DNA from: Halieaceae bacterium
GTDB taxonomy: Bacteria; Pseudomonadota; Gammaproteobacteria; Pseudomonadales; Halieaceae
Assembly: GCA_902547755.1 (NCBI GenBank)
Contig: CACCPA010000009.1
Span: 1 to 64,000, forward strand
Direction: 5' to 3'
Length of the DNA: 64,000 nucleotides
In this document: piece by piece, positions 1 to 64,000 of the stretch
Numbering within the stretch: the stretch's first letter is position 1
How the letters are laid out: the number at the start of each line of letters is the position of its first letter
Program-made: the position numbers and the translations under genes
The notes under the pieces: generated by a model
Database searches by the model: none
What the model saw: only the letters and a program-made list of their open reading frames with translations
Told to the model about the DNA's origin: nothing

Positions 1-436
1 CAGGTTGGGGCTGAGGCGCCGGAGACGGGTCGTCAGTAACCTCATTGACAACAGCCGCTGCAACAAGAGCAGCGCCAACAATTCCTACTACACCTGCGCC
101 CGCTATTGCCGCGCCCACGGCAGACACAGCACCAGCGATACCGCCGGCCGCGCCACCTGCAGCCGCGCCACCTGCAGCCGCGCCACCTGCAGCCGCGCCA
201 CCTGACCCAGCCGCTCCGCCTGACCCAGCCGCTCCGCCAGATCCGGCTCCGGAACCGCCTGACCCTGCCTGACCGGCATTACTTTGAGGAGCCGGAGCCG
301 GCGCCGAGGCCGGAGCAGGGGTCGAGGGCGGTGCAGTCGACTGGGCCATGGCTGGCCCGACCACTAAATTGGTAGCGACGATCGCGGAAATAATTGCCCG
401 CGTGTTTGTAACTGATTTTTTACTTTTGAAGTGCAC
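1..436 (-). CDS. Exported Gly/Ala-rich protein, partial (C-terminus beyond the window edge)
   Basis: An open frame starts at a GTG (436, minus strand) preceded five bases upstream by a strong AAGGGGG ribosome site, and runs off the left edge after 145 codons. The product opens with a basic N-terminus, a hydrophobic stretch and a signal-peptidase-like site ending PAMA before QSTAPPS (about residue 31). A Pro/Ala linker follows, then repeats of GGAAGS and GGAAA units, then a long small-residue hydrophobic segment (GAVSAVGAAIAGAG...ALVAAAVV, about residues 95-130) that could span a membrane, then an acidic/proline tail (VTDDPSPAPQP). I do not recognise the family. It lies 169 bases downstream of a polysaccharide-initiating transferase on the same strand, which suggests a surface or exopolysaccharide setting. 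The coding call is fairly sure; the function is unknown. Confidence 0.7.
   Translation of the reverse strand, partial: MHFKSKKSVTNTRAIISAIVATNLVVGPAMAQSTAPPSTPAPASAPAPAPQSNAGQAGSGGSGAGSGGAAGSGGAAGSGGAAAGGAAAGGAAAGGAAGGIAGAVSAVGAAIAGAGVVGIVGAALVAAAVVNEVTDDPSPAPQPQP
148..239. repeat. Tandem repeats inside the Gly/Ala-rich gene
   Basis: A 15-base unit (ccgcgccacctgcag) is repeated 3.8 times at 148-204, followed by two copies of an 18-base unit (gacccagccgctccgcc plus t or a) at 204-239. Both periods are multiples of three, so changes in copy number keep the frame and only lengthen or shorten the Gly/Ala/Ser region of the exported protein. Confidence 0.85.
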
Positions 437-605
437 ACGCACCCCCTTGTCGCGTTTGGGAAATAAATACGGCTTTTTGTTACCTGTTACCGACCGATTT
501 CGGCCTATTAAAGCCGCATATCATCCAGGACGTCAACCGCACCTATTGTAGTCTAAGCATTGTTACAGTTCCATTTACGGAAGAACTTAATAACCACTAC
601 AATGG

Positions 606-1730
606 CTAAGTTGTCACATTTCGCACATTTGCATCGGGCAAAACACAGAGCCGACCAATCAAATACTTCGATCCAAAGACGTAAAAAGCCCACTGACCAA
701 AGATCAGAAAAAACCATTGATCGCCCGCAGTAGCCCATACTTCTAATACGGTCAGCAGAAATGGAATCCCCGAAAAAACAGCGACGACACTGACACCCGT
801 AATATTGTTGGCACGCATTGGCGATGTATTGCCAGCACTTAGGTAAGCAAATAGAAGATTGTGGAAGTGCTGGTTGTCAGGGTTCAACGGCGATAACCCT
901 TGTCGCAACCTCCGCACCATGCTCCAGATCAAATCTGCTATCGGATAAAACACTAGCGACAAGAGCCACCAAACGGATACATCGGTGTTATTCGAGACAA
1001 CGATTAAACTTAATCCAGCCATAGCGCCCAAGAAATACGCACCACCATCACCTAAGAAAAATCGTCCACTGATGAGGTTGAACACAAGAAAGACGAGACA
1101 GCCTGCGACTGCTGCTAACAGAAATGGCACCAGATCAGGGGGCGCAACTGATATAAGCGCGAGGAACGCGAGCGCGCTTGTACCCGCTACCAGCCCATTA
1201 GCACCATCCGCGGTATTGAAAGCGTTTGGAATGAAGGCAACGCAAAGGGCGGTAAAAAGAATCGCGCTCAGCGGCGAGACTCCAACAATAAAATCTACCC
1301 ACCCTATCCCGACGGGCGACAAAACCGTATCAGGAGCGAGATACATCGTGAGCAAACCAAGACACAGCATCAACGCGAATCTAATTCTTGCTGACAACAG
1401 CCCGCTGAGATCCTCGTAGACTCCAATCAAAAAGTAAGTAACGCATGTCGCTATTATCACTGCCTCATTAAGAGGTGGCAGAAGAAGCCCAACATACGTC
1501 TGGTACCCGAGATGCATGAGCATGTAGGCAACGATCGCGACCCCCCCCAGGCGAGTGGCATCAACCTGGGAAATCCCATGCTTGCCAGCGAAGTCCTTCC
1601 CACCAAAGGAGAGTATGTAATTACAAATGAGCATAGCAATCAGACCTGCTGCTCCACCCACCAGAAGCACAAGTCCCCAAGCCACAGCGGCTTGGGATAT
1701 TGACAACCCCAATCGATCTCTAAAGCTCAC
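606..1730 (-). CDS. WecA/MraY-family polyprenyl-phosphate glycosyl-1-phosphate transferase
   Basis: This polytopic inner-membrane enzyme should move a sugar-1-phosphate (GlcNAc-1-P in WecA itself) from a UDP-sugar to undecaprenyl phosphate, the first step of O-antigen or exopolysaccharide assembly. The 374 residues hold about ten hydrophobic segments. Family motifs are visible: DATR at 57-60 and YED at 105-107 in cytoplasmic loops, NAFNTADGANGLVAG at 169-183, FLGDGGAYFLG at 225-235, and HFH at 288-290, the HxH loop typical of WecA-type rather than MraY enzymes. It starts at GTG with only a weak ribosome site. The next gene downstream on the same strand encodes a secreted Gly/Ala-rich protein. 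The family is secure; the sugar is not determined. Confidence 0.87.
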   Translation of the reverse strand: MSFRDRLGLSISQAAVAWGLVLLVGGAAGLIAMLICNYILSFGGKDFAGKHGISQVDATRLGGVAIVAYMLMHLGYQTYVGLLLPPLNEAVIIATCVTYFLIGVYEDLSGLLSARIRFALMLCLGLLTMYLAPDTVLSPVGIGWVDFIVGVSPLSAILFTALCVAFIPNAFNTADGANGLVAGTSALAFLALISVAPPDLVPFLLAAVAGCLVFLVFNLISGRFFLGDGGAYFLGAMAGLSLIVVSNNTDVSVWWLLSLVFYPIADLIWSMVRRLRQGLSPLNPDNQHFHNLLFAYLSAGNTSPMRANNITGVSVVAVFSGIPFLLTVLEVWATAGDQWFFLIFGQWAFYVFGSKYLIGRLCVLPDANVRNVTT

Positions 1731-1875
1731 GTCGTAATCTCTGTACGAATGCCGCCGACACCCTAAAGGTATGCGAGCAAAAATACAAAAAAATGACGCC
1801 CTCTTGGAAATACTTCACAGCCAAATGCGGTCAATACGACACATTGACGCTCACCATTAACTCACATTTGTCTAG

Positions 1876-2484
1876 TTACGAACGAAGCTTGAACGGCACC
1901 CTACTGGCAACTGGGCGGATGCGATAAAGGAGTAAAATCCCGAAAATACCACCATAAAGCGCCGCATTGCCCACATCCGATCTTGATAGCCAAAACAAAT
2001 GTAGCCAACCCAATACAACGACGGCATAAGTGAGTTTGTGAAGCTGCCGCCAATACCTTCCCATTCTTTTGCGGACTGTCCGAGCCGACGTAATGCCAAG
2101 AGGCACCAAAATAAGCCACGCGACGAAGCCGACCAACACATAAGGTCGCTCAACCAACTCCTCGATAAGCTGATCCCCAGACCAACCTATGAACACCTGT
2201 GCAAACACGAGCAAGTGAAGCGTCGCGTAAAACCAGACGTACAGCCCTAGCATCCGTCGATAACGGGCGAGTCTCGGCCAACCATGTCGCGCAAGCGGTG
2301 TTGCCAGAAGCACCAGTACCAGAAACCGCATGACCCACTCGCCCGTGACGTGCATCAGATGGTCTGCAGGGTCTGGCCCTAGCGAATTTGACACCACGCC
2401 GGTAACTAGCAACGCAAATGGAGCAAGACAGACCAAAAATACCAGCACCCGCAGCGCTGGATTCAACGCTGATGGAATGTTCAT
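1876..2484 (-). CDS. msrQ: MsrQ, haem-containing membrane subunit of the periplasmic methionine sulfoxide reductase
   Basis: MsrQ (YedZ) is a six-helix b-type cytochrome of the ferric-reductase-like family that passes electrons from the quinone pool or flavin reductase to MsrP. The 202-residue product shows the expected hydrophobic helices and haem-binding histidines, for example in HVTGEW, LHLLVF, QLHKLTYA and LGWLHLFW. The open frame reaches back to 2589, but MNIPSALNP at 2484 is chosen because the longer version would overlap msrP by 83 bases and lacks family resemblance there. The gene lies 22 bases after msrP, the usual msrPQ order. Confidence 0.88.
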   Translation of the reverse strand: MNIPSALNPALRVLVFLVCLAPFALLVTGVVSNSLGPDPADHLMHVTGEWVMRFLVLVLLATPLARHGWPRLARYRRMLGLYVWFYATLHLLVFAQVFIGWSGDQLIEELVERPYVLVGFVAWLILVPLGITSARTVRKRMGRYWRQLHKLTYAVVVLGWLHLFWLSRSDVGNAALYGGIFGILLLYRIRPVASRVPFKLRS

Positions 2485-2506
2485 GAACGACTTTACTGCT
2501 TGGGCG

Positions 2507-3484
2507 TTAGTAGTAGCGGGCAAGGTCCATGCCTTTATACATGCCTGCCACCAGCTCACCATAGCCGTTGAACATCTGCGTTTTGACACGGCTAGGATTA
2601 AAGAGCGACGAGGGCAGACGACGCTCGTAGGCTTGCGACCACCGAGGATGACTCACTTCCGGGTTCACATTGGCGTAAAACCCGTACTCCTGAGGTGCAA
2701 GCTCCTGCCAACTGGTTTTTGGCTGGCGATCCGTCACGTTAATTTCGACAATCGACTTAATGTTCTTAAACCCGTATTTCCAGGGAACGATGAGTCGTAA
2801 CGGCGCGCCACTCTGATTGGGAAGCGTTTTACCGTAAAGACCCACCGTCATCAGTGTCAGCGGATTCATCGCCTCGTCCATGCGTAGCCCCTCGCGGTAG
2901 GGCCAGTCGATAATCGAGGTAAACGAGCGGGTGCCGCGCATCTCCGAGCGCCGGTACAGGGTTTTAAATTCCACAAACTTCCCGCCAGTGTCAGGCTCAA
3001 ATCGATCGAGTAGCTCTGACAGCGGGAAACCAATCCACGGAACCACCATGGACCATGCCTCGACACAGCGAAATCGATAAATGCGCTCTTCAAGGTCAAA
3101 GCCACCCAGAATATCTTCAAGGTGTAGTTTGCCTGGCTTTTTCACCAAACCACCGACCTTGATCTCCCAGGGATCGGTCGTCATGGCAGCCGCGAAGCGC
3201 GCTGGATCTGACTTATCCGTGCCGAACTCGTAAAAATTGTTATAGGTGGTTGCTGCCTCGTAGGGGGTCAGGTCTTCTTTCGCCTTGTAGGCACTGCCAT
3301 CAGGTGCGGAAACGAAATCCAGTGCCTGTGGTACTGAAGAATCAGCCATCGCCTCCCCAGCAGCTACGAGCCCTGCGCCTGCTGCTGCCGCCTTCATCAA
3401 ATTTCGCCGATTCAACCAGACGGACTCAGGGGTAATTTCGGAGGATGCTATTTGCGGAAACGGGCTCCAACGCGATTTACTCAT
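2507..3484 (-). CDS. msrP: MsrP, periplasmic molybdopterin protein-methionine-sulfoxide reductase
   Basis: MsrP (YedY) repairs oxidised methionines in envelope proteins using a molybdopterin cofactor. The 325-residue length fits the family. A twin-arginine signal is visible (NRRNLMK at 25-31, then an alanine-rich core ending near AMA), so the protein should be exported folded by Tat. Cys140, in the segment YRFRCVEAWSMVVPW, matches the cysteine that binds molybdenum. The C-terminal half keeps the conserved blocks LTLMTVGLYGK and PWKYGFK. msrQ follows directly. A promoter should lie in the 217 bases before the gene, but I cannot place it. Confidence 0.93.
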   Translation of the reverse strand: MSKSRWSPFPQIASSEITPESVWLNRRNLMKAAAAGAGLVAAGEAMADSSVPQALDFVSAPDGSAYKAKEDLTPYEAATTYNNFYEFGTDKSDPARFAAAMTTDPWEIKVGGLVKKPGKLHLEDILGGFDLEERIYRFRCVEAWSMVVPWIGFPLSELLDRFEPDTGGKFVEFKTLYRRSEMRGTRSFTSIIDWPYREGLRMDEAMNPLTLMTVGLYGKTLPNQSGAPLRLIVPWKYGFKNIKSIVEINVTDRQPKTSWQELAPQEYGFYANVNPEVSHPRWSQAYERRLPSSLFNPSRVKTQMFNGYGELVAGMYKGMDLARYY

Positions 3485-3701
3485 AAGGTGTTTGCCTTGT
3501 TGTCTTCAACGCCATCAGCGAAACGGTGCCGTGAGTTTGCATATCACCGCTGGTCTCACTGTATTAGTCACTGCTGGCACACAAAAGTTCTATGGCGAGG
3601 CAGAACCGAAGGGTTCTGACTAACCACCGCAACTACGATCCCTAAGCTACCACTTCGGACTTTGCTCAGTCAGGACCGTCGTGACCGTGTATAGGTTACA
3701 A

Positions 3702-3941
3702 CTAGCTTTGCTGGAATACGGGGGCTAACCATTTCTCGGACTCCGCGATATCCTCGCCACGCGCTCCCGCGTAGACGTCGAGCTGATCACTGGTGATCTT
3801 GCCCAAGTTGAAATATCGCGCATCGGGATGTCCAAAATAAAACCCTGAAACCGAGGCCGTCGGCGTCATCGCCATGTTCTCGGTCAGCGAGATGCCCGTA
3901 TTCGCCTCGACATCTAAGAAATGAAATCTAAGTACGTCCAT
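3702..3941 (-). pseudogene. metH: C-terminal remnant of cobalamin-dependent methionine synthase (metH)
   Basis: From about residue 9 this 79-codon frame reads LDVEANTGISLTENMAM, then SVSGFYFGHPDARYF, then EKWLAPVFQQS. That is the very end of the MetH activation (AdoMet-binding) domain. The first eight residues (MDVLRFHF) do not match MetH, and the frame meets a stop ten codons upstream of the ATG, so over 1,100 residues of the enzyme are missing. The remaining stretch has no stop or frameshift. The natural stop is kept, so this looks like the 3' stump left by a deletion, ending roughly at 3925. It lies between msrP and ilvC with no visible ribosome site. An intact metH elsewhere would settle it; a real small protein is unlikely. 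Confidence 0.7.
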
Positions 3942-4090
3942 TTGCCAAGAAAATAGCGAATAAACGGCTTTCTATCGGTGCTTTGTGCGGTCCTAACATT
4001 TACGTAGCGCCGCTCAACCACTACATTATCCGCCCCGTATGAACACCAGATTAAAAGCACCCTATTGAAATTCGTGACGAGGAGTCCCTA

Positions 4091-5557
4091 GTGAGCAACT
4101 ACTTCAATACCCTGCCCCTCCGCGTGCAGCTAGAAGAACTTGGCAAGTGCCGTTTCATGGAGCCTGAAGAGTTCGCTAATGGCGTAGACGCCATCAAGGA
4201 CAAGAAAATCGTCATCGTCGGCTGTGGTGCTCAGGGCTTAAACCAGGGTTTGAACCTTCGGGACAGCGGCTTGGATGTCTCCTATGCCCTTCGTGAGTCA
4301 GCCATTACCGAGCAGCGCGCATCGTTTCTTCGCGCAAGCGAGAACGGCTTTACCGTCGGCACCTATGAGGAGCTCATTCCTCAAGCGGACATGGTGCTCA
4401 ATCTAACCCCAGACAAGCAGCACACTGACGTGGTCACCACGGTGCAGCCCCTCATGAAGCACGGCGCCTGCCTCTCGTACTCACACGGCTTTAACATTGT
4501 TGAAGAAGGCATGCAGGTGCGTGAGGACATCACGGTCATCATGGTCGCTCCAAAGTGTCCCGGCACCGAGGTTCGAGAGGAGTACCTGCGTGGCTTTGGT
4601 GTTCCAACGCTCATCGCCGTTCACCGCGAAAACGACCGCAACGGTAATGGCCTCGAGCTTGCAAAAGCCTACGCAGCAGGTACTGGCGGTCATCGCGCAG
4701 GCGTTCTCGAGTCATCATTCATTGCTGAAGTGAAGTCTGACCTTATGGGTGAGCAGACCATCCTCTGCGGCATGCTCCAGACAGGCTCTATCCTGTGTTT
4801 TGATCGCATGGTCGAGCTCGGTATCGAGCCCGGCTACGCAGCCAAGCTTGTCCAGAACGGTTGGGAAACGGTTACTGAAGGTCTCAAGCACGGCGGCATC
4901 ACCAATATGATGGATCGCCTGACGAACCCCGCGAAGATCCGCGCCTTTGATCTTGCCGAAGACATGAAAGAAATTCTGCGTCCGCTGTTTGAAAAGCATC
5001 AGGACGACATCATGTCCGGTCACTTCTCTGAGATCATGATGGCAGACTGGGCCAACGACGATATCAACCTGCTGACATGGCGTGCCGAGACGAACGCAAC
5101 AGCGTTCGAAGAGCAGCCACTGACTGATCAGAACATCGAAGAGCAGACCTACTACGATCAGGGCATTCTGATGGTCGCCATGGTCAAAGCCGGGGTTGAA
5201 CTCGCGTTCGAGACCATGGTCTCTGCAGGCATCATCGACGAGTCGGCCTACTACGAGTCACTCCACGAGACACCGCTCATTGCCAACACCATTGCGCGTA
5301 AGAAGCTCTACGAGATGAACGTTGTGATTTCAGATACAGCTGAGTACGGCAACTACCTCTTTGATCAGGCGGCGCGCCCACTGCTCAAGGACTTCGTGGC
5401 TGGTCTCGGGGCTGACGTAATTGGTGGCGGCGTGACGGGCAGCAATGCGGTCGACAACAAGACCTTGATTGCCGTGAATGCTGAAATCCGCAATCACCCG
5501 GTTGAGCTGATTGGTGAAGAATTGCGTGGTTATATGACAGGCATGAAAGCCATTTAA
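4091..5557 (+). CDS. ilvC: Ketol-acid reductoisomerase, class II (IlvC)
   Basis: IlvC converts acetolactate or acetohydroxybutyrate to dihydroxy-isovalerate or methylvalerate with NADPH and Mg2+, the second step of valine/isoleucine synthesis. The length (488) is that of the long, E. coli-type class II enzyme with a duplicated C-terminal helical domain. The nucleotide-binding loop [11 protein letters not shown] is at 44-53, and the segment [19 protein letters not shown] carries conserved metal-site acidic residues. It starts at GTG 4091 after a good gaggag ribosome site. The partner ilvBH genes lie 23 kb away on the other strand, so the pathway is split. Confidence 0.96.
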
Positions 5558-5730
5558 CTACTAACGAGATGAGAGACGGTTCACTGCGCAAGCACTGGGC
5601 CGTTTTTTTGGCCCGATTGTTAGTGCACATCGAAGCCGCACACAAGGAACGTGACATAAAGTTGGCGTGTTCCTGTAGTTAACTGCACACTCCTGAGCTA
5701 GAAGCAGATACACAGTTTTCCGGAGAACCC

Positions 5731-6714
5731 ATGACATTACTCGTTACAGGCGGCGCTGGCTATGTGGGTTCGCATACGGTCCATGCACTGCTCGCGCAGG
5801 GCCATGAGGTCGTCATTCTCGATAATCTAAGTACCGGTCATAAGTGGGCGCTTCAGGACTGCGAGCTAATCACGATTGATCTCCGCGATGAAACGAATCT
5901 TGTGCGCAATCTAAAAGGTCGCAGCTTCGACGGTGTGCTGCATTTCGCGGCCAAATCACTCGTCGGCGAATCGAAGAATCAGCCCACCATGTACTACCAG
6001 AACAACGTAGGTGGTACGACAAACCTCGTGCGCGCCATGCAGGCCGCAGACATTCAACGGCTCGTCTTCTCTTCAACGGCCGCTATTTTTGGTAACCCGG
6101 TGTCAGACCTTATTGACGAAGCGCATCCCAAAGCACCGATCAACGTTTACGGGCAAACCAAGCTAGTCGTAGAGCAGATGCTCGAGGCGGTCACTGCGAG
6201 TTCCGACTTCAGTGCCACCTGCCTGCGTTACTTCAACGCAGCGGGTGCCAATAACGCGGCAAACCTGGGTGAATGGCACGAACCCGAAACACACCTCATT
6301 CCCAATGCACTTCGAGCGGCAGCTGGCACAGAGAATCCGTTAACACTATTCGGGGATGATTACCCCACGCCTGATGGCACCTGTGTTCGTGATTACATCC
6401 ATGTTGATGATCTTGCGAGCGCACACGTTGCCGCCATCGATACCATGATGGAGTCGGGTGTGTTTGGCACCTACAACCTAGGGAATGGGAACGGCTACTC
6501 GGTAAAGGAGGTAATTGCCGCCTGTGAGAAAGCCGTGGGATCAGAGATTCCGTTCACGATTGGCCCTCGCCGCGAAGGCGACCCCGCAACCCTTGTTGCA
6601 AGTTCACAGAAGGCGCGCGATGAACTCGGCTGGGCACCTGCGCATGACAGTATCGAAGAGATTGCACAGAGCGCCTGGAACTGGGAGTGCTACCGTCGCG
6701 ATACCCTAGCCTGA
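5731..6714 (+). CDS. galE: UDP-glucose 4-epimerase (GalE)
   Basis: This short-chain dehydrogenase interconverts UDP-glucose and UDP-galactose using tightly bound NAD. The 327-residue protein has the Rossmann motif GGAGYVGS at 7-14, the catalytic serine region SSTAAIF at 114-120, and the YxxxK pair Tyr140/Lys144. The C-terminal substrate blocks RDYIHVDDLASAH and YNLGNGNGYSVKEVI are typical of GalE. The start ATG follows a ggag ribosome site. A role in supplying sugars for surface polysaccharide fits the nearby WecA-type gene, but the two are not in one operon. Confidence 0.92.
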   Translation: MTLLVTGGAGYVGSHTVHALLAQGHEVVILDNLSTGHKWALQDCELITIDLRDETNLVRNLKGRSFDGVLHFAAKSLVGESKNQPTMYYQNNVGGTTNLVRAMQAADIQRLVFSSTAAIFGNPVSDLIDEAHPKAPINVYGQTKLVVEQMLEAVTASSDFSATCLRYFNAAGANNAANLGEWHEPETHLIPNALRAAAGTENPLTLFGDDYPTPDGTCVRDYIHVDDLASAHVAAIDTMMESGVFGTYNLGNGNGYSVKEVIAACEKAVGSEIPFTIGPRREGDPATLVASSQKARDELGWAPAHDSIEEIAQSAWNWECYRRDTLA

Positions 6715-6803
6715 ACCCTGTGGCCGTCATCACTGAAATATTCTCTTGTCGGTTGGCACTGGCAATCAACCTATCGCCCGAGACCCATTGTGAGGATAAA
6801 TCT

Positions 6804-7556
6804 ATGACCTGCCATTGGTCTCGAGTCATGATTTTGGTGCTCTGCATCATGCCTGCCGGCTGCACCAGCACCTTGAAAGCGGTCACGGGTACCTACTCTT
6901 ATTACGAAGTGATTGACGGAAAAGTCACTTACTTTCGCTGGAACCCCATGGGTATGCGGTATTACACGAGCGTGCTGGAGCAGGCCGACCCTGAGACTTC
7001 CGAGGCCATTGGTATAGAACACTGGAAAGACGCGACTACCGTTTACGAGTGGGATATTCCCATCCTTCATGCGGACCCCGCCACCTTTAAGCGTTTGACG
7101 GAAAACTACGCGAGAGATGCCACGCAGGTGTTCTACGGTCGAACAAGACTGGAAGGAGTCGATATCAACACCTTCAAGCGATTAGGCGATGCATGGTCTC
7201 GCGATAGTGATGATTTCTATTTCGGCAATAAGCACCTCGATGTCTGCGACATCGATACCTTCGAGCCTCTGTCCATGTGGCAGGCGCTAGACAGCCAGTG
7301 TTACTACATAGAATCCAAACGCCTCGGTGCTGTGGATCGCCCAAGCTTGCAGATTCTTTGGGGTGCCTACGCAAGCGATCGATCGCATGTATATTGGCTA
7401 GAGCACGTGGTTGACGGAGCGGACCCAGCGACATTTGAAGTCAAAGAGGACCCGATACAGACTTTGGCGCGCGATGCTAATCAATGTTTCAGTGGACCGC
7501 GTGTTGTGACTTGCGATGCGCTTAATCCCAAGGAGCAAGCTTATAGCCACTGTTAA
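6804..7556 (+). CDS. DKNYY-repeat lipoprotein of unknown function
   Basis: The frame is open from 6687, overlapping galE, but ATG 6804 follows a gagg ribosome site at eight bases and starts a convincing lipoprotein signal (MTCHWSRVMILVLCIMPAGC), so I chose it. The mature 230 or so residues contain at least three imperfect repeats of the form AD-x-xTF-x-RL...YARDxxxVFYgxxxLxgvD (for example ADPATFKRLTENYARD, then VDINTFKRLGDAWSRD). This is the DKNYY-type repeat found in many Gram-negative surface lipoproteins of unknown role. Cysteines at CDIDTF, DSQCYY, NQCFSG and VVTCDA may form disulfides. Function is not predicted. Confidence 0.75.
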   Translation: MTCHWSRVMILVLCIMPAGCTSTLKAVTGTYSYYEVIDGKVTYFRWNPMGMRYYTSVLEQADPETSEAIGIEHWKDATTVYEWDIPILHADPATFKRLTENYARDATQVFYGRTRLEGVDINTFKRLGDAWSRDSDDFYFGNKHLDVCDIDTFEPLSMWQALDSQCYYIESKRLGAVDRPSLQILWGAYASDRSHVYWLEHVVDGADPATFEVKEDPIQTLARDANQCFSGPRVVTCDALNPKEQAYSHC

Positions 7557-7677
7557 AGGAGTGCTCTGCTCGAAGTAAGCGGCCCTCTAATTCCCAATCT
7601 ATTTGCGATCTCTTTTATAAGATCTGGTGTGTGTTCCTCTCTGTGTGACCGTTACTGTGTGACCTAGTCTGCTTCAC

Positions 7678-9680
<2,003 letters not shown>

Positions 9681-9684
<4 letters not shown>

Positions 9685-10667
9685 TCGCCTGCCTGTTGGC
9701 GTCGATTAATCTCGTTGAGAAACGCGCCAGCCGCGGCGTCTTCGGCTCGCAGCGCTTTGAGCAATGCAACCATGTTGCGATCGCGCTCGTTCTCGAGCTG
9801 CATGACGGTTCGACCCGCTGCTTGCTCGTCTGATTGCTCAACAATGCGATCAATCAGCGCCTCATCAAGGTCGGGCACATCCATGAGCTTGGTCCAGGGC
9901 CATTCAAGACAGGGGCCAAATTGCTCAAGGAAGTGCTTCATCCCAGCTTGTCCACCGGCCACGCGATAGGTCTCAAAGAGCCCTTTCTGCGCCCAGCGCA
10001 GACCAAAACTGTGGGTAATGATGTCGTCAATCTGACCGGTTGTCGCCACGCCATCTTTTATTAGCCAAAGCGCCTCACGCCAAAGTGCCTCTAGCAGACG
10101 ATCGCCGACATGCGCTGGCACCTCGGCACCCAATACCACCGGTTTCATGGAGACCGACTCAAGGTAATCACTCGCCCGTTGCGTGACCTCTGGCGGCACT
10201 GCAGTCGAGGCAACCACCTCGACCAGCGGCAGCAAATAAACGGGGTTATACGGGTGCGACACAATGATCTGCTCGGGTCGGAGGGCGCCTTCTTGCAGCT
10301 CGCTCGGCATAAACCCGGAGGTCGAGGATGCGATGATGGCATTGGCATCACAGCTCTCCTGAGTACTCTTTAGAACTGCCTGCTTGACCTCGATACGCTC
10401 CGGTGTCGACTCTTGAATGTAGAGCGCACCTTCAACCGCATCCACCGTTGATGATGCGATGTACAAGCCACCTTCCTCGGGCACAACATCGCACAGCGCA
10501 GGTATTGCCTCGCGTCCCCGCTCTATGACGGAATGCAGTATGCGCTCCGCATCAGCACTGGGATCGAAAAAGCGAACATCCCAGCCGTTTAATAAAAACC
10601 GCGTCGCCCAACCTGAGCCAATCACACCACCGCCGATAATGGCGGCAGTTCGTCGCTTATCGGGCAT
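9681..10667 (-). CDS. lcdH: L-carnitine 3-dehydrogenase
   Basis: The enzyme oxidises L-carnitine to 3-dehydrocarnitine with NAD+ and belongs to the 3-hydroxyacyl-CoA dehydrogenase fold. The 328 residues match single-domain bacterial carnitine dehydrogenases. The Rossmann loop IGGGVIGSG is at 11-19, and the segment HPYNPVYLLPLVEV at 138-151 is a hallmark of this subfamily. Some homologues carry a fused C-terminal thioesterase; this one does not. Neighbours support the call: a BKACE enzyme upstream (overlap of one base, TAATG) and acetoacetyl-CoA synthetase downstream. Confidence 0.88.
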
Positions 10668-11578
10668 TACAACGGATCTCTTTTCACCAGGTTGAGTTCG
10701 GCGCGGACTTCCTCGGGGGTCATGATGCCCACACCCATGGCCGTGATGATGCCCGATGCTCTCTCCACCAACTCAGCATTACTCGCAAGGCGCCCGCGCT
10801 CCAACCAGAGGTTGTCCTCGAGGCCAACACGGACATTACCACCCGACAGAACAGCAGCGGCGACGAAGGGCATCTGGTTTTTACCGATACTGAAGGCCGA
10901 GTGAACCCAGTTACTGGGCACGTTATTCACCATGGCCATGAAGGTATTCATGTCATCGGGTGCGCCCCAAGGTATACCCATGCAAAGCTGGACCATGACA
11001 GGATCTTTAATGACACCCTCGTCGACCAACTGTTTGGCGAACCACAGATGCCCCGTATCAAACGCTTCGATCTCAATTTGAATGCCAAGGTCGGTCATAC
11101 GCTGCGCCATATCGCGCAACATACCGGGCGTGTTAGTCATCACGTAGTCGGCTTCGGCGAAGTTCATGGTCCCGCAGTCGAGCGTCGCGATCTCGGGCCG
11201 GCAGACTTCAAGATGCTCGACACGCTCAGCTGCCGACACCATGTCAGTCCCCGCTTCCTGCAAGGGCAACGGTGCCGCGGGCGGACCAAAGACAATATCT
11301 CCGCCCATACCCGCTGTCAGGTTCACCACGACATCGGTGTCAGAGGCGCGAATGCGCTCAACCACTTCTTTGTAAAGGTGAACATCGCGCGCCGGCGCGC
11401 CAGTTTCAGGATCACGCACGTGACAGTGAACAACCGCCGCGCCTGCCTTTGCAGCCTCGATGGCGTCATTGGCGATTTGCTCGGGACTGCGCGGCACTTT
11501 GTCACTCCGATCTTGCGTACTTCCGGAGCCCGTCAGTGCAGCGGTGATAAACACTTTTTTGCGCATGGCTAATGGCAT
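10667..11578 (-). CDS. BKACE-family 3-dehydrocarnitine cleavage enzyme
   Basis: BKACE enzymes (formerly DUF849) use a zinc ion to condense a beta-keto acid with acetyl-CoA and split it. With 3-dehydrocarnitine the products are betainyl-CoA and acetoacetate. The zinc ligands are visible as HCHVRD (His51, His53), with later family blocks EIEAFDTGHLWF and GLEDNLW. The frame is open from a TTG at 11584, but ATG 11578 is preferred because an aggga ribosome site sits eight bases upstream of it. It lies between the gamma-butyrobetaine hydroxylase-like gene and carnitine dehydrogenase, which is what assigns the substrate. Sequence alone shows only the family. Confidence 0.88.
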   Translation of the reverse strand: MPLAMRKKVFITAALTGSGSTQDRSDKVPRSPEQIANDAIEAAKAGAAVVHCHVRDPETGAPARDVHLYKEVVERIRASDTDVVVNLTAGMGGDIVFGPPAAPLPLQEAGTDMVSAAERVEHLEVCRPEIATLDCGTMNFAEADYVMTNTPGMLRDMAQRMTDLGIQIEIEAFDTGHLWFAKQLVDEGVIKDPVMVQLCMGIPWGAPDDMNTFMAMVNNVPSNWVHSAFSIGKNQMPFVAAAVLSGGNVRVGLEDNLWLERGRLASNAELVERASGIITAMGVGIMTPEEVRAELNLVKRDPL

Positions 11579-11677
11579 GGTCAAGTTCCCTATTGTTTCG
11601 CTCTGGTTGTCGTTATTTTTTGTTTCTACTTACTCGTCTCGGCTTTTGTTTCTAAGCCCAATCAATGGACCCGCTAG

Positions 11678-12883
11678 TCAGAAACACTTCGATCGGGCGT
11701 CCCTGTTCAGGGCACGACCACGAGACATGATCTCGTCGCGATCAATGTAGATACCTTGTAAGTGTCGCTTACCTGACCCCGTAAAGGCATTCCGCCCATG
11801 GAGTACACGGCGATTATCAAAGCACATGATGTCACCTGCGGTCAGGCGGAACTTCAATTCAAACTCGGGTTGATCGGCCATGCGGTGAAATAATCGCAAG
11901 GCATCGTAGGATCGGCTCACATCTTCATTGGCCATCGCTGGGAAGGCACGGACCGGATAAAACGCACGAATCGTCGGCGTGTCGCAGCCAGGCAAATAAT
12001 CAATGATGGGCGCGGACCAGCGATGATCGATGCCAGGGCCGCGGTTGAAGAAGATCCAATGCCGTGTCGACAGAAGCTCAAACGCATCAGGGTGATCTCG
12101 CTCAAGCGCCTCCACCAGTGCCGCGCCGTCGGTCAACGTAGATTCGCCGCCATCCGCCTCGTTAATCAGACAATGCAGGAACTGGAATCCCGGAGGAATC
12201 TCGCGTGTGGGTAAATCCGAATGAGGCCCTAGCCGCAAGCCCGTGTTCGCCGTGGAATTGGTCTTCGCATCACCGGCGAGCTCAACGTCGGCCTTCACGT
12301 CCCACAACATCCCGAAGTTACTGTCACGCACCGGACCGATCCGCTCAGCAAGATCGAGCAGGTAGCCCTCATGCGTTGGCGAGTTCTCCAACACACAGGC
12401 GCCATAGACGAGTAAGTTATTGAGTAACGTCAGGATGATCTCATCATTGTCCCGCGCCTCACTGCCATCCACACGTGGCACCTCACCAATGGAATCAGTT
12501 GTCCACGATATTGCCTCAGGAAGCCAACTGCTGGGCCGGTGATTATTATCGGCCACATGACGCAGCCACCCCGCGTGATAGACAGAGCGCTGGCCGTCAT
12601 CGGCCCACTCAACAATGAGATCTCCGGTGTCATCTACCACTGCTGCTTTCACTTCAATGTCATCAGTGAGTTCCGCAGGGTCGAGAATGCCCTCCCGGGT
12701 TGCTAGGTCGATGCCGCCCTGACCCATCGCGTTCTCGCGCAGCCAGAATCGGTGGCAGGCCAGCTTCGTATCATCAGGCCAGCGAAGATGTACGAAATCA
12801 CCCTCGGTGACGGCAGCGGTCAACGGGCTGGGTTCGTAGTGATAGAAGTCGGGGGCTAGTGCCCGTGAGACCGGAGTGTTCAT
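11678..12883 (-). CDS. Gamma-butyrobetaine hydroxylase-like 2-oxoglutarate dioxygenase
   Basis: Enzymes of this type hydroxylate gamma-butyrobetaine to L-carnitine using Fe(II), 2-oxoglutarate and O2. The 401 residues show an N-terminal GBBH-like domain (about 25-115) and a C-terminal TauD fold with the iron triad His221, Asp223 (in PHSDLPTRE) and His362 (in RRVLHGRN); Arg373 probably binds 2-oxoglutarate. Oddly, the N-terminal zinc cysteines of known enzymes (WLRDNC...C..C) are replaced here (FWLRENAMGQGG), so this domain may hold no zinc. It is the first gene of the operon, with a ggagg ribosome site and a perfect palindrome just upstream. A related substrate, such as another trimethylammonium acid, is possible. 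Confidence 0.8.
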   Translation of the reverse strand: MNTPVSRALAPDFYHYEPSPLTAAVTEGDFVHLRWPDDTKLACHRFWLRENAMGQGGIDLATREGILDPAELTDDIEVKAAVVDDTGDLIVEWADDGQRSVYHAGWLRHVADNNHRPSSWLPEAISWTTDSIGEVPRVDGSEARDNDEIILTLLNNLLVYGACVLENSPTHEGYLLDLAERIGPVRDSNFGMLWDVKADVELAGDAKTNSTANTGLRLGPHSDLPTREIPPGFQFLHCLINEADGGESTLTDGAALVEALERDHPDAFELLSTRHWIFFNRGPGIDHRWSAPIIDYLPGCDTPTIRAFYPVRAFPAMANEDVSRSYDALRLFHRMADQPEFELKFRLTAGDIMCFDNRRVLHGRNAFTGSGKRHLQGIYIDRDEIMSRGRALNRDARSKCF

Positions 12884-13231
12884 GTTGCCAACGCCTCCTG
12901 CGGCGCATGTGTCACACAGCTTGTGTGATCGTCATTATTATTAGTTCGGTTTTTACGCTTCGTTTTATGCTTCGCTCTGCGCCACTTTTTACCGACCCCC
13001 TGCTAACATTACACCGTGGTAAGAGCAGGCTGCGCACCAGCATCGTCACGGCTCTTCTAAGCCATCACAACTGAGATAAACCTACTTCACTGCCAATTTT
13101 TCGCAACATTTTTTCAGCGCTGTTTTATCGATATTGATTAGCGCTCAAATAAACACTGCGAGGCTGAATAATCCGTGATAATAACAACAGTGAAAATAAC
13201 GAGATCAACCTTCTGACTTTGTCGGCGAGAG
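12884..13231. other. Divergent intergenic region between the carnitine operon and the M20 peptidase gene
   Basis: About 348 bases without a credible gene separate the divergent starts. The region must hold promoters in both directions. I see the 17-base palindrome at 12912-12928 and an AT-rich stretch at about 13075-13200 nearer the peptidase gene, but no clear -35/-10 pair. Short open frames here lack ribosome sites and family resemblance. Confidence 0.6.
12912..12928. promoter_or_regulatory. Perfect palindrome (7+3+7) upstream of the carnitine operon, putative operator
   Basis: TCACACA-gct-TGTGTGA lies 29 bases before the start of the gamma-butyrobetaine hydroxylase-like gene, in the leader of the four-gene operon. 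Its size and symmetry suit a dimeric repressor such as a GntR or TetR protein. No regulator gene is next to it, so the binding protein is unknown. Confidence 0.5.
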
Positions 13232-13237
13232 ATGAAC

Positions 13238-14755
13238 ATGACACCAAACCAACCAACACGTATGGCCACCGCACTCTTAAGCCCACTTCTAACGGCGGCT
13301 CTTGTCTTGGGAATAGTCAATGAACACAGCTTCGCGGCAGAGGGCTCAGACTCGGACAGTGGATTTGCCAATAGCCCAGCTGTCAAACTCGGACTGGAAA
13401 AATCTGGAATCGATCCCTCGGAGATTGCCACCTACAGTCAGTTTGCGGAGTCACTTTTAGCTGATGCCACCGCGCGCGTGACCGCCTATGGCGATGGCAA
13501 TGTGCCTGCCTACGCCGAGTACCTAAAAGACGTCTTTATCAAGGGTGGTTTTGATCCCAAAGACATCCACATTCTGCCGCTCGACGAGACCGTCTCACTG
13601 GTTGTGCGCTATCGGGGTGACGGCTCGAGCAATCGGAAGCCCGTGGTGTTCTCATCGCACATGGACGTGGTGCCTGCCGAGGCCGGCGAATGGGTGCGCA
13701 ACCCCTTCGAGCTACAGCAAGACGAAACCTTCTACTTTGGCCGTGGCGTGCTCGATAACAAGTTCGATGTATCGATGCTGACAACCCTGTTTGTATGGCT
13801 CAAAGCACAGGGCTTCGTACCCAATCGCGATCTCATCATTGCGTTTACCGGCGACGAAGAATCGCTGCAAAACACGGTGCAGGACCTCACCAAAAACCAC
13901 CGCAATCTGATTGATGCCGAATATGCCATTGTCGTTGATGGTGGTGGTGGCGCCCTGAATGACAGCGGTGCAGCCATTCAGTACATGGTGGGGTTTGCTG
14001 AGAAGACCTACGCCACTTACACGATGACCGCTAAAAATATTGGTGGTCACAGCTCAATGCCCCGAACAGACAACGCGATATTTGATCTTGCCGCCGCGAT
14101 CCAACGCATCGAGAACCACCGGTTCGCCATCGAGACAAATGAGATCACGCGCACCTACTTTGAGCGCTCAGCCCCCTTCCTCGACAACGAGGTGGGCGAG
14201 GCGATGCGGCGCTTCGCCGCCAACCCCAAGGACGAGGAAGCCATTGAGGTATTGCGCGCGCAACCCGAGTACATCGGTACCCTAGGCACCACCTGCATCC
14301 CGACTATGCTGAGTGGTGGGCATGCCGAAAATGCGCTGCCGCGTACCGCAACGGCCACGATCAATTGCCGCATCTTCCCCGGAAACAGTGTCGAGGACAT
14401 CATGGGAGAACTGAGTCTGGTGGCGGGCAATCCTCAGCTCGAGTGGGCCGTGTACGGCATGCCTGTGTCCAGTGACACCTCTCCCTTCAACGATGAGGTC
14501 ATGGGTGCCGTCGAGGCCTCGCTAACTCAGTTATACCCCGGCGCGCCCGTCATTCCTCGTATGATCTCGGGCACCACCGACGGTGCCTACTTCAGAGCCG
14601 CTGGCATCCCGAGCTATAGCCTTACCGGTATCTTCCTCAACCCCAAAGACAGCTTTGCGCACGGTCTGAATGAACGGGTCCGTCGAGCCAGTATTCCCGA
14701 GTCACTCATCTTCTGGCAGTCGATGATTCGGTCCATCGCAAGCGACGCAAACTAG
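13238..14755 (+). CDS. Exported M20-family metallopeptidase
   Basis: M20 enzymes are two-zinc exopeptidases or amidohydrolases. This 505-residue protein has a signal peptide (MTPNQPTRMATALL...NEHSFAA) and should act in the periplasm. Zinc-site motifs are in order: SSHMDVVPA, GRGVLDNKFDV, the catalytic GDEES, VDGGGG, and a C-terminal SGTTDGAYF block, with a dimerisation domain inserted between. Two ATGs lie six bases apart (13232 and 13238). The second is better spaced from gagag, so I took it. The substrate is unknown; next to a probable nutrient island it may release amino acids from peptides or N-acyl compounds before uptake by the downstream carrier. Confidence 0.87.
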   Translation: MTPNQPTRMATALLSPLLTAALVLGIVNEHSFAAEGSDSDSGFANSPAVKLGLEKSGIDPSEIATYSQFAESLLADATARVTAYGDGNVPAYAEYLKDVFIKGGFDPKDIHILPLDETVSLVVRYRGDGSSNRKPVVFSSHMDVVPAEAGEWVRNPFELQQDETFYFGRGVLDNKFDVSMLTTLFVWLKAQGFVPNRDLIIAFTGDEESLQNTVQDLTKNHRNLIDAEYAIVVDGGGGALNDSGAAIQYMVGFAEKTYATYTMTAKNIGGHSSMPRTDNAIFDLAAAIQRIENHRFAIETNEITRTYFERSAPFLDNEVGEAMRRFAANPKDEEAIEVLRAQPEYIGTLGTTCIPTMLSGGHAENALPRTATATINCRIFPGNSVEDIMGELSLVAGNPQLEWAVYGMPVSSDTSPFNDEVMGAVEASLTQLYPGAPVIPRMISGTTDGAYFRAAGIPSYSLTGIFLNPKDSFAHGLNERVRRASIPESLIFWQSMIRSIASDAN

Positions 14756-14955
14756 CTGACAAAAGCACGACAAATCAGTCACATTGAATCCGCCGGAAAC
14801 GACCGTATGGCAACAAAAATCGCGAATTACTTTGCGCTCAAATTGAGTGAAAATTCACACCCAACAAAGAGCGCAAAATTCACAGATTTGAACGCTTGCG
14901 TGGCGATAAAAAATATTGAAAATGCGCGCTCCGAAATTCACTTGGGCCGGGCGAT

Positions 14956-16266
14956 ATGAGCAGCGTTCGATCTGTATTTTCTTTATTGCTGACCACAGCG
15001 TTCTTGCTGACGGGTCACGGCATACACATGACCTTTTTGCCGCTCATGGCGAGCGACATAGGACTTTCACAGACCGTGATTGGTATCTCGGGGTCTGCGT
15101 ATTTTGCCGGCTTCATTTCAGGCGCCATGGTGACACCGCACATTATTGCCAAGGTGGGGCACATCCGCAGCTTCACCACACTCATGGCCGTATTCTTGTG
15201 CTGCTTCCAGATCCTTCCCATGACCGATTCAAGCGTGATGTGGATTCTCGTGCGCTTCCTTCTCGGTGCTGTCATGTGTGGCGCCTATACAGTCGTCGAG
15301 AGCTGGCTATCTGACCAAGCAGACGCGAGTACGCACGGACGTGTTCTCGGCATCTACACCGTGGTTGTACTCGGCGCCATGGCCTTGGGCCAGGGTCTAT
15401 TGAGCAGAACCTATGGTGAAGCCGCTCAGGTTTTCGCATTGATCTCCATCCTGATCAGCTGCGCGATCATCCCTGTGAGCTTGACAAGCTCATTGGCACC
15501 TGAGCCGGTACTCGCCACGCGCATCAACTTCATGAAGCTCTACCACCGCTCGCACACTGCGTTCGCGGGTGCGCTGGGGTCAGGGCTCATCATTGGCACT
15601 TTCTGGACCTTGGGCGCGATACACGTTGTCAGCGTGACCGGAAACGCCGACTTCGCACCCGCGTTTGTGGCCGTGAGCATTTTGGGTGGTGCGCTGGTTC
15701 AGTACCCCATCGGCATTGCCTCTGATCATCGTATCGATCGGCGGCACGTACTCGCGTTCCTGTGCGTCATGAGTGGCATCACAGCGTTCTACCTATCAAG
15801 CGCAACCGACACCACCTCGTTACTCATCGGTGCCGCGGCTTTTGGTGCAGCCAGTAATTCGCTGTACGCTATCTCGCTCGCGAAAGCTGCGGATAACTCA
15901 CCCCGCGAAGAATTTGTGATGCTCGGCTCCTCTGTGTTGCTTCTCAATGCAGTCGGTGCGGCCATCGGATCCTTCGTCTTTGGTTGGGCGATGCGTGCTT
16001 TCGAGGGCGACATCCTATTCACGCTCATTGGCGCAACTAGCCTTGTCTTTGCGTTCTTTATTTCCTCACAACCCAAAGGCGCAACAGCTGTACCCACGGA
16101 AGAACAAAGCACCTTCGTGGCTGCAACTTCGGCAACTGCACCGGCTTCCCTACAGCAAGACCCACGCGCAGGCGATATTGCTGAAGAAGATCAGCTAACG
16201 CCCGCAGACACAGTCCCCACAACGGACGAATTGGGCAGCGAGATCGAATACTCAACAGCCGCTTAA
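14956..16266 (+). CDS. MFS transporter, YcaD-like, with a long acidic tail
   Basis: This is a twelve-helix major facilitator of 436 residues. The first helix starts almost at the N-terminus (VRSVFSLLLTTAFLLTGHGIH). Family loops are visible, including the WLSDQADASTHGRVLGIYT segment typical of the YcaD-type group. The last 70 or so residues (from about 365) are Ala/Pro/Thr/Glu-rich and not membrane-like, an unusual cytoplasmic tail. It follows the M20 peptidase by 200 bases on the same strand and ends in a clear terminator, so it is probably its own unit. The substrate is unknown. Confidence 0.85.
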   Translation: MSSVRSVFSLLLTTAFLLTGHGIHMTFLPLMASDIGLSQTVIGISGSAYFAGFISGAMVTPHIIAKVGHIRSFTTLMAVFLCCFQILPMTDSSVMWILVRFLLGAVMCGAYTVVESWLSDQADASTHGRVLGIYTVVVLGAMALGQGLLSRTYGEAAQVFALISILISCAIIPVSLTSSLAPEPVLATRINFMKLYHRSHTAFAGALGSGLIIGTFWTLGAIHVVSVTGNADFAPAFVAVSILGGALVQYPIGIASDHRIDRRHVLAFLCVMSGITAFYLSSATDTTSLLIGAAAFGAASNSLYAISLAKAADNSPREEFVMLGSSVLLLNAVGAAIGSFVFGWAMRAFEGDILFTLIGATSLVFAFFISSQPKGATAVPTEEQSTFVAATSATAPASLQQDPRAGDIAEEDQLTPADTVPTTDELGSEIEYSTAA

Positions 16267-16281
16267 TGCTCGCTATTGAGC

Positions 16282-16316
16282 GCCGCACCCTCGGGTGCGG
16301 CACCCTTATTTTTTTT
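16282..16316 (+). terminator. Rho-independent terminator of the first MFS gene
   Basis: The inverted repeat gccgcaccc / gggtgcggc (16282-16290 and 16293-16301) is followed by a T-rich run (16306-16316), 15 bases after the MFS stop codon. Confidence 0.9.
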
Positions 16317-16380
16317 GCTGGAAGTTTTCGCCTAAACCCACTTATGCTGACGTCTCTGGTGGCAGTAGCGAGTGCGTTTC

Positions 16381-17670
16381 ATGGGCACTTCAACAATTCC
16401 CGTTCGGTGGCGCTTTTTCTCCGTCATCTTCATCCTGAGTTTTCTCTCCTACATGCTCCGCCAGCACTTTCCTGTCGCCGGCGAGTTCATGATGAAAGAA
16501 CTGGCCATCAGCGAGCTGCAGATGGGCTGGGTGTACGGGGCCTTTTTCTGGGGCTACCTCGTTTTTCAGATCCCGGGCGGCATTTTAGGTAAACGCTTCG
16601 GTCCGCGACTGACTCTTCTCGTCGCAGGCGCCATATGGGTACTCGCCTGCCTACTATTCGCGCTGTTGCCGGGCAGTTTCGAATCGTCCGTCCTAGGCAC
16701 CGTTGGTCTACTGATTGCCATTCGCGTGGTCATGGGAGCCGCGCATGCTCCCATCTACCCCGTTCAAGCCGCCTTGGTGGAACGATGGTTCCCTGTCGGG
16801 CAGTGGGCCCTACCCAATGCGGTCTCGAGCACGGGCCTGTCTTTGGGCGCCGCGGCGGCTGCACCCATATTCTCTATCGTGATTCTCAACTATGGCTGGC
16901 GCGCTTCGTTTCTTGTCTTCGTACCCCTGGGACTGTTGTTCTTCTCAATTTGGTGGTGGTACGCGCGCGATAACCCCAGGGAACACCCAGCCATGTCCGA
17001 GGCTGAGCTAGAGAGGATCGAAGCGAATCGTTCAGGTTTGACCCAAGATGCAGGCTATGGCGCGTGGCGCCAGCTGCTGGGGCACCGAGAAACCTTGCTA
17101 CTCGCCTCCGCCTATTTCACGCATAACTTTGTCTTCTACTCTTTCGCTACCTGGTTTTTCCATTATCTGGTGAACGTCCTCGGCTTCGGCATTATCGAGT
17201 CAGGCATGCTGGCCGCCGCTCCCTGGGTACTAGGTGCTGTAGCGGCGACGGTTGGAGGATGGGTCTGCGACACCTTGTGTGACCGCCTGGGCCCCAAACT
17301 AGGTTGTCGTATCCCCGCAATGAGCGGTCTGATCGGCACAGGCATCTTCCTCTACCTCGGCCTGTACGCCTCGTCGCCCTATGTTGCTGTTGCCCTACTC
17401 TCGCTCTGCTACGCCTTTACGCAATTCGCCGAGGGCTCTTTCTGGTCAGCTCAGATACACCTTGCAGGCCCATATACGGCACCCGCCTGCGGGCTCATGA
17501 ATACGGGCGGTAGCATTTCTGGCATCATCGTAGGGCCTCTTATGCCCTTCCTTGCGCTCAAGGTAGGTTGGGTGGTGGCATTGAGTACGGGCACCCTTGT
17601 CGCCTTCATTGGTGCGGCGCTGTGGATGTTCATCCGCGTCGACAAGCCCTTCCAACCAGGGACGAATTAA
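16381..17670 (+). CDS. MFS transporter of the anion:cation symporter type
   Basis: This is a second twelve-helix major facilitator (about 430 residues). The N-terminal pattern GWVYGAFFWGYLVFQIPGG, then LGKRFGPR, is typical of the ACS/organic-anion group that carries hexuronates, phthalate or other carboxylates. ATG 16381 is listed; an in-frame GTG at 16372 fits ggtgg upstream equally well, so the start is uncertain by three codons. It precedes the TauD-type dioxygenase by 150 bases on the same strand, so it may bring in that enzyme's substrate. That link is inference from order alone. Confidence 0.85.
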   Translation: MGTSTIPVRWRFFSVIFILSFLSYMLRQHFPVAGEFMMKELAISELQMGWVYGAFFWGYLVFQIPGGILGKRFGPRLTLLVAGAIWVLACLLFALLPGSFESSVLGTVGLLIAIRVVMGAAHAPIYPVQAALVERWFPVGQWALPNAVSSTGLSLGAAAAAPIFSIVILNYGWRASFLVFVPLGLLFFSIWWWYARDNPREHPAMSEAELERIEANRSGLTQDAGYGAWRQLLGHRETLLLASAYFTHNFVFYSFATWFFHYLVNVLGFGIIESGMLAAAPWVLGAVAATVGGWVCDTLCDRLGPKLGCRIPAMSGLIGTGIFLYLGLYASSPYVAVALLSLCYAFTQFAEGSFWSAQIHLAGPYTAPACGLMNTGGSISGIIVGPLMPFLALKVGWVVALSTGTLVAFIGAALWMFIRVDKPFQPGTN

Positions 17671-17819
17671 GCACCAGAAACCCTCTAAATCGACCCGCTT
17701 TTGATTGCACCGTTATGGCCTTCGGGTCTATTCTCGCCCAGCGTGCGGCAAGACCGTAACGCCAATAAAACAAGAGGCCGAAGGCGAATGATCATCGGCC
17801 ATGCAGCGGGGAAACTTAC

Positions 17820-18641
17820 GTGAAGGTTGAACGTCTCACTCCAGCCTTGGGCGCCGAAATCAACATTGATCTCGGCCACATCACCGCCGACGGCGCACAA
17901 GCTGTTTACGATGCACTCATGACGCATCAAGTCGTCTTTTTCCGGGATCAGCAAATGACGCCGGCACAGCATATCGAGCTGGCCAAGCACTTCGGTGAAA
18001 TTGACGTGCCGCACCCCGTCTATCAGAAGCACCCAGAGATTCCTGCTATTACGATACTCGAGAACGACGCCAATCGGCCGCCCGATACCAACGACTGGCA
18101 CAAGGACCTGACCTTTCGGGAGTCTCCCCCCTTCATGTCCATTCTGTACGCGAAGAAGGTGCCTGTGACCGGCGGCGACACGCTGTGGGCCAATATGGCG
18201 CTGGCCTATGACAACCTCGCGCCTCATATGCAGGAGATGCTTGGAACACTCGATGCGGTGCATGATATCGGCTGCTTTAGAAACGACTACCTCGGTATGG
18301 AGTCAAACATCCAAGCTATGAACGAAGGTGTTTATAGCAATGGTGCCTGGGTACACCCGGTTATAGGCACCCATCCAGTTACGGGCGATAAGTACATCAA
18401 TGTGAATCGCTCGTTCACCCAGCACATTGTGGGTATGCTCAAGGCGGAGAGCGACCGTCTACTCGAGTACCTCTACTCACACATTGATCAACCTGAACAT
18501 CAGGTGCGATTCCGCTGGCGCGATAATTCGGTCGCCATCTGGGATAACCGAGTGACCCAACACTACGCGCTCGCCGACTACCTGCCAGACTACCGCTGCA
18601 TGAATCGGGTAACGGTTAATTCTGATCGGCGCGCTGCCTGA
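17820..18641 (+). CDS. TauD/TfdA-family 2-oxoglutarate dioxygenase
   Basis: This Fe(II)/2-oxoglutarate oxygenase has 273 residues, close to taurine dioxygenase. Iron ligands are His94 and Asp96 (DWHKDLTF) and a distal histidine near 248 (NRVTQHYALADY). An arginine in the YRCMNRVTV block near 259-263 probably binds 2-oxoglutarate. It starts at GTG with a strong gcgggga ribosome site. Members of the family hydroxylate taurine, sulfonates, 2,4-D-like acids, quaternary ammonium acids and others, so the name TauD would be too specific. The gene converges on the Rieske gene with only eight bases between stops. Confidence 0.87.
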   Translation: MKVERLTPALGAEINIDLGHITADGAQAVYDALMTHQVVFFRDQQMTPAQHIELAKHFGEIDVPHPVYQKHPEIPAITILENDANRPPDTNDWHKDLTFRESPPFMSILYAKKVPVTGGDTLWANMALAYDNLAPHMQEMLGTLDAVHDIGCFRNDYLGMESNIQAMNEGVYSNGAWVHPVIGTHPVTGDKYINVNRSFTQHIVGMLKAESDRLLEYLYSHIDQPEHQVRFRWRDNSVAIWDNRVTQHYALADYLPDYRCMNRVTVNSDRRAA

Positions 18642-18649
18642 GTTTCAAC

Positions 18650-19912
18650 TCAAGCGTGGCTGGCCTCTTCGAGATGATGTAGGTACCAACCCACGAACTT
18701 CTGAAGCGTGGCTTCAAACTCGGGGTGATACGGGCCTGGTTCAAAGAACCGAGAGTTCACGCCGGCATTGTTGCGAAGAATGATGTATTCGTCTTCCTGA
18801 GTGGTGTGGTCCCAGAGCCAGACGACATCCTCGCGATTGTAGTCTTTACCCTCTTCCGCATCACCACGAACAAACCAAACCAGTTCAACATCGGTCTCGG
18901 TGAGTGATCGCGGGAGGAACCGGTAGAGAACGCAGTGGTCCGGGTAGTTCAGCATGAAAGTCAACGGACCCATCTGATAGTCACCGGCCCCACCGTCATA
19001 GTCTCTGATGTTGCCCATCAGCGGCGCTACCGGTTGCCCGTCGCGACTACCTGTGACATTTCCTTCATACAAACCATAGCGCATGGTGTGGACACAGGCG
19101 CCAAAGCCCTCCGCGTCCCGATAAATCTTGGTGTACTGCTTGGACATGCCGGGCACACCCGTCACATCGTCGGAGCGCTCGAGTAATGCCTCCACAATCG
19201 GAGCCACTTTTTCATGCAAATCTTTGAACGTGTGGAGCTTGGCATAGGCGCGGTGCGAGGTAGCGCAGTGATAGCACTCGAGATAGTTCTCAAGCACAAG
19301 CTTCCAGTTCGCATCGATCTTGTAGGTCTGTCGGTGGGCAACCTTGGCGTTAGCGAGATCATAGGCACCCAGCGGCTCGCGAATATTCTCAAGCGGTCCC
19401 AGAAAGTCAGCGGCATTAGGGTCGCAGTTGATGAACACCAGTCCCATGTATTCGACACAGCGGACAGGTTTGAGACCGTGTACTGCCGTATCAAAATTGG
19501 GCATGACATGGGTTTCGCGCGCGGCCTTAAGACTGCCATCGAGGTTATAGACCCAGCCATGGTACGGGCAGACAAAGGTACGCTTATTCCCCGTTGCGGC
19601 TTCGCATACTTGCGCGCCGCGATGGCGGCAAATGTTGTGCATGGCTCGAATCTCACCGTCGTCGCCACGAACGACAATGATCGAGTCCTCACCAATGTCT
19701 ACTAGCTGATAATCACCCTTTTCCGGTATTTCGCTGCTGTGCAATGCATACAACCAGCTCTTAAAAACGAGATGATCGAGTTCTCGCTCATAGACCAGAT
19801 GCGAGCGATAGAAATAGGCATCCATGGCGTGCTGCGGACGCTCTCGCTCGGCAGCAAGCTTCTCGCACATCCGCTCAAGGGAGTCGTCAACTTGTGTGGC
19901 AATAAGGTGCAT
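18650..19912 (-). CDS. Rieske non-haem iron oxygenase, alpha subunit (quaternary-ammonium type)
   Basis: The 420-residue protein carries a [2Fe-2S] Rieske site (Cys95, His97, Cys115, His118 in CRHRG...CPYHGW) and a mononuclear iron site (NYLECYHCATSHRAY, with His215 and His220). The bridging residue is Glu212, not the Asp of aromatic-ring dioxygenases; this is a mark of the quaternary-ammonium group that includes carnitine oxygenase and glycine betaine monooxygenase (GbcA). Length also fits GbcA. No reductase subunit lies beside it. It is the last of four tightly packed genes, four bases after the GcvT-like gene. An N-demethylating role, for example on glycine betaine, is plausible but inferred. 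Confidence 0.82.
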   Translation of the reverse strand: MHLIATQVDDSLERMCEKLAAERERPQHAMDAYFYRSHLVYERELDHLVFKSWLYALHSSEIPEKGDYQLVDIGEDSIIVVRGDDGEIRAMHNICRHRGAQVCEAATGNKRTFVCPYHGWVYNLDGSLKAARETHVMPNFDTAVHGLKPVRCVEYMGLVFINCDPNAADFLGPLENIREPLGAYDLANAKVAHRQTYKIDANWKLVLENYLECYHCATSHRAYAKLHTFKDLHEKVAPIVEALLERSDDVTGVPGMSKQYTKIYRDAEGFGACVHTMRYGLYEGNVTGSRDGQPVAPLMGNIRDYDGGAGDYQMGPLTFMLNYPDHCVLYRFLPRSLTETDVELVWFVRGDAEEGKDYNREDVVWLWDHTTQEDEYIILRNNAGVNSRFFEPGPYHPEFEATLQKFVGWYLHHLEEASHA

Positions 19913-19916
19913 GATG

Positions 19917-21101
19917 CTAGTGCGCAGGTGCCGGTGTCTGGCGTTTACGCGAGGGATTAAACAGTGGACCGTCGATGACCTTGCAGGGCGCCATCAATCG
20001 CGTCCACTGCAACTCGCGCTGATAGTAGATCTCAGCAACAAACTCATCCCCAACAGCGCCGTGCGGCATCTCTACCTGCGCAAACGCGAGGTTCGACTTC
20101 ACCGTGGGACACCAAGCGGCAGAGGTGACGATACCGATCTGCTTACCATTCTTGAGGATAAACGAGTGCTCGGCGGGCTTATTGCCCTCGACATCAAGCA
20201 GAACAAACCGATATCGCAGGCCTTCTTCTTTCTGCTTTAAAAGCGCGGCGCGGCCGTTGAACAGTGGTTTATTAAAATCGACCTGCCAATCCAAGCCTAT
20301 TTCGAGGGGCGTGCGGGTCCGCCCGGGGCGCACCGCAATTTCCGCTGGAACGAAGTCGACCTTGGCCTGCAGGAAACCCGCCTCAATACGCGCCATGTGA
20401 AGCGCGTGCGAGCCGATGGGCTTAATCAGGTAATCACGTCCCTTCCCGAATAGCTGATCCCAGAGCGCTTCGGCTTTACTGGGGTCGATCCAGACTTCAT
20501 AGCCCAAATCTCCCGTAAAGCCAGTGCGGCTGACCATCATCTCAACGCCCTCGAAATCGAATCGCGCAATGCCAAAGGGCTTGAGTTCGTTCAAGCCTTC
20601 ACAGCCAATCAAGGTCAGAATAGTGCAGGACACAGGGCCCTGGATGGCTAGCGCCGCAATATCATCAGACTCATTGTTGATCGTCACGTCAAAACCGAGT
20701 GCGTTCCACTCGAGCCACTCATCGGCGCGCATGTAGGAGCAGAGCCGGTAATCGTTCTCGGCAAGATGGAAGATCGTTCCATCGTCCATGAGCTCACCCG
20801 CGTCATTACACCAGACCGCGTAGCCCACTCGGTTAACACCAATCTTGCTGACGTCACGTGTGACCAAGCGATTGAGGAAGGCTTCTGCATCAGGCCCCGA
20901 GATGCGGTACTTATTCATGGGGGATAAGTCGAGTACGCCCGCTGTGCTGCGAATAGCGAAATATTCGAGCTCCACATCGAAGTAGGAGTTTGGCGTGGTA
21001 TAGCCCTGCCACGCGCCCCAATCGTTGAGTTCGCAGTTCTGCTCTACCCGCGAGTGAAACGGTGTAGTCAGCAACATTGTCTTGCGTTCAGCAGCGCTCA
21101 T
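19917..21101 (-). CDS. GcvT-like tetrahydrofolate-dependent methyltransferase or demethylase
   Basis: The family includes glycine-cleavage T protein, DMSP demethylase DmdA and the O-demethylase LigM, all of which move a one-carbon unit to tetrahydrofolate. The 394-residue protein has the GcvT N-terminal fold (FDVELEYFAIRSTAGVLDLS), the folate-site aspartate region ELMDDGTIFHL, the RTGFTGDLGYEVW signature and a C-terminal barrel. The open frame reaches 21191, but the extra residues are unlike the family; ATG 21101 overlaps the upstream stop as ATGA and is preferred. No gcvP or gcvH is near. With the Rieske oxygenase next door it may capture a methyl or formaldehyde carbon. Confidence 0.85.
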   Translation of the reverse strand: MSAAERKTMLLTTPFHSRVEQNCELNDWGAWQGYTTPNSYFDVELEYFAIRSTAGVLDLSPMNKYRISGPDAEAFLNRLVTRDVSKIGVNRVGYAVWCNDAGELMDDGTIFHLAENDYRLCSYMRADEWLEWNALGFDVTINNESDDIAALAIQGPVSCTILTLIGCEGLNELKPFGIARFDFEGVEMMVSRTGFTGDLGYEVWIDPSKAEALWDQLFGKGRDYLIKPIGSHALHMARIEAGFLQAKVDFVPAEIAVRPGRTRTPLEIGLDWQVDFNKPLFNGRAALLKQKEEGLRYRFVLLDVEGNKPAEHSFILKNGKQIGIVTSAAWCPTVKSNLAFAQVEMPHGAVGDEFVAEIYYQRELQWTRLMAPCKVIDGPLFNPSRKRQTPAPAH

Positions 21102-22666
21102 GACAAGACCCCCTGCTTGAGCATTTCTTCCGCCGCATTTTTCCCAGCGAGGCCCATGAGGCTCCCGCCCGGATGCGAGCCTGCACCGCAAAGATAAAGC
21201 CCTTCGACGCTACCCGTGTACTGCGTCGATCCCGGGAAAGGACGCATCATCAGGGACTGATCAATCGAAAGCTCGCCATGGTGCCAGTTACCGCCTGTCA
21301 TACCGTGTGATGCCTCAAAGTCCTCAGGCACACGCACTTCGCTTGCAACAATGAGATCGCGAATCCCTGGGGCATAGGCCTCGAGTTGTTCGAGGAGTGA
21401 CTCAAGTAACTGCTCGCGAGCACCTTCATCACTGTCCCAACCCGTCTTGAGCTTGTAGGGCACGTAATGCACCAACGCCGTCAGGACGTGCTGACCTGCC
21501 GGTGCTAACGTCGGGTCTTCGATGCTTGAAATGCTGATATCGAACACATGCTGCGAGGTCAGCTCCCTGTATTTGATGGGGTTTAAGCCAGTTTCCATGG
21601 CGTCCATGGATGGCGCAATGATCAAACGTTGACTGTGATCCTCGGCGGAAACGCCGGTAAACGATGGCAGCCCGGACAAGGCCAAATGTAACTTGCCGGT
21701 GCCGGAACGCGTTCGGTATTGTTCGACACGACGCGCTTGTCCCGCCTCAATATGGCGATAACCCAGGAGATCTCGGTAGGTCGTTGTGGGGTCAGCGCTC
21801 GACACCACGGCCGTCGCCTCAACAACGTCACCCGAGCTCAATTCAACGCCGGTAACACGGTCATGGGTCTTGATAATACGAGTAACAGCTTCGCCTAAGC
21901 GAACCTCAACACCCTGTGTTTTTGCTGAACTCAGCAGTGCGCCGCCAAGACTCCCCATGCCGCCCATCACCTGACTCACGCCACGATTACCTAACGCCTC
22001 TCCGACCATACGGTGGATGTATGTGAATACGGTATTGGGAGATCGCGGACCCATGTTGGTTCCTGTGATGGCATCAAGCGCCACCGCAGCTTTGAGCCCA
22101 TCGTGCTCAAAGTGCTCGTTCATTACGTCGTAAATGTTGATTAGTACGAGCCGCATCATGTCCTGCATGTTCTTGCGACCCATCATCTTCAAGCCGAGCC
22201 CCAAGGACAGCAGTGTCATGCGATCACCCCAATCAGCGTCGACCATCTTGGGCGCGCGGGTGCGATAGAGCTTGAGCATCAACTTGCCGAAGGCGCGCAT
22301 TTGCGACCGAAACGCTTTGTAGGCCCTCTTGTCCGCTGCGCTGATCTCGGCGCCGCTGAGGCTGTCACCATCGAGGGTCAAGTGATCGCCACTCGCCTGA
22401 AGCGCAATCGTTCGCTTGGCCTTACCCAGTCGCAAACCGTGCATTTCAAGACTGAGCTCTTGGACGATCTTGTCATCGAGTTGATGCACCCACTGGGCGC
22501 AGTCCGAGATATGAAACCCATTGGTAAACGCTTGGGTGCTCGCACAGCCACCTGCTTCGCTGCGGGCATCCACGACCAATACTTTCTTTCCCGCCTTGGC
22601 GAGGTAGCTCGATGTAATCAGCCCGTTGTGCCCCGCACCGATCACGATGGCATCGTAATTAGTCAT
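21098..22666 (-). CDS. COG1233-type FAD-dependent oxidoreductase, copy 2
   Basis: This belongs to the phytoene-desaturase/PYROXD2-like flavoprotein family. The FAD site IGAGHNGLITSSYLAKAG lies at the N-terminus, followed by EAGGCAS, and the C-terminal FAD block LYLCGAGSHPGGSLMGLAGKNAA closes the fold. Of two in-frame starts (22672 and 22666), MTNYDAIV matches its neighbour best. It overlaps the upstream paralogue by eight bases. No carotenoid gene is near, so a desaturase role in pigment synthesis is unlikely. The reaction is unknown; oxidation of an amine or of a ring is possible. Confidence 0.8.
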   Translation of the reverse strand: MTNYDAIVIGAGHNGLITSSYLAKAGKKVLVVDARSEAGGCASTQAFTNGFHISDCAQWVHQLDDKIVQELSLEMHGLRLGKAKRTIALQASGDHLTLDGDSLSGAEISAADKRAYKAFRSQMRAFGKLMLKLYRTRAPKMVDADWGDRMTLLSLGLGLKMMGRKNMQDMMRLVLINIYDVMNEHFEHDGLKAAVALDAITGTNMGPRSPNTVFTYIHRMVGEALGNRGVSQVMGGMGSLGGALLSSAKTQGVEVRLGEAVTRIIKTHDRVTGVELSSGDVVEATAVVSSADPTTTYRDLLGYRHIEAGQARRVEQYRTRSGTGKLHLALSGLPSFTGVSAEDHSQRLIIAPSMDAMETGLNPIKYRELTSQHVFDISISSIEDPTLAPAGQHVLTALVHYVPYKLKTGWDSDEGAREQLLESLLEQLEAYAPGIRDLIVASEVRVPEDFEASHGMTGGNWHHGELSIDQSLMMRPFPGSTQYTGSVEGLYLCGAGSHPGGSLMGLAGKNAAEEMLKQGVLS

Positions 22667-24275
22667 CGGCATAGCTCCCCGGGACGGTATTGGGGCGTTT
22701 CAGATCACAGAGAATCTCGCGCGCAGCGTTAGCGCCCGGCGCCGCCATCACGCCACCACCCGGGTGTGTACCAGAGCTGCACATGTACATACCCTTAATG
22801 GGCATCCGGTACTGCGCGTAACCCGGGAAGGGGCGATTAAAGAGCAGCTGATCGAAGGTCAGCTCTCCCTGGAAAATATTGCCCTCGGTCAGCCCTACTT
22901 CAGCCTCGATCTCGCGCGGCGTCCGCGTCTCACAGTGGAGAATCAGGTCGCGGAAATTCGGACTGTATTTTGAAATTTGATCGATAACCGACTTCTCGAA
23001 CCCGTCCTTGTCCTCGTCGGTCCACTCGCGGCCCTCAACTTTAGGCGGCGCGTACTGAACAAAGACCGACATCATGTGTTTGCCCGGTGGCGCCATGGTC
23101 GGATCCGTCAAAGAGGGGATCATCATGTCGAGATAAGGGTCTTTCGACCAGGTGCCGGCCTTCCAGTCATCGTAGGCACGCTCCATGCGTTCGAGTGAAT
23201 CACTGAAGTGCAGATCGCCCGCCATGAGCGGATTCTTGGGGTCGAGGCCATCGAACATTGGCAAGCCATCCAGGGCAATATTCAGCTTCCCGGAGGAACC
23301 ACGAATTTTGAAGTTCTTGGCTTTCTGAACTACGTCTTTGGGAAGATCGCGCTCGTCCGTAATATCGAGCAACGTCCGCTTGGGATCGAGGTTCGAAACG
23401 ACGATATCAGCGAAGTATTCATCACCGTTCTTAAGCGAAACGCCCTTAGTGCGGCCACCCTTCACGATGATGCGATCCACGTTGGCATCGCAGATGATTT
23501 CGCCGCCGAATGACTGAAGCGATTTTGAAAGTGCATTGGCAATGGCGCCCATGCCACCACGAGCAAAACCCCAGGCACCCACGTTCCCATCGACATCACC
23601 CATGTAATGATGAAGAAGAACATAAGCCGTGCCCGGCGAGTACACACCGAGCGCTGTACCAATGATGCCACTGCCCGCGTGCTGCGCCTTGATAACGTCC
23701 GTTTCAAAGTACTCGTTAAGGTAATCCCCGACCGAGGTCGTCCAGAACTTGATGGTGTCCAGCAGCCCCTCTTCATCCATGTTGATGAAGGGTTTTGCAA
23801 ATTCCACAAGGTCCTTAAGGTCTCTCAATTTAAGTGATGTGGGATCGGGCGGCGTCTTGAGCAGGAAGGGTCGAATCAGGCGTGTCTGACGGCTGGTATC
23901 TGCTTTGTAGCGCTCGTAGGCATTGGCATCGCGCTTCGAGTGCCGCGAGATCTCACGATACTTGCGCGCATAGTCGCTGTAGTTCCCGAAGTGATCACCG
24001 TTCTGCATGAAGGTGGCGCCGCCGCCAAAAGGCACGACTTGCAGACCGTGACGAGGCAACTCAAGGTCTCGGGTAATCTCGGGACGGAGTAAGCTCGATA
24101 CGTAGGAACAATTGGAGTAGTACCAGCCCTCATAGAGCTCTCGACTCACCGTCGCACCGCCAATGTGGGGATTCCGCTCGAGTACGGCTACCTTTAGCCC
24201 CGCCTTGGCGAGATAAGCCGCGTTGGTCAGCCCGTTATGACCGGCACCGATAACGATGGCGTCGTATTTATTCAC
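22659..24275 (-). CDS. COG1233-type FAD-dependent oxidoreductase, copy 1
   Basis: This is the first gene of the four-gene operon, 538 residues, starting at GTG with a ggaga ribosome site. It shares the frame of its neighbour: N-terminal IGAGHNGLTNAAYLAKAG, then HIGGATVSRE, and a C-terminal MYMCSSGTHPGGGVMAAPGA block. The two paralogues are clearly diverged, so they probably have different partners or form a heteromer rather than being a recent duplication. Homologues are usually annotated only as FAD/NAD(P)-dependent oxidoreductase. The function is not established. Confidence 0.8.
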   Translation of the reverse strand: MNKYDAIVIGAGHNGLTNAAYLAKAGLKVAVLERNPHIGGATVSRELYEGWYYSNCSYVSSLLRPEITRDLELPRHGLQVVPFGGGATFMQNGDHFGNYSDYARKYREISRHSKRDANAYERYKADTSRQTRLIRPFLLKTPPDPTSLKLRDLKDLVEFAKPFINMDEEGLLDTIKFWTTSVGDYLNEYFETDVIKAQHAGSGIIGTALGVYSPGTAYVLLHHYMGDVDGNVGAWGFARGGMGAIANALSKSLQSFGGEIICDANVDRIIVKGGRTKGVSLKNGDEYFADIVVSNLDPKRTLLDITDERDLPKDVVQKAKNFKIRGSSGKLNIALDGLPMFDGLDPKNPLMAGDLHFSDSLERMERAYDDWKAGTWSKDPYLDMMIPSLTDPTMAPPGKHMMSVFVQYAPPKVEGREWTDEDKDGFEKSVIDQISKYSPNFRDLILHCETRTPREIEAEVGLTEGNIFQGELTFDQLLFNRPFPGYAQYRMPIKGMYMCSSGTHPGGGVMAAPGANAAREILCDLKRPNTVPGSYADD

Positions 24276-24392
24276 GTATTTCTCCGCCAGATTTTCGGTG
24301 GCCTAACACCAAGGACTCACCGGCAAACTTAGGTCCGTAAGGGTCACCCAATGGACACTGAGAGACAAGCGTTTTGAGTGTCGACAGGCCAC

Positions 24393-24426
24393 AAAAAAAT
24401 AACCCGGCCGCAGTATGCGCCGGGTT
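24393..24426 (-). terminator. Terminator of the GH81 gene
   Basis: On the minus strand, aacccggc / gccgggtt (24419-24426 and 24401-24408) forms a stem followed by seven T residues (complement of 24393-24399). It lies 30 bases past the GH81 stop codon. Confidence 0.9.
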
Positions 24427-24455
24427 ACTTTAAAGTCGCTTTGAGAGGACTAAAG

Positions 24456-27400
24456 CTAGAGTTGCTCGATCGCGAAAGCGTTAGCCGCAGCCTCAACCAC
24501 CGTGCCATCACTGAACGTGACCGTAATCGCCTCATCGCTGTAGTTGTAGACCACGTAGCTGGTCACACCGGCATCCGTCCCGAAGGCCATCGCGGCAGGA
24601 TAATCTGCGGTAAGAGCTCCCGTGCCCGTCTGGAGTTCGCCCAAAGCACGCATGGTGTAAATCCAGTGATAGGTGTGCGCAGGGGCCTCACCTGCTTCAG
24701 GCTCGTAGCTTGCCGTGGCTTCGAAATCTGCAATTGCAGCATCGGCATCTGTCATTGACCATAAGTTCCACCAGAGGTCCGTCCAGTGACCATTTGGTAG
24801 ACCCGATGGCTTGCCGTTAGGCGACTCCTCGAGACCCAAGGTCACGTAATCATCGAGATAGTCCGCAAACAAACCGACGTGCATGATCAACGGGTTCGAG
24901 GGTAGACCCTGAATGCCCAGAATATGAGCGAACGCCGGGCTGAACCAGGTCGAGAAGGCACTGCCATCACCCCAGATGATGGAGGTAGTGATCCGTGGGT
25001 AGCCCGGTGGGAAGTTCCGAGCATCTGGATCGGTACCCACGTAACCATCGATGTCGTTCCAGTACTCCCAGTACGTCGCCGAAGTTGATGCGTGCAGGTA
25101 CATGCCACGCTCCATAATGTCATCATTACCTGTCACCAGTCCGTACAGGACCATAGCGCCGTAGGCATTGGCTGCCTCGGAGGTCGACTCATTATTGTTT
25201 CCGCGAACGAAGTTTGCATGACCCGAGGCCCAGGAGAACCCGTTGGCAGGATCAAAATTGCGCAGGTAGGGGAACATCGGATCATTCTTGCCGCCCGCAT
25301 AGTCACGAATGAGCAATTCGAACATTTGCCCGTACTGCTCGTCGCTACAGAACGCCTTATCGACTCGACAGACCTCCGCCGCGGCGCGAATGAAGTAGCC
25401 GTAGTGGAAATGGTGATCGTTCAACTGCTGATGCGAGGCGAACGACTCCTCCATGCCGAGGAGCGTGCTCCAGTTGGGTTCGTACACGAAATAGTTTTCG
25501 CTATCCAAGGTGCCATCGCGTTCAGCGCTCATCCAGTCAGCGAGTTCGCCCTTGAGCCAATCGCGCAAGGTGGTGGCTTCGTCGACCATACCCAGTTGGT
25601 CGGCGATGGCCAGAACTTCTGACAGACGGCCCACCGCCTTACCGTTCCAGTACGTGTCGTTGGCGGTATTCCAATAGCCAGTGCCACCGGCAACAAAATC
25701 CTCGACCAAGCCACGTAGCTCGGTCTCGTTAAGTGACCCATCAATGAGTGGCAGGGCGGGCAGCACACCGACAGACGGCAGGTCGTAATCGAAGCCGGTC
25801 ATTGGCGAAAATTTCACGAGACCCCGTGCACTACGAACCGACGTGGCATAGCCCATGGCTGTTGCACGCTTCCACTGGAGCGGCATTAGGCCCGCGAGTG
25901 TCTCGACCGGTGCGTTGTCATCATCGAGATAGCGATGGCTCACCGTCACGGTATTGGTGGAGCGATCCACTGCATAATCAATGGTGACATGCTTCACTTT
26001 GTTACGAGCATAGCTCTCGAGCGTCTGGCGCACTGATGCGGTCGTCTCAGGTGCCCAGACCAAGGTGAAGGAGTTGCCTGCTGCAGAAATAGTGACGGTG
26101 TCCGTATCGACGCCGCTGAACGTTGTACCGGCATCGCCAACAATCAGGAAGTCATTGCGCTGCCCGGCAACACTACTCCAGATACCAAGGCTGTCACCGC
26201 CCTCATGCCATACGCCCCGCTCACCACTGTTAGCACGCAAGGTCTTCAGCGTTGGGGTGCCCGAGTAAACCTCGAAGAACACAAATGGAGAGCCATAAAC
26301 AAAGGTGGCTTCCATAATCAGTGAGTCACCCTCGTACCAGCCCGCGGTAATGGCGCCCTCGGAGTAGTCGAGCAACTTCACATCCATGTTGCTGTGCGCG
26401 TTGTTAGCAATCGCAGCACCATCGAAGACTTCAGCAAACGGATCAGGTACGGCATAACCAAAGCCACCTGTATTGGCACCAATACCCGGTGGGATACCCA
26501 TGAATCGCGCACCACGTTCGGTGAGTCGCGCCATGATTGGATCAGGTGTGATGTAACCCGCACCGTTAGGGTCACCTACGCGCATCTCACCGATGAACGA
26601 GACGGATCCCCACCAACGGTGAGTCATTGTGTGCTTATTCGCGGCCGCGCCCGCCAACTGCGGATACTTAGGCGTTGGGTCACCCTGGGGCCTTCCAGTT
26701 GCGGTTTCGCAGAACGGGATACCGGGCTCGACCACACCTGCGTTGTAGATCCAGTTACCGTAGTCATACACGCAGCGATAGCTCGCTGGGTTAATAGTGT
26801 CCGAGTAGCTTCCCAGACCCATTTGCGTCAGGTTGAAAGGCAATGTTACCACGGGAGGCGGCGGTTCGGCCGTCTCATCAAAGCCCGTGAAGCGCACATT
26901 ATCAATCTGGAAGACTGTGTCTTCGAACTTACTCGCCCAAATGACCAAGCCCGTATTCACTTCACTCAGATTGAGACCACCGGCCGTCAGCTGTGAGATG
27001 GGAACACTCACTGCTTCCCAGCCACTGGCACCTTTCTCACCTAGGTGTTGATCACCCGACGTACAGGGATAAAAGCAGTCCAGTTTCACAGTGATTTCGG
27101 CATCACCGGAGACCACTTTGATGTCGAATTCGATGTGACCGTTCACGTAGCTGTTAAGGTCCACTGCCGCTGACGAGGCAAAGAATAGGCCTGCAAGATT
27201 TTGGTTGTTCGCGTGCGTTACCTGAAGCACGTCACCACGATCGGGGTCGGAAACAAATTCCCAAGCAATGGATGGGCAGCCTTCGCCGCCGTCGTTGCTG
27301 CAATCACCCCACCCGATAGCCTGGTCAAACGCATTGATGCCGCGGTCCCAAACGCCATCGACAATGCCCTGAGTCATTACCAGCTGATCATCGGCCTCGT

Positions 27401-28052
27401 TGCCACCACCACCGCCACCGGTGGGTGGGGGCTCAGGCTCGGGTTCGAGGACGGTTACCATCCGCTGTACTTGCGATGAGTTACCAGCCGCATCGGTTGC
27501 CGTATACGTCAGTGTGTAGGTGCCGGCAGCACTACCCACACTACCTGTAATGACGACCTCGAGCGTGCCATCAACGCTATCGACCGCCGTGGCACCCTGT
27601 TCAATGTAGGCGGTATCAGCCTCAAGCGTAATCGAGCCACTGCCGTTGAGCGTTACCGTTGGCGCCGTGGTGTCCGAAACGGTGACCACGCGCTCGGCGG
27701 ACGCTTCATTTCCTGCTGCGTCAGTGGCGGTATAGGTCAGCGTATAGATACCCGCCGTAGCGGTATCGACGGTGCCAGAGACCGACACAGTGACTTCACC
27801 ATCGGTGTCGTCATTGGCTAAAGCACCCGGATCTGTGAACTCTGTACCCTGCTCCACACGCATTTCTGCGTCACCCGACAACGTAATCGTGGGTGGTGTC
27901 GTATCCGCAGATGGAGCTGGTGGTTCAACGACCACAGGTGGTGCACTAACAGCACCGCTGCCACCCCCACCGCAGGCAGTGACGAATATCGCTAAGAATA
28001 GTGCTGATAACAATGGAAAACTCGAGGTGAAACGGTACAACGGTTTCGGCAT
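24456..28052 (-). CDS. GH81 endo-beta-1,3-glucanase lipoprotein with Ig-like and jelly-roll modules
   Basis: The enzyme should hydrolyse beta-1,3-glucans such as laminarin at the cell surface. The 1,198-residue protein opens with a lipoprotein signal (FVTAC, Cys27) and a Gly/Pro linker, then two Ig-like DUF5011/HYR modules (about 50-125 and 128-205, each with a YTLTYTATDAAGN strand), a Pro/Gly linker, a jelly-roll domain (about 225-393, ending FQIDNVRFTGF) that may bind sugar, and a GH81 catalytic region from about 405 to 1,120. The GH81 blocks NDHHFHYGYF and FVRGNNNESTSEAANAYGA hold the expected acidic catalytic residues. It stands alone, with its own terminator and no transporter beside it. 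Confidence 0.9.
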   Translation of the reverse strand: MPKPLYRFTSSFPLLSALFLAIFVTACGGGGSGAVSAPPVVVEPPAPSADTTPPTITLSGDAEMRVEQGTEFTDPGALANDDTDGEVTVSVSGTVDTATAGIYTLTYTATDAAGNEASAERVVTVSDTTAPTVTLNGSGSITLEADTAYIEQGATAVDSVDGTLEVVITGSVGSAAGTYTLTYTATDAAGNSSQVQRMVTVLEPEPEPPPTGGGGGGNEADDQLVMTQGIVDGVWDRGINAFDQAIGWGDCSNDGGEGCPSIAWEFVSDPDRGDVLQVTHANNQNLAGLFFASSAAVDLNSYVNGHIEFDIKVVSGDAEITVKLDCFYPCTSGDQHLGEKGASGWEAVSVPISQLTAGGLNLSEVNTGLVIWASKFEDTVFQIDNVRFTGFDETAEPPPPVVTLPFNLTQMGLGSYSDTINPASYRCVYDYGNWIYNAGVVEPGIPFCETATGRPQGDPTPKYPQLAGAAANKHTMTHRWWGSVSFIGEMRVGDPNGAGYITPDPIMARLTERGARFMGIPPGIGANTGGFGYAVPDPFAEVFDGAAIANNAHSNMDVKLLDYSEGAITAGWYEGDSLIMEATFVYGSPFVFFEVYSGTPTLKTLRANSGERGVWHEGGDSLGIWSSVAGQRNDFLIVGDAGTTFSGVDTDTVTISAAGNSFTLVWAPETTASVRQTLESYARNKVKHVTIDYAVDRSTNTVTVSHRYLDDDNAPVETLAGLMPLQWKRATAMGYATSVRSARGLVKFSPMTGFDYDLPSVGVLPALPLIDGSLNETELRGLVEDFVAGGTGYWNTANDTYWNGKAVGRLSEVLAIADQLGMVDEATTLRDWLKGELADWMSAERDGTLDSENYFVYEPNWSTLLGMEESFASHQQLNDHHFHYGYFIRAAAEVCRVDKAFCSDEQYGQMFELLIRDYAGGKNDPMFPYLRNFDPANGFSWASGHANFVRGNNNESTSEAANAYGAMVLYGLVTGNDDIMERGMYLHASTSATYWEYWNDIDGYVGTDPDARNFPPGYPRITTSIIWGDGSAFSTWFSPAFAHILGIQGLPSNPLIMHVGLFADYLDDYVTLGLEESPNGKPSGLPNGHWTDLWWNLWSMTDADAAIADFEATASYEPEAGEAPAHTYHWIYTMRALGELQTGTGALTADYPAAMAFGTDAGVTSYVVYNYSDEAITVTFSDGTVVEAAANAFAIEQL

Positions 28053-28230
28053 CTTGCGCTCTTTAATCTTTATAGAGGAATTATGAGCGCATGAACGCGC
28101 AGCCGCGCTCGCAAGTCAACGCAGCTTGGTAGCATTTAAGACAGAGCGTCCCGCGCACCGGTCAGACGGGCCAGTATTTAATGCGGCCTTTAATAACGAA
28201 CTTGAGCGCCCATTACCGGCAGTTAAACGC

Positions 28231-28722
28231 TTAGATTGTAAGCACCTTCTCACCGCGAGCGATACCGGCCACACCTGACCGCACAACCTCGAGTATTTCC
28301 GCTTCGCCGAGGGCCGATAGGAAGGAATCGAGTTTATCGATTGGGCCCGTGAGCTGCACGATATAGGTCGCTGGCCCCACATCGATAATCTGCCCGCGGA
28401 AGATATCCGTGGTTCGCTTGACCTCATCGCGCTGAGCACCTTCAGCACGCACTTTCACCAACAGCATGTCACGCTCAACATGCGCGCCCTCGGTAAGATC
28501 AACCACCTTCACCACATCAACAATTTTGTTGAGATGCTTCGTAATCTGCTCAATTTTGAGGTCATCACCCGTTGTCGTTAGCGTTAATCGGGACAACGTA
28601 TTGTCCGTCGTTGGTGCGACGTTGAGGCTCTCGATATTGTAGCCACGCTGCGAGAACAAACCGACGACGCGTGACAGAGCTCCGGGCTCGTTCTCCATCA
28701 ACACGGAAAGTATGCGTCTCAT
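28231..28722 (-). CDS. ilvH: Acetolactate synthase small (regulatory) subunit
   Basis: The 163-residue protein has an N-terminal ACT domain (MRRILSVLMENEPGALSRV) that binds valine for feedback control, and a C-terminal ACT-like half that activates the catalytic subunit. The frame is open to 28752, inside ilvB, but MRRILS at 28722 is the family start. It lies two bases after the ilvB stop. It would bind IlvB in the cytoplasm and set the flux to branched-chain amino acids. Confidence 0.94.
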   Translation of the reverse strand: MRRILSVLMENEPGALSRVVGLFSQRGYNIESLNVAPTTDNTLSRLTLTTTGDDLKIEQITKHLNKIVDVVKVVDLTEGAHVERDMLLVKVRAEGAQRDEVKRTTDIFRGQIIDVGPATYIVQLTGPIDKLDSFLSALGEAEILEVVRSGVAGIARGEKVLTI

Positions 28723-28724
28723 AA

Positions 28725-30473
28725 TCAAGTCCTCTCCGTTTTGCTGAGCCACATATCTTTCATGGCACCATTAGGGGCTACGTGCATCGGATAAACGTGC
28801 TCGTGCGGCTCAACGAAAATGTCGAGGAACACCAGCTTGTCTCTCATAGCAAACGCCTCACGCATCGCCGGCTCAAGATCCGCCTTGTCTTTGATTTCCA
28901 TACCCACATGGCCGTAGGCCTCGGCGAGCTTCACAAAGTCAGGTAATGAGCTCGCATAGTGGCTCTCTGAGTAGCGGCTGTCGTACTGCATGTCCTGCCA
29001 CTGTTTCACCATGCCCAAATAGTTATTGCGCAAGTTCACAATCTTTACCGGTACATCGTATTGCGCGCAGGTGGAGAGCTCCTGAATATTCATCTGGATG
29101 CTGCCCTCACCGGTCACACAGGCAACTTCGGCATCCGGCATTGCCAGTTTGATACCCATGGCCGCAGGTAGACCGAAACCCATGGTTCCCAAGCCACCGG
29201 AGTTAATCCAGCGGCGGGGGTAATCGAATTTGTAATACTGAGCCGCAAACATCTGGTGTTGGCCCACGTCAGAGGTAACGTAGGCTTCGCCGTTGGTCGC
29301 CTCGTACAGCGCAGTAATGGCATCTTGTGGCATGATGAAATCAGACTCACCGTAGCGGCGGCCATGCCACAGTCCATGCGCTGCGCGCCAGTTATCTATC
29401 TGCCTCCACCAGTCAACGATTGCCTCGGCATCGGGCATAGTTCGCTCTGATGAAGACCGCTGTTGATCAATCTGTGCATCGAGATCTTTCAGTACCGTGG
29501 TCACAGGACCCACAATCGGCACGTCAACAGGGACAATCTTGGCGATCGACGCCGGATCGACATCGATATGAATGATTTTTGCGCCCGGACAGAATTTACT
29601 GACTGTGTTGGTCACACGGTCGTCAAAACGCGCACCCACCGCAAGAATCACGTCGCTATGGTGCATCGCCATATTGGCTTCATAGAAGCCGTGCATGCCC
29701 AGCATGCCTAGGAATTGACGGTCAGTGGCTGGATAAGCACCCAAGCCCATCAGCGTATTGGTAACAGGGTAATTCAGCTTTCGCGCCAGCTGCGTCAACA
29801 GCTCACTGCCCTCACCCTGAATCACACCACCACCAGCATAAATAACGGGACGCTTCGCATTGAGTAATAGGCGCGCTGCCTTACGGACCTGGCCAGAGTG
29901 ACCTCTAGTGGATGGTTGATAAGAGCGCATCGACACAGACTCGGGATATTCGTAATCGAACTTGTGTTCCGGATGAGTCAAATCTTTCGGAACGTCGACA
30001 ACAACGGGGCCGGGGCGACCCGTCGTGGCGATGTGAAAGGCCTTTTTGATGATGCTCGGAATATCTTCAGTCCGCTGCACCATGAAGGAGTGCTTAACGA
30101 TGGGCCGCGAGATACCGACCATATCGGTTTCTTGGAACGCGTCCTCACCAATTAAATGGCTCTGCACCTGACCCGAGATAACCACCATGGGAATGGAGTC
30201 CATGTAGGCCGTCGCGATGCCTGTAATAGCATTAGTCGCGCCTGGACCCGATGTCACCAACACCACACCGGGCTTTCCGGTCGCGCGCGCATAGCCGTCG
30301 GCCGCATGAGTTGCTGCCTGCTCGTGGCGCACCAAAATGTGGGGTACTGAATTAGCCTTAAAGATGGAATCGTAGATGTGCAGTGCTGCACCACCCGGAT
30401 ATCCAAAGATGTACTCAACGCCCTCGTCCTCGAGTGCGCGGACGATCATGTCACCGCCTGACAATTGTTCCAT
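28725..30473 (-). CDS. ilvB: Acetolactate synthase large (catalytic) subunit
   Basis: This thiamine-diphosphate enzyme joins two pyruvates (or pyruvate and 2-oxobutyrate) to acetohydroxy acids. The 582 residues show [13 protein letters not shown], the catalytic glutamate in [33 protein letters not shown], and the thiamine-binding block from [12 protein letters not shown] to LRNNYLGMV. The start ATG has a strong ggaggg ribosome site. ilvH follows in the same operon. The 545-base leader upstream shows no obvious attenuator peptide rich in Ile, Leu or Val codons. Confidence 0.95.
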
Positions 30474-31018
30474 TGTGCCGCTCCCTCCGTGTTAATACCT
30501 AACGGTGAGAACGCAATATGAACGGGCTCCTAGCGTGCGCACCGAGGTCTGTCGCACGAACCACTGGCCGGATCGATCCGGAAACCTACCAGAACATCGA
30601 TCACGAAACCCGTGTTCGGCCGCCCTGCGAGGTAGCGCAGTGTCGAGCCCGAGCGTGAATCACATAACCCTGCGAGACACTGACGGAACCCGCAAACAGC
30701 CTAAATAACTATCCCGTTATAGAGGTAGGCCAGAGGATGAGGGTACTCACCAATAACCGTTGCCGTTCGCGTGACGTAGCGTAGTTTCTTGATCGACCCC
30801 AATGAAGTCAAGAAATGATCGAAAATCGTGATTATTGACGTTCAAAACACCCTAAATGAGCTCAAAAATAGCTCTATGACCATTGTTTCCTAACTCGGAG
30901 TCGTAAACGAGTAGTGGCAGCTTGTGATGTCAGCAGACTCGCAAAAAATGAGTTGCAAAAAAAGGACCCGCAAAAACGGGTCTCAAATCGTTAGCTATCA
31001 ACCGATCACTTGCGGTCG
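30474..31018. other. Long intergenic region between clpB and ilvB
   Basis: These 545 bases hold no supported gene. On the ilvB side I see a 14-base palindrome (ccggatcgatccgg, 30568-30581) and an inverted repeat with 8-base arms (tttcttga/tcaagaaa, 30785-30815). The clpB terminator lies at 30957-30982. A 67-codon plus-strand frame at 30505-30708 has no ribosome site or family resemblance. The ilvB promoter must be here but cannot be placed with confidence. Confidence 0.6.
30957..30982 (-). terminator. Terminator of clpB
   Basis: On the minus strand gacccg / cgggtc (30977-30982 and 30965-30970) forms a stem with a tttttg loop, followed by cctttttt (complement of 30957-30964). It lies about 36 bases after the clpB stop. 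Confidence 0.85.
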
Positions 31019-33640
31019 TTAGTGAAGGCTTTTTGTCGTCGGTGGCTCTGGACCTCTGTCGATCATTGCCTCGCTCGCAAACTTTAGCGACGAGCCATCA
31101 AGTGCGGCAAAAACCCTGTCTCCCGGACTGAATTTCCGCTCAAGGATGGCTTGGGCCAACGGGTTCTCAACCAGCTGCTGGATGGCTCGCTTCAGCGGTC
31201 GGGCGCCGTAAACAGGATCGAAACCGATCCGTGACAGCTGCTCGAACACCGCATCTGAAATTTCGAGCTTCAGCTCGCGCTCTTCCAAACGCTGCGACAG
31301 CGCTTGCAACTGAATCTCTGCAATCGATCGGATCTGCTCAGCACCCAAGGGGTGGAATACCACAGACTCGTCGATACGGTTGATGAACTCAGGGCGGAAA
31401 TGATCCGCTACTGCGCCCACGACCTCGCGCTTCATATCGTCGTAGTCCCCGTCTGCCATGTCCTGAATGATGTCCGAGCCAAGATTCGAGGTCATCACAA
31501 TGACCGTGTTGCGAAAATCCACTGTGCGACCTTGGCCATCGGTCAGTCGACCATCATCCAATACCTGAAGCAGGATGTTGAAGACGTCCGAGTGCGCCTT
31601 TTCGATTTCGTCCAGGAGCAAAAGCGAATAGGGACGGCGGCGCACGGCCTCAGTGAGATAACCACCCTCTTCATAGCCCACGTAACCGGGAGGCGCACCA
31701 ATTAACCGCGCAACCGAGTGCTTTTCCATGAACTCCGACATGTCGATACGGATCATCGACTGCTCTGAGTCAAACAAAAACTCCGCGAGCGACTTACACA
31801 ACTCCGTCTTACCCACACCTGTAGGGCCGAGGAACAAAAACGAGCCATTCGGACGCTTGGGATCTGACAGCCCAGCACGCGATCGGCGCACCGCGTTGGA
31901 AACCACCGTCACAGCTTCGTCCTGTCCCACCACTCGCTCTTTTAGCGATGCCTCCATCCGCAGCAAACGACTGCGATCTCCCTCGAGCATTTTTGAAACA
32001 GGGATACCGGTCCAACGCGATACAACCTCCGCCACTTCATCCTCAGTTACTCTGGATCGTAAGAGTGTCGGCTCAGGCGTATCCGCTCCCTCAGCCGCCT
32101 CTAACCGCTTCTCGAGCTCCGGAATCACGCCGTACTGAATTTCAGACATGCGCGCCAGGTCACCCGCTCGATGCGCGGCTTCCAAGTCGAGTTTGGCTTG
32201 CTCGATTTCACTCTTAATCTGAGCGGATCCCTGCACGAGAGCCTTTTCAGCCGTCCAAACCTCTTCAAGATCAGCAAACTCCTTTTGAACGGCATCAATC
32301 TGTTCGTCGAGGAGCTCAACTTGCTTAGTCGCCGCATCGGTCGTGTCCTTCTTGACCGCCTCACGCTCGATTTTTAGCTGAATAAGCCGACGCTCGAGTC
32401 GATCCATCGACTCCGGCTTGGAGTCAATCTCCATGCGAATGCGACTCGCTGCTTCGTCAATGAGGTCAATCGCCTTATCGGGCAGCTGACGATCAGTGAT
32501 GTAACGCTGACTTAAACGCGCTGCGGCGATGATGGCGCTGTCCGTAATGGCCACGGAGTGGTGTACCTCATAGCGCTCCTTGAGGCCACGCAGAATGGCA
32601 ATCGTATCTTCCTCGCTGGGCTCATCGACCAAGACGCGCTGAAAGCGCCGCTCAAGGGCCGCATCCTTCTCCACATACTGTCGATATTCATTGAGTGTAG
32701 TAGCACCCACACAATGCAGCTCCCCACGCGCAAGTTCAGGTTTGAGCATGTTGCCGGCATCCATCGACCCCTCGGCCTTACCCGCGCCCACCATGGTGTG
32801 AAGCTCGTCGATGAAGAGAATAACCCGGCCATCCTCTTTACCTAGCTCGTTGAGGACCGCCTTGAGACGCTCCTCGAAGTCACCTCGGAACTTGGCACCG
32901 GCTAACAATGAGCCCAGATCGAGGGCCAATATACGCTTTCCTTTGAGTCCCTCCGGCACCTCGCCATTAATCACGCGCTGAGCTAATCCCTCAATAATTG
33001 CGGTCTTACCCACACCAGGCTCGCCGATAAGGACGGGATTATTCTTCGTTCGACGCTGCAGTACCTGAATCGTGCGACGAATTTCGTCATCGCGGCCAAT
33101 TACCGGGTCGAGTTCGCCCGCTTCAGCTCGTGCCGTAAGATCCACGGTATATTTTTCGAGCGCCTGACGTTGCTCTTCCGCATCGGCTGACTGAACACCA
33201 TCACCGCCGCGAACATCATCAATCGCCTTCTTAAGCATCGGCTCACTCAAGCCGGCTTCAGACATCAACGGCGCCAGCGGTGAGCTTTTCTCCATCATGG
33301 CGAGCAAGACAACATCGCTTGAGATGTAGGCATCCATGCGCTCTTGTGCGAGTTTGTCGGCTCGATTGAGCAACCGGCCTAACGCTTGTGACCCCTGCAC
33401 GTCGCCTGTGCTATCAGACAGGGTAGGCACCTTGCTCAGTGCATGCTCAACCCTCGACTTTAGGGTTGCGAAGTTTGCACCTGCTTTTTGCAGTAACGGG
33501 GTAATCGCACCACCCGACTGATTCAAAAACGCGCTCAATAAGTGAGCGGGTTCGATCATCGAATGATCACGACCCACCGCCAGCGACTGCGCATCTCCGA
33601 GCGCCTGCTGCAGCGGATTGGTCAGTTTGTCCATTCGCAT
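31019..33640 (-). CDS. clpB: ClpB protein disaggregase
   Basis: ClpB is a hexameric AAA+ chaperone that, with DnaK, pulls proteins out of aggregates. The 873 residues contain the N-terminal repeat domain (from [16 protein letters not shown]), nucleotide domain 1 with Walker A GEPGVGKT, the long coiled-coil middle domain (about 400-530), and nucleotide domain 2 with GPTGVGKT and the C-terminal SSLKFA region. ATG 33640 is kept because ggag lies six bases upstream. A sigma-32 promoter sits 56 bases before the start, so heat shock should induce it. Confidence 0.97.
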
Positions 33641-33695
33641 ATCTATCTCCTGTAAAACACCACTTCAGGTTTTTTCACTCTTTCGTTACCAGTAG

Positions 33696-33724
33696 ACATG
33701 GGATTTGTAAGGGTATTTTTCAAG
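33696..33724 (-). promoter_or_regulatory. Sigma-32 heat-shock promoter of clpB
   Basis: Read on the minus strand, cttgaaa (33724-33718) is the -35 element and tcccatgt (33703-33696) the -10, separated by 14 bases. This is close to the known sigma-32 consensus (cttgaaa, 11-15 bases, ccccatnt). Confidence 0.85.
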
Positions 33725-33762
33725 TCCCTGGTGCACGCAAGCCAAAGACACACGAAAAGACC

Positions 33763-34527
33763 TTATCTCTTGAGGATTAGCGTGACCATTCGACCGGTTT
33801 CGCCGTCGCGTCGATACGAGTAAAAGCGATGCGGATCACTGTACGTACACGTGTCTCCACCTGAAACCTGGCTGGGATCAAGACCCAATGTCAGTAGCTG
33901 TCGCCCTGCGAGTATGTTGAGGTCAAGAAAATATTTGTTGTCAGTTTCTGGGATGGGATGGACCGCTAGATCCTCTTCAGCGAGATAAAAAGCCGCGAGC
34001 ACATCACCACCCACCTCAAATGCACTTGGGCCGATAGCTGGACCCAGCCACGCGACAAGACGGCTGGGGTCCACGGGCATCGCCTCAATGGTGCGCTTTA
34101 AGATGCCGCCTGCAAGACCTCGCCACCCGCAGTGCGCTGCGGCAACACACTGACCATCAACGTCAGCCAGTATTATGGGCAAGCAATCGGCCGTCATAAC
34201 GGCGCAGGCAAACCCCGGCTCATCGCTCCAGACCGCGTCTGCCTCCACACCTTTCGAATACTCGGACGGCGCATGAATCACGCGAGTGCCGTGAACCTGA
34301 TTCAACCAAGTAATCGTGCTTGCCGGTGGGAGTTGCCCGTAAAGCATCTGACGGTTCGCTTCCACGACCTCATAGCTGTCACCGACATGACCACCCACAT
34401 TCAAACCCGCAAAACTCCCGGTGCTGGCACCGCCGGCGCGGGTGGTACTGATCACCTGAATACCGCGAGCGCCAATATCCGGTCGCAGCCAGTCATTGGA
34501 AGCATCAGCTGCCAAAACGATCCTCAC
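33763..34527 (-). CDS. pgeF: PgeF/YfiH family peptidoglycan-editing enzyme (multicopper-oxidase-like fold)
   Basis: Proteins of this family were long called laccase-domain proteins; some act as purine nucleoside phosphorylases, and E. coli YfiH removes wrongly added serine from peptidoglycan precursors. The 254-residue protein shows the metal-binding blocks LNQVHGTRV, VMTADCLPI and AAHCGWRGLAGG and the C-terminal CTYSDPHRFYSYRRDG. It starts inside the last 23 bases of rluD and lies downstream of it, the usual gene order. The cellular role is known only by family. Confidence 0.9.
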   Translation of the reverse strand: MRIVLAADASNDWLRPDIGARGIQVISTTRAGGASTGSFAGLNVGGHVGDSYEVVEANRQMLYGQLPPASTITWLNQVHGTRVIHAPSEYSKGVEADAVWSDEPGFACAVMTADCLPIILADVDGQCVAAAHCGWRGLAGGILKRTIEAMPVDPSRLVAWLGPAIGPSAFEVGGDVLAAFYLAEEDLAVHPIPETDNKYFLDLNILAGRQLLTLGLDPSQVSGGDTCTYSDPHRFYSYRRDGETGRMVTLILKR

Positions 34528-35476
34528 TCTCGAGCACCTCTAACAGGTTCACAAGATCATCGGGAAGATCAATCTCAAACTCCATCCAGTCTCCACTGGC
34601 TGGATGCTCGAATTCGAGTGCTTGGGCATGAAGTGCCTGACGAGGGAAACCGCGTAATGTCGACATCAGAAGGTCCGATGCACCAGCAGAGACTCGTTGA
34701 CGACCGCCGTAAACAGGGTCGCCAATTAATGGCCATTTCCGGTGCGCCATATGAACCCGTATCTGATGCGTGCGCCCCGTCTCTAAATTGACCTGTAGCT
34801 GGGTGTAGTGCTTGAAGCGGTGCGCAATGCGGTAGTGCGTCACCGCGGGCTTGCCATCGGCTACGACCGCCATTTTGGTTTTAGCCGTGGGATGGCGGTC
34901 AATCGGCGCATCGATTTTTCCACCCCCTGTGAGTGCGCCAGTGCAGACCGCGCAGTAAGTGCGGGATACGGTTCGCTCCGACAATTGCGCCACCAGCGAC
35001 TTGTGAGCCAGTGACGAGCGAGCCACAAACATGATGCCTGAAGTCTCTTTGTCGAGGCGGTGGACAATGCCACCTCGGGGTAATGCATCGAGCTCGGGCG
35101 CGTGGGCCAGCAGCGCGTTAACGAGAGTGCCATCGGCGTGACCTGCCGCCGGATGGACAACAACCCCAGCAGGCTTATTCACCACCAAAATGTGCTCATC
35201 CTCAAAAATAATATCAAGCGGCAAACTCTGTGGCTGCCAATCGATGACCGGCTCATCCGTCACCATGAGCGTCACCTGTGCACTAGCCGTCGCCTTATCC
35301 CGCGGCTTTACCGTTCGACCATCAACCGTCAATCGTCCCTCTTTAATCCAGGTCGCAAGGCGATTTCTGGAGTAATCGGGGAACAACTCAGCTGCAACCT
35401 GGTCCAAACGCATGCCATGGCACTGGATGGGGACACGCGCCTCCCGGCAATCTTCTTTAGGTGCGTCAGTGGCCAT
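34505..35476 (-). CDS. rluD: Ribosomal large subunit pseudouridine synthase D
   Basis: RluD makes the pseudouridines in helix 69 of 23S rRNA, needed for ribosome assembly. The protein has an N-terminal S4-like RNA-binding domain (RLDQVAAELFPDYSRNRLATWIKEGR), the catalytic aspartate in GGIVHRLDKETSG, and the block LETGRTHQIRVHM. The frame opens at a TTG (35488), but ATG 35476 gives a normal start. It is divergent from bamD with 76 bases between, the standard rluD/bamD arrangement. Confidence 0.94.
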   Translation of the reverse strand: MATDAPKEDCREARVPIQCHGMRLDQVAAELFPDYSRNRLATWIKEGRLTVDGRTVKPRDKATASAQVTLMVTDEPVIDWQPQSLPLDIIFEDEHILVVNKPAGVVVHPAAGHADGTLVNALLAHAPELDALPRGGIVHRLDKETSGIMFVARSSLAHKSLVAQLSERTVSRTYCAVCTGALTGGGKIDAPIDRHPTAKTKMAVVADGKPAVTHYRIAHRFKHYTQLQVNLETGRTHQIRVHMAHRKWPLIGDPVYGGRQRVSAGASDLLMSTLRGFPRQALHAQALEFEHPASGDWMEFEIDLPDDLVNLLEVLESEDRFGS

Positions 35477-35552
35477 GTTGAAAACCAAATTGAATAAGAG
35501 GTGTGATCAAAGTGAAACCGCAGGTTAGAATGTCGGAGTACGATGCTATCAG

Positions 35553-36476
35553 ATGGAAGCACCCGCAGTGACAAAGCCCGTATTTTTTCAGTTGAAGTGG
35601 AGCGTACTGCTCTTGGTTGTCAGTCTCGGTTTGTCCGGGTGTTCGCTCTTTGGCGATGATGACCAGCTCCAAGTTGACGCCAACTCTGGTGAGCAGCAAA
35701 TGTATCGCCAGGCGCAGCGTTACATCGATAGTTCAAACTTCGATCTGGCGATCAGGGCCTTGCAGCAACTCGAGAGCCGCTATCCCTTTGGGAAATACGC
35801 GGAACAGGCGCAACTCGAGTTAATTTATGCGCACCACGGCGCTTTCCAGAATGAAGCTTCAATTGAAGCCGCTGATCGCTTTATTCGCCTGCATCCCCAG
35901 CATCCCAGTGTCGACTACGCGTTCTACATGAAGGGCGTCGCAGCCTACGACCTAAACAAGAGCTTTTTCTCATCGCTGATTCCACGGGATGACTCTAAGC
36001 GCGATGTCTCGGGTGCGCGGGAAGCGTTTGGCGAATTTTCCACCTTGCTGAACCGCTACCCCAACAGTCGTTACGCGCAAGACGCGCGAGCCCGTATGGT
36101 CTACATCCGCAACATGCTGGCGCGACATGAAATCCATGTCGCCAACTACTACTTCAAACGCGGCGCCTACATGGCGGCCCTAAAGCGCGGTCAAAATGTT
36201 GTGGAGACCATGCAGGAAACAACGGCAGTCGCAGACGGCCTAGCAGTCATGGCGCAGGCTTACATTCTGCTGGAAATGAATTATCTCGCTGAAGACACTA
36301 TCCGGGTACTGTGCGTTAACTACCCCGCGCACCCCAACCTCGATGGCGACTGCAACTTTGATGGTGGCTACGACATCGATGGCCTGGAGCGCTCTTGGTT
36401 AAACCAAGCGTCGTTTGGTCTACTCGACCCCCCCGAAGCACCGCAGTTCGATTACCGTCCGGGCTTCGAGTCTTGA
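35553..36476 (+). CDS. bamD: BamD, outer-membrane assembly lipoprotein
   Basis: BamD is an essential lipoprotein of the BAM complex that inserts beta-barrel proteins into the outer membrane. The lipobox LSGC places the lipidated cysteine at about residue 30. The mature protein holds TPR repeats, from MYRQAQRYIDSSNFDLAIRA through FGEFSTLLNRYPNSRYAQDA. Two starts are possible, ATG 35553 and GTG 35568; the latter has a better-spaced ggaag, so the signal peptide may be five residues shorter. The 307-residue length is slightly longer than in E. coli. Confidence 0.94.
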   Translation: MEAPAVTKPVFFQLKWSVLLLVVSLGLSGCSLFGDDDQLQVDANSGEQQMYRQAQRYIDSSNFDLAIRALQQLESRYPFGKYAEQAQLELIYAHHGAFQNEASIEAADRFIRLHPQHPSVDYAFYMKGVAAYDLNKSFFSSLIPRDDSKRDVSGAREAFGEFSTLLNRYPNSRYAQDARARMVYIRNMLARHEIHVANYYFKRGAYMAALKRGQNVVETMQETTAVADGLAVMAQAYILLEMNYLAEDTIRVLCVNYPAHPNLDGDCNFDGGYDIDGLERSWLNQASFGLLDPPEAPQFDYRPGFES

Positions 36477-36504
36477 TACGCGTAGGGGCTTTATTAGCTT
36501 CGAC

Positions 36505-36526
36505 GCCTGAGTCAGGCCTAGCTTTT
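36505..36526 (+). terminator. Possible terminator of bamD
   Basis: The short inverted repeat gcctga-g-tcaggc (36505-36517) is followed by ctagctttt. It overlaps the last codons of the convergent nadE. The stem is only six pairs and the T run short, so this is weak. Confidence 0.35.
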
Positions 36527-38137
36527 CCGCCAAGCCCACGAGATTGGGTAACGCCGGTCTCGACCAAAACCACGTGTTGTGATGCGAACGCCAACCGGTG
36601 CCTGACGACGCTTGTACTCGTTTAGGTCGATCAATCGAATGACGCGTTTTACATCGGACTCCACAAATCCCGCCGCGACAATTTGCTCGGGGCTTTGATC
36701 TTCTTCCACGTATCGCTCAATGATCTCATCGAGCTCCTCGTAGGGCGGAAGGTTATCCTGATCCGTCTGATCTGGAGCCAATTCGGCCGATGGTGGGCGA
36801 TCGATAACACGCTGGGGAATGCAATAACCCAAGGTATTACGGTAGCGAGCTAGCGCATACACCAGAAGCTTCGGACAATCCTTGAGTGCGTCGAAACCAC
36901 CGGCCATGTCGCCGTAAAGGGTGGAGTAACCCACGGCTAGCTCACTCTTGTTCCCCGTCGTTAACACCAGGCGGTGTTTTTTATTCGAAATCGACATCAA
37001 CAGAACACCCCGGCAACGCGCCTGTAGATTCTCTTCGGTGGTATCGACCGACAATCCATCAAACTGATCGGCGAGCCCCGCCATAAAGGCCTCGTAAATG
37101 GGCTCAATGGAGATGACATCGTACTCAACTCCCATAATGGATGCCTGCTCCCCAGCATCCTCGACACTCATATCCGCCGTGTATTTAAAGGGCATCATCA
37201 CAGCCTGCACGCGGTCCGCGCCCAACGCATCAACGGCTACCGCTAGTGTCACCGCTGAATCGATGCCGCCCGACAGCCCCAAGACCACGCCCGGAAAGCC
37301 GTTCTTCTCGACGTAATCACGAACGCCAAGCACTAATGCTTGCCAAACGGCAGCAACGTCAGACAGTGCCGTTGCGGCGACCCCTTGTGCGATTTCAACA
37401 CCACGGACTGTGCGTTCCACCGAGAGGTCAAAACACCCCTCCTCGAAATCCGGTGCAACCACTACCAGCTCACCGTCGGCGTTCACCGCGAATGAACCAC
37501 CATCGAATACCAGCTCGTCCTGACCGCCTACCTGATTCACATAAATCATAGGAATAGACTGCTCGGTCGCTCTGTCGGCCAATACTTGCCAGCGCTCTTT
37601 ATGCTTGCCGCGATGGAATGGGCTCGCATTGAGGTTAATCAATAGCTCGGCACCCACGCGTCTCGCCGCATCTGCGGGCTCTTTGTGCCAGATATCCTCA
37701 CAAATCGTGATACCGACTTTTATACCCGCCACATCAACAACACAGGGGGTATCACCCTCGGTGAAATAGCGCTTCTCATCGAAAACCTGGTAGTTGGGCA
37801 GCCGCTGCTTGAAATACTCGCCAACCATTTGACCGCCACACAAAACACCAGCCGCGTTATACAGTCTGCCGTCGCATCGCCTGGGGTATCCGACAACCAC
37901 GTAGAGGTGAGCAGGAAGCTCGCTCGCAAGTTGGGTCAGCGCATCTTCAATCTGCGCCTGTAAACTATCGCGCATGAGAAGGTCTTCCGGGGGATAACCG
38001 GTAAGCGTCAGCTCAGGAAACACGACAAGGGTGTCCTGACCTGCGGTGTCGGCCTCGCGCGACACCTGAATTACTTTCTCAGTATTACCCTTGATGTCAC
38101 CAACAAAGGTGTTGAGCTGCCCCATGACAACTTTCAT
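36518..38137 (-). CDS. nadE: Glutamine-dependent NAD+ synthetase
   Basis: NadE amidates nicotinic acid adenine dinucleotide to NAD+, using ammonia channelled from glutamine. The 539-residue protein is the two-domain type. An N-terminal nitrilase-like domain has the catalytic triad Glu42, Lys110 and Cys146 (in ITICEDIW), and the C-terminal synthetase domain has the PP-loop GLSGGIDSAVTLAV, then TTGNKSELAVGYSTLYGDMAG. It converges on bamD with 41 bases between stops. It occupies the place next to bamD where pilS sits in pseudomonads. Confidence 0.96.
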   Translation of the reverse strand: MKVVMGQLNTFVGDIKGNTEKVIQVSREADTAGQDTLVVFPELTLTGYPPEDLLMRDSLQAQIEDALTQLASELPAHLYVVVGYPRRCDGRLYNAAGVLCGGQMVGEYFKQRLPNYQVFDEKRYFTEGDTPCVVDVAGIKVGITICEDIWHKEPADAARRVGAELLINLNASPFHRGKHKERWQVLADRATEQSIPMIYVNQVGGQDELVFDGGSFAVNADGELVVVAPDFEEGCFDLSVERTVRGVEIAQGVAATALSDVAAVWQALVLGVRDYVEKNGFPGVVLGLSGGIDSAVTLAVAVDALGADRVQAVMMPFKYTADMSVEDAGEQASIMGVEYDVISIEPIYEAFMAGLADQFDGLSVDTTEENLQARCRGVLLMSISNKKHRLVLTTGNKSELAVGYSTLYGDMAGGFDALKDCPKLLVYALARYRNTLGYCIPQRVIDRPPSAELAPDQTDQDNLPPYEELDEIIERYVEEDQSPEQIVAAGFVESDVKRVIRLIDLNEYKRRQAPVGVRITTRGFGRDRRYPISWAWRKS

Positions 38138-38194
38138 GCACTTACTCTCCTAACTAAGAGTCTCTTACTCGATGATTAGTGACTGATATAGTGC

Positions 38195-38485
38195 ATGGAT
38201 CAGCCGCAAATCTGTGTACAAACGATGTCTGAAGACACGTCCGTGAGCGTTAAGGATAACATTGACCGCTCACCGGTCTTTGCTGTTTACAACGTTTACC
38301 GACTCATCATTAGCTCGGTTCTTTTTGCCTTGACGCTCTCCTCGACAAGATCTGCACTGGTGGCAGATGAAATGCCCGTGCAAATGCTGGTAGCGGGCTT
38401 CCTGATCGTCAGCAGCCTCATTATCGCGACCTTGGGTCAACGTTCCAAGCTAACCCCGGAACGTGGCATTTTTAGTGCATCATGA
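38195..38485 (+). pseudogene. Probable N-terminal stub of the sensor kinase gene pilS
   Basis: This 96-codon frame (a later ATG at 38225 is possible) reads a short polar head, then VYNVYRLIISSVLFALTLSS, a second hydrophobic segment and LGQRSKLTPERG. The RLYNLYR-type lead-in to a membrane pair resembles the start of PilS, the type IV pilus sensor kinase, which would be over 500 residues. There is no kinase domain downstream. The position also fits: in pseudomonads pilS-pilR and the minor pilin genes lie exactly between bamD and ispH. I read it as a remnant with moderate confidence; a true small two-helix membrane protein is the alternative. Confidence 0.5.
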
Positions 38486-38532
38486 AAGTACAGCACGAAC
38501 TCGAGAATTAGGGACTAATAAGAGGCATAAAA

Positions 38533-39342
38533 ATGAGCATACAAAACGTCCTAGAGAATATGTGGCAAGACTATTTGCTATTGAACCCTGAAGCCCAACG
38601 GGTCGTTAATACTTTGCTTGCTGAAGGGGAGAGTATCGTTAAGGATCACATCGCTCTTAGAACGTTTAATGTCGGAGTGGTCGCACTAGAGGAGTGTGCG
38701 AAACCTTTTCTTGCCATGGGTTATGAGGAAAAGGACGAGTATTTTTTTGAGGCTAAAAAGCTTCGTGCTAAACACTATGAATACAAGGCGGACCTCAGCA
38801 CGCCCAAAATCTTTATCAGTGAGTTATTGGTCAATGAATTCTCGAGTGACTTTCAAGCCACTGTGAACTTGCTGGTCTCTCATATCTCTGCCGATCAAGT
38901 GCAACAAACTGATTTCTTTTACTCGGGCCGCCCCTGGAATGTGAGCTTATCGCAACACGAAACGTTGCTCGGAGAGAGTGACTACGGTGCTTGGATGGCA
39001 GCCATCGGATATCGTCCGAACCACTTCACTGTCTCTATTAACAACCTAAAAAAGTACTCGGACATCCACACGCTAAATGACTTTTTAAAATCCAAAGGTT
39101 TTAAACTGAATTCGAGCGGCGGAGAGGTTAAAGGGAACCCACAGGTTTTTCTGGAGCAGTCTTCCACCCTCGCAAACAGAGTAGAGGTTGAATTTACTGA
39201 TGGTAAGAAGGAAATTCCAAGTTGCTACTTCGAGTTCGCCAAACGCTATCCATTAGATTCGGGTGAGCTGTACCAAGGCTTTATTACCAAATCTGCTGAC
39301 AAAATTTTTGAATCGACGAATACTAACCACGCGTCTCAATAA
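38533..39342 (+). CDS. DUF1338 (2-oxoadipate dioxygenase/decarboxylase-like) protein
   Basis: The short DUF1338 proteins (about 260-270 residues) are related to HglS/YdcJ, an Fe(II) enzyme that turns 2-oxoadipate into 2-hydroxyglutarate in lysine breakdown. The 269-residue product shows the family start (NVLENMWQDYLLLNPEAQ), the likely iron ligand His39 in VKDHIALRTFN, KHYEYKADLSTPKIFISELLV, a histidine in PNHFTVSINN and a glutamate in CYFEFAKRYP. Codon use looks more AT-rich than its neighbours. It stands alone in the gap where a pilus cluster is expected, which suggests later acquisition. Lysine catabolism is inferred from the family only. Confidence 0.8.
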   Translation: MSIQNVLENMWQDYLLLNPEAQRVVNTLLAEGESIVKDHIALRTFNVGVVALEECAKPFLAMGYEEKDEYFFEAKKLRAKHYEYKADLSTPKIFISELLVNEFSSDFQATVNLLVSHISADQVQQTDFFYSGRPWNVSLSQHETLLGESDYGAWMAAIGYRPNHFTVSINNLKKYSDIHTLNDFLKSKGFKLNSSGGEVKGNPQVFLEQSSTLANRVEVEFTDGKKEIPSCYFEFAKRYPLDSGELYQGFITKSADKIFESTNTNHASQ

Positions 39343-39394
39343 CCGGGCGTGAAGGTCTGGCAATCGTACTACCAGGCAAACTGAGGCTGCGGCC

Positions 39395-40348
39395 TTAATT
39401 CACTTCCACTATTGGGATACGGAGCTCTTTGGGCAGCGAGAACGTAATCTTCTCGGGTCGTCCGTCCAAGCATTCGACATTCGCATGGCCCTGACTTTGC
39501 AGCCACTGAACAACACCCTCGACCAAATGCTCGGGCGCCGATGCCCCGGCGGTAACGCCAACGGTGTCGCCTTCACCCACCCAGCTCGGATCGATCATGT
39601 CAACCGAATCGATCAGGTAAGCACTCGCACCGCAGCGCTCCGCCAATTCTTTTAGGCGATTGGAGTTAGAGCTGTTGGGAGAACCGACAACGAGCACAAC
39701 GTTCGCTTTTTCAGCCAGAGCCCTAACCGCATCCTGGCGATTTTGAGTCGCGTAGCAGATGTCGTCTTTACGAGGACCCTGAATATTGGGGAACCGCTCA
39801 CGCAAGGCCTCAATGACCTTCGCTGTATCGTCGACGGACAGCGTCGTCTGAGTCACATACGCCAGATTATCTGGATCTCGAACCTCTAGAGTAGCGGCCT
39901 GCTCTTCGTCTTCTATCAGATACATCACACCACCGTTGGACCTGTCGTACTGGCCTATCGTGCCCTCAACTTCAGGGTGTCCCTCATGACCAATCAGAAT
40001 GCATTCACGCCCCGATCGACTAAATGCCGTTACTTCAACGTGTACTTTGGTCACTAGCGGGCAGGTTGCATCGAAGACCTGAAGACCGCGATTGGCCGCT
40101 TCATCCTGAACGGCCTTTGAGACGCCGTGGGCACTGAAAATAACAATCGCATCATCGGGCACTTCATGAAGCTCCTCGACAAAGACAGCGCCCCGATTTC
40201 TGAGGTCATCCACCACCGTTTTGTTATGAACAACTTCGTGGCGAACGTAAATAGGACGTCCGAACACTTCGAGCGCGCGGTTGACGATATCGATCGCGCG
40301 ATCAACACCGGCACAAAACCCGCGCGGGTTGGCAAGCATCACTGTCAT
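39395..40348 (-). CDS. ispH: 4-hydroxy-3-methylbut-2-enyl diphosphate reductase (IspH)
   Basis: IspH is the last enzyme of the MEP isoprenoid pathway and yields IPP and DMAPP using an iron-sulfur cluster. The three cluster cysteines lie in [13 protein letters not shown] (Cys12), [11 protein letters not shown] and ICYATQNRQ. The 317-residue length is normal. It overlaps fkpB by one base (TGATG) and is the last gene of the run murJ-ribF-ileS-lspA-fkpB-ispH, the order known from Pseudomonas. Confidence 0.96.
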
Positions 40349-40800
40349 CAGTGCAACTCCGCTGATTCCACGCGGTCGATTTTCACCTCAAACCTGAGGG
40401 TGCGTCCCGCGAGTGGGTGATTGAAGTTAACACGGACTGTGTCCTCATCAAAAGCATCAACCATGCCGGGCAACTCTCCGCCAGCCGCATCGGCAAACGA
40501 GAACACCATGCCAATCGCTAATTCAGCATCGTTACTAAAGGTATTTCTCGGAATATCTTGAAAGTTCGCTTCTTGCGGCTCGCCAAATCCGTCTTCAGGC
40601 GAAATGGTGAAGGCTGCCTCATCGCCAGCCTTTAGACCTAGCAGGCAGGCCTCAAAACCCGGAAGCAAGGAACCATCACCCATAACAAAGCTGACCGGCG
40701 CGCGATCGAAATTTGTATCAACCACCTCGCCCGTCTCGAGCGTAATAGAAAAGTTGAGGCTGACTTTTGTATTCGGTGTGATGTTGAGCTCGTTACTCAT
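40348..40800 (-). CDS. fkpB: FKBP-type peptidyl-prolyl isomerase, SlpA/FkpB type
   Basis: This 150-residue cytoplasmic FKBP with an inserted flap domain should act as a folding helper. It shows the FKBP core ([21 protein letters not shown], then [17 protein letters not shown]) and the insert-in-flap region ([20 protein letters not shown]). It overlaps lspA by four bases (ATGA) and ispH by one base, so translation is probably coupled. Confidence 0.94.
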
Positions 40801-41324
40801 GCAGACTCCCCTGACTCACTGGAAAAGCTATCCCAGAGCAGCAAGATCGCGCCGCAGAAAATAGCCGAGTCCGCAATATTAAACGCTGGCCAATACCAGT
40901 TTTGGTAGTGCCAGGAGATGAAATCAACCACGTAACCCAAGGTCACTCGGTCGATAAGGTTGCCAAGTCCACCGCCCAATATGAGTCCCAGCGAAACGCC
41001 CAATATGCGTTGCTGAGGCTCCAGTCGAGTCAGCCATACAGCCACAAACACACTGACCAGCATTGCCACTGCCGCTAGGAACCAGCGCTGCCAGCCACCT
41101 GCACTTGCCAGAAAACTAAAGGCCGCACCCGTATTATGAGCAAGCATCAAATCAAACCAGGAGGTAATTTCGACAGGAACCCGATAGACCAGCTCATTAC
41201 TGGCCCACATTTTCGTGTATTGATCCAGGACGGTCACCAACAGCGCCAGAATGAAACCCGCCCAAGGGTTACCCAGCGCTCTGGAGGCCATGGACACTGC
41301 CGAGGCCGAGTTGTTATCAGGCAT
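40797..41324 (-). CDS. lspA: Lipoprotein signal peptidase (LspA)
   Basis: LspA cuts the signal peptide from prolipoproteins in the inner membrane. The 175-residue product has four membrane segments and the two catalytic aspartates in [14 protein letters not shown] and FNIADSAI. The frame is open to 41354, but ATG 41324 has gagg at nine bases and a family-like N-terminus; it overlaps the end of ileS by eight bases. Several lipoproteins in this window would be its clients. Confidence 0.95.
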
Positions 41325-44118
41325 AGTGCCTGACCTCACCCTCACCCGCGACATTCGTTACGCATCGACCGCACAATGTGGGATGCTCCTCAAACGAGCC
41401 GATATCATCACGACGATGCCAGCATCGCTCGCATTTCTCGGCATTGCTGGCGCTTACCAACACTCTCAGACCCTCGACTTCACCCACCAGAGCTTCAGCG
41501 GGCGCGTCCGTGATATCAGCAAGTTCAGCGCCTGACGTAATCAGCACAAAACGAAGTTCATCGCCCAGCGTCTCCAGCATCTGACGTAGCTCGGATGTGG
41601 CATACAAGACAACATTTGCGTCAAGTGAACCGCGGATATTTCCCTGGGCCCGCTCGGCTTCCATGGCTTTGTTGACGTCTTGTCGCACCGCTAGGCAGCA
41701 AGACCAGAAGCTATCTCCCATACCATCGGAAGCGTCGGAAGCAGGCAACTCGTGCCACTCCGACAGGAACACAGACGCCGCACGCTCACCCGGAAGGTTC
41801 TCCCAAATTTCCTCAGCGGTGAAACTCAAGATGGGAGCGATCCAGCGGCTTAACGCTTCCGCCATATGGTAGAGCGCTGTTTGACAGGAACGGCGCGCTA
41901 TTGAATTAGTTTGCGTGGTGTACTGACGATCTTTGATGACATCGAGGTAGAAACCGCCTAGTTCGCCGCTGCAGAAGTTATGTACCTTGTGATAGACGTG
42001 ATGGAACTGATAGGTCTCATAGGCCTCAACCAGCTCCGACTGAAGTTCCTGCGCCTTGGACACAATCCAACGATCTAAAGGAAGCATATCGTCACCCGAC
42101 ACGGCATCTCGTGCAGGCTCGAAACCGGCGAGATTAGCCAATAAAAATCGTGCGGTGTTGCGGATACGCCGGTAGGTATCGGACGTTCGCTTAAAGATTT
42201 CATCACTGGCAGCGATTTCATTGCGGTAATCGGCAGACGCAACCCACAGACGCAAGATATCCGCGCCCATGTCGTTCATCGCCTTTTTCGCAGGGATGAT
42301 GTTGCCGATCGACTTAGACATCTTTCGGCCTTCGCCATCGACCGTGAAGCCATGGGTTAAAACCTGTCGATAGGGAGACTCGTCATAAGCTCCGATACCC
42401 GTCAACAAGGAAGACTGGAACCAACCGCGATGCTGATCAGACCCCTCAAGGTAAAGGTCAGCAGGAGCTGAAAGACCGTGTCGCTCGCGTAACACGCAGG
42501 CATGGGTCACACCGGAGTCGAACCAAACATCCAGCGTGTCGGTCACTTTCTCGTAAGCATTGGCCTCATCACCTATGATGTCCGCAACATCAAGATCAAA
42601 CCAGGCATCAATGCCCTTCTCCTCGATGCGCAGGGCTACCTGCTCGATTAGATCGACCGTATTAGGGTGCAATGACCCATCAACCTTGTTCACAAATAAC
42701 GTGATTGGGGCTCCCCAGGTTCGCTGACGGGAGATACACCAATCCGGACGACTCTCAAGCATGGCTTCGATCCGTGCGCGTCCCCAATCTGGCACCCAGG
42801 AAACGGTGTCAACCGCCGCCTGAGCCTGAGTTAACAGGCCTTGCTTATCCATGGAGACAAACCACTGGGGCGTGGCCCGATAAATAATCGGTGTCTTATG
42901 GCGCCAGCAGTGTGGGTAGGAGTGGGTAAAGGGACGATGACACAGTAACCGGTTGCGAGCCCGCAATTCCTCGATGATCTCGTCGTTCGCTTTGAAAATG
43001 TGCTTGCCCTCGAACACCGGCGTCCCTTCCAGGTAGACGCCATTACCGCCAACAGGATTGTAGACCTCAAGATCGTAAGTCTTACCGATCTGGAAATCCT
43101 CCAGACCGTGCGCAGGCGCTGTGTGAACACAGCCTGTTCCCGCATCAGTGGTCACGTGATCACCGAGCATTGACGGCACTGACACATCAGAGAACGGTGG
43201 AACTACGCGGACTCGATCAAGTGCCGAGCCTTTAACGCGAGCAAGGGTCTCGGGCGAATCAACCCCAAAGCGGTCCGCACACGCTTCGAGCAACGCCTCA
43301 GCTACCAAGACAGCTCGCTCGCCAACACGCATCAGTACATAATCTAAATCTGCAGCCACGCTGACGCCGCGGTTCGCAGCCAATGTCCACGGTGTCGTCG
43401 TCCAAATGGCGACGGATAACTCACCAACACCATTCACGCCCAAGAGCGCCTCGGCGGCCTGCTGGTCAGCAAACGGGAAGGCCACATCAATCGCGGACGA
43501 TACCTTGTCTTGGTATTCCACCTCGGCTTCCGCAAGGGCTGAGCCACAGTCAAGGCACCAGTGCACAGGCTTGAATCCCTGTTGGAGATGTCCGTTATCG
43601 ATAATCTTGCCGAGGGTGCGAATAATATTCGCCTCGAACGAGAAATTCATGGTCAGGTAAGGTTCATCCCAGTCACCGACGACACCCATGCGTTTGAAGT
43701 CGTCGCACTGGTTATTTACTTGTTTTGCCGCATATTCCCGGCAGTTCTGCCGAAACTCGCGGGCGGTCACCTTGTGACCGGGCTTTCCAACCTTTTTCTC
43801 AACGTTCAGCTCAATTGGGAGCCCATGGCAGTCCCAACCGGGGACGTAAGGCGAATCGAAGCCAGAGAGCGTTTTTGACTTGATGATGATGTCTTTGAGG
43901 ATTTTGTTAACAGCGTGCCCAACGTGCAACTCACCATTCGCGTAGGGAGGGCCATCGTGCAGGATGAAGGTAGGCTTACCCTCGCCCGCTTCACGCATCT
44001 TTTGGTAAAGGCCCATCTCCTCCCACTGCTTGAGCCGCTGAGGCTCTCGCTGGGTGAGATTCGCTTTCATCGGAAAACCTGTCTCGGGCAGGTTCAAGGT
44101 GTTCTTATAATCGCTCAT
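41317..44118 (-). CDS. ileS: Isoleucyl-tRNA synthetase
   Basis: This class I synthetase charges tRNA-Ile. The 933-residue protein carries the HIGH motif as HVGHA after PPYANGEL, the editing domain ([16 protein letters not shown]), the KMSKS loop in [10 protein letters not shown], an anticodon domain, and a C-terminal zinc finger ([10 protein letters not shown], then CGRCVTNV). It lies 23 bases after ribF and overlaps lspA. Confidence 0.97.
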
Positions 44119-44141
44119 AGTACGTCTGAGTTCTCACACTA

Positions 44142-45095
44142 CTAGGCTGGATTTGCTGCATGCCATTCGCGCGCTGATGCTTGATCGCGCGCGATCGCTG
44201 CCTTGAGCGAATCCAACGAATCGAATTTCTTTTCATCTCGGAGCTTGGTCATGAACTCCACTTCCAAGCGCTCGCCATAAATATCCCGGGTGAAGTCAAA
44301 CAAATGCACCTCGAGATTTGCGAGTGTTCCATCGTTGACCGTTGGCCTAACCCCAACGTTGGCAACACCGAGGGCATCCATCATTCCCGCGCCCTTCACT
44401 CGCACAGCGTAGACGCCGTGCAGGGGCGACTTTACACGCTTCAGCGCGATATTGGCGGTTGGAGAGCCGATTTGACGGCCCAATTGCTTACCTTTGAGGA
44501 CTTTTCCCGAAAGTTGAAAGGGCCTTCCAAGAAGATCGGCGGCTGCATCAAAGTCAGCCTCGAGTAAAACGGAGCGAATACGCGTGCTACTCACGCGCTC
44601 ACCTGCAACGTCATAGGTCGATGTGGGCACCACCTCGTAGCCAAAATCACTCGCAAGTGATTCGGTAAAAGCGAGGTCACCCGCGCGCTCTTTGCCGAAG
44701 CGAAAGTCGTCACCAAAGGCAATGTACCGCGCGTTTAATCCATCGACAAAAATGCGCTCTACAAAGGCTCTAGGCGACATAGTCCTCAGGTCATCATTAA
44801 AACGAAGACACAATAGGTGATTGATACCGAGTGCTTCCAACGCGCAAAATTTCTCACGGAATGTCATGAGCCGAGGAGGCGCCTTTTCCGGGAACAGAAA
44901 CTCGCCGGGCAAAGGTTCAAAAGTAATAACGGTCGTGGAGAGGCCACGCGCCTCGGCTTCCCGCTTTAAGTGGCCCAGCACCTCTTGGTGGCCTCGATGC
45001 ACCCCATCGAAGGCACCGATGGTCACAGCGCTGCCGCCTGTATCTAAGCTCATAGAAAAGCTCGATAAATTGTGCTGTCCGCGGATAAGTCTCAT
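44142..45095 (-). CDS. ribF: Bifunctional riboflavin kinase/FAD synthetase
   Basis: RibF makes FMN and then FAD from riboflavin. The N-terminal adenylyltransferase has GAFDGVHRGHQEVL. The C-terminal riboflavin kinase has GRQIGSPTANI and the block GVYAVRV. The frame is open to 45122, but ATG 45095 has aagg five bases upstream and the usual MRLIRG start, giving 317 residues. It precedes ileS, as in other gammaproteobacteria. Confidence 0.94.
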   Translation of the reverse strand: MRLIRGQHNLSSFSMSLDTGGSAVTIGAFDGVHRGHQEVLGHLKREAEARGLSTTVITFEPLPGEFLFPEKAPPRLMTFREKFCALEALGINHLLCLRFNDDLRTMSPRAFVERIFVDGLNARYIAFGDDFRFGKERAGDLAFTESLASDFGYEVVPTSTYDVAGERVSSTRIRSVLLEADFDAAADLLGRPFQLSGKVLKGKQLGRQIGSPTANIALKRVKSPLHGVYAVRVKGAGMMDALGVANVGVRPTVNDGTLANLEVHLFDFTRDIYGERLEVEFMTKLRDEKKFDSLDSLKAAIARDQASAREWHAANPA

Positions 45096-45270
45096 GGTGC
45101 CTTGCACGCTCATATGACGCACAAAAGTATACAGCAGCCGCAGGCGACAATCGCCTGTTTAAGATCAGAGCGCAGTGATGAAAGGGAATTGAGCGCCATC
45201 AATGTCGAGCGAGACAACGAGCCAGATCAAAGGAGCGATGTAAGAACTACCTCACGGGCGATGACGAGCC

Positions 45271-46929
45271 TTACTCGGAGCCTGACTCCGATGAGAAAAC
45301 GCGCGGTCCTCTCACCTCTTTGAGCCTGAAACCGAGAGCACCCAGCACGATGGCAAAGCTGGCAAGCCCAACTGCCACCAAGAACATTATTTGGCTTACG
45401 CGCCAGCTGAAATCAGCAGCAAGCCATAGCGGCACAGCCGGTGCCAGCATTGATACGGCAGCGCCCATGACCGATACGGCGACAACAAGCCTCAAAACGA
45501 ACTTCGGTGCAAAGATGCCGACAAGAGAGATGCCACCCCGACGAAGTCCAAGGTATAACAGCACAGCGTTAATCCACGCCGACGCGCTGGTCGCGAGCGC
45601 AAGACCCACATGACCCGTCTCGTAGTACCACATCAAAGGGAATACAAAGACGACGTTCAGCACCATGTTGCTGACCATTGCGATGATGCCGATTTTCACC
45701 GGCGTCTTCATATCTTGGCGCGCGTAATAACCGGGAGCTAATACTTTAATGAGCATGAATCCGCCAAGGCCCAAGGTGTAGGCACGCAGGCTGGCCGCCG
45801 CCATCACGACATCGCGATCGGTAAAGGCACCGTATTGGAATAAGGTCGCCAAGATAGGTTCCGCCAGCAACCATAAGGCGACCGTCGCAGGTACTGCGAT
45901 TAACAGAACATTTCGCGCGGCCCAGGCGAGCGTTTCAGAAAACTCTTCAGACTCAGCACGTGTGTTCAGTGCTGACAGGGTGGGCAGAATAACGGTCGCA
46001 ATGGCTATGGCAAATACGCCGAGCGGAAGCTCGGTCAATCGATCCGAGTAATACAACCAAGCAACACTACCGTCGGGCAACAAACTCGCCAGCACAGTAT
46101 CAAACAAGAGATTGATCTGACTTACGGAGACGCCAAACAGCGCAGGCACCATGAGCACCAGTATCTTTCTAACGCCCTCGTCTTTGGTATCCCAAACAGG
46201 CCGCGGTGTTAGCTTTAACGCATGCAGCGAGGGCAGCTGAAACAGCAGCTGCACAACCCCTGCCCACATCACGCCCATTGCCAAACCCAAGGCAGGTTCC
46301 GGCATGGTCGGCGCCCAGACGATGGCGGCGGTGATCAGTGACAGATTCAGCAGTACAGGCGTGTAGGCTGGGACAGCAAAACGCCCGTAGCTATTGAGAA
46401 TTGCACCGCAAAACCCAGTCAGGCTGATGAGCAGTAAGTAGGGAAAGGTCCAGACAATCAAATCGGCGGTCAGTGCGAGCTTGGCGGCATCCCGACTGAA
46501 CCCAGGGGCAAATACCAGCGCCACCCACGGAGCCATGACCATTGCCAGCGCTGTCAGTACGAACAGAGAACCGCCCAGGACGCCCGCCACACGGTCCACC
46601 AAGTGACGGACCGCCTCATGCGACCCACGCTCCCGGGTCTCAGTGAGCACCGGTACAAACGCCTGTGAGAACGCGCCTTCGGCAAACAATCGCCGCAAAA
46701 AGTTCGGAATTTTGAAGGCAACAAAAAAGGCGTCAGCATTCGGTGCTGCGCCCAGCAAGTTAGCCAATACTACATCACGCGCCAAGCCTAATACTCGAGA
46801 AAGCATGGTGCCCATGCTGACGATAAAACTCGAGCCCAGCAGTCCGTGCTTGGGTTGCAACACTGCTTCGGGATGGTCGGCAGTCGGCTGCTGGGAGGGC
46901 TCTGTGTTATCTGTATTGTTATCTGTCAT
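45271..46929 (-). CDS. murJ: Lipid II flippase MurJ
   Basis: MurJ flips lipid II across the inner membrane for peptidoglycan synthesis. The 552-residue MOP-family protein has about fourteen helices and the typical start of the fold (GLLGSSFIVSMGTMLSRVLGLARD, with PNFLRRLFAEGAFSQAFVPVL). A 25-residue polar N-terminal tail precedes it. The open frame reaches 46977, but ATG 46929 overlaps the NUDIX stop (ATGA), which fixes the start. Nearly 180 bases separate it from ribF. Confidence 0.94.
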   Translation of the reverse strand: MTDNNTDNTEPSQQPTADHPEAVLQPKHGLLGSSFIVSMGTMLSRVLGLARDVVLANLLGAAPNADAFFVAFKIPNFLRRLFAEGAFSQAFVPVLTETRERGSHEAVRHLVDRVAGVLGGSLFVLTALAMVMAPWVALVFAPGFSRDAAKLALTADLIVWTFPYLLLISLTGFCGAILNSYGRFAVPAYTPVLLNLSLITAAIVWAPTMPEPALGLAMGVMWAGVVQLLFQLPSLHALKLTPRPVWDTKDEGVRKILVLMVPALFGVSVSQINLLFDTVLASLLPDGSVAWLYYSDRLTELPLGVFAIAIATVILPTLSALNTRAESEEFSETLAWAARNVLLIAVPATVALWLLAEPILATLFQYGAFTDRDVVMAAASLRAYTLGLGGFMLIKVLAPGYYARQDMKTPVKIGIIAMVSNMVLNVVFVFPLMWYYETGHVGLALATSASAWINAVLLYLGLRRGGISLVGIFAPKFVLRLVVAVSVMGAAVSMLAPAVPLWLAADFSWRVSQIMFLVAVGLASFAIVLGALGFRLKEVRGPRVFSSESGSE

Positions 46930-47552
46930 CGGTCGAGCCACTCCGCTCTCAGCCTGTCGCCATGACGAGCAAGCCAATGAAGCGCGATGATGGTTAAGCC
47001 GTTGTTGATTTTACCTGCATCCAGCAATGCTATTGCGTCACTGCGAGGCACTGAATGCACCAGAATATCCTCGTGCTCGGTTTCAACGCCCTTAACCTCA
47101 CCCACAGCCGCTGATACCACGCGCCCCAGGAACAAGCGGATTTGCTCAGAGCAGGCCCCTGGACTGGGGTAATACGAAACGACAGGGAGCAACGCATCCA
47201 TCGTACAACCGGCTTCCTCCAAGGCCTCGCGATGCGCGACATCGCTGTCGCTTTCTCCGGGCTCAACCACGCCGGCAACCGCCTCAAGCATCCATGGCGA
47301 ATCATCACCCCGAATAGCCCCGGGTCTAAATTGCTCGATCAAAATGACGGTGTCAGATTCCACGTGCCAAGGAAGAACAGCAACCGCGTCGCCTCGCTCA
47401 AAAATCTCCCTGCGAATGCCCTCAGTCCAGCTACCATTAAATCGCCGATGACGCAGGGTTAGGGCATCCATCCGAAAGTAGCCTTTGAATAAGCTCTCGC
47501 GCTTGTCGACCTCTACATCACCTGAGCCATAGCTGAGTGACAGTTCACTCAA
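46926..47552 (-). CDS. NUDIX hydrolase, ADP-ribose pyrophosphatase type
   Basis: The 208-residue protein contains the Nudix box GVVEPGESDSDVAHREALEEAG and the NudF-like lead LTLRHRRFNGSWTEGIRREIFERGDAVAVLPW. It should split ADP-ribose or a similar nucleotide sugar to AMP and ribose phosphate. It starts at a rare TTG whose last bases form TTGA with the stop of the upstream carbamoyltransferase gene; ggag lies nine bases upstream. No later ATG would keep the conserved N-terminus. Confidence 0.88.
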   Translation of the reverse strand: MSELSLSYGSGDVEVDKRESLFKGYFRMDALTLRHRRFNGSWTEGIRREIFERGDAVAVLPWHVESDTVILIEQFRPGAIRGDDSPWMLEAVAGVVEPGESDSDVAHREALEEAGCTMDALLPVVSYYPSPGACSEQIRLFLGRVVSAAVGEVKGVETEHEDILVHSVPRSDAIALLDAGKINNGLTIIALHWLARHGDRLRAEWLDR

Positions 47553-48562
47553 AATCGACGCTCCGTGCTCCAGTTCACCGGTTTTGAGTAATCGTCAACC
47601 TGATCCGCAACATCAAGAATCAGTGCAAAGAGTGCCATTCTAACCAGCACACCGTTGTCGGATTGGCGGAAAATGGCAAGGTTCGGATCGTCGTTTAAGT
47701 CGTCGTCAAGCTCCTGCGCTCCCTCACGCGAGTCGCGAGGCAATGGGTGCATGATGACAGTGTTGGGCTCACATAGCGCTGTATAAATGCTTTGATTGAG
47801 CCTAAAACGGCCCCGATAGAGATCGGCATCAGCCTGAGATTCAAAACGCTCTTCCTGAATCCGCGTTGAATACACAATGTCGACGTTGGCAATGCCCAAC
47901 TCCAATTGATCCGTCTCAACCACGTCAATGCCGCTTTGGCGCATTTCCTCAACCAGCTCGCCGGGCATTTTGAGCTCAACAGGCGAGACCAGACTCACGA
48001 TGACATTCTTAAAACGTGTCAGCAAGCGAGATAGCGAGTGCACCGTTCGTCCAAAGCGAAGGTCTCCAACCATGGCAATTCGCAAGCCATCAATGTCACG
48101 CTGCCTGCCCGCCAGTTCACTTCGAATGGTATAGAGATCGAGCAGTGCCTGACTGGGGTGCTCATTTGCCCCGTCACCGCCGTTGATGACTGGAACCCGA
48201 CTGGCAGAAGCAAATTCACTCACGGATCCGGCTGTTGGATGACGCATGACAATGACGTCTGAATAGCCACTTAATACGCGCGCCGTGTCATAGAGCGACT
48301 CACCCTTCGCAATAGCGGTGCTCTCAAATCCGGTGGTTTCTCGAACATGCCCGCCGAGTAAATTGAAGGCGCTGCCAAAGCTGATACGGGTCCGAGTCGA
48401 AGGCTCGAAGAACATTGAGCCTAGGATGGCTCCCTCGAGTACCGTCGTTTTTCGTTCTCGTTGTGCGTAGGGGCGCATACGGTCAGCAACATCGAAAATA
48501 CGGTCGACATCGGCCCGGTCGAACTGGCTGATTCCCAAGATGTGGTGGCCGGCAAATTTCAC
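47549..48562 (-). CDS. pyrB: Aspartate carbamoyltransferase, catalytic chain
   Basis: The enzyme joins carbamoyl phosphate and aspartate in pyrimidine synthesis. The 337-residue chain has the carbamoyl-phosphate motif FEPSTRTRISF, GDGANEHPSQALLDLYT and HPLPRD. It starts at GTG with an aaggag site somewhat far (about 12 bases). It is followed by the NUDIX gene in translational overlap. No dihydroorotase or pyrI lies nearby, so whether it acts alone or with another subunit cannot be seen here; a second ATCase elsewhere in the genome is possible. Confidence 0.9.
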   Translation of the reverse strand: MKFAGHHILGISQFDRADVDRIFDVADRMRPYAQRERKTTVLEGAILGSMFFEPSTRTRISFGSAFNLLGGHVRETTGFESTAIAKGESLYDTARVLSGYSDVIVMRHPTAGSVSEFASASRVPVINGGDGANEHPSQALLDLYTIRSELAGRQRDIDGLRIAMVGDLRFGRTVHSLSRLLTRFKNVIVSLVSPVELKMPGELVEEMRQSGIDVVETDQLELGIANVDIVYSTRIQEERFESQADADLYRGRFRLNQSIYTALCEPNTVIMHPLPRDSREGAQELDDDLNDDPNLAIFRQSDNGVLVRMALFALILDVADQVDDYSKPVNWSTERRF

Positions 48563-48616
48563 AGCGCTTTTTTCTCCTTGCGCATCGAACTGTGCGCTTG
48601 GGCCCCTAGTCTAAAC

Positions 48617-50074
48617 CTAAGCACCGCTGACACCTAAAACTTTGGCATTTTCCGATATCCAACGTTCAAGATCGGCGAGCGCCGCGCGCTGTTTATCGCC
48701 TAAGTTGGGGTTTGACTGCTCTTCCGCTAAGGCCAGATGAAAGCCCGCGAGATTCAGATGATCACTACTCTGCCACTGCTCTCGACAGTGTTCTTGCCAA
48801 GTAGCGCGCTCTGTATCGGTCAGAATGTCTGGCCAATTTCGGGCGCGGTAACGGAACAGGAGCTCGGGTAAGCGTCGGTCGGTGAAAGCAAAGCGACGAT
48901 CGCGCAGTTCGGCCGGTGAGCTCTCCTGAACTTCTTGAATCAGGCGTCGATCCGAATTGGGTACGAAGGCACCGTACAGCGCCGTATCAGGGTTCGAGTC
49001 CGTGGCCTTTGGCCCACCCTGGTAGACAGACTGCAGATGCTGAATCAACTCAGACCCACGATCCTCTCGCGCCTGTCTGAGTGTCGCCAGATTTCGGCGT
49101 AAACTGTCACCATCAAGACCCAGTCGCGCCGCTATATCAGGGGAAATGTGCTGCATTGGCAGCAACACCGGCGCTTTATTGACCTTGATGGTCATGAGTC
49201 CCGGTCGATCACTGGGTGAAGCAAGTTTGTCGCCCTTGGCGAATAGGCGCGCTTGAATTTCCTCCGGCGTCATCGATAGAAAGTCAGGATCGCGCGACAA
49301 GTCAGCACAAATAATGTCCGACTTGTACTCGGGGTGAACCGCAAGCGGAGCGATGACACCGAGACAGGCGCGTTCGGTCCCCATGACCCCCGACACATAC
49401 AGGAGCGGCGTCATGGCACTGGTATCAACCAATGCCTCCACACGCGCCTTGAATCGCATCGACAACAGTTCATCGAAAAGCGCTCGATCAGCTGAGCGCA
49501 GTGCTCTTGCCAGCGCCAAGGTTGCCGTGACATCCGACATCGCATCATGAGCAGCGCCGTGCTCCAGTCCATTAACCGCCGTCAAATCCTCGAGTTTGAA
49601 ACTTGGACCACCATCTGGGCGCGTTGGCCAATTGAGACCGTCGGGACGGAGGGCATAAAAGCAGCGCACAACATCAATTAAATCCCAGCGGCTATTGCCC
49701 CGGCTATATTCGCGAGCATATGGGTCATAGAAATTACGCCAAAGCGTAAATCGAGTGACCTCGTCATCAAATCGCAGCGAGTTGTAGCCAACACCACAGG
49801 TGCCAGGCTCTCCAAGCTCATCATGAATACGCGCGATGAAACCCTGCTCTGAGAGTCCCTTTTCTTCCGCTTCAAAGGGGGAAATACCCGTCACCCTAAC
49901 CGCCGCCGGGTGGGGTAACACATCGAGTGCTGGCTTGGCGTAGACCGTGAGCGGGTCGCCAATGATTTCAAGGTCAGTTGTGGTCCGAAGGCCTGCAAAT
50001 TGCCAGGGCCGATCGCTCGCAGGTGAAGCGCCAGAGGTCTCATAGTCATGCCAGTACAGCGTTTCTACGGACAC
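48617..50074 (-). CDS. sbcB: Exodeoxyribonuclease I
   Basis: ExoI degrades single-stranded DNA 3' to 5' in recombination and mismatch repair. The 485-residue protein has the DEDDh active site: Asp10 and Glu12 in HDYETSG, and HDAMSDV for the later His and Asp. The C-terminal SH3-like and helical regions are present. It starts at GTG after aaggaggg. It follows fumarase on the same strand. Confidence 0.94.
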   Translation of the reverse strand: MSVETLYWHDYETSGASPASDRPWQFAGLRTTTDLEIIGDPLTVYAKPALDVLPHPAAVRVTGISPFEAEEKGLSEQGFIARIHDELGEPGTCGVGYNSLRFDDEVTRFTLWRNFYDPYAREYSRGNSRWDLIDVVRCFYALRPDGLNWPTRPDGGPSFKLEDLTAVNGLEHGAAHDAMSDVTATLALARALRSADRALFDELLSMRFKARVEALVDTSAMTPLLYVSGVMGTERACLGVIAPLAVHPEYKSDIICADLSRDPDFLSMTPEEIQARLFAKGDKLASPSDRPGLMTIKVNKAPVLLPMQHISPDIAARLGLDGDSLRRNLATLRQAREDRGSELIQHLQSVYQGGPKATDSNPDTALYGAFVPNSDRRLIQEVQESSPAELRDRRFAFTDRRLPELLFRYRARNWPDILTDTERATWQEHCREQWQSSDHLNLAGFHLALAEEQSNPNLGDKQRAALADLERWISENAKVLGVSGA

Positions 50075-50120
50075 GAGCCCTCCTTAATCCAATGACTGCC
50101 CAATGACTCAACATCAACGG

Positions 50121-51638
50121 TTAAAACAGCTCAATGGCTTGCTCTTCGATGTTGGCCCGCCACAGTTTTGGCCCCGTGATGTGAACGGATGTACCCTGAG
50201 CATCGACAGCGACACTCACGGGCATGTCTTTCACGGTAAAGGCGTAAATGGCCTCCATACCCAAGTCAGCGAATGCTACCACTTTTGCATCGGTAATTGC
50301 CTTGGACACAAGGTAAGCCGCACCACCCACAGCCACGAGGTAAACCGCCTTATGCTTACGAATAGCATCAATAGCCACAGGACCGCGCTCTGCTTTACCA
50401 ATCATCCCCAGTAGTCCCGTGTGCTCGAGGATGTTATCGGTGAATTTATCCATACGCGTAGACGTAGTTGGCCCTGCAGGTCCCACCACTTCGTCTCTAA
50501 CAGGATCAACCGGACCAACGTAGTAAATGAACTTCCCCTTCAAGTCGACGGGCAACTCCTCACCATCTGCAATCATCTTCGTCATGCGCTTTTGCGCCGC
50601 GTCCCGGCCCGTGAACATCGTCCCCGACAAGAGCAACGTGTCGCCTGGCTGCCAGGTGAGGGTCTCTTCCTGAGTCACGGCATCAAGATCAACTCGGCGC
50701 ACCGATTCTCCCGGCTCCCAAGTCACCTCGGGCCACGCATCGAGACTAGGCGCCTCTTGGAAGACAGGACCAGTGCCGGTTAATTCAAAGTGCGCGTGCC
50801 GCGTGGCCGCGCAATTGGGAATCATTGCCACAGGCAGCGAGGCGGCATGCGTGGGGTAATCCATAATCTTCACGTCTAGCACAGTCGTGAGTCCACCTAG
50901 GCCTTGCGCACCGATGCCGAGTTTGTTCACAGCTTCCATGATTTCGAGCCGTAACTCCTCGGCTCGTGTCGAGGGGCCGCGTTCGCGGAGCTCATGGATA
51001 TCGACCGGGTCCATGAGTGATTCTTTAGCCATGACCATGGCCTTTTCGGCGGTACCGCCAATGCCAATGCCCAGCATGCCGGGCGGGCACCATCCCGCGC
51101 CCATGGTGGGTACCGTCTTGACGACCCAGTCCACAATGCTGTCAGATGGGTTCAACATGGCTAGCTTTGATTTGTTCTCCGAGCCACCGCCCTTCGCCGC
51201 AACACGAAAATCGACTGTGTTACCCGACACCATCCGGGTGTGGATAACCGCCGGTGTGTTGTCCTTGGTATTCTTACGAGCACCAGCCGGATCATCGAGG
51301 ATCGACGCCCTGAGTTTATTGTCCGGGTGCAAGTAAGCGAGGCGCACTCCCTCGTTGATTAAGTCTTCCAGTGGCTTTGATGTATCCCAGCTAACCTCCA
51401 TACCAATATCGACAAATACGGTGACAATACCTGTGTCTTGGCAAATGGGTCGCTTACCCATGGCACACATGCGGCTGTTGATGAGGATCTGAGCTAGTGC
51501 GTCTTTTGCCGCCCGACTTTGCTCCATTTCATAAGCACGGTGGACGGCCTGCACGAAGTCGGTCGGGTGATAATAGGAAATGAACTGAAGTGCATCTGCG
51601 ACGCTTTCGACTACATCGCGGTCTGTAATTACGGTCAT
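50121..51638 (-). CDS. Fumarate hydratase, class I (iron-sulfur)
   Basis: This oxygen-sensitive [4Fe-4S] enzyme interconverts fumarate and malate in the TCA cycle. The 505-residue single chain matches the FumA/FumB type. Probable cluster cysteines are in RPICQDTGI (Cys66), GAGWCPPGMLG and IPNCAATRHAH. The C-terminal beta domain has VGPAGPTTSTRMDKFT. It lies alone between sbcB and a coiled-coil membrane protein. FumA versus FumB cannot be told from sequence by eye. Confidence 0.95.
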   Translation of the reverse strand: MTVITDRDVVESVADALQFISYYHPTDFVQAVHRAYEMEQSRAAKDALAQILINSRMCAMGKRPICQDTGIVTVFVDIGMEVSWDTSKPLEDLINEGVRLAYLHPDNKLRASILDDPAGARKNTKDNTPAVIHTRMVSGNTVDFRVAAKGGGSENKSKLAMLNPSDSIVDWVVKTVPTMGAGWCPPGMLGIGIGGTAEKAMVMAKESLMDPVDIHELRERGPSTRAEELRLEIMEAVNKLGIGAQGLGGLTTVLDVKIMDYPTHAASLPVAMIPNCAATRHAHFELTGTGPVFQEAPSLDAWPEVTWEPGESVRRVDLDAVTQEETLTWQPGDTLLLSGTMFTGRDAAQKRMTKMIADGEELPVDLKGKFIYYVGPVDPVRDEVVGPAGPTTSTRMDKFTDNILEHTGLLGMIGKAERGPVAIDAIRKHKAVYLVAVGGAAYLVSKAITDAKVVAFADLGMEAIYAFTVKDMPVSVAVDAQGTSVHITGPKLWRANIEEQAIELF

Positions 51639-51673
51639 GATCGTTCTCTATTTCTCACTAGCTAATTACCCGC

Positions 51674-52453
51674 TTACGGAGCGGGCACCGTTGCAGGCGC
51701 AGGCGCCGATTCAACAGCTAAAGCATCGACTTTTGCTGACAACTGGCGAATATCAGCCCGCAGCTGATTCACGTTGGTATTGACCTGTTTCCTGAAGCCA
51801 TTGATTGAAGCAACCCATTCCTCATTTGCGGTAACTCGGTTACCCAAGGAAGCTCGCTCCAAGTTGGCGCGATTTACGTCATCAGCTAACCGCTCGACGT
51901 CGCTTTGAATCTGACGCGCTGACCCCGCCAGACGTTCGATATCTGCTGACAAGGTCTGCAGCTCACTTAGATCCGCGGTCAATGCATCCAATGTTTTCTT
52001 TTGACGGAAGCCATTGTCCTTGAGTGTTTGAAGGGTTGCATCCGTGGACTTGTCTGCCTTCTCGAGGTTCGAAACTTTGCGGTTGGCGACCTTGCGCGCA
52101 TCCCAAAGCTTCCTTACTTCGCTGTCCAGCAGATTCAATTGCGCACCCATCGCCGCCGCCGATTTGGTGACGGTTTCATCGGTATCGGTTAACAGATTCT
52201 CCAGGCTCTCTACCTGTTTACCCGTCCGAGACTGATCTGCCGTCAGTTCACCGATCAACTGATAGCTATACCACGCGTAGGCGGACAAGGCACAGACCGC
52301 GATAAATGACAGCGTAAGAAAAAATTGACCCGCCCCACTGAGCCCAGCGGATTCGCGGCTTCGGCTCGGTATCGCGTTGCGAGGTGCACTATCAACGGCT
52401 TCGTCGCGCCGAGCGGCAAATGATGGAATCTCGGTTAAGTCATCCCGGGACAT
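51674..52453 (-). CDS. Single-pass membrane protein with a long coiled coil, unknown function
   Basis: The 259-residue protein has a polar N-terminus of about 40 residues, one membrane helix (FFLTLSFIAVCALSAYAWYSY, about 44-64) and then a nearly continuous heptad-like region (about 70-245) with many Leu, Glu, Lys and Asp residues, ending in an Ala/Pro tail. A topology with the coiled coil in the periplasm is likely. It has a good ggaggaa ribosome site. I do not recognise a family; proteins of this shape act as envelope scaffolds or assembly helpers. It lies 35 bases upstream of fumarase, so it may share that transcript. Confidence 0.8.
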   Translation of the reverse strand: MSRDDLTEIPSFAARRDEAVDSAPRNAIPSRSRESAGLSGAGQFFLTLSFIAVCALSAYAWYSYQLIGELTADQSRTGKQVESLENLLTDTDETVTKSAAAMGAQLNLLDSEVRKLWDARKVANRKVSNLEKADKSTDATLQTLKDNGFRQKKTLDALTADLSELQTLSADIERLAGSARQIQSDVERLADDVNRANLERASLGNRVTANEEWVASINGFRKQVNTNVNQLRADIRQLSAKVDALAVESAPAPATVPAP

Positions 52454-52522
52454 ACGGTTCCTCCCCCTATACCCGCACAGTATACCTTGCTCTGCGGCCT
52501 AGAGTGGCCGTGTATTAGCCAC

Positions 52523-52547
52523 AAAAAAGGCGGCCAAGGCCGCCTTT
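52523..52547 (-). terminator. Terminator of the PuuD-like gene
   Basis: On the minus strand aaaggcggcc / ggccgccttt (52547-52538 and 52535-52526) forms a long GC-rich stem with a two-base gap, ending in six T residues. It lies 18 bases after the stop codon. Confidence 0.9.
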
Positions 52548-52564
52548 CTAAAAGTATATTTTTC

Positions 52565-53191
52565 TTACATGTAGTACAGCAAAGCCCAGATAACGAGGGT
52601 GAGTAGTGCAGACATGTGAATGACGCCCTTGACCGATGTCATTGGACCCTGCTTGCCGGCCAATGCATTAATCTCGAGTAGAACAATCAAGCCCAGTGCT
52701 AGATAAAGGCCTGTCGATGCACCACCCAATGGCAATGCAAGATGCTTTGAACCCAGCATACCTAGCAGCATGGGGCCTGAGAACAAGGTATTAGTTCGGC
52801 TTGCGAGGCCCGCTTTGGCAGCACTGGTAGGCCCATCGCCTGGCTTCATGCCTAAAACGACTTGCTGGTTAGGCCAAATGATCAACCATACGTTGAGGAA
52901 CATGAACGTTCCGGCAAGCGCACCCACCCAGATAGGCGCAAGGTCAAAATTAGTGAAGGCGCCAAGCTTGTGGAACAAATACAAACCAGTCACAAACGTA
53001 AGCGCAGCACCCCAACGGAACCACCAAAGCGCACGCGGCGCCAACTTAGCCATCGCATCTTTCTTGGCGTCAGCCTCGGCTTCCTTAAAATATTCTGTTT
53101 GAACGAAATTGAAGTAGTACAGCATGCCGATCCAAGTAATACCGGCTAGCACGTGAAAGTAACGAAAAATAAAACCGATCGCGTTTTCCAT
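52565..53191 (-). CDS. PuuD-like (urate hydroxylase N-terminal domain) membrane protein
   Basis: The 208-residue protein has about six hydrophobic segments and resembles the membrane part of PuuD-type urate oxidases (FRYFHVLAGITWIGMLYYFNFVQ; RWGAALTFVTGLYLF). Known PuuD proteins carry a C-terminal cytochrome c domain with CXXCH; none is present here. Histidines in the helices (HVLAG, FHKLG, IHMSAL) could bind haem. No purine-degradation genes are nearby, so urate oxidation is doubtful, and a general cytochrome-like membrane role is possible. It starts after aaggggaa and has its own terminator. Confidence 0.75.
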   Translation of the reverse strand: MENAIGFIFRYFHVLAGITWIGMLYYFNFVQTEYFKEAEADAKKDAMAKLAPRALWWFRWGAALTFVTGLYLFHKLGAFTNFDLAPIWVGALAGTFMFLNVWLIIWPNQQVVLGMKPGDGPTSAAKAGLASRTNTLFSGPMLLGMLGSKHLALPLGGASTGLYLALGLIVLLEINALAGKQGPMTSVKGVIHMSALLTLVIWALLYYM

Positions 53192-53259
53192 TTATTGTTT
53201 CCCCTTATGAATACCAGCGTCGTCGACGCCCAGCCCGACCGCAAGTATATCCTTGTGCC

Positions 53260-53293
53260 AAAAAAAAAGAACCCGGCATAAAGCCGGGTTCTT
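53260..53293 (-). terminator. Terminator of groEL
   Basis: On the minus strand aagaacccggc / gccgggttctt (53293-53283 and 53277-53267) makes a strong stem with a five-base loop, followed by a run of T residues (complement of 53260-53268). It lies 20 bases after the groEL stop. Confidence 0.93.
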
Positions 53294-53313
53294 AGTTTTA
53301 TAAGCGGGGCTGC

Positions 53314-54987
<1,674 letters not shown>

Positions 54988-54990
54988 TTA

Positions 54991-55281
54991 TTAGTCGATT
55001 AAGGCGTAAATTTCGCCTTCGCTCATCAGGATCAGCTCTTCACCATTTACTTCGATGGTGTTGCTCCCTGCGTACTGACCGAAAACGATCGTGTCGCCCA
55101 CCTGAACTGTCAGAGGACGCTGCTCACCGTTGTCCAGCACTTTGCCGGCACCAACTGCAACCACTTCACCCTGATTAGGCTTTTCTTTCGCTGAACCCGG
55201 GAGGACGATGCCACCAGCCGAGGTCTCTTCTTCTTCCTTACGACGAACGACAACTCGGTCGTACAACGGACGAATATTCAT
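54991..55281 (-). CDS. groES: Co-chaperonin GroES
   Basis: GroES is the seven-subunit lid of GroEL. ATG 55281 ([14 protein letters not shown]) gives 96 residues, the usual length, with ggaga nine bases upstream. A TTG three codons earlier is in frame but touches the ribosome site. The mobile loop ([16 protein letters not shown]) and the C-terminal block are intact. Control appears double: a sigma-32 promoter and a CIRCE element lie upstream. Confidence 0.96.
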
Positions 55282-55316
55282 TGGTTTCAATCTCCAAAAT
55301 GACGGTTATGTTTTTC

Positions 55317-55341
55317 TTCCCACTAGGGCTTCCCACTAGGG
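55317..55341. repeat. Direct repeat in the groES leader
   Basis: The 12-base sequence ttcccactaggg occurs twice at 55317-55328 and 55330-55341, a 13-base period, between the sigma-32 promoter and the groES start. It would be in the untranslated leader of the transcript (read there as ccctagtgggaa). Confidence 0.8.
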
Positions 55342-55350
55342 GATGAGGAA

Positions 55351-55379
55351 ATAATGGGGACTCAAAAAACAATTTCAAG
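55351..55379 (-). promoter_or_regulatory. Sigma-32 heat-shock promoter of groESL
   Basis: On the minus strand cttgaaa (55379-55373) and ccccattat (55359-55351) are spaced by 13 bases, a near-perfect match to the sigma-32 consensus. The groES start is about 70 bases downstream. Confidence 0.92.
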
Positions 55380-55386
55380 CCTTTTT

Positions 55387-55413
55387 TTAGCACTCAATGG
55401 GCGAGAGTGCTAA
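55387..55413. promoter_or_regulatory. CIRCE operator (HrcA binding site)
   Basis: The sequence ttagcactc, nine bases, gagtgctaa is an exact match to the known CIRCE consensus bound by the HrcA repressor. It lies seven bases upstream of the sigma-32 -35 element, not between promoter and gene as is common. It may therefore act on a second, upstream promoter that I cannot place. HrcA itself is not in this window. Confidence 0.95.
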
Positions 55414-55444
55414 ATCTGACAAAAAAACCACTTTTAAGTGTGAT

Positions 55445-55897
55445 TTAGTCGTCGTCGACTCGCGAAAAATCTCCCTCGAGTGTCACTGGTCCGCGATCAT
55501 CTCGCTCAGCGGTACTTCGATGAGGAATATCTCGCTCTCCGGTCATCGGATTATCTCGACGCCCGCCCGAAGCAGCACCACTCAAGAGGGCGCGCAAGGC
55601 TGCTCGAAGGAATACATAGAGCGCAATCACATCTGAGATGAGCCCGGGAAACATCAGCAAAATAGCACCAAAGGCCACGCTGATCTCACCCGCAAACAAC
55701 TGGCCACGCAGTGCAGCCGCCGATGGAAAGCGACCCGCCGTCAGCAACGCCGAGCGCCCCGCGAGCTGGAGCAACCAGTAGCCGACAATGATCATGACAA
55801 GGATATAGGTGATGGTCGCCAGCGCACTGGTACGAGCACTGAACTCAAGCAGCGACCAAAACTCAAGAAAAGGATATGCAATTAGCACAAACGGCAT
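55445..55897 (-). CDS. fxsA: FxsA-family inner-membrane protein
   Basis: FxsA is a small membrane protein; in E. coli its overproduction blocks F-plasmid exclusion of phage T7. The 150-residue product has the family's membrane segments (MPFVLIAYPFLEFWSLLEFS, ATITYILVMIIVGYWLLQ, FAGEISVAFGAILLMFPGLISDVI) and a polar acidic tail. The open frame runs to 55966, but ATG 55897 with gagga six bases upstream is the family start. It lies upstream of groESL on the same strand, a common neighbour. The native role is unclear. Confidence 0.88.
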   Translation of the reverse strand: MPFVLIAYPFLEFWSLLEFSARTSALATITYILVMIIVGYWLLQLAGRSALLTAGRFPSAAALRGQLFAGEISVAFGAILLMFPGLISDVIALYVFLRAALRALLSGAASGGRRDNPMTGERDIPHRSTAERDDRGPVTLEGDFSRVDDD

Positions 55898-55981
55898 AGG
55901 GTTTTCCTCGCCCACGCATCCGCACCCAGTGTACGTCGTTCCATGAGGCCGCGATACGTTGTTCATGCGGGTTCCAAGTCA

Positions 55982-56626
55982 TCATTTCAAGGGAGACAAC
56001 TGATGCAGCCCGTCAGCGCTTCCGTCGGGATTGAGAGACAGGATCCGTCCATTCTCCAGCAACCACACCTCAGCACATGAGCAATCGGGCTGCGTCCCCG
56101 AGTCAAATGTCACACATCTTAGATCGTGCTCGGCACGCCACCTACCCGTGACCTTTTTTACTGTACCGCTATCATTTGCATCACTTGCAGGATTTGCTTG
56201 GGCCCACCATCGGCTCACGAAGGTCCCGTCCGCAAACCAATGTGTCTCTGCCGAAATACCGCGCTCATTCTGAACTTCACCGCGATCAATGACATCAGAA
56301 AATAGACGCATAATCTCTGCACTTGTCAGTCGTGTCTTACCAACGAGACCACGCGTTCGGCCCTCTTCTTTGATCGACACTGCCGACGCGTCGAGTACTA
56401 AAGCTATACCGAAAAATGCGAAGCCAACACGGATCGACGTCAGTAGTGACCATCGAAAAACATGCCGTGTATTGGAGAGAACGTCTTTCCTGTCCGCCTG
56501 CTTCCAAACACCAATCCCGAGCGTAATTTCGAACGGCCTTTTGACCTCAGACCGTTTAGGGTCGCTCTCGACTGTGTCAATCAAACTCAAGCCCTGATCT
56601 CTTTGACGTAGCGGTTGACCGCCCAA
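55982..56626 (-). CDS. Hypothetical protein with one membrane segment
   Basis: The frame is open from ATG 56626, overlapping the end of the ampG-like gene by 40 bases, and no later ATG occurs before the membrane segment (about residues 58-80, LLTSIRVGFAFFGIALVLDA). A TTG start just after the overlap (GLSLIDT region) is also possible. The C-terminal 130 residues look like a soluble domain (GISAETHWFADGTFVSRWW, KVTGRWRAEHDLRCVTF, CSCAEVWLLENGRILSL) and would face the periplasm. Paired cysteines there may be bridged. I do not recognise the family; the start is uncertain. Confidence 0.6.
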   Translation of the reverse strand: MGGQPLRQRDQGLSLIDTVESDPKRSEVKRPFEITLGIGVWKQADRKDVLSNTRHVFRWSLLTSIRVGFAFFGIALVLDASAVSIKEEGRTRGLVGKTRLTSAEIMRLFSDVIDRGEVQNERGISAETHWFADGTFVSRWWAQANPASDANDSGTVKKVTGRWRAEHDLRCVTFDSGTQPDCSCAEVWLLENGRILSLNPDGSADGLHQLSPLK

Positions 56627-58119
56627 ATTAGAATGAGGACCGGTAAACCCATCATGGATGAGATCAAAAAGAAGCTCTCATAACCCAACCAATCAACAAT
56701 GGAGCCCGAATAACCGCCCATCAGCTTGGGAAATAAGGTCATGAGAGAGCTAAACATGGCATATTGCATCGCCGTAAACGAGAGATTTATAAGACTCGAT
56801 AAATAAGCGATGAAGGCAGCTGCCGCTAAGCCTGCGGTGATGTTGTCTGCGCCGATCACGACATACAGCAACGATAGGTTTCCAGCGTTTTGGACAACGA
56901 GGATAAACAACAAATTCGTGATGACAGTCATCACCGCGCCCAGCATTAAGACTTTAAGCACACCGAATCGGATGGTGAGAAATCCCCCGACAAAGCCACC
57001 CAAAATGGTCATCCAAATACCAAACACTTTGGTAACCGTAGCGATTTCATTTTTGCTGAATCCCATATCCAGATAAAACACATTGGATATGACGCCCAAC
57101 ACGATGTCGGAAACACGATAGAAGCCGATGAGCAGTAACACCAAGATCGCCACCCTGCCATAGCGGCCAAAGAACTCAGCGATCGGATCGACATAGGTTT
57201 CTTGCAATGCTCGCCTATCAGCAATATTTAGCACCACCAGGACCCAGCTAATCACCCCAGCCAGACCAACAGCGGCTAGAAGCCGAATAGCCTCCGTGGA
57301 AAATAAGGCTAATGACGCACCCACGCCAAGGCCCTCAAGCCCGATCCGAATTTCAGAAATACTGTTGGCAAGCCAGATGTAGGCAAACACAAGCGCGGAC
57401 ACGAAGCAGGAAAACAACAGTAAGAATCGGAGATAGTCACTGGTTGACTTGAGAAAACTCGATTTACTGTGACTGTGGGGTTCCTTGATCGTCAATGTGG
57501 TGACGACACCAACGAGCATGGTACCCGCCATTGCCACATAGGTGAGTTGCCATGACGAATACACGTAGGCTTCCTCTGTCGTGCCCAGCCCCGATGCGAG
57601 ATACAGTGCGCCAGCACCCGCAACAATTATTCCAATCCTATAGCCCGCGATGTAAGAGGCTGACATCAAGGCCTGTAAGGTCTCCTCCGCAGCTTCAATG
57701 CGGTACGCGTCGATGACGATATCCTGTGTCGCAGACGAGAAACCGAGAAAGACCGCTGCATAGGCCATGTAACGAAGGCCCTCGGCACTCGCTGGATCAC
57801 TCATAGCCATCCACAACATGGCTGAAATCACCATTAACTGTGATAGCAATAGCCAGCTCCGTCGCTTACCCAAAAACTGTTCGAGAAGCGGCAAAGGCAA
57901 TTTATCGACCAGTGGCGCCCAAACGAACTTGAACGAATAACCAAGCGCTGCCCAACTGAAGTAGGTCACGGCACTGCGTTCGACGCCCGCCTCGCGAAGC
58001 CAAACAGAGAGCGTTCCGAAAATGAGCAGGAACGGCAGGCCTGCCGAAAATCCAAGAAACAGCATAGCCAGCACGCGGGGGTGCGCATACGCAGATATTG
58101 AGTCAAGAGTACCTTGCAT
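56587..58119 (-). CDS. AmpG-like muropeptide permease (MFS)
   Basis: AmpG brings anhydro-muropeptides from the periplasm back to the cytoplasm for peptidoglycan recycling. The 510-residue protein starts MQGTLDSISAYAHPRVLAML, then GFSAGLPFLLIFGTLSVWLREAGV and FSWAALGYSFKFVWAPLVDKLPLP, a hallmark AmpG N-terminus. ATG 58119 is preferred to the longer frame from 58179. About fourteen hydrophobic segments fit AmpG. No beta-lactamase or ampR is near. Confidence 0.85.
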   Translation of the reverse strand: MQGTLDSISAYAHPRVLAMLFLGFSAGLPFLLIFGTLSVWLREAGVERSAVTYFSWAALGYSFKFVWAPLVDKLPLPLLEQFLGKRRSWLLLSQLMVISAMLWMAMSDPASAEGLRYMAYAAVFLGFSSATQDIVIDAYRIEAAEETLQALMSASYIAGYRIGIIVAGAGALYLASGLGTTEEAYVYSSWQLTYVAMAGTMLVGVVTTLTIKEPHSHSKSSFLKSTSDYLRFLLLFSCFVSALVFAYIWLANSISEIRIGLEGLGVGASLALFSTEAIRLLAAVGLAGVISWVLVVLNIADRRALQETYVDPIAEFFGRYGRVAILVLLLIGFYRVSDIVLGVISNVFYLDMGFSKNEIATVTKVFGIWMTILGGFVGGFLTIRFGVLKVLMLGAVMTVITNLLFILVVQNAGNLSLLYVVIGADNITAGLAAAAFIAYLSSLINLSFTAMQYAMFSSLMTLFPKLMGGYSGSIVDWLGYESFFLISSMMGLPVLILIWAVNRYVKEIRA

Positions 58120-58251
58120 CTGAACTATCCCGCTTGATCTGTCATCCCCGGTAAGAAGCCTGTGTCGAGTAGCACCCATGAAGTCAGAGTACTGAGCTTC
58201 AAGCGATGCACCTCGTCATAACAATGACTGTACCGACAAATAGACACAAAC

Positions 58252-58280
58252 AAAAAGCCCCGCTGGAGCGGGGCCTTTTT
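58252..58280 (-). terminator. Terminator of the acyl-CoA ligase gene, possibly bidirectional
   Basis: The stem gccccgc / gcggggc (58257-58263 and 58268-58274, loop tgga) is flanked by five A residues on one side and five T residues on the other. It lies just after the ligase stop on the minus strand. No plus-strand gene needs it. Confidence 0.88.
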
Positions 58281-58293
58281 ACGTGTGGTTTAC

Positions 58294-59919
58294 CTACGCA
58301 GGAAACTGATAATCCTCGAACATCTCTCTGAGTTTCATCTTCTGGATCTTACCCGTCGCCGTGTGTGGCATCTCCTCGATGTACTGCACATCGTCTGGAA
58401 TCCACCATTTTGCGATTTTTCCATCGAGGAAGGTCTTAAGCTCATCTGGGGTCACATCCCCCTGCCCATTCTTAACCACAACCAGAAGAGGCCGCTCACC
58501 CCACTTTGGATGAATGCGACCAATAACGGCCGCCTCGGCCACCATGGGGTGTCCCGTCGCACAGTTTTCCACCTCGATCGATGAAATCCATTCGCCACCC
58601 GACTTGATCACATCCTTCGTACGGTCAGTGATGGATACATTACCTCGAGCGTCGATGGTCGCAACGTCACCGGTCTCGAACCAACCTTCTTCCGCATGTG
58701 CTGAGCTACCTTCAAGTTTGAAGTAGCTGGAGCAGATCCAAGGACCACGAACTTTGAGAGCACCAAAGGCAATACCGTCCCAAGGAAGCTCACTGTTGTC
58801 ATCGTCTGTGATCTTCACCTCAACCCCAAAGATCGGCTGACCCACATTGGTCCGCATCGCAGCAAACGAATCGGCATCGTACTGATGACGACGCGCACCG
58901 GAGGAATTAGAGGTACCAAGCGGGCTCATTTCGGTCATACCCCAGGCATGGCGTGTATCAACACCGTAGGTATCGAACTCTTCCATGACTGACAGTGGAC
59001 AAGCGGAACCGCCCACCACCACTCGTTGGAGGGTCTCCACTCGCTCGCCGCTTGAGCGCAGGTGTGTCAGAAGGTTCAACCAAACGGTGGGTACACCGGC
59101 CGACATGGTGACGCCTTCCTCGTTGATTAATGTCGCCAACGTCGGGCCATCGCCCATTTTGTTGCCGGGCATAACCATCTTCGCGCCCGCTACAGGGCAG
59201 GCATACGGGTTGCCCCAGGCGTTGACGTGGAACATAGGGACAATCGGCAACACAACATCAGCCGACGAGATATTCATGGAGTCGGGCATCATCGTGGCAT
59301 AGGTATGCAGCACCGTTGAACGGTGACTGTACATAACGCCTTTTGGATTCCCGGTCGTACCCGACGTGTAGCAAAGTGCACAGGCGTCATTCTCATCGAT
59401 TGCAGGCCACGCATAGGTATCGGCCTGGCCCTCGAGCAACTGTTCGTAACAATGGACGTTAGCGACGTTGGTGTCAGGCATGTGCTCAGGCGTTGTCACG
59501 ACAACCCAACCCTTCACCCCGGGACACTGAGGCGCAACCTGCTCTATCAGTGGCCAGAAATCCGGATCTAGAAAAACGTATTGGTCTTCCGCATGGTTAA
59601 TGATGTAAACGATTTGCTCAGGGAATAGGCGCGGGTTAACGGTGTGACACACGTACCCAGAACAGGCGGATGCGTAATAGGTTTCAAAGTGGCGATAGTC
59701 GTTCCACGCGAGCGTCGCAATGCGATCGCTCTTGCTTAGCCCCCACCCGTCCATTGCATTCGCCAATTGGCGGACACGAGCAAAAGAGTCCGCGTAGGTG
59801 TAGCGGTGGCGGGGATTATCCCGTGTAACAGATACGATCTCCTGAGCACCATGAACACGCTCCGCGTGCTCCATAATCGACGTAATCGTCAGTGGGAAAT
59901 CCATCATCAAGCCTTGCAT
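58294..59919 (-). CDS. Acyl-CoA ligase, DmdB-like (AMP-binding)
   Basis: This adenylate-forming enzyme activates a carboxylic acid with ATP and CoA. The 541 residues show the P-loop [29 protein letters not shown], the hinge-region block [11 protein letters not shown] and the C-terminal lysine in [14 protein letters not shown]. Its start ([20 protein letters not shown]) and length resemble the methylmercaptopropionate-CoA ligase DmdB, which handles the product of DMSP demethylation and also medium-chain fatty acids. No dmdA, dmdC or dmdD lies in the window, so the natural substrate is open. The ribosome site agagg precedes the ATG. Confidence 0.85.
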
Positions 59920-60035
59920 GATCTACCTCTCTATTTGGATGTGTGTTGTTATTCAAAGGCTGGGGGGCAAGTAGCCTACAGCCATGGTTACTTATTTCAA
60001 CAGGCGCGAAATGCGCCCGACCTTCTAGATTACAA

Positions 60036-60527
60036 TCATCGCCGATCACGACTTCGCTCAAGGTGCTCGCTCAGGAGAGACAACAGCTCTTCCATCTTTA
60101 TACCGTAGGTGTCAGGCAAGCAAGCTTCTCGACCCGATAGCGTTTTAGACATCACTCTGCCAAATTTGGAGACGTCGACACCTTGTTTGTAGTTCCATCC
60201 AACTAATCGCGTCGGGGGGACGTAGCGCCCGGACAGATTCCTAACAACAGCGATCCCGAAGCTGTCCACATCATCCCATTTAATGCGTTGCTTTCTACCG
60301 AATCCAAAACCGAACTCAAATTCGTCGTCTCTTAATTTTAAGTAGCCTCCACCCGTTATTAGTTGGACCACAAACACAACAGAACATAAACCGAAAAACA
60401 GGTAGCTTACATGTATCATCAGCTCACCATCTTGAGCCATGAAAACACCGGCAACAGTAAATAGTAAGGAGGCCAGCAACAGGAGCAGGCTTTTGGCTTT
60501 ACTCGTATGGAGTGTGAGTTCCGACAC
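60036..60527 (-). CDS. Small membrane protein with a PH-like domain (STM3941-like)
   Basis: The 163-residue product has two N-terminal membrane helices (SLLLLLASLLFTVAGVFMA; VSYLFFGLCSVVFVVQLITG) and then a soluble domain (YLKLRDDEFEFGFGF, IKWDDVDSFGIAVV) that resembles small bacterial PH-like proteins of the STM3941 group. It starts at GTG with no clear ribosome site. It stands alone between the ligase gene and an MBL hydrolase, all on the same strand. The function is unknown. Confidence 0.65.
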   Translation of the reverse strand: MSELTLHTSKAKSLLLLLASLLFTVAGVFMAQDGELMIHVSYLFFGLCSVVFVVQLITGGGYLKLRDDEFEFGFGFGRKQRIKWDDVDSFGIAVVRNLSGRYVPPTRLVGWNYKQGVDVSKFGRVMSKTLSGREACLPDTYGIKMEELLSLLSEHLERSRDRR

Positions 60528-60663
60528 TTAGCATTTGATGCCTCCTCCGCAAACAGAATGTGAGGTATAGGACAATACTAACCAGCCCAGTTTTTTAATG
60601 ACCTCAATTCGCCGAGGCAAGCAAGCATCTTCCAGTTCTCAATTTGCTTCCGCGTTTCGAAAC

Positions 60664-61488
60664 TCAGCACATGGCCCATTGACCACTAATCTGTTCAGCC
60701 CGGCCTTCAACTTCTAGCTTAAGCAAATGCGCTAGCAATGACAGCTGCGCCCATCGGTGCATTGCTTCAGGGACGTCATCGTATACGGATACCACGAGCG
60801 TTTCGATAGACGCGGGACCGCCCCGCTCGAGATTCGCGACGACCTTAGCCTCTCGCATCAGTCGATGACGCACGAGCTTTTCAACCTCATCGCGACAACC
60901 GGGAATGACTTCGCCGTGACCCGGCGCAATCGCGGTCACGTCGTAGTTCAACAGCCGCTGTAGCGATTCGATATAGGCTTTCATATTTCCACCGGGCGGC
61001 ACGATAACCACGGTCGATCCATTCATGATGTGATCACCCGCGAAAACCATCCCCTCTTCCTCTAATAAAAAGCAGTAATGGTTATCGACATGCCCTGGGG
61101 TGTGGATGGCACGAATCGTCCAGTCGATGCCAGTAAATACAGCATCCTGCGTGAGATGCACGTCGGGCTTAAAGGTCAAATCCTGACGCTGATCATCGGC
61201 CGTCACCGCGCCAATCATGGGGACATTCAACTCACGCGCTAAGTGTGCCGCCGCCGGCGAGTGATCTGGGTGCGTGTGCGTGCAAAAGATGTGGCTTATT
61301 CGACCATCCCCCACACGCAAAATGTGCTCAATATGCTCATCAATCGCTGGACCGGGATCAATCACCACCACATCGTCTACGCCAATGAGGTAGGTGTTGG
61401 TCCCGGGGCCAGTCATCACACTCGGATTTGGCGCGACCAACCGCCGAATACGTGGCGATACCTGAACTGCCTCATCGTAGCCTTGCAT
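60664..61488 (-). CDS. Metallo-beta-lactamase-fold hydrolase (LACTB2/glyoxalase II-like)
   Basis: The 274-residue protein has the zinc motif HTHPDHS (His71, His73, Asp75, His76), a second histidine in TPGHVDNHYCF and an aspartate in GDHIMNGS. An LACTB2-like C-terminal winged domain follows. Such proteins act as ribonucleases or thioester hydrolases. It starts one base after the fabV stop, so the two are co-transcribed, but the link with fatty-acid synthesis is unproved. The nonspecific name is kept on purpose. Confidence 0.85.
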   Translation of the reverse strand: MQGYDEAVQVSPRIRRLVAPNPSVMTGPGTNTYLIGVDDVVVIDPGPAIDEHIEHILRVGDGRISHIFCTHTHPDHSPAAAHLARELNVPMIGAVTADDQRQDLTFKPDVHLTQDAVFTGIDWTIRAIHTPGHVDNHYCFLLEEEGMVFAGDHIMNGSTVVIVPPGGNMKAYIESLQRLLNYDVTAIAPGHGEVIPGCRDEVEKLVRHRLMREAKVVANLERGGPASIETLVVSVYDDVPEAMHRWAQLSLLAHLLKLEVEGRAEQISGQWAMC

Positions 61489-61489
61489 A

Positions 61490-62680
61490 TCAGCTCACCA
61501 GCTGCGCGATGGTAACTGCGGGGTCAACATCAGCGTCGTAATCGACCCCGTCAACTTCAAATCCGAACAACTGTAAAAACTCTTGTCGGTAACCCGCGAA
61601 ATCAGACAGGTCACTCAAATTGTCAGTGTCTATTTGATCCCACAGCCCAGCGACTTCTGCCTGAACCTCGGGCAGGAGCTCAAGGTCATCCACGCGGCAG
61701 CGACCCTCGTCGTCCAGCGGCTTGTCACCGTAGAGCGCCTCACGGAATAGCCTGTCGATTTGCTCAATACACCCCTCGTGAGTGCCTTTTGCCTTCATCA
61801 CTTTAAATAGAATAGCGAGGTATATCGGCATAGCGGGGATAGCGGCCGAAGCCTGGGTTACGACTGCTTTGAGAACTGAAACGCGCGCATCACCGCCCTT
61901 TGCTGCCAAGCGCTCTCGAATGGCGACGACCCGCTTATCAAGGTCCTTCTTTGCGGCGCCAATGGTGCCGTGCCAGTAAATATCCCAGGTTATCTTCTCG
62001 CCAATGTAGGTATAGGCCGTTGTCTTTGCACCTTCTGCCAAAACGCCCGCATCATCGAGCGCTTCAATCCACATCTGCCAGTCCTCACCGCCCATGACGG
62101 CCACCGTGTTGTCGATTTCCTCTTGAGAGGCGGGCTCTAGGTGAAACTCCTGAATGGTTCCCTTGTCAGTATTGATCCCCTTTTGCATGGCTGCGGATCC
62201 AATGGGCTTCAACGTTGATACGTGAACGTCGCCTGTCACAGGATGCGTACGGCGCGGTGCAGCAAGACTGTAGACAACAAGATCAACCTGCCCTAAATCC
62301 TGTTTGATCAGATCGATAACGCTGTCTTTGAGCTGCGCCGAAAAAGCATCGCCATTGATACTCTTGGCATACAGTCCGGCGTCTTCGGCATACCGATGAA
62401 AAGCGGCGGAGTTATACCAACCAGCCGTTCCCGGTTTCTTCTCGTTCCCCTCTTTTTCAAAAAAGACGCCAATGGTGGCAGCACCAGAGCCAAAAGCCGC
62501 CGTAATCCGAGACGCCAGTCCATAACCTGTCGATGCGCCAAGCACGAGCACCCGCTTGGGTCCACCGGCTACATCACCTTTCGATTTCACATGTTCAATC
62601 TGACGACGGACGTTCTCATCGCACCCAACAGGATGGGTCGTGGTACACAGAAATCCGCGAACTTTAGGTTTGATAACCAT
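61490..62680 (-). CDS. fabV: Enoyl-ACP reductase FabV
   Basis: FabV completes each round of fatty-acid elongation by reducing trans-2-enoyl thioesters with NADH. It is insensitive to triclosan in studied bacteria. The 396-residue protein has the Rossmann motif LGASTGYG at 47-54 and the wide-spaced catalytic pair Tyr235 and Lys244 ([10 protein letters not shown]) that separates FabV from FabI. Whether a second enoyl reductase (FabI) exists elsewhere cannot be seen. A promoter should lie in the 116 bases before it. Confidence 0.96.
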
Positions 62681-62796
62681 GGACTTAACTCTTACTCGAA
62701 ATATCGGTGTAGAAGTCTAGCATGCAAGCAGTGTTTCGTTAGAGACTAGCGATGCGGTCTGGACCGCACCTCGAGTAACGATAACGGAGATCAACC

Positions 62797-63222
62797 ATGC
62801 AAGAATTCAACCCCATTTTGGGACCTGCGGCGCTACTCGCCACCTGGTCAGTCGTCATGTTTTTTATCTATGTCATCCGAGTCATGGGCTCAGGTGCAAA
62901 ACTGGGCGAGCTGCCTCCCGGGTTTAGAGGCCCCGACGGCGAAGCTGACGCTCCCGACAAAATGAAGTGGACACGCCACAACTACGAGCACCTGATGGAA
63001 CAGCCTACGGCCTTCTATGCACTGGTCATCATTCTCGCCATGGTCGGTGACACGTCGACACCATCACTCTATGCGGCTTGGACGTATGCCATCGCTCGTA
63101 TTCTTCACAGCTTCTGGCAAATGCAAGTGAACACCATTCCTGTTCGCTTTCTACTCTTTACGATCGCGACCTTGGCACTTGCCATGCTCGGTGTCCACGC
63201 GGTCATGTTTACGCTGGTTTAA
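62797..63222 (+). CDS. MAPEG-family membrane protein
   Basis: MAPEG proteins are small four-helix membrane proteins related to glutathione transferases and eicosanoid enzymes. The 141-residue product has helices at about 8-28, 70-90, 92-112 and 120-140, with the typical EHLMEQPTAFYALVIILA segment. In bacteria their substrates are mostly unknown. It has a good cggaga ribosome site, is divergent from fabV and ends in a terminator. Confidence 0.82.
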   Translation: MQEFNPILGPAALLATWSVVMFFIYVIRVMGSGAKLGELPPGFRGPDGEADAPDKMKWTRHNYEHLMEQPTAFYALVIILAMVGDTSTPSLYAAWTYAIARILHSFWQMQVNTIPVRFLLFTIATLALAMLGVHAVMFTLV

Positions 63223-63265
63223 TAGCGTAGATGCTCTGGCATGCCCTGCCTAGGCACACGCTGAT

Positions 63266-63295
63266 GCCGGCTCGATCCAGAGCCGGCTTATTTTT
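63266..63295 (+). terminator. Terminator of the MAPEG gene
   Basis: The stem gccggctc / gagccggc (63266-63273 and 63280-63287, loop gatcca) is followed by ttattttt. It lies between the MAPEG stop and the ROK kinase start. Confidence 0.9.
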
Positions 63296-63313
63296 GACCC
63301 CCCCAACCGCTGG

Positions 63314-64000
63314 ATGACGCTTCCTCTCGAGAAACCCGCCCCTGTGACTGGTAAACCTTTATTGGCCGCTATCGAGGCTGGCGGTGCCAAATGCATTGTT
63401 TCGGTGGGAAGAGATCCAAACAAAGCAAAACGACATCGAATTGAAACCGCCTCTCCCAGCGAAACCGCAGCATCGATTGAGCGCATTATTCGCGAGGAAA
63501 TCGGCCGCAACGGCCTAGACGCAATCGGTATCGCAAGTTTTGGCCCGCTTAACGTAGACCCCGAAAGCGCTGATTACGGGCAAATAGGGCCAACGCCAAA
63601 ACCTCACTGGGAGGCCTTCAATCTTAGAGCGCGTCTGCAGGAAGAATTTGATTGCCCTGTCATGTCGGAGTCGGACGTCAATGGTGCTGCGTTTGCTGAG
63701 GCGCACTGGCAACTCGACAGCCCTATTAAGCACTTAGCCTATGTCACGGTAGGCACGGGCATTGGTGTGGGCGTTGTGCAAAACGGCAGCATCGTTAATG
63801 GGAGGTCGCACCCGGAAATTGGCCACATTCGCGTCGAGCGACACCCAACTGATCGGACATTCTCGGGCACCTGCCCCTTTCACGGCGACTGTTTAGAAGG
63901 ACTAGCCTCTGGACCCGCCATCGCTACGCGCTGGGGAGCCTCGCTGACCGAGCTTGGTCATGATCATCCGGGCCTGGCGGTAGAGGGTTTCTATCTCGGC
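63314..64000 (+). CDS. ROK-family sugar kinase (fructokinase type), partial
   Basis: The frame continues past the window edge; 229 codons are visible. It reads AAIEAGGAKCIVSVG for the phosphate loop, GIASFGPLNVD, ESDVNGAAFAEA, the TVGTGIGVGVV block, and the zinc-type motif CPFHGDCLEGLASGPA, which is typical of fructokinase-like (Mak) ROK enzymes rather than NagC repressors. It should phosphorylate fructose or a similar hexose. ATG 63314 lacks a clear ribosome site; a GTG at 63344 is an alternative start. About 70 C-terminal residues are probably missing. Confidence 0.88.
   Translation, partial: MTLPLEKPAPVTGKPLLAAIEAGGAKCIVSVGRDPNKAKRHRIETASPSETAASIERIIREEIGRNGLDAIGIASFGPLNVDPESADYGQIGPTPKPHWEAFNLRARLQEEFDCPVMSESDVNGAAFAEAHWQLDSPIKHLAYVTVGTGIGVGVVQNGSIVNGRSHPEIGHIRVERHPTDRTFSGTCPFHGDCLEGLASGPAIATRWGASLTELGHDHPGLAVEGFYLG

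Follow-up and report, generated by a model that had tools for sequence, protein, structure and literature searches.

A conserved pair of flavoproteins with a GcvT-like protein and a Rieske oxygenase partner: a candidate N-demethylation module in a Halieaceae bacterium

Which reaction, and which substrate, could call for two flavoproteins, a folate-binding protein and a Rieske oxygenase encoded side by side? The question is raised by a four-gene operon on the minus strand (positions 18650–24275) of the window, i.e. the whole 64-kb stretch of DNA analysed here, which stems from a Luminiphilus-type Halieaceae genome. All four reading frames were confirmed to be open at their respective coordinates. 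The first gene (22659..24275; GTG start) encodes FlvA, a COG1233/CrtO-like FAD flavoprotein of 538 amino acids, and the second (21098..22672) encodes FlvB, another COG1233-like FAD flavoprotein of 524 amino acids that is approximately 35% identical to FlvA. The two genes overlap by 14 bases if translation of FlvB starts at the ATG at 22672, or by 8 bases if it starts at the in-frame ATG at 22666. The third gene (19917..21101; ATG start, 4-base overlap with the FlvB gene) specifies a GcvT-like, folate-binding protein of the aminomethyltransferase family with 394 amino acids; a longer version with a TTG start is unlikely. The gene for the alpha subunit of a group V (quaternary-amine) Rieske oxygenase (18650..19912; 420 amino acids) follows after 4 bases. 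These overlaps and the short gap bear out the tight packing described in the initial annotation, and Pfam and NCBIfam matches concur with the protein families named there.

The gene set is not a peculiarity of this organism. A genome scan with FlvA yielded at least 582 related stretches; presence and neighbour counts were taken by tblastn on the best 79 of them, whose titles include Halieaceae, Porticoccaceae, Woeseiaceae, Kiloniella, Shinella and Mesorhizobium. Among these best 79 loci, FlvB is encoded directly after FlvA in 70 of the 71 with room for it, and the GcvT-like protein follows in 63 of the 64 with room for the third gene. Restriction to a single strain, named in the initial annotation as an outcome that would speak against its reading, is thus not what was found. 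The Rieske oxygenase is distributed less strictly. A protein with at least 38% identity to it is encoded within the fetched flank in 38 of the best 79 loci, and in 22 of the 33 among them that have 9 kb on both sides; in the other 41 of the 79, some of them short, no Rieske gene was seen close to the core. When the 25 genomes behind 26 of these 41 loci were searched for a distant copy, 13 had a relative elsewhere (37% identity or more, aligned over no fewer than 376 of the 420 residues), and no relative was found anywhere in eight, five of which encode an MttB-family protein and three none. The flanks of alphaproteobacterial core loci mostly carry a Rieske gene of another branch (25–34% identity) or none, L032 and L134 being loci with a member of this clade. 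Rieske proteins of this clade or next to it also occur without the core in the fetched stretch (L025, L027–L029).

Co-occurrence was also assessed in 58 genomes, our own included. FlvA (at least 70% identity) is present in 26 of them and the Rieske protein (at least 50%) in 29, with both in 25 and neither in 28 (Fisher p = 6e-11, a value that ignores phylogeny, most of the 58 genomes belonging to one genus). The two proteins disagree in five genomes: a contig end interrupts the operon in G036, G011 and G024, and in G023 and G025 the Rieske match is a fragment, that of G025 starting at the first base of its contig. We conclude that the association of the four genes exceeds chance, and that FlvA, FlvB and the GcvT-like protein are the constant core, to which the Rieske oxygenase is a frequent but not obligatory partner, a distinction absent from the initial annotation. 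In the plasmid records examined, core proteins carry the annotations NAD(P)/FAD-dependent oxidoreductase and aminomethyltransferase. No description of the gene set was found in titles and abstract openings of the open-licence literature, which is weak evidence of absence.

The features of the Rieske protein point to the type of substrate. The CxH...CxxH Rieske cluster motif is present in all 54 core-linked rows (52 distinct), and so are a tyrosine at the position of CntA Y203 and the motif ECYHC, which holds the Cys-x-x-Cys pair of group V. Residues E212, C213, H215, C216, H220 and D374 are invariant in 15 of 15 aligned Rieske proteins, and these comprise the bridging glutamate and the His, His, Asp iron ligands as assigned by alignment. 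In the literature, Tyr at CntA position 203 and the Cys-x-x-Cys pair are tied to quaternary ammonium substrates (PMC7948474, PMC10952381), the CntA tyrosine is assigned to trimethylammonium binding in carnitine monooxygenase, and Tyr or Phe at this position defines clade Va, the CntA type (PMC7948474). By its residue the protein would belong to clade Va; in the tree, by contrast, it groups with Stc2/3n0q/GbcA-like rows and not with CntA/YeaW (SH-aLRT 97, in a quick tree without bootstrap that includes some half-length and long-branch rows). Its AlphaFold model (pLDDT 89.6) likewise has 3n0q and stachydrine demethylase as best PDB folds, followed by CntA. The closest NCBIfam model is GbcA (NF058607), with 285 bits against a cut-off of 670; proteins above this cut-off were found in none of 58 relatives and 143 genomes of the class, but the control genomes were equally empty, so that this absence says little. 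The protein shares with group V members (CntA/YeaW, Stc2, GbcA, 3n0q) the Rieske and mononuclear iron ligands, the bridging glutamate and the cysteine pair, but combines a position beside Stc2 with the tyrosine of the CntA group, and lacks an adjacent reductase gene. The quaternary-amine type proposed initially is supported by the group V residues of all core-linked rows, and the tree placement asked for at that time puts the protein inside group V rather than among ring dioxygenases.

How the oxygenase obtains electrons is less obvious. The operon is indeed devoid of a reductase gene, as had been pointed out, and of five Luminiphilus genomes searched for a YeaX-like reductase, four gave no match and the fifth one weak partial match; the corresponding search of our own genome, run without a positive control, was also empty. 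These absences would be compatible with one of the flavoproteins acting as the reductase that feeds the Rieske oxygenase, as suggested in the initial annotation. We nevertheless consider this very unlikely: FlvA and FlvB match FAD-domain families, with no Pfam match to Fer2 or the reductase domain NAD_binding_1 in either, and both are kept in the many loci without a nearby Rieske gene. Moreover, in the Kiloniella locus L121 the third gene after that of the GcvT-like protein encodes a distinct YeaX-like reductase, although no Rieske gene of this clade lies in the flank. Electron feed by a flavoprotein is the part of the earlier reading that was not supported, whereas gene packing, Rieske type, flavoprotein type and a folate protein other than gcvT did.

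The last of these claims is backed by several observations. The GcvT-like protein scores 171.7 bits with TIGR00528 (cut-off 235.85), and the true gcvT, with 317 bits, sits on another contig of the genome. In the tree, all 28 GcvT rows from the core fall into a single clade that excludes gcvT and DmdA, and all retain an Asp-Asp motif; four DmdA rows have Asn-Asp instead, and the DmdA model NF009133 gives 139.8 bits against a cut-off of 410. The best scores are obtained with trimethylamine N-oxide demethylase and GcvT families rather than with DmdA. Trimethylamine N-oxide demethylase (Tdm) is the best NCBIfam and PDB match (262 and 168 bits), but the match is confined to the C-terminal GcvT-like half and lies far below the cut-off of 1100. 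In DMGDH, DMGO and the alpha subunit of sarcosine oxidase, a folate domain with the GcvT fold cooperates with a flavin oxidase. The core resembles these enzymes in this pairing; however, they have one, different flavin domain fused to GcvT in a single chain, whereas two separate COG1233/CrtO-like proteins are the partners here. By analogy, FlvA, FlvB and the GcvT-like protein may work like the DMGDH type without being a member of it, and are predicted to carry out tetrahydrofolate-dependent oxidative N-demethylation.

The flavoproteins themselves are unlike those of the known route, in agreement with the initial annotation, and no characterised enzyme of their type was found in the searches made. 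FlvA scores 290 bits with CrtO, its best NCBIfam model (cut-off 1000), and 116 with crtI_fam (cut-off 238); the respective values for FlvB are 212 and 133. The best Pfam matches of both are Amino_oxidase and NAD_binding_8, accompanied by N-terminal matches to DAO. In the fold comparison the AlphaFold model of FlvA comes closest to a carotenoid desaturase, and lower-ranking matches include nicotine, putrescine and monoamine oxidases; at moderate pLDDT (76.7), these are only a hint. While the named models and the best fold might suggest a lipid, a sterol or a carotenoid-like compound as substrate of the module, the CrtO and crtI_fam scores are far under the curated cut-offs, the Rieske oxygenase has the residues of the quaternary-amine group, and many of the contexts are those of amine transport and amine catabolism, so that such a function is extremely improbable.

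Based on gene order, family placement, conservation, co-occurrence and key residues we infer a set of reactions and a substrate class, and on balance lean towards the operon encoding a module that demethylates an amine carrying N-methyl groups, quaternary or not. The Rieske oxygenase, as first-methyl partner of the core, would oxidize one N-methyl group of R-N+(CH3)3 to yield R-N(CH3)2 and formaldehyde. FlvA and FlvB, a pair that may form one enzyme, would then oxidize the remaining N-methyl groups to the iminium, and the GcvT-like protein would pass that carbon to tetrahydrofolate to form 5,10-methylene-THF, as fused DMGDH and DMGO do. Several of the observations above weigh against this reading: the searches made yielded no characterised enzyme of the FlvA/FlvB type, the fold of FlvA is nearest to a desaturase, some genomes have the core but no Rieske relative, Rieske proteins of or next to this clade also occur without a core in the fetched stretch, and four of the five Luminiphilus genomes gave no YeaX-like reductase.

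Carnitine and glycine betaine are the substrates that the window itself brings to mind. About 6 kb from the operon, and absent from the initial annotation, are genes for gamma-butyrobetaine-hydroxylase-like, carnitine-dehydrogenase-like and BKACE-family proteins and an acetoacetate-CoA ligase (7678–12883). Their products could cut carnitine to glycine betaine, which the Rieske oxygenase and FlvA/FlvB/GcvT would demethylate to glycine in place of GbcAB/DgcAB. This would agree with GbcA being the closest model of the Rieske protein and with a BCCT transporter gene close to the operon in L041, and in L042 and L048 as judged by homology. Yet in 27 mapped loci carnitine genes accompany the Rieske operon only in L038–L040, close relatives of the window, and they appear in none of the best 79 of at least 582 loci, L058 ending before their place; the Shinella locus L037 combines genes of carnitine type with a FlvA/GcvT pair that is diverged. 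At position 203 the protein shares the Tyr of CntA, whereas Asn has been reported there for GbcA and Stc2. Finally, genes for an MttB/corrinoid/RACo set lie in the genome next to one for a DMGDH-like fusion protein. Glycine betaine could be handled by these and is therefore not the likeliest substrate of the operon. Taken together, we judge completion of carnitine or glycine betaine breakdown unlikely. Two further genes on the plus strand are closer by. The product of one (17820..18641), convergent with the operon, is a TauD-family dioxygenase (290 bits with the taurine dioxygenase model, cut-off 313); L038 and L039 encode a relative with 92–94% identity in the corresponding position, whereas none was found in L040, and the protein is possibly an accessory one, at this place only in close relatives. 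The other (16372..17670) encodes an MFS transporter that is a candidate importer, with relatives near the operon in eight loci (L038 and L058 being the same contig).

Neighbours of the core in other genera, not considered in the initial annotation, point to a polyamine-like methylated amine. In the best 79 of at least 582 loci, a BetI-type TetR regulator is encoded in 48 (in 43 of 67, divergently oriented and no more than 2 kb upstream), an acyl-CoA dehydrogenase in 25, a PotF-like protein in 24, a CoA ligase in 22, a glutamine-synthetase family (PuuA-like) protein in 19, a DAO oxidase (PuuB-like) in 14 and a GATase (PuuD-like) in seven; an SpuC-like aminotransferase is also among the neighbours. 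These family names derive from single representatives, most of them under curated cut-offs, and "PuuB-like" and "PuuD-like" are labels taken from family and place. The transporter ATPase representative passes the polyamine-transporter subfamily TIGR01187 (424 bits, cut-off 356). The PuuA-like one reaches 203 bits on gamma-glutamylputrescine synthetase (cut-off 650) and 197 on another glutamine-synthetase model, the matches of the PuuB-like one, to pipecolate-oxidase models, stay under the cut-off, and for the PuuD-like one there is the Pfam GATase match only.

All 26 PotF-like proteins retain D39, D247, D278, W37 and W244 (PotF numbering), residues whose roles are described in PMC8666671; F276 is Trp, and E185 is replaced by D (14), S (9) or T (3), which weakens a plain PotF reading, i.e. 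putrescine import. According to PMC8666671, F276W occurs in a third of PotF homologues and the conservation of E185 was reported for 250 PotF hits, so the changes may reflect divergence. The clusters resemble the Puu gamma-glutamylation pathway with Pot transport in joining PotF-like, glutamine-synthetase, DAO and GATase genes, but the known pathway has no demethylation module, and PotF- and Puu-like genes were not found in the 64-kb window; the substrate in this organism may therefore differ. A glutamine-synthetase gene on contig C2 of the genome is 44% identical to a PuuA-like one.

The same neighbours, together with the putrescine oxidase among the fold matches of FlvA, could mean that FlvA and FlvB oxidize unmethylated polyamines or their products, with GcvT and the Rieske oxygenase in side reactions such as formaldehyde capture. 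This is quite unlikely given that neither the near-invariant GcvT-like protein nor the frequent group V Rieske partner with its cation-pi tyrosine would be needed for a substrate without methyl groups. We thus return to N-demethylation, and regard a methylated polyamine-like cation as more likely than glycine betaine as the family-wide substrate. It is tempting to go further and to speculate, with low confidence, that the core and the group V Rieske oxygenase form the demethylating centre of an undescribed but widespread pathway for import and breakdown of N-methylated polyamines in marine and rhizobial bacteria. Substrates might then be, for instance, methylated propyleneamine chains like the ones in diatom silica, whose methyl carbon would be salvaged as methylene-THF and whose backbone would be processed via gamma-glutamylation or CoA-dependent steps.

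N-methylated amines constitute a large marine pool of nitrogen and carbon, and only some of the routes for their use are known. If the proposed function holds, a core spread across gamma- and alphaproteobacterial genomes would add another coupling of amine oxidation to folate, would serve as a marker for substrates that have not yet been sought, and would make these puzzling COG1233 proteins accessible to assays on named candidates.

Read along the minus strand, the four genes of the module are FlvA (22659–24275), FlvB (21098–22672), GcvT-like (19917–21101) and Rieske (18650–19912), FlvA and FlvB being two COG1233-type FAD flavoproteins. Their tight packing, pointed out in the initial annotation, is borne out: overlaps of 14 or 8 bases and of 4 bases are followed by a 4-base gap. 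Pfam places Amino_oxidase and NAD_binding_8, among others, on both flavoproteins, GCV_T on the third protein and Rieske plus Ring_hydroxyl_A on the oxygenase. Among the NCBIfam matches listed (the best 25 of 44 for FlvB and of 63 for FlvA) no curated cut-off was reached by the four proteins, and hence none of them is a standard member of a family named there. Close by, the plus strand encodes a TauD-family dioxygenase, two MFS transporters and an M20 peptidase. The gene immediately upstream of FlvA (24456–28052), like it on the minus strand, codes for a GH81-family protein with Ig-like domains, possibly a beta-1,3-glucan hydrolase. The gene pair at 1876–3484 codes for a ferric-reductase-like membrane protein plus a molybdopterin oxidoreductase and resembles MsrPQ.

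The module is real and widely conserved. Of 58 genomes (own genome included, which is 72% complete), 25 have both the FlvA and the Rieske gene and 28 have neither; in the five discordant genomes the operon is cut by contig ends (three) or the Rieske match is a fragment (two). Scanning the species-genome set with an FlvA alignment yielded at least 594 stretches, of which at least 582 count as related at an E-value limit of 1e-3, these being counts of stretches and not of distinct genes. Among the best 79 loci, to which locus analysis was applied, FlvB follows FlvA in 70 of the 71 with room and the GcvT-like gene comes next in 63 of 64, the single exception (L117) lacking both. The set is thus not confined to one strain. 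The core of FlvA, FlvB and GcvT-like recurs on alphaproteobacterial plasmids (L031–L036), where ORF calling missed it in L035. A second, diverged core in the order FlvB-FlvA-GcvT is present in L055 and L057 (same genus) and L056 (same order), with PuuB-like genes in all three and PuuA-like genes in L055 and L057; in one genome (G028) it is accompanied by a DmdA-like gene at a distance of about 7 kb. A Shinella plasmid (L037, 7991–14158) has diverged versions of FlvA (40%) and GcvT (32%) as a pair, with no FlvB and with LcdH- and BKACE-like genes around them.

The Rieske gene is a frequent partner of this core. At an identity of 38% or more, a Rieske protein is encoded in the flanks of 38 of 79 loci; where the locus extends 9 kb to both sides, the count is 22 of 33. 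For 26 of the 41 loci lacking one nearby, representing 25 genomes, a genome-wide search found a match of E 1e-40 or better elsewhere in 17 genomes (at least 37% identity over at least 376 residues in 13 of them) and none in eight, five of which encode an MttB-family protein and three of which do not. On the plasmids, only L032 has a Rieske protein of the clade; L033, L034 and L036 carry others (25–34% identity). In L118, whose genome has no core-type Rieske protein by genome-wide search, a corrinoid, pterin-binding and RACo operon (4590–9196) diverges from FlvA-FlvB-GcvT, with a BetI-like regulator between; no MttB gene was found in the flank, a more distant one being located elsewhere in that genome. 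A 120-residue Rieske-like ORF just after GcvT in L086 (14472–14834; 44% identical over the match) is possibly a remnant.

Both by sequence and by fold of the model (pLDDT 89.6), the closest solved relatives of the Rieske protein are 3n0q and stachydrine demethylase, followed by CntA. A quick tree was built from 47 rows, three of them half-length PDB rows and several on long branches; in it, core-linked Rieske proteins group with Stc2, 3n0q and GbcA-like rows inside group V, in line with the proposed quaternary-amine type. Placed among the core-linked proteins is a Leisingera plasmid protein whose fetched stretch shows no core, and their neighbours in the tree are proteins of Rhizobium, Shinella and Yoonia. 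All 54 core-linked rows (52 distinct, L038 duplicating L058 and L050 duplicating L076) contain N-Y-x-E-C-x-x-C. According to one study, the Tyr of CntA makes a cation-pi contact to the trimethylammonium group, Stc2 and GbcA have Asn in its place, and in Stc2 the carboxylate of the substrate is bound to iron (PMC7948474); another describes the Cys pair as a mark of some group V enzymes (PMC10952381). The tree and fold position together with the motif therefore indicate a Vb-like body that, unlike Stc2 and GbcA, has the Va Tyr of CntA. This would fit a quaternary amine as substrate, a carboxylate not being required.

With the reductase YeaX as query, four of five Luminiphilus genomes gave nothing and the fifth one weak partial match; among ORFs from 106 loci and from the middle part of the window, a YeaX-like reductase close to the core turned up in Kiloniella L121 alone. 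The simple assumption is that the electrons come from a generic reductase.

The GcvT-like proteins (28 of 28 rows) fall into a single clade (support 100) that excludes E. coli gcvT, the gcvT of the own genome and four DmdA rows; support for a position beside Tdm is weak (76). The true gcvT lies on another contig, and the gene of the operon encodes a folate-family protein distinct from it, as first suggested. All 28 rows keep the Asp-Asp motif of GcvT, the second Asp of which has a catalytic role, DmdA having Asn-Asp. Demethylases that combine a flavin with a GcvT fold are known from DMGDH and related enzymes, but their flavin domain is of another kind than FlvA and FlvB. The nearest fold to the FlvA model (pLDDT 76.7) is a carotenoid desaturase, amine oxidases ranking further down.

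Glycine betaine has another plausible candidate route in the own genome. On contig C6 (L145, 6444–15482) a DMGDH-like fused DAO-GcvT protein is encoded beside a convergent operon of RACo, pterin-binding, corrinoid and MttB-family genes, and MttB is present in all four Luminiphilus genomes tested. Carnitine-type genes lie on the minus strand left of the module: acetoacetate-CoA ligase, carnitine-dehydrogenase-like, BKACE-family and gamma-butyrobetaine-hydroxylase-like genes (7678–12883) likely constitute a carnitine or butyrobetaine route.

Neighbours in other genera raise the possibility of a polyamine substrate. At identity limits chosen by us, the 79 loci include PotF-like ABC transporters (24), acyl-CoA dehydrogenases (25), CoA ligases (22), PuuA-like glutamine-synthetase family proteins (19), GntE-like aminotransferases (18), PuuB-like DAO oxidases (14), ALDH (8), PuuD-like GATases (7), SpuC-like aminotransferases (6) and BetI-type TetR regulators (48), the last lying divergently and no more than 2 kb away in 43 of the 67 loci that extend far enough. 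In L066 (20667–21614) a BetI-type TetR C-terminal domain is joined to a GNAT acetyltransferase, a family seen in 10 loci. Among the representatives scanned, the transporter ATPase scores above the cut-off of the polyamine subfamily, and two aminotransferases, SpuC-like and PRK07036, also score above their own; the representatives of PotF (328 of 636), PuuA (203 of 650), GntE (446 of 525) and CoA ligase fall below. In the 26 PotF-like proteins, the primary-amine site and the aromatic box known from E. coli PotF are preserved, position 276 is Trp and E185 is missing; nine, counted by eye, have Asp at 182. In a PotF study, F276W shifts the protein toward spermidine, most with A182D, and among 250 hits a third carry F276W and at least 96% E185 (PMC8666671). 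We read this pattern as pointing to a ligand of polyamine type, one end of which is an ordinary primary amine while the far end is altered, the dull alternative being plain divergence. None of these neighbour genes is present in the window, and the transporters encoded close to the core in Luminiphilus relatives are of APC, BCCT or MFS type. In view of the weak PuuA, PuuB and PuuD labels, we give slightly lower weight to the polyamine reading, in which the module would serve a widespread pathway for N-methylated polyamines, and regard that reading as unlikely.

A literature search found no description of the FlvA/FlvB/GcvT/Rieske combination, the parts of which are of known kinds. The putative chemistry of the module is likely N-demethylation.
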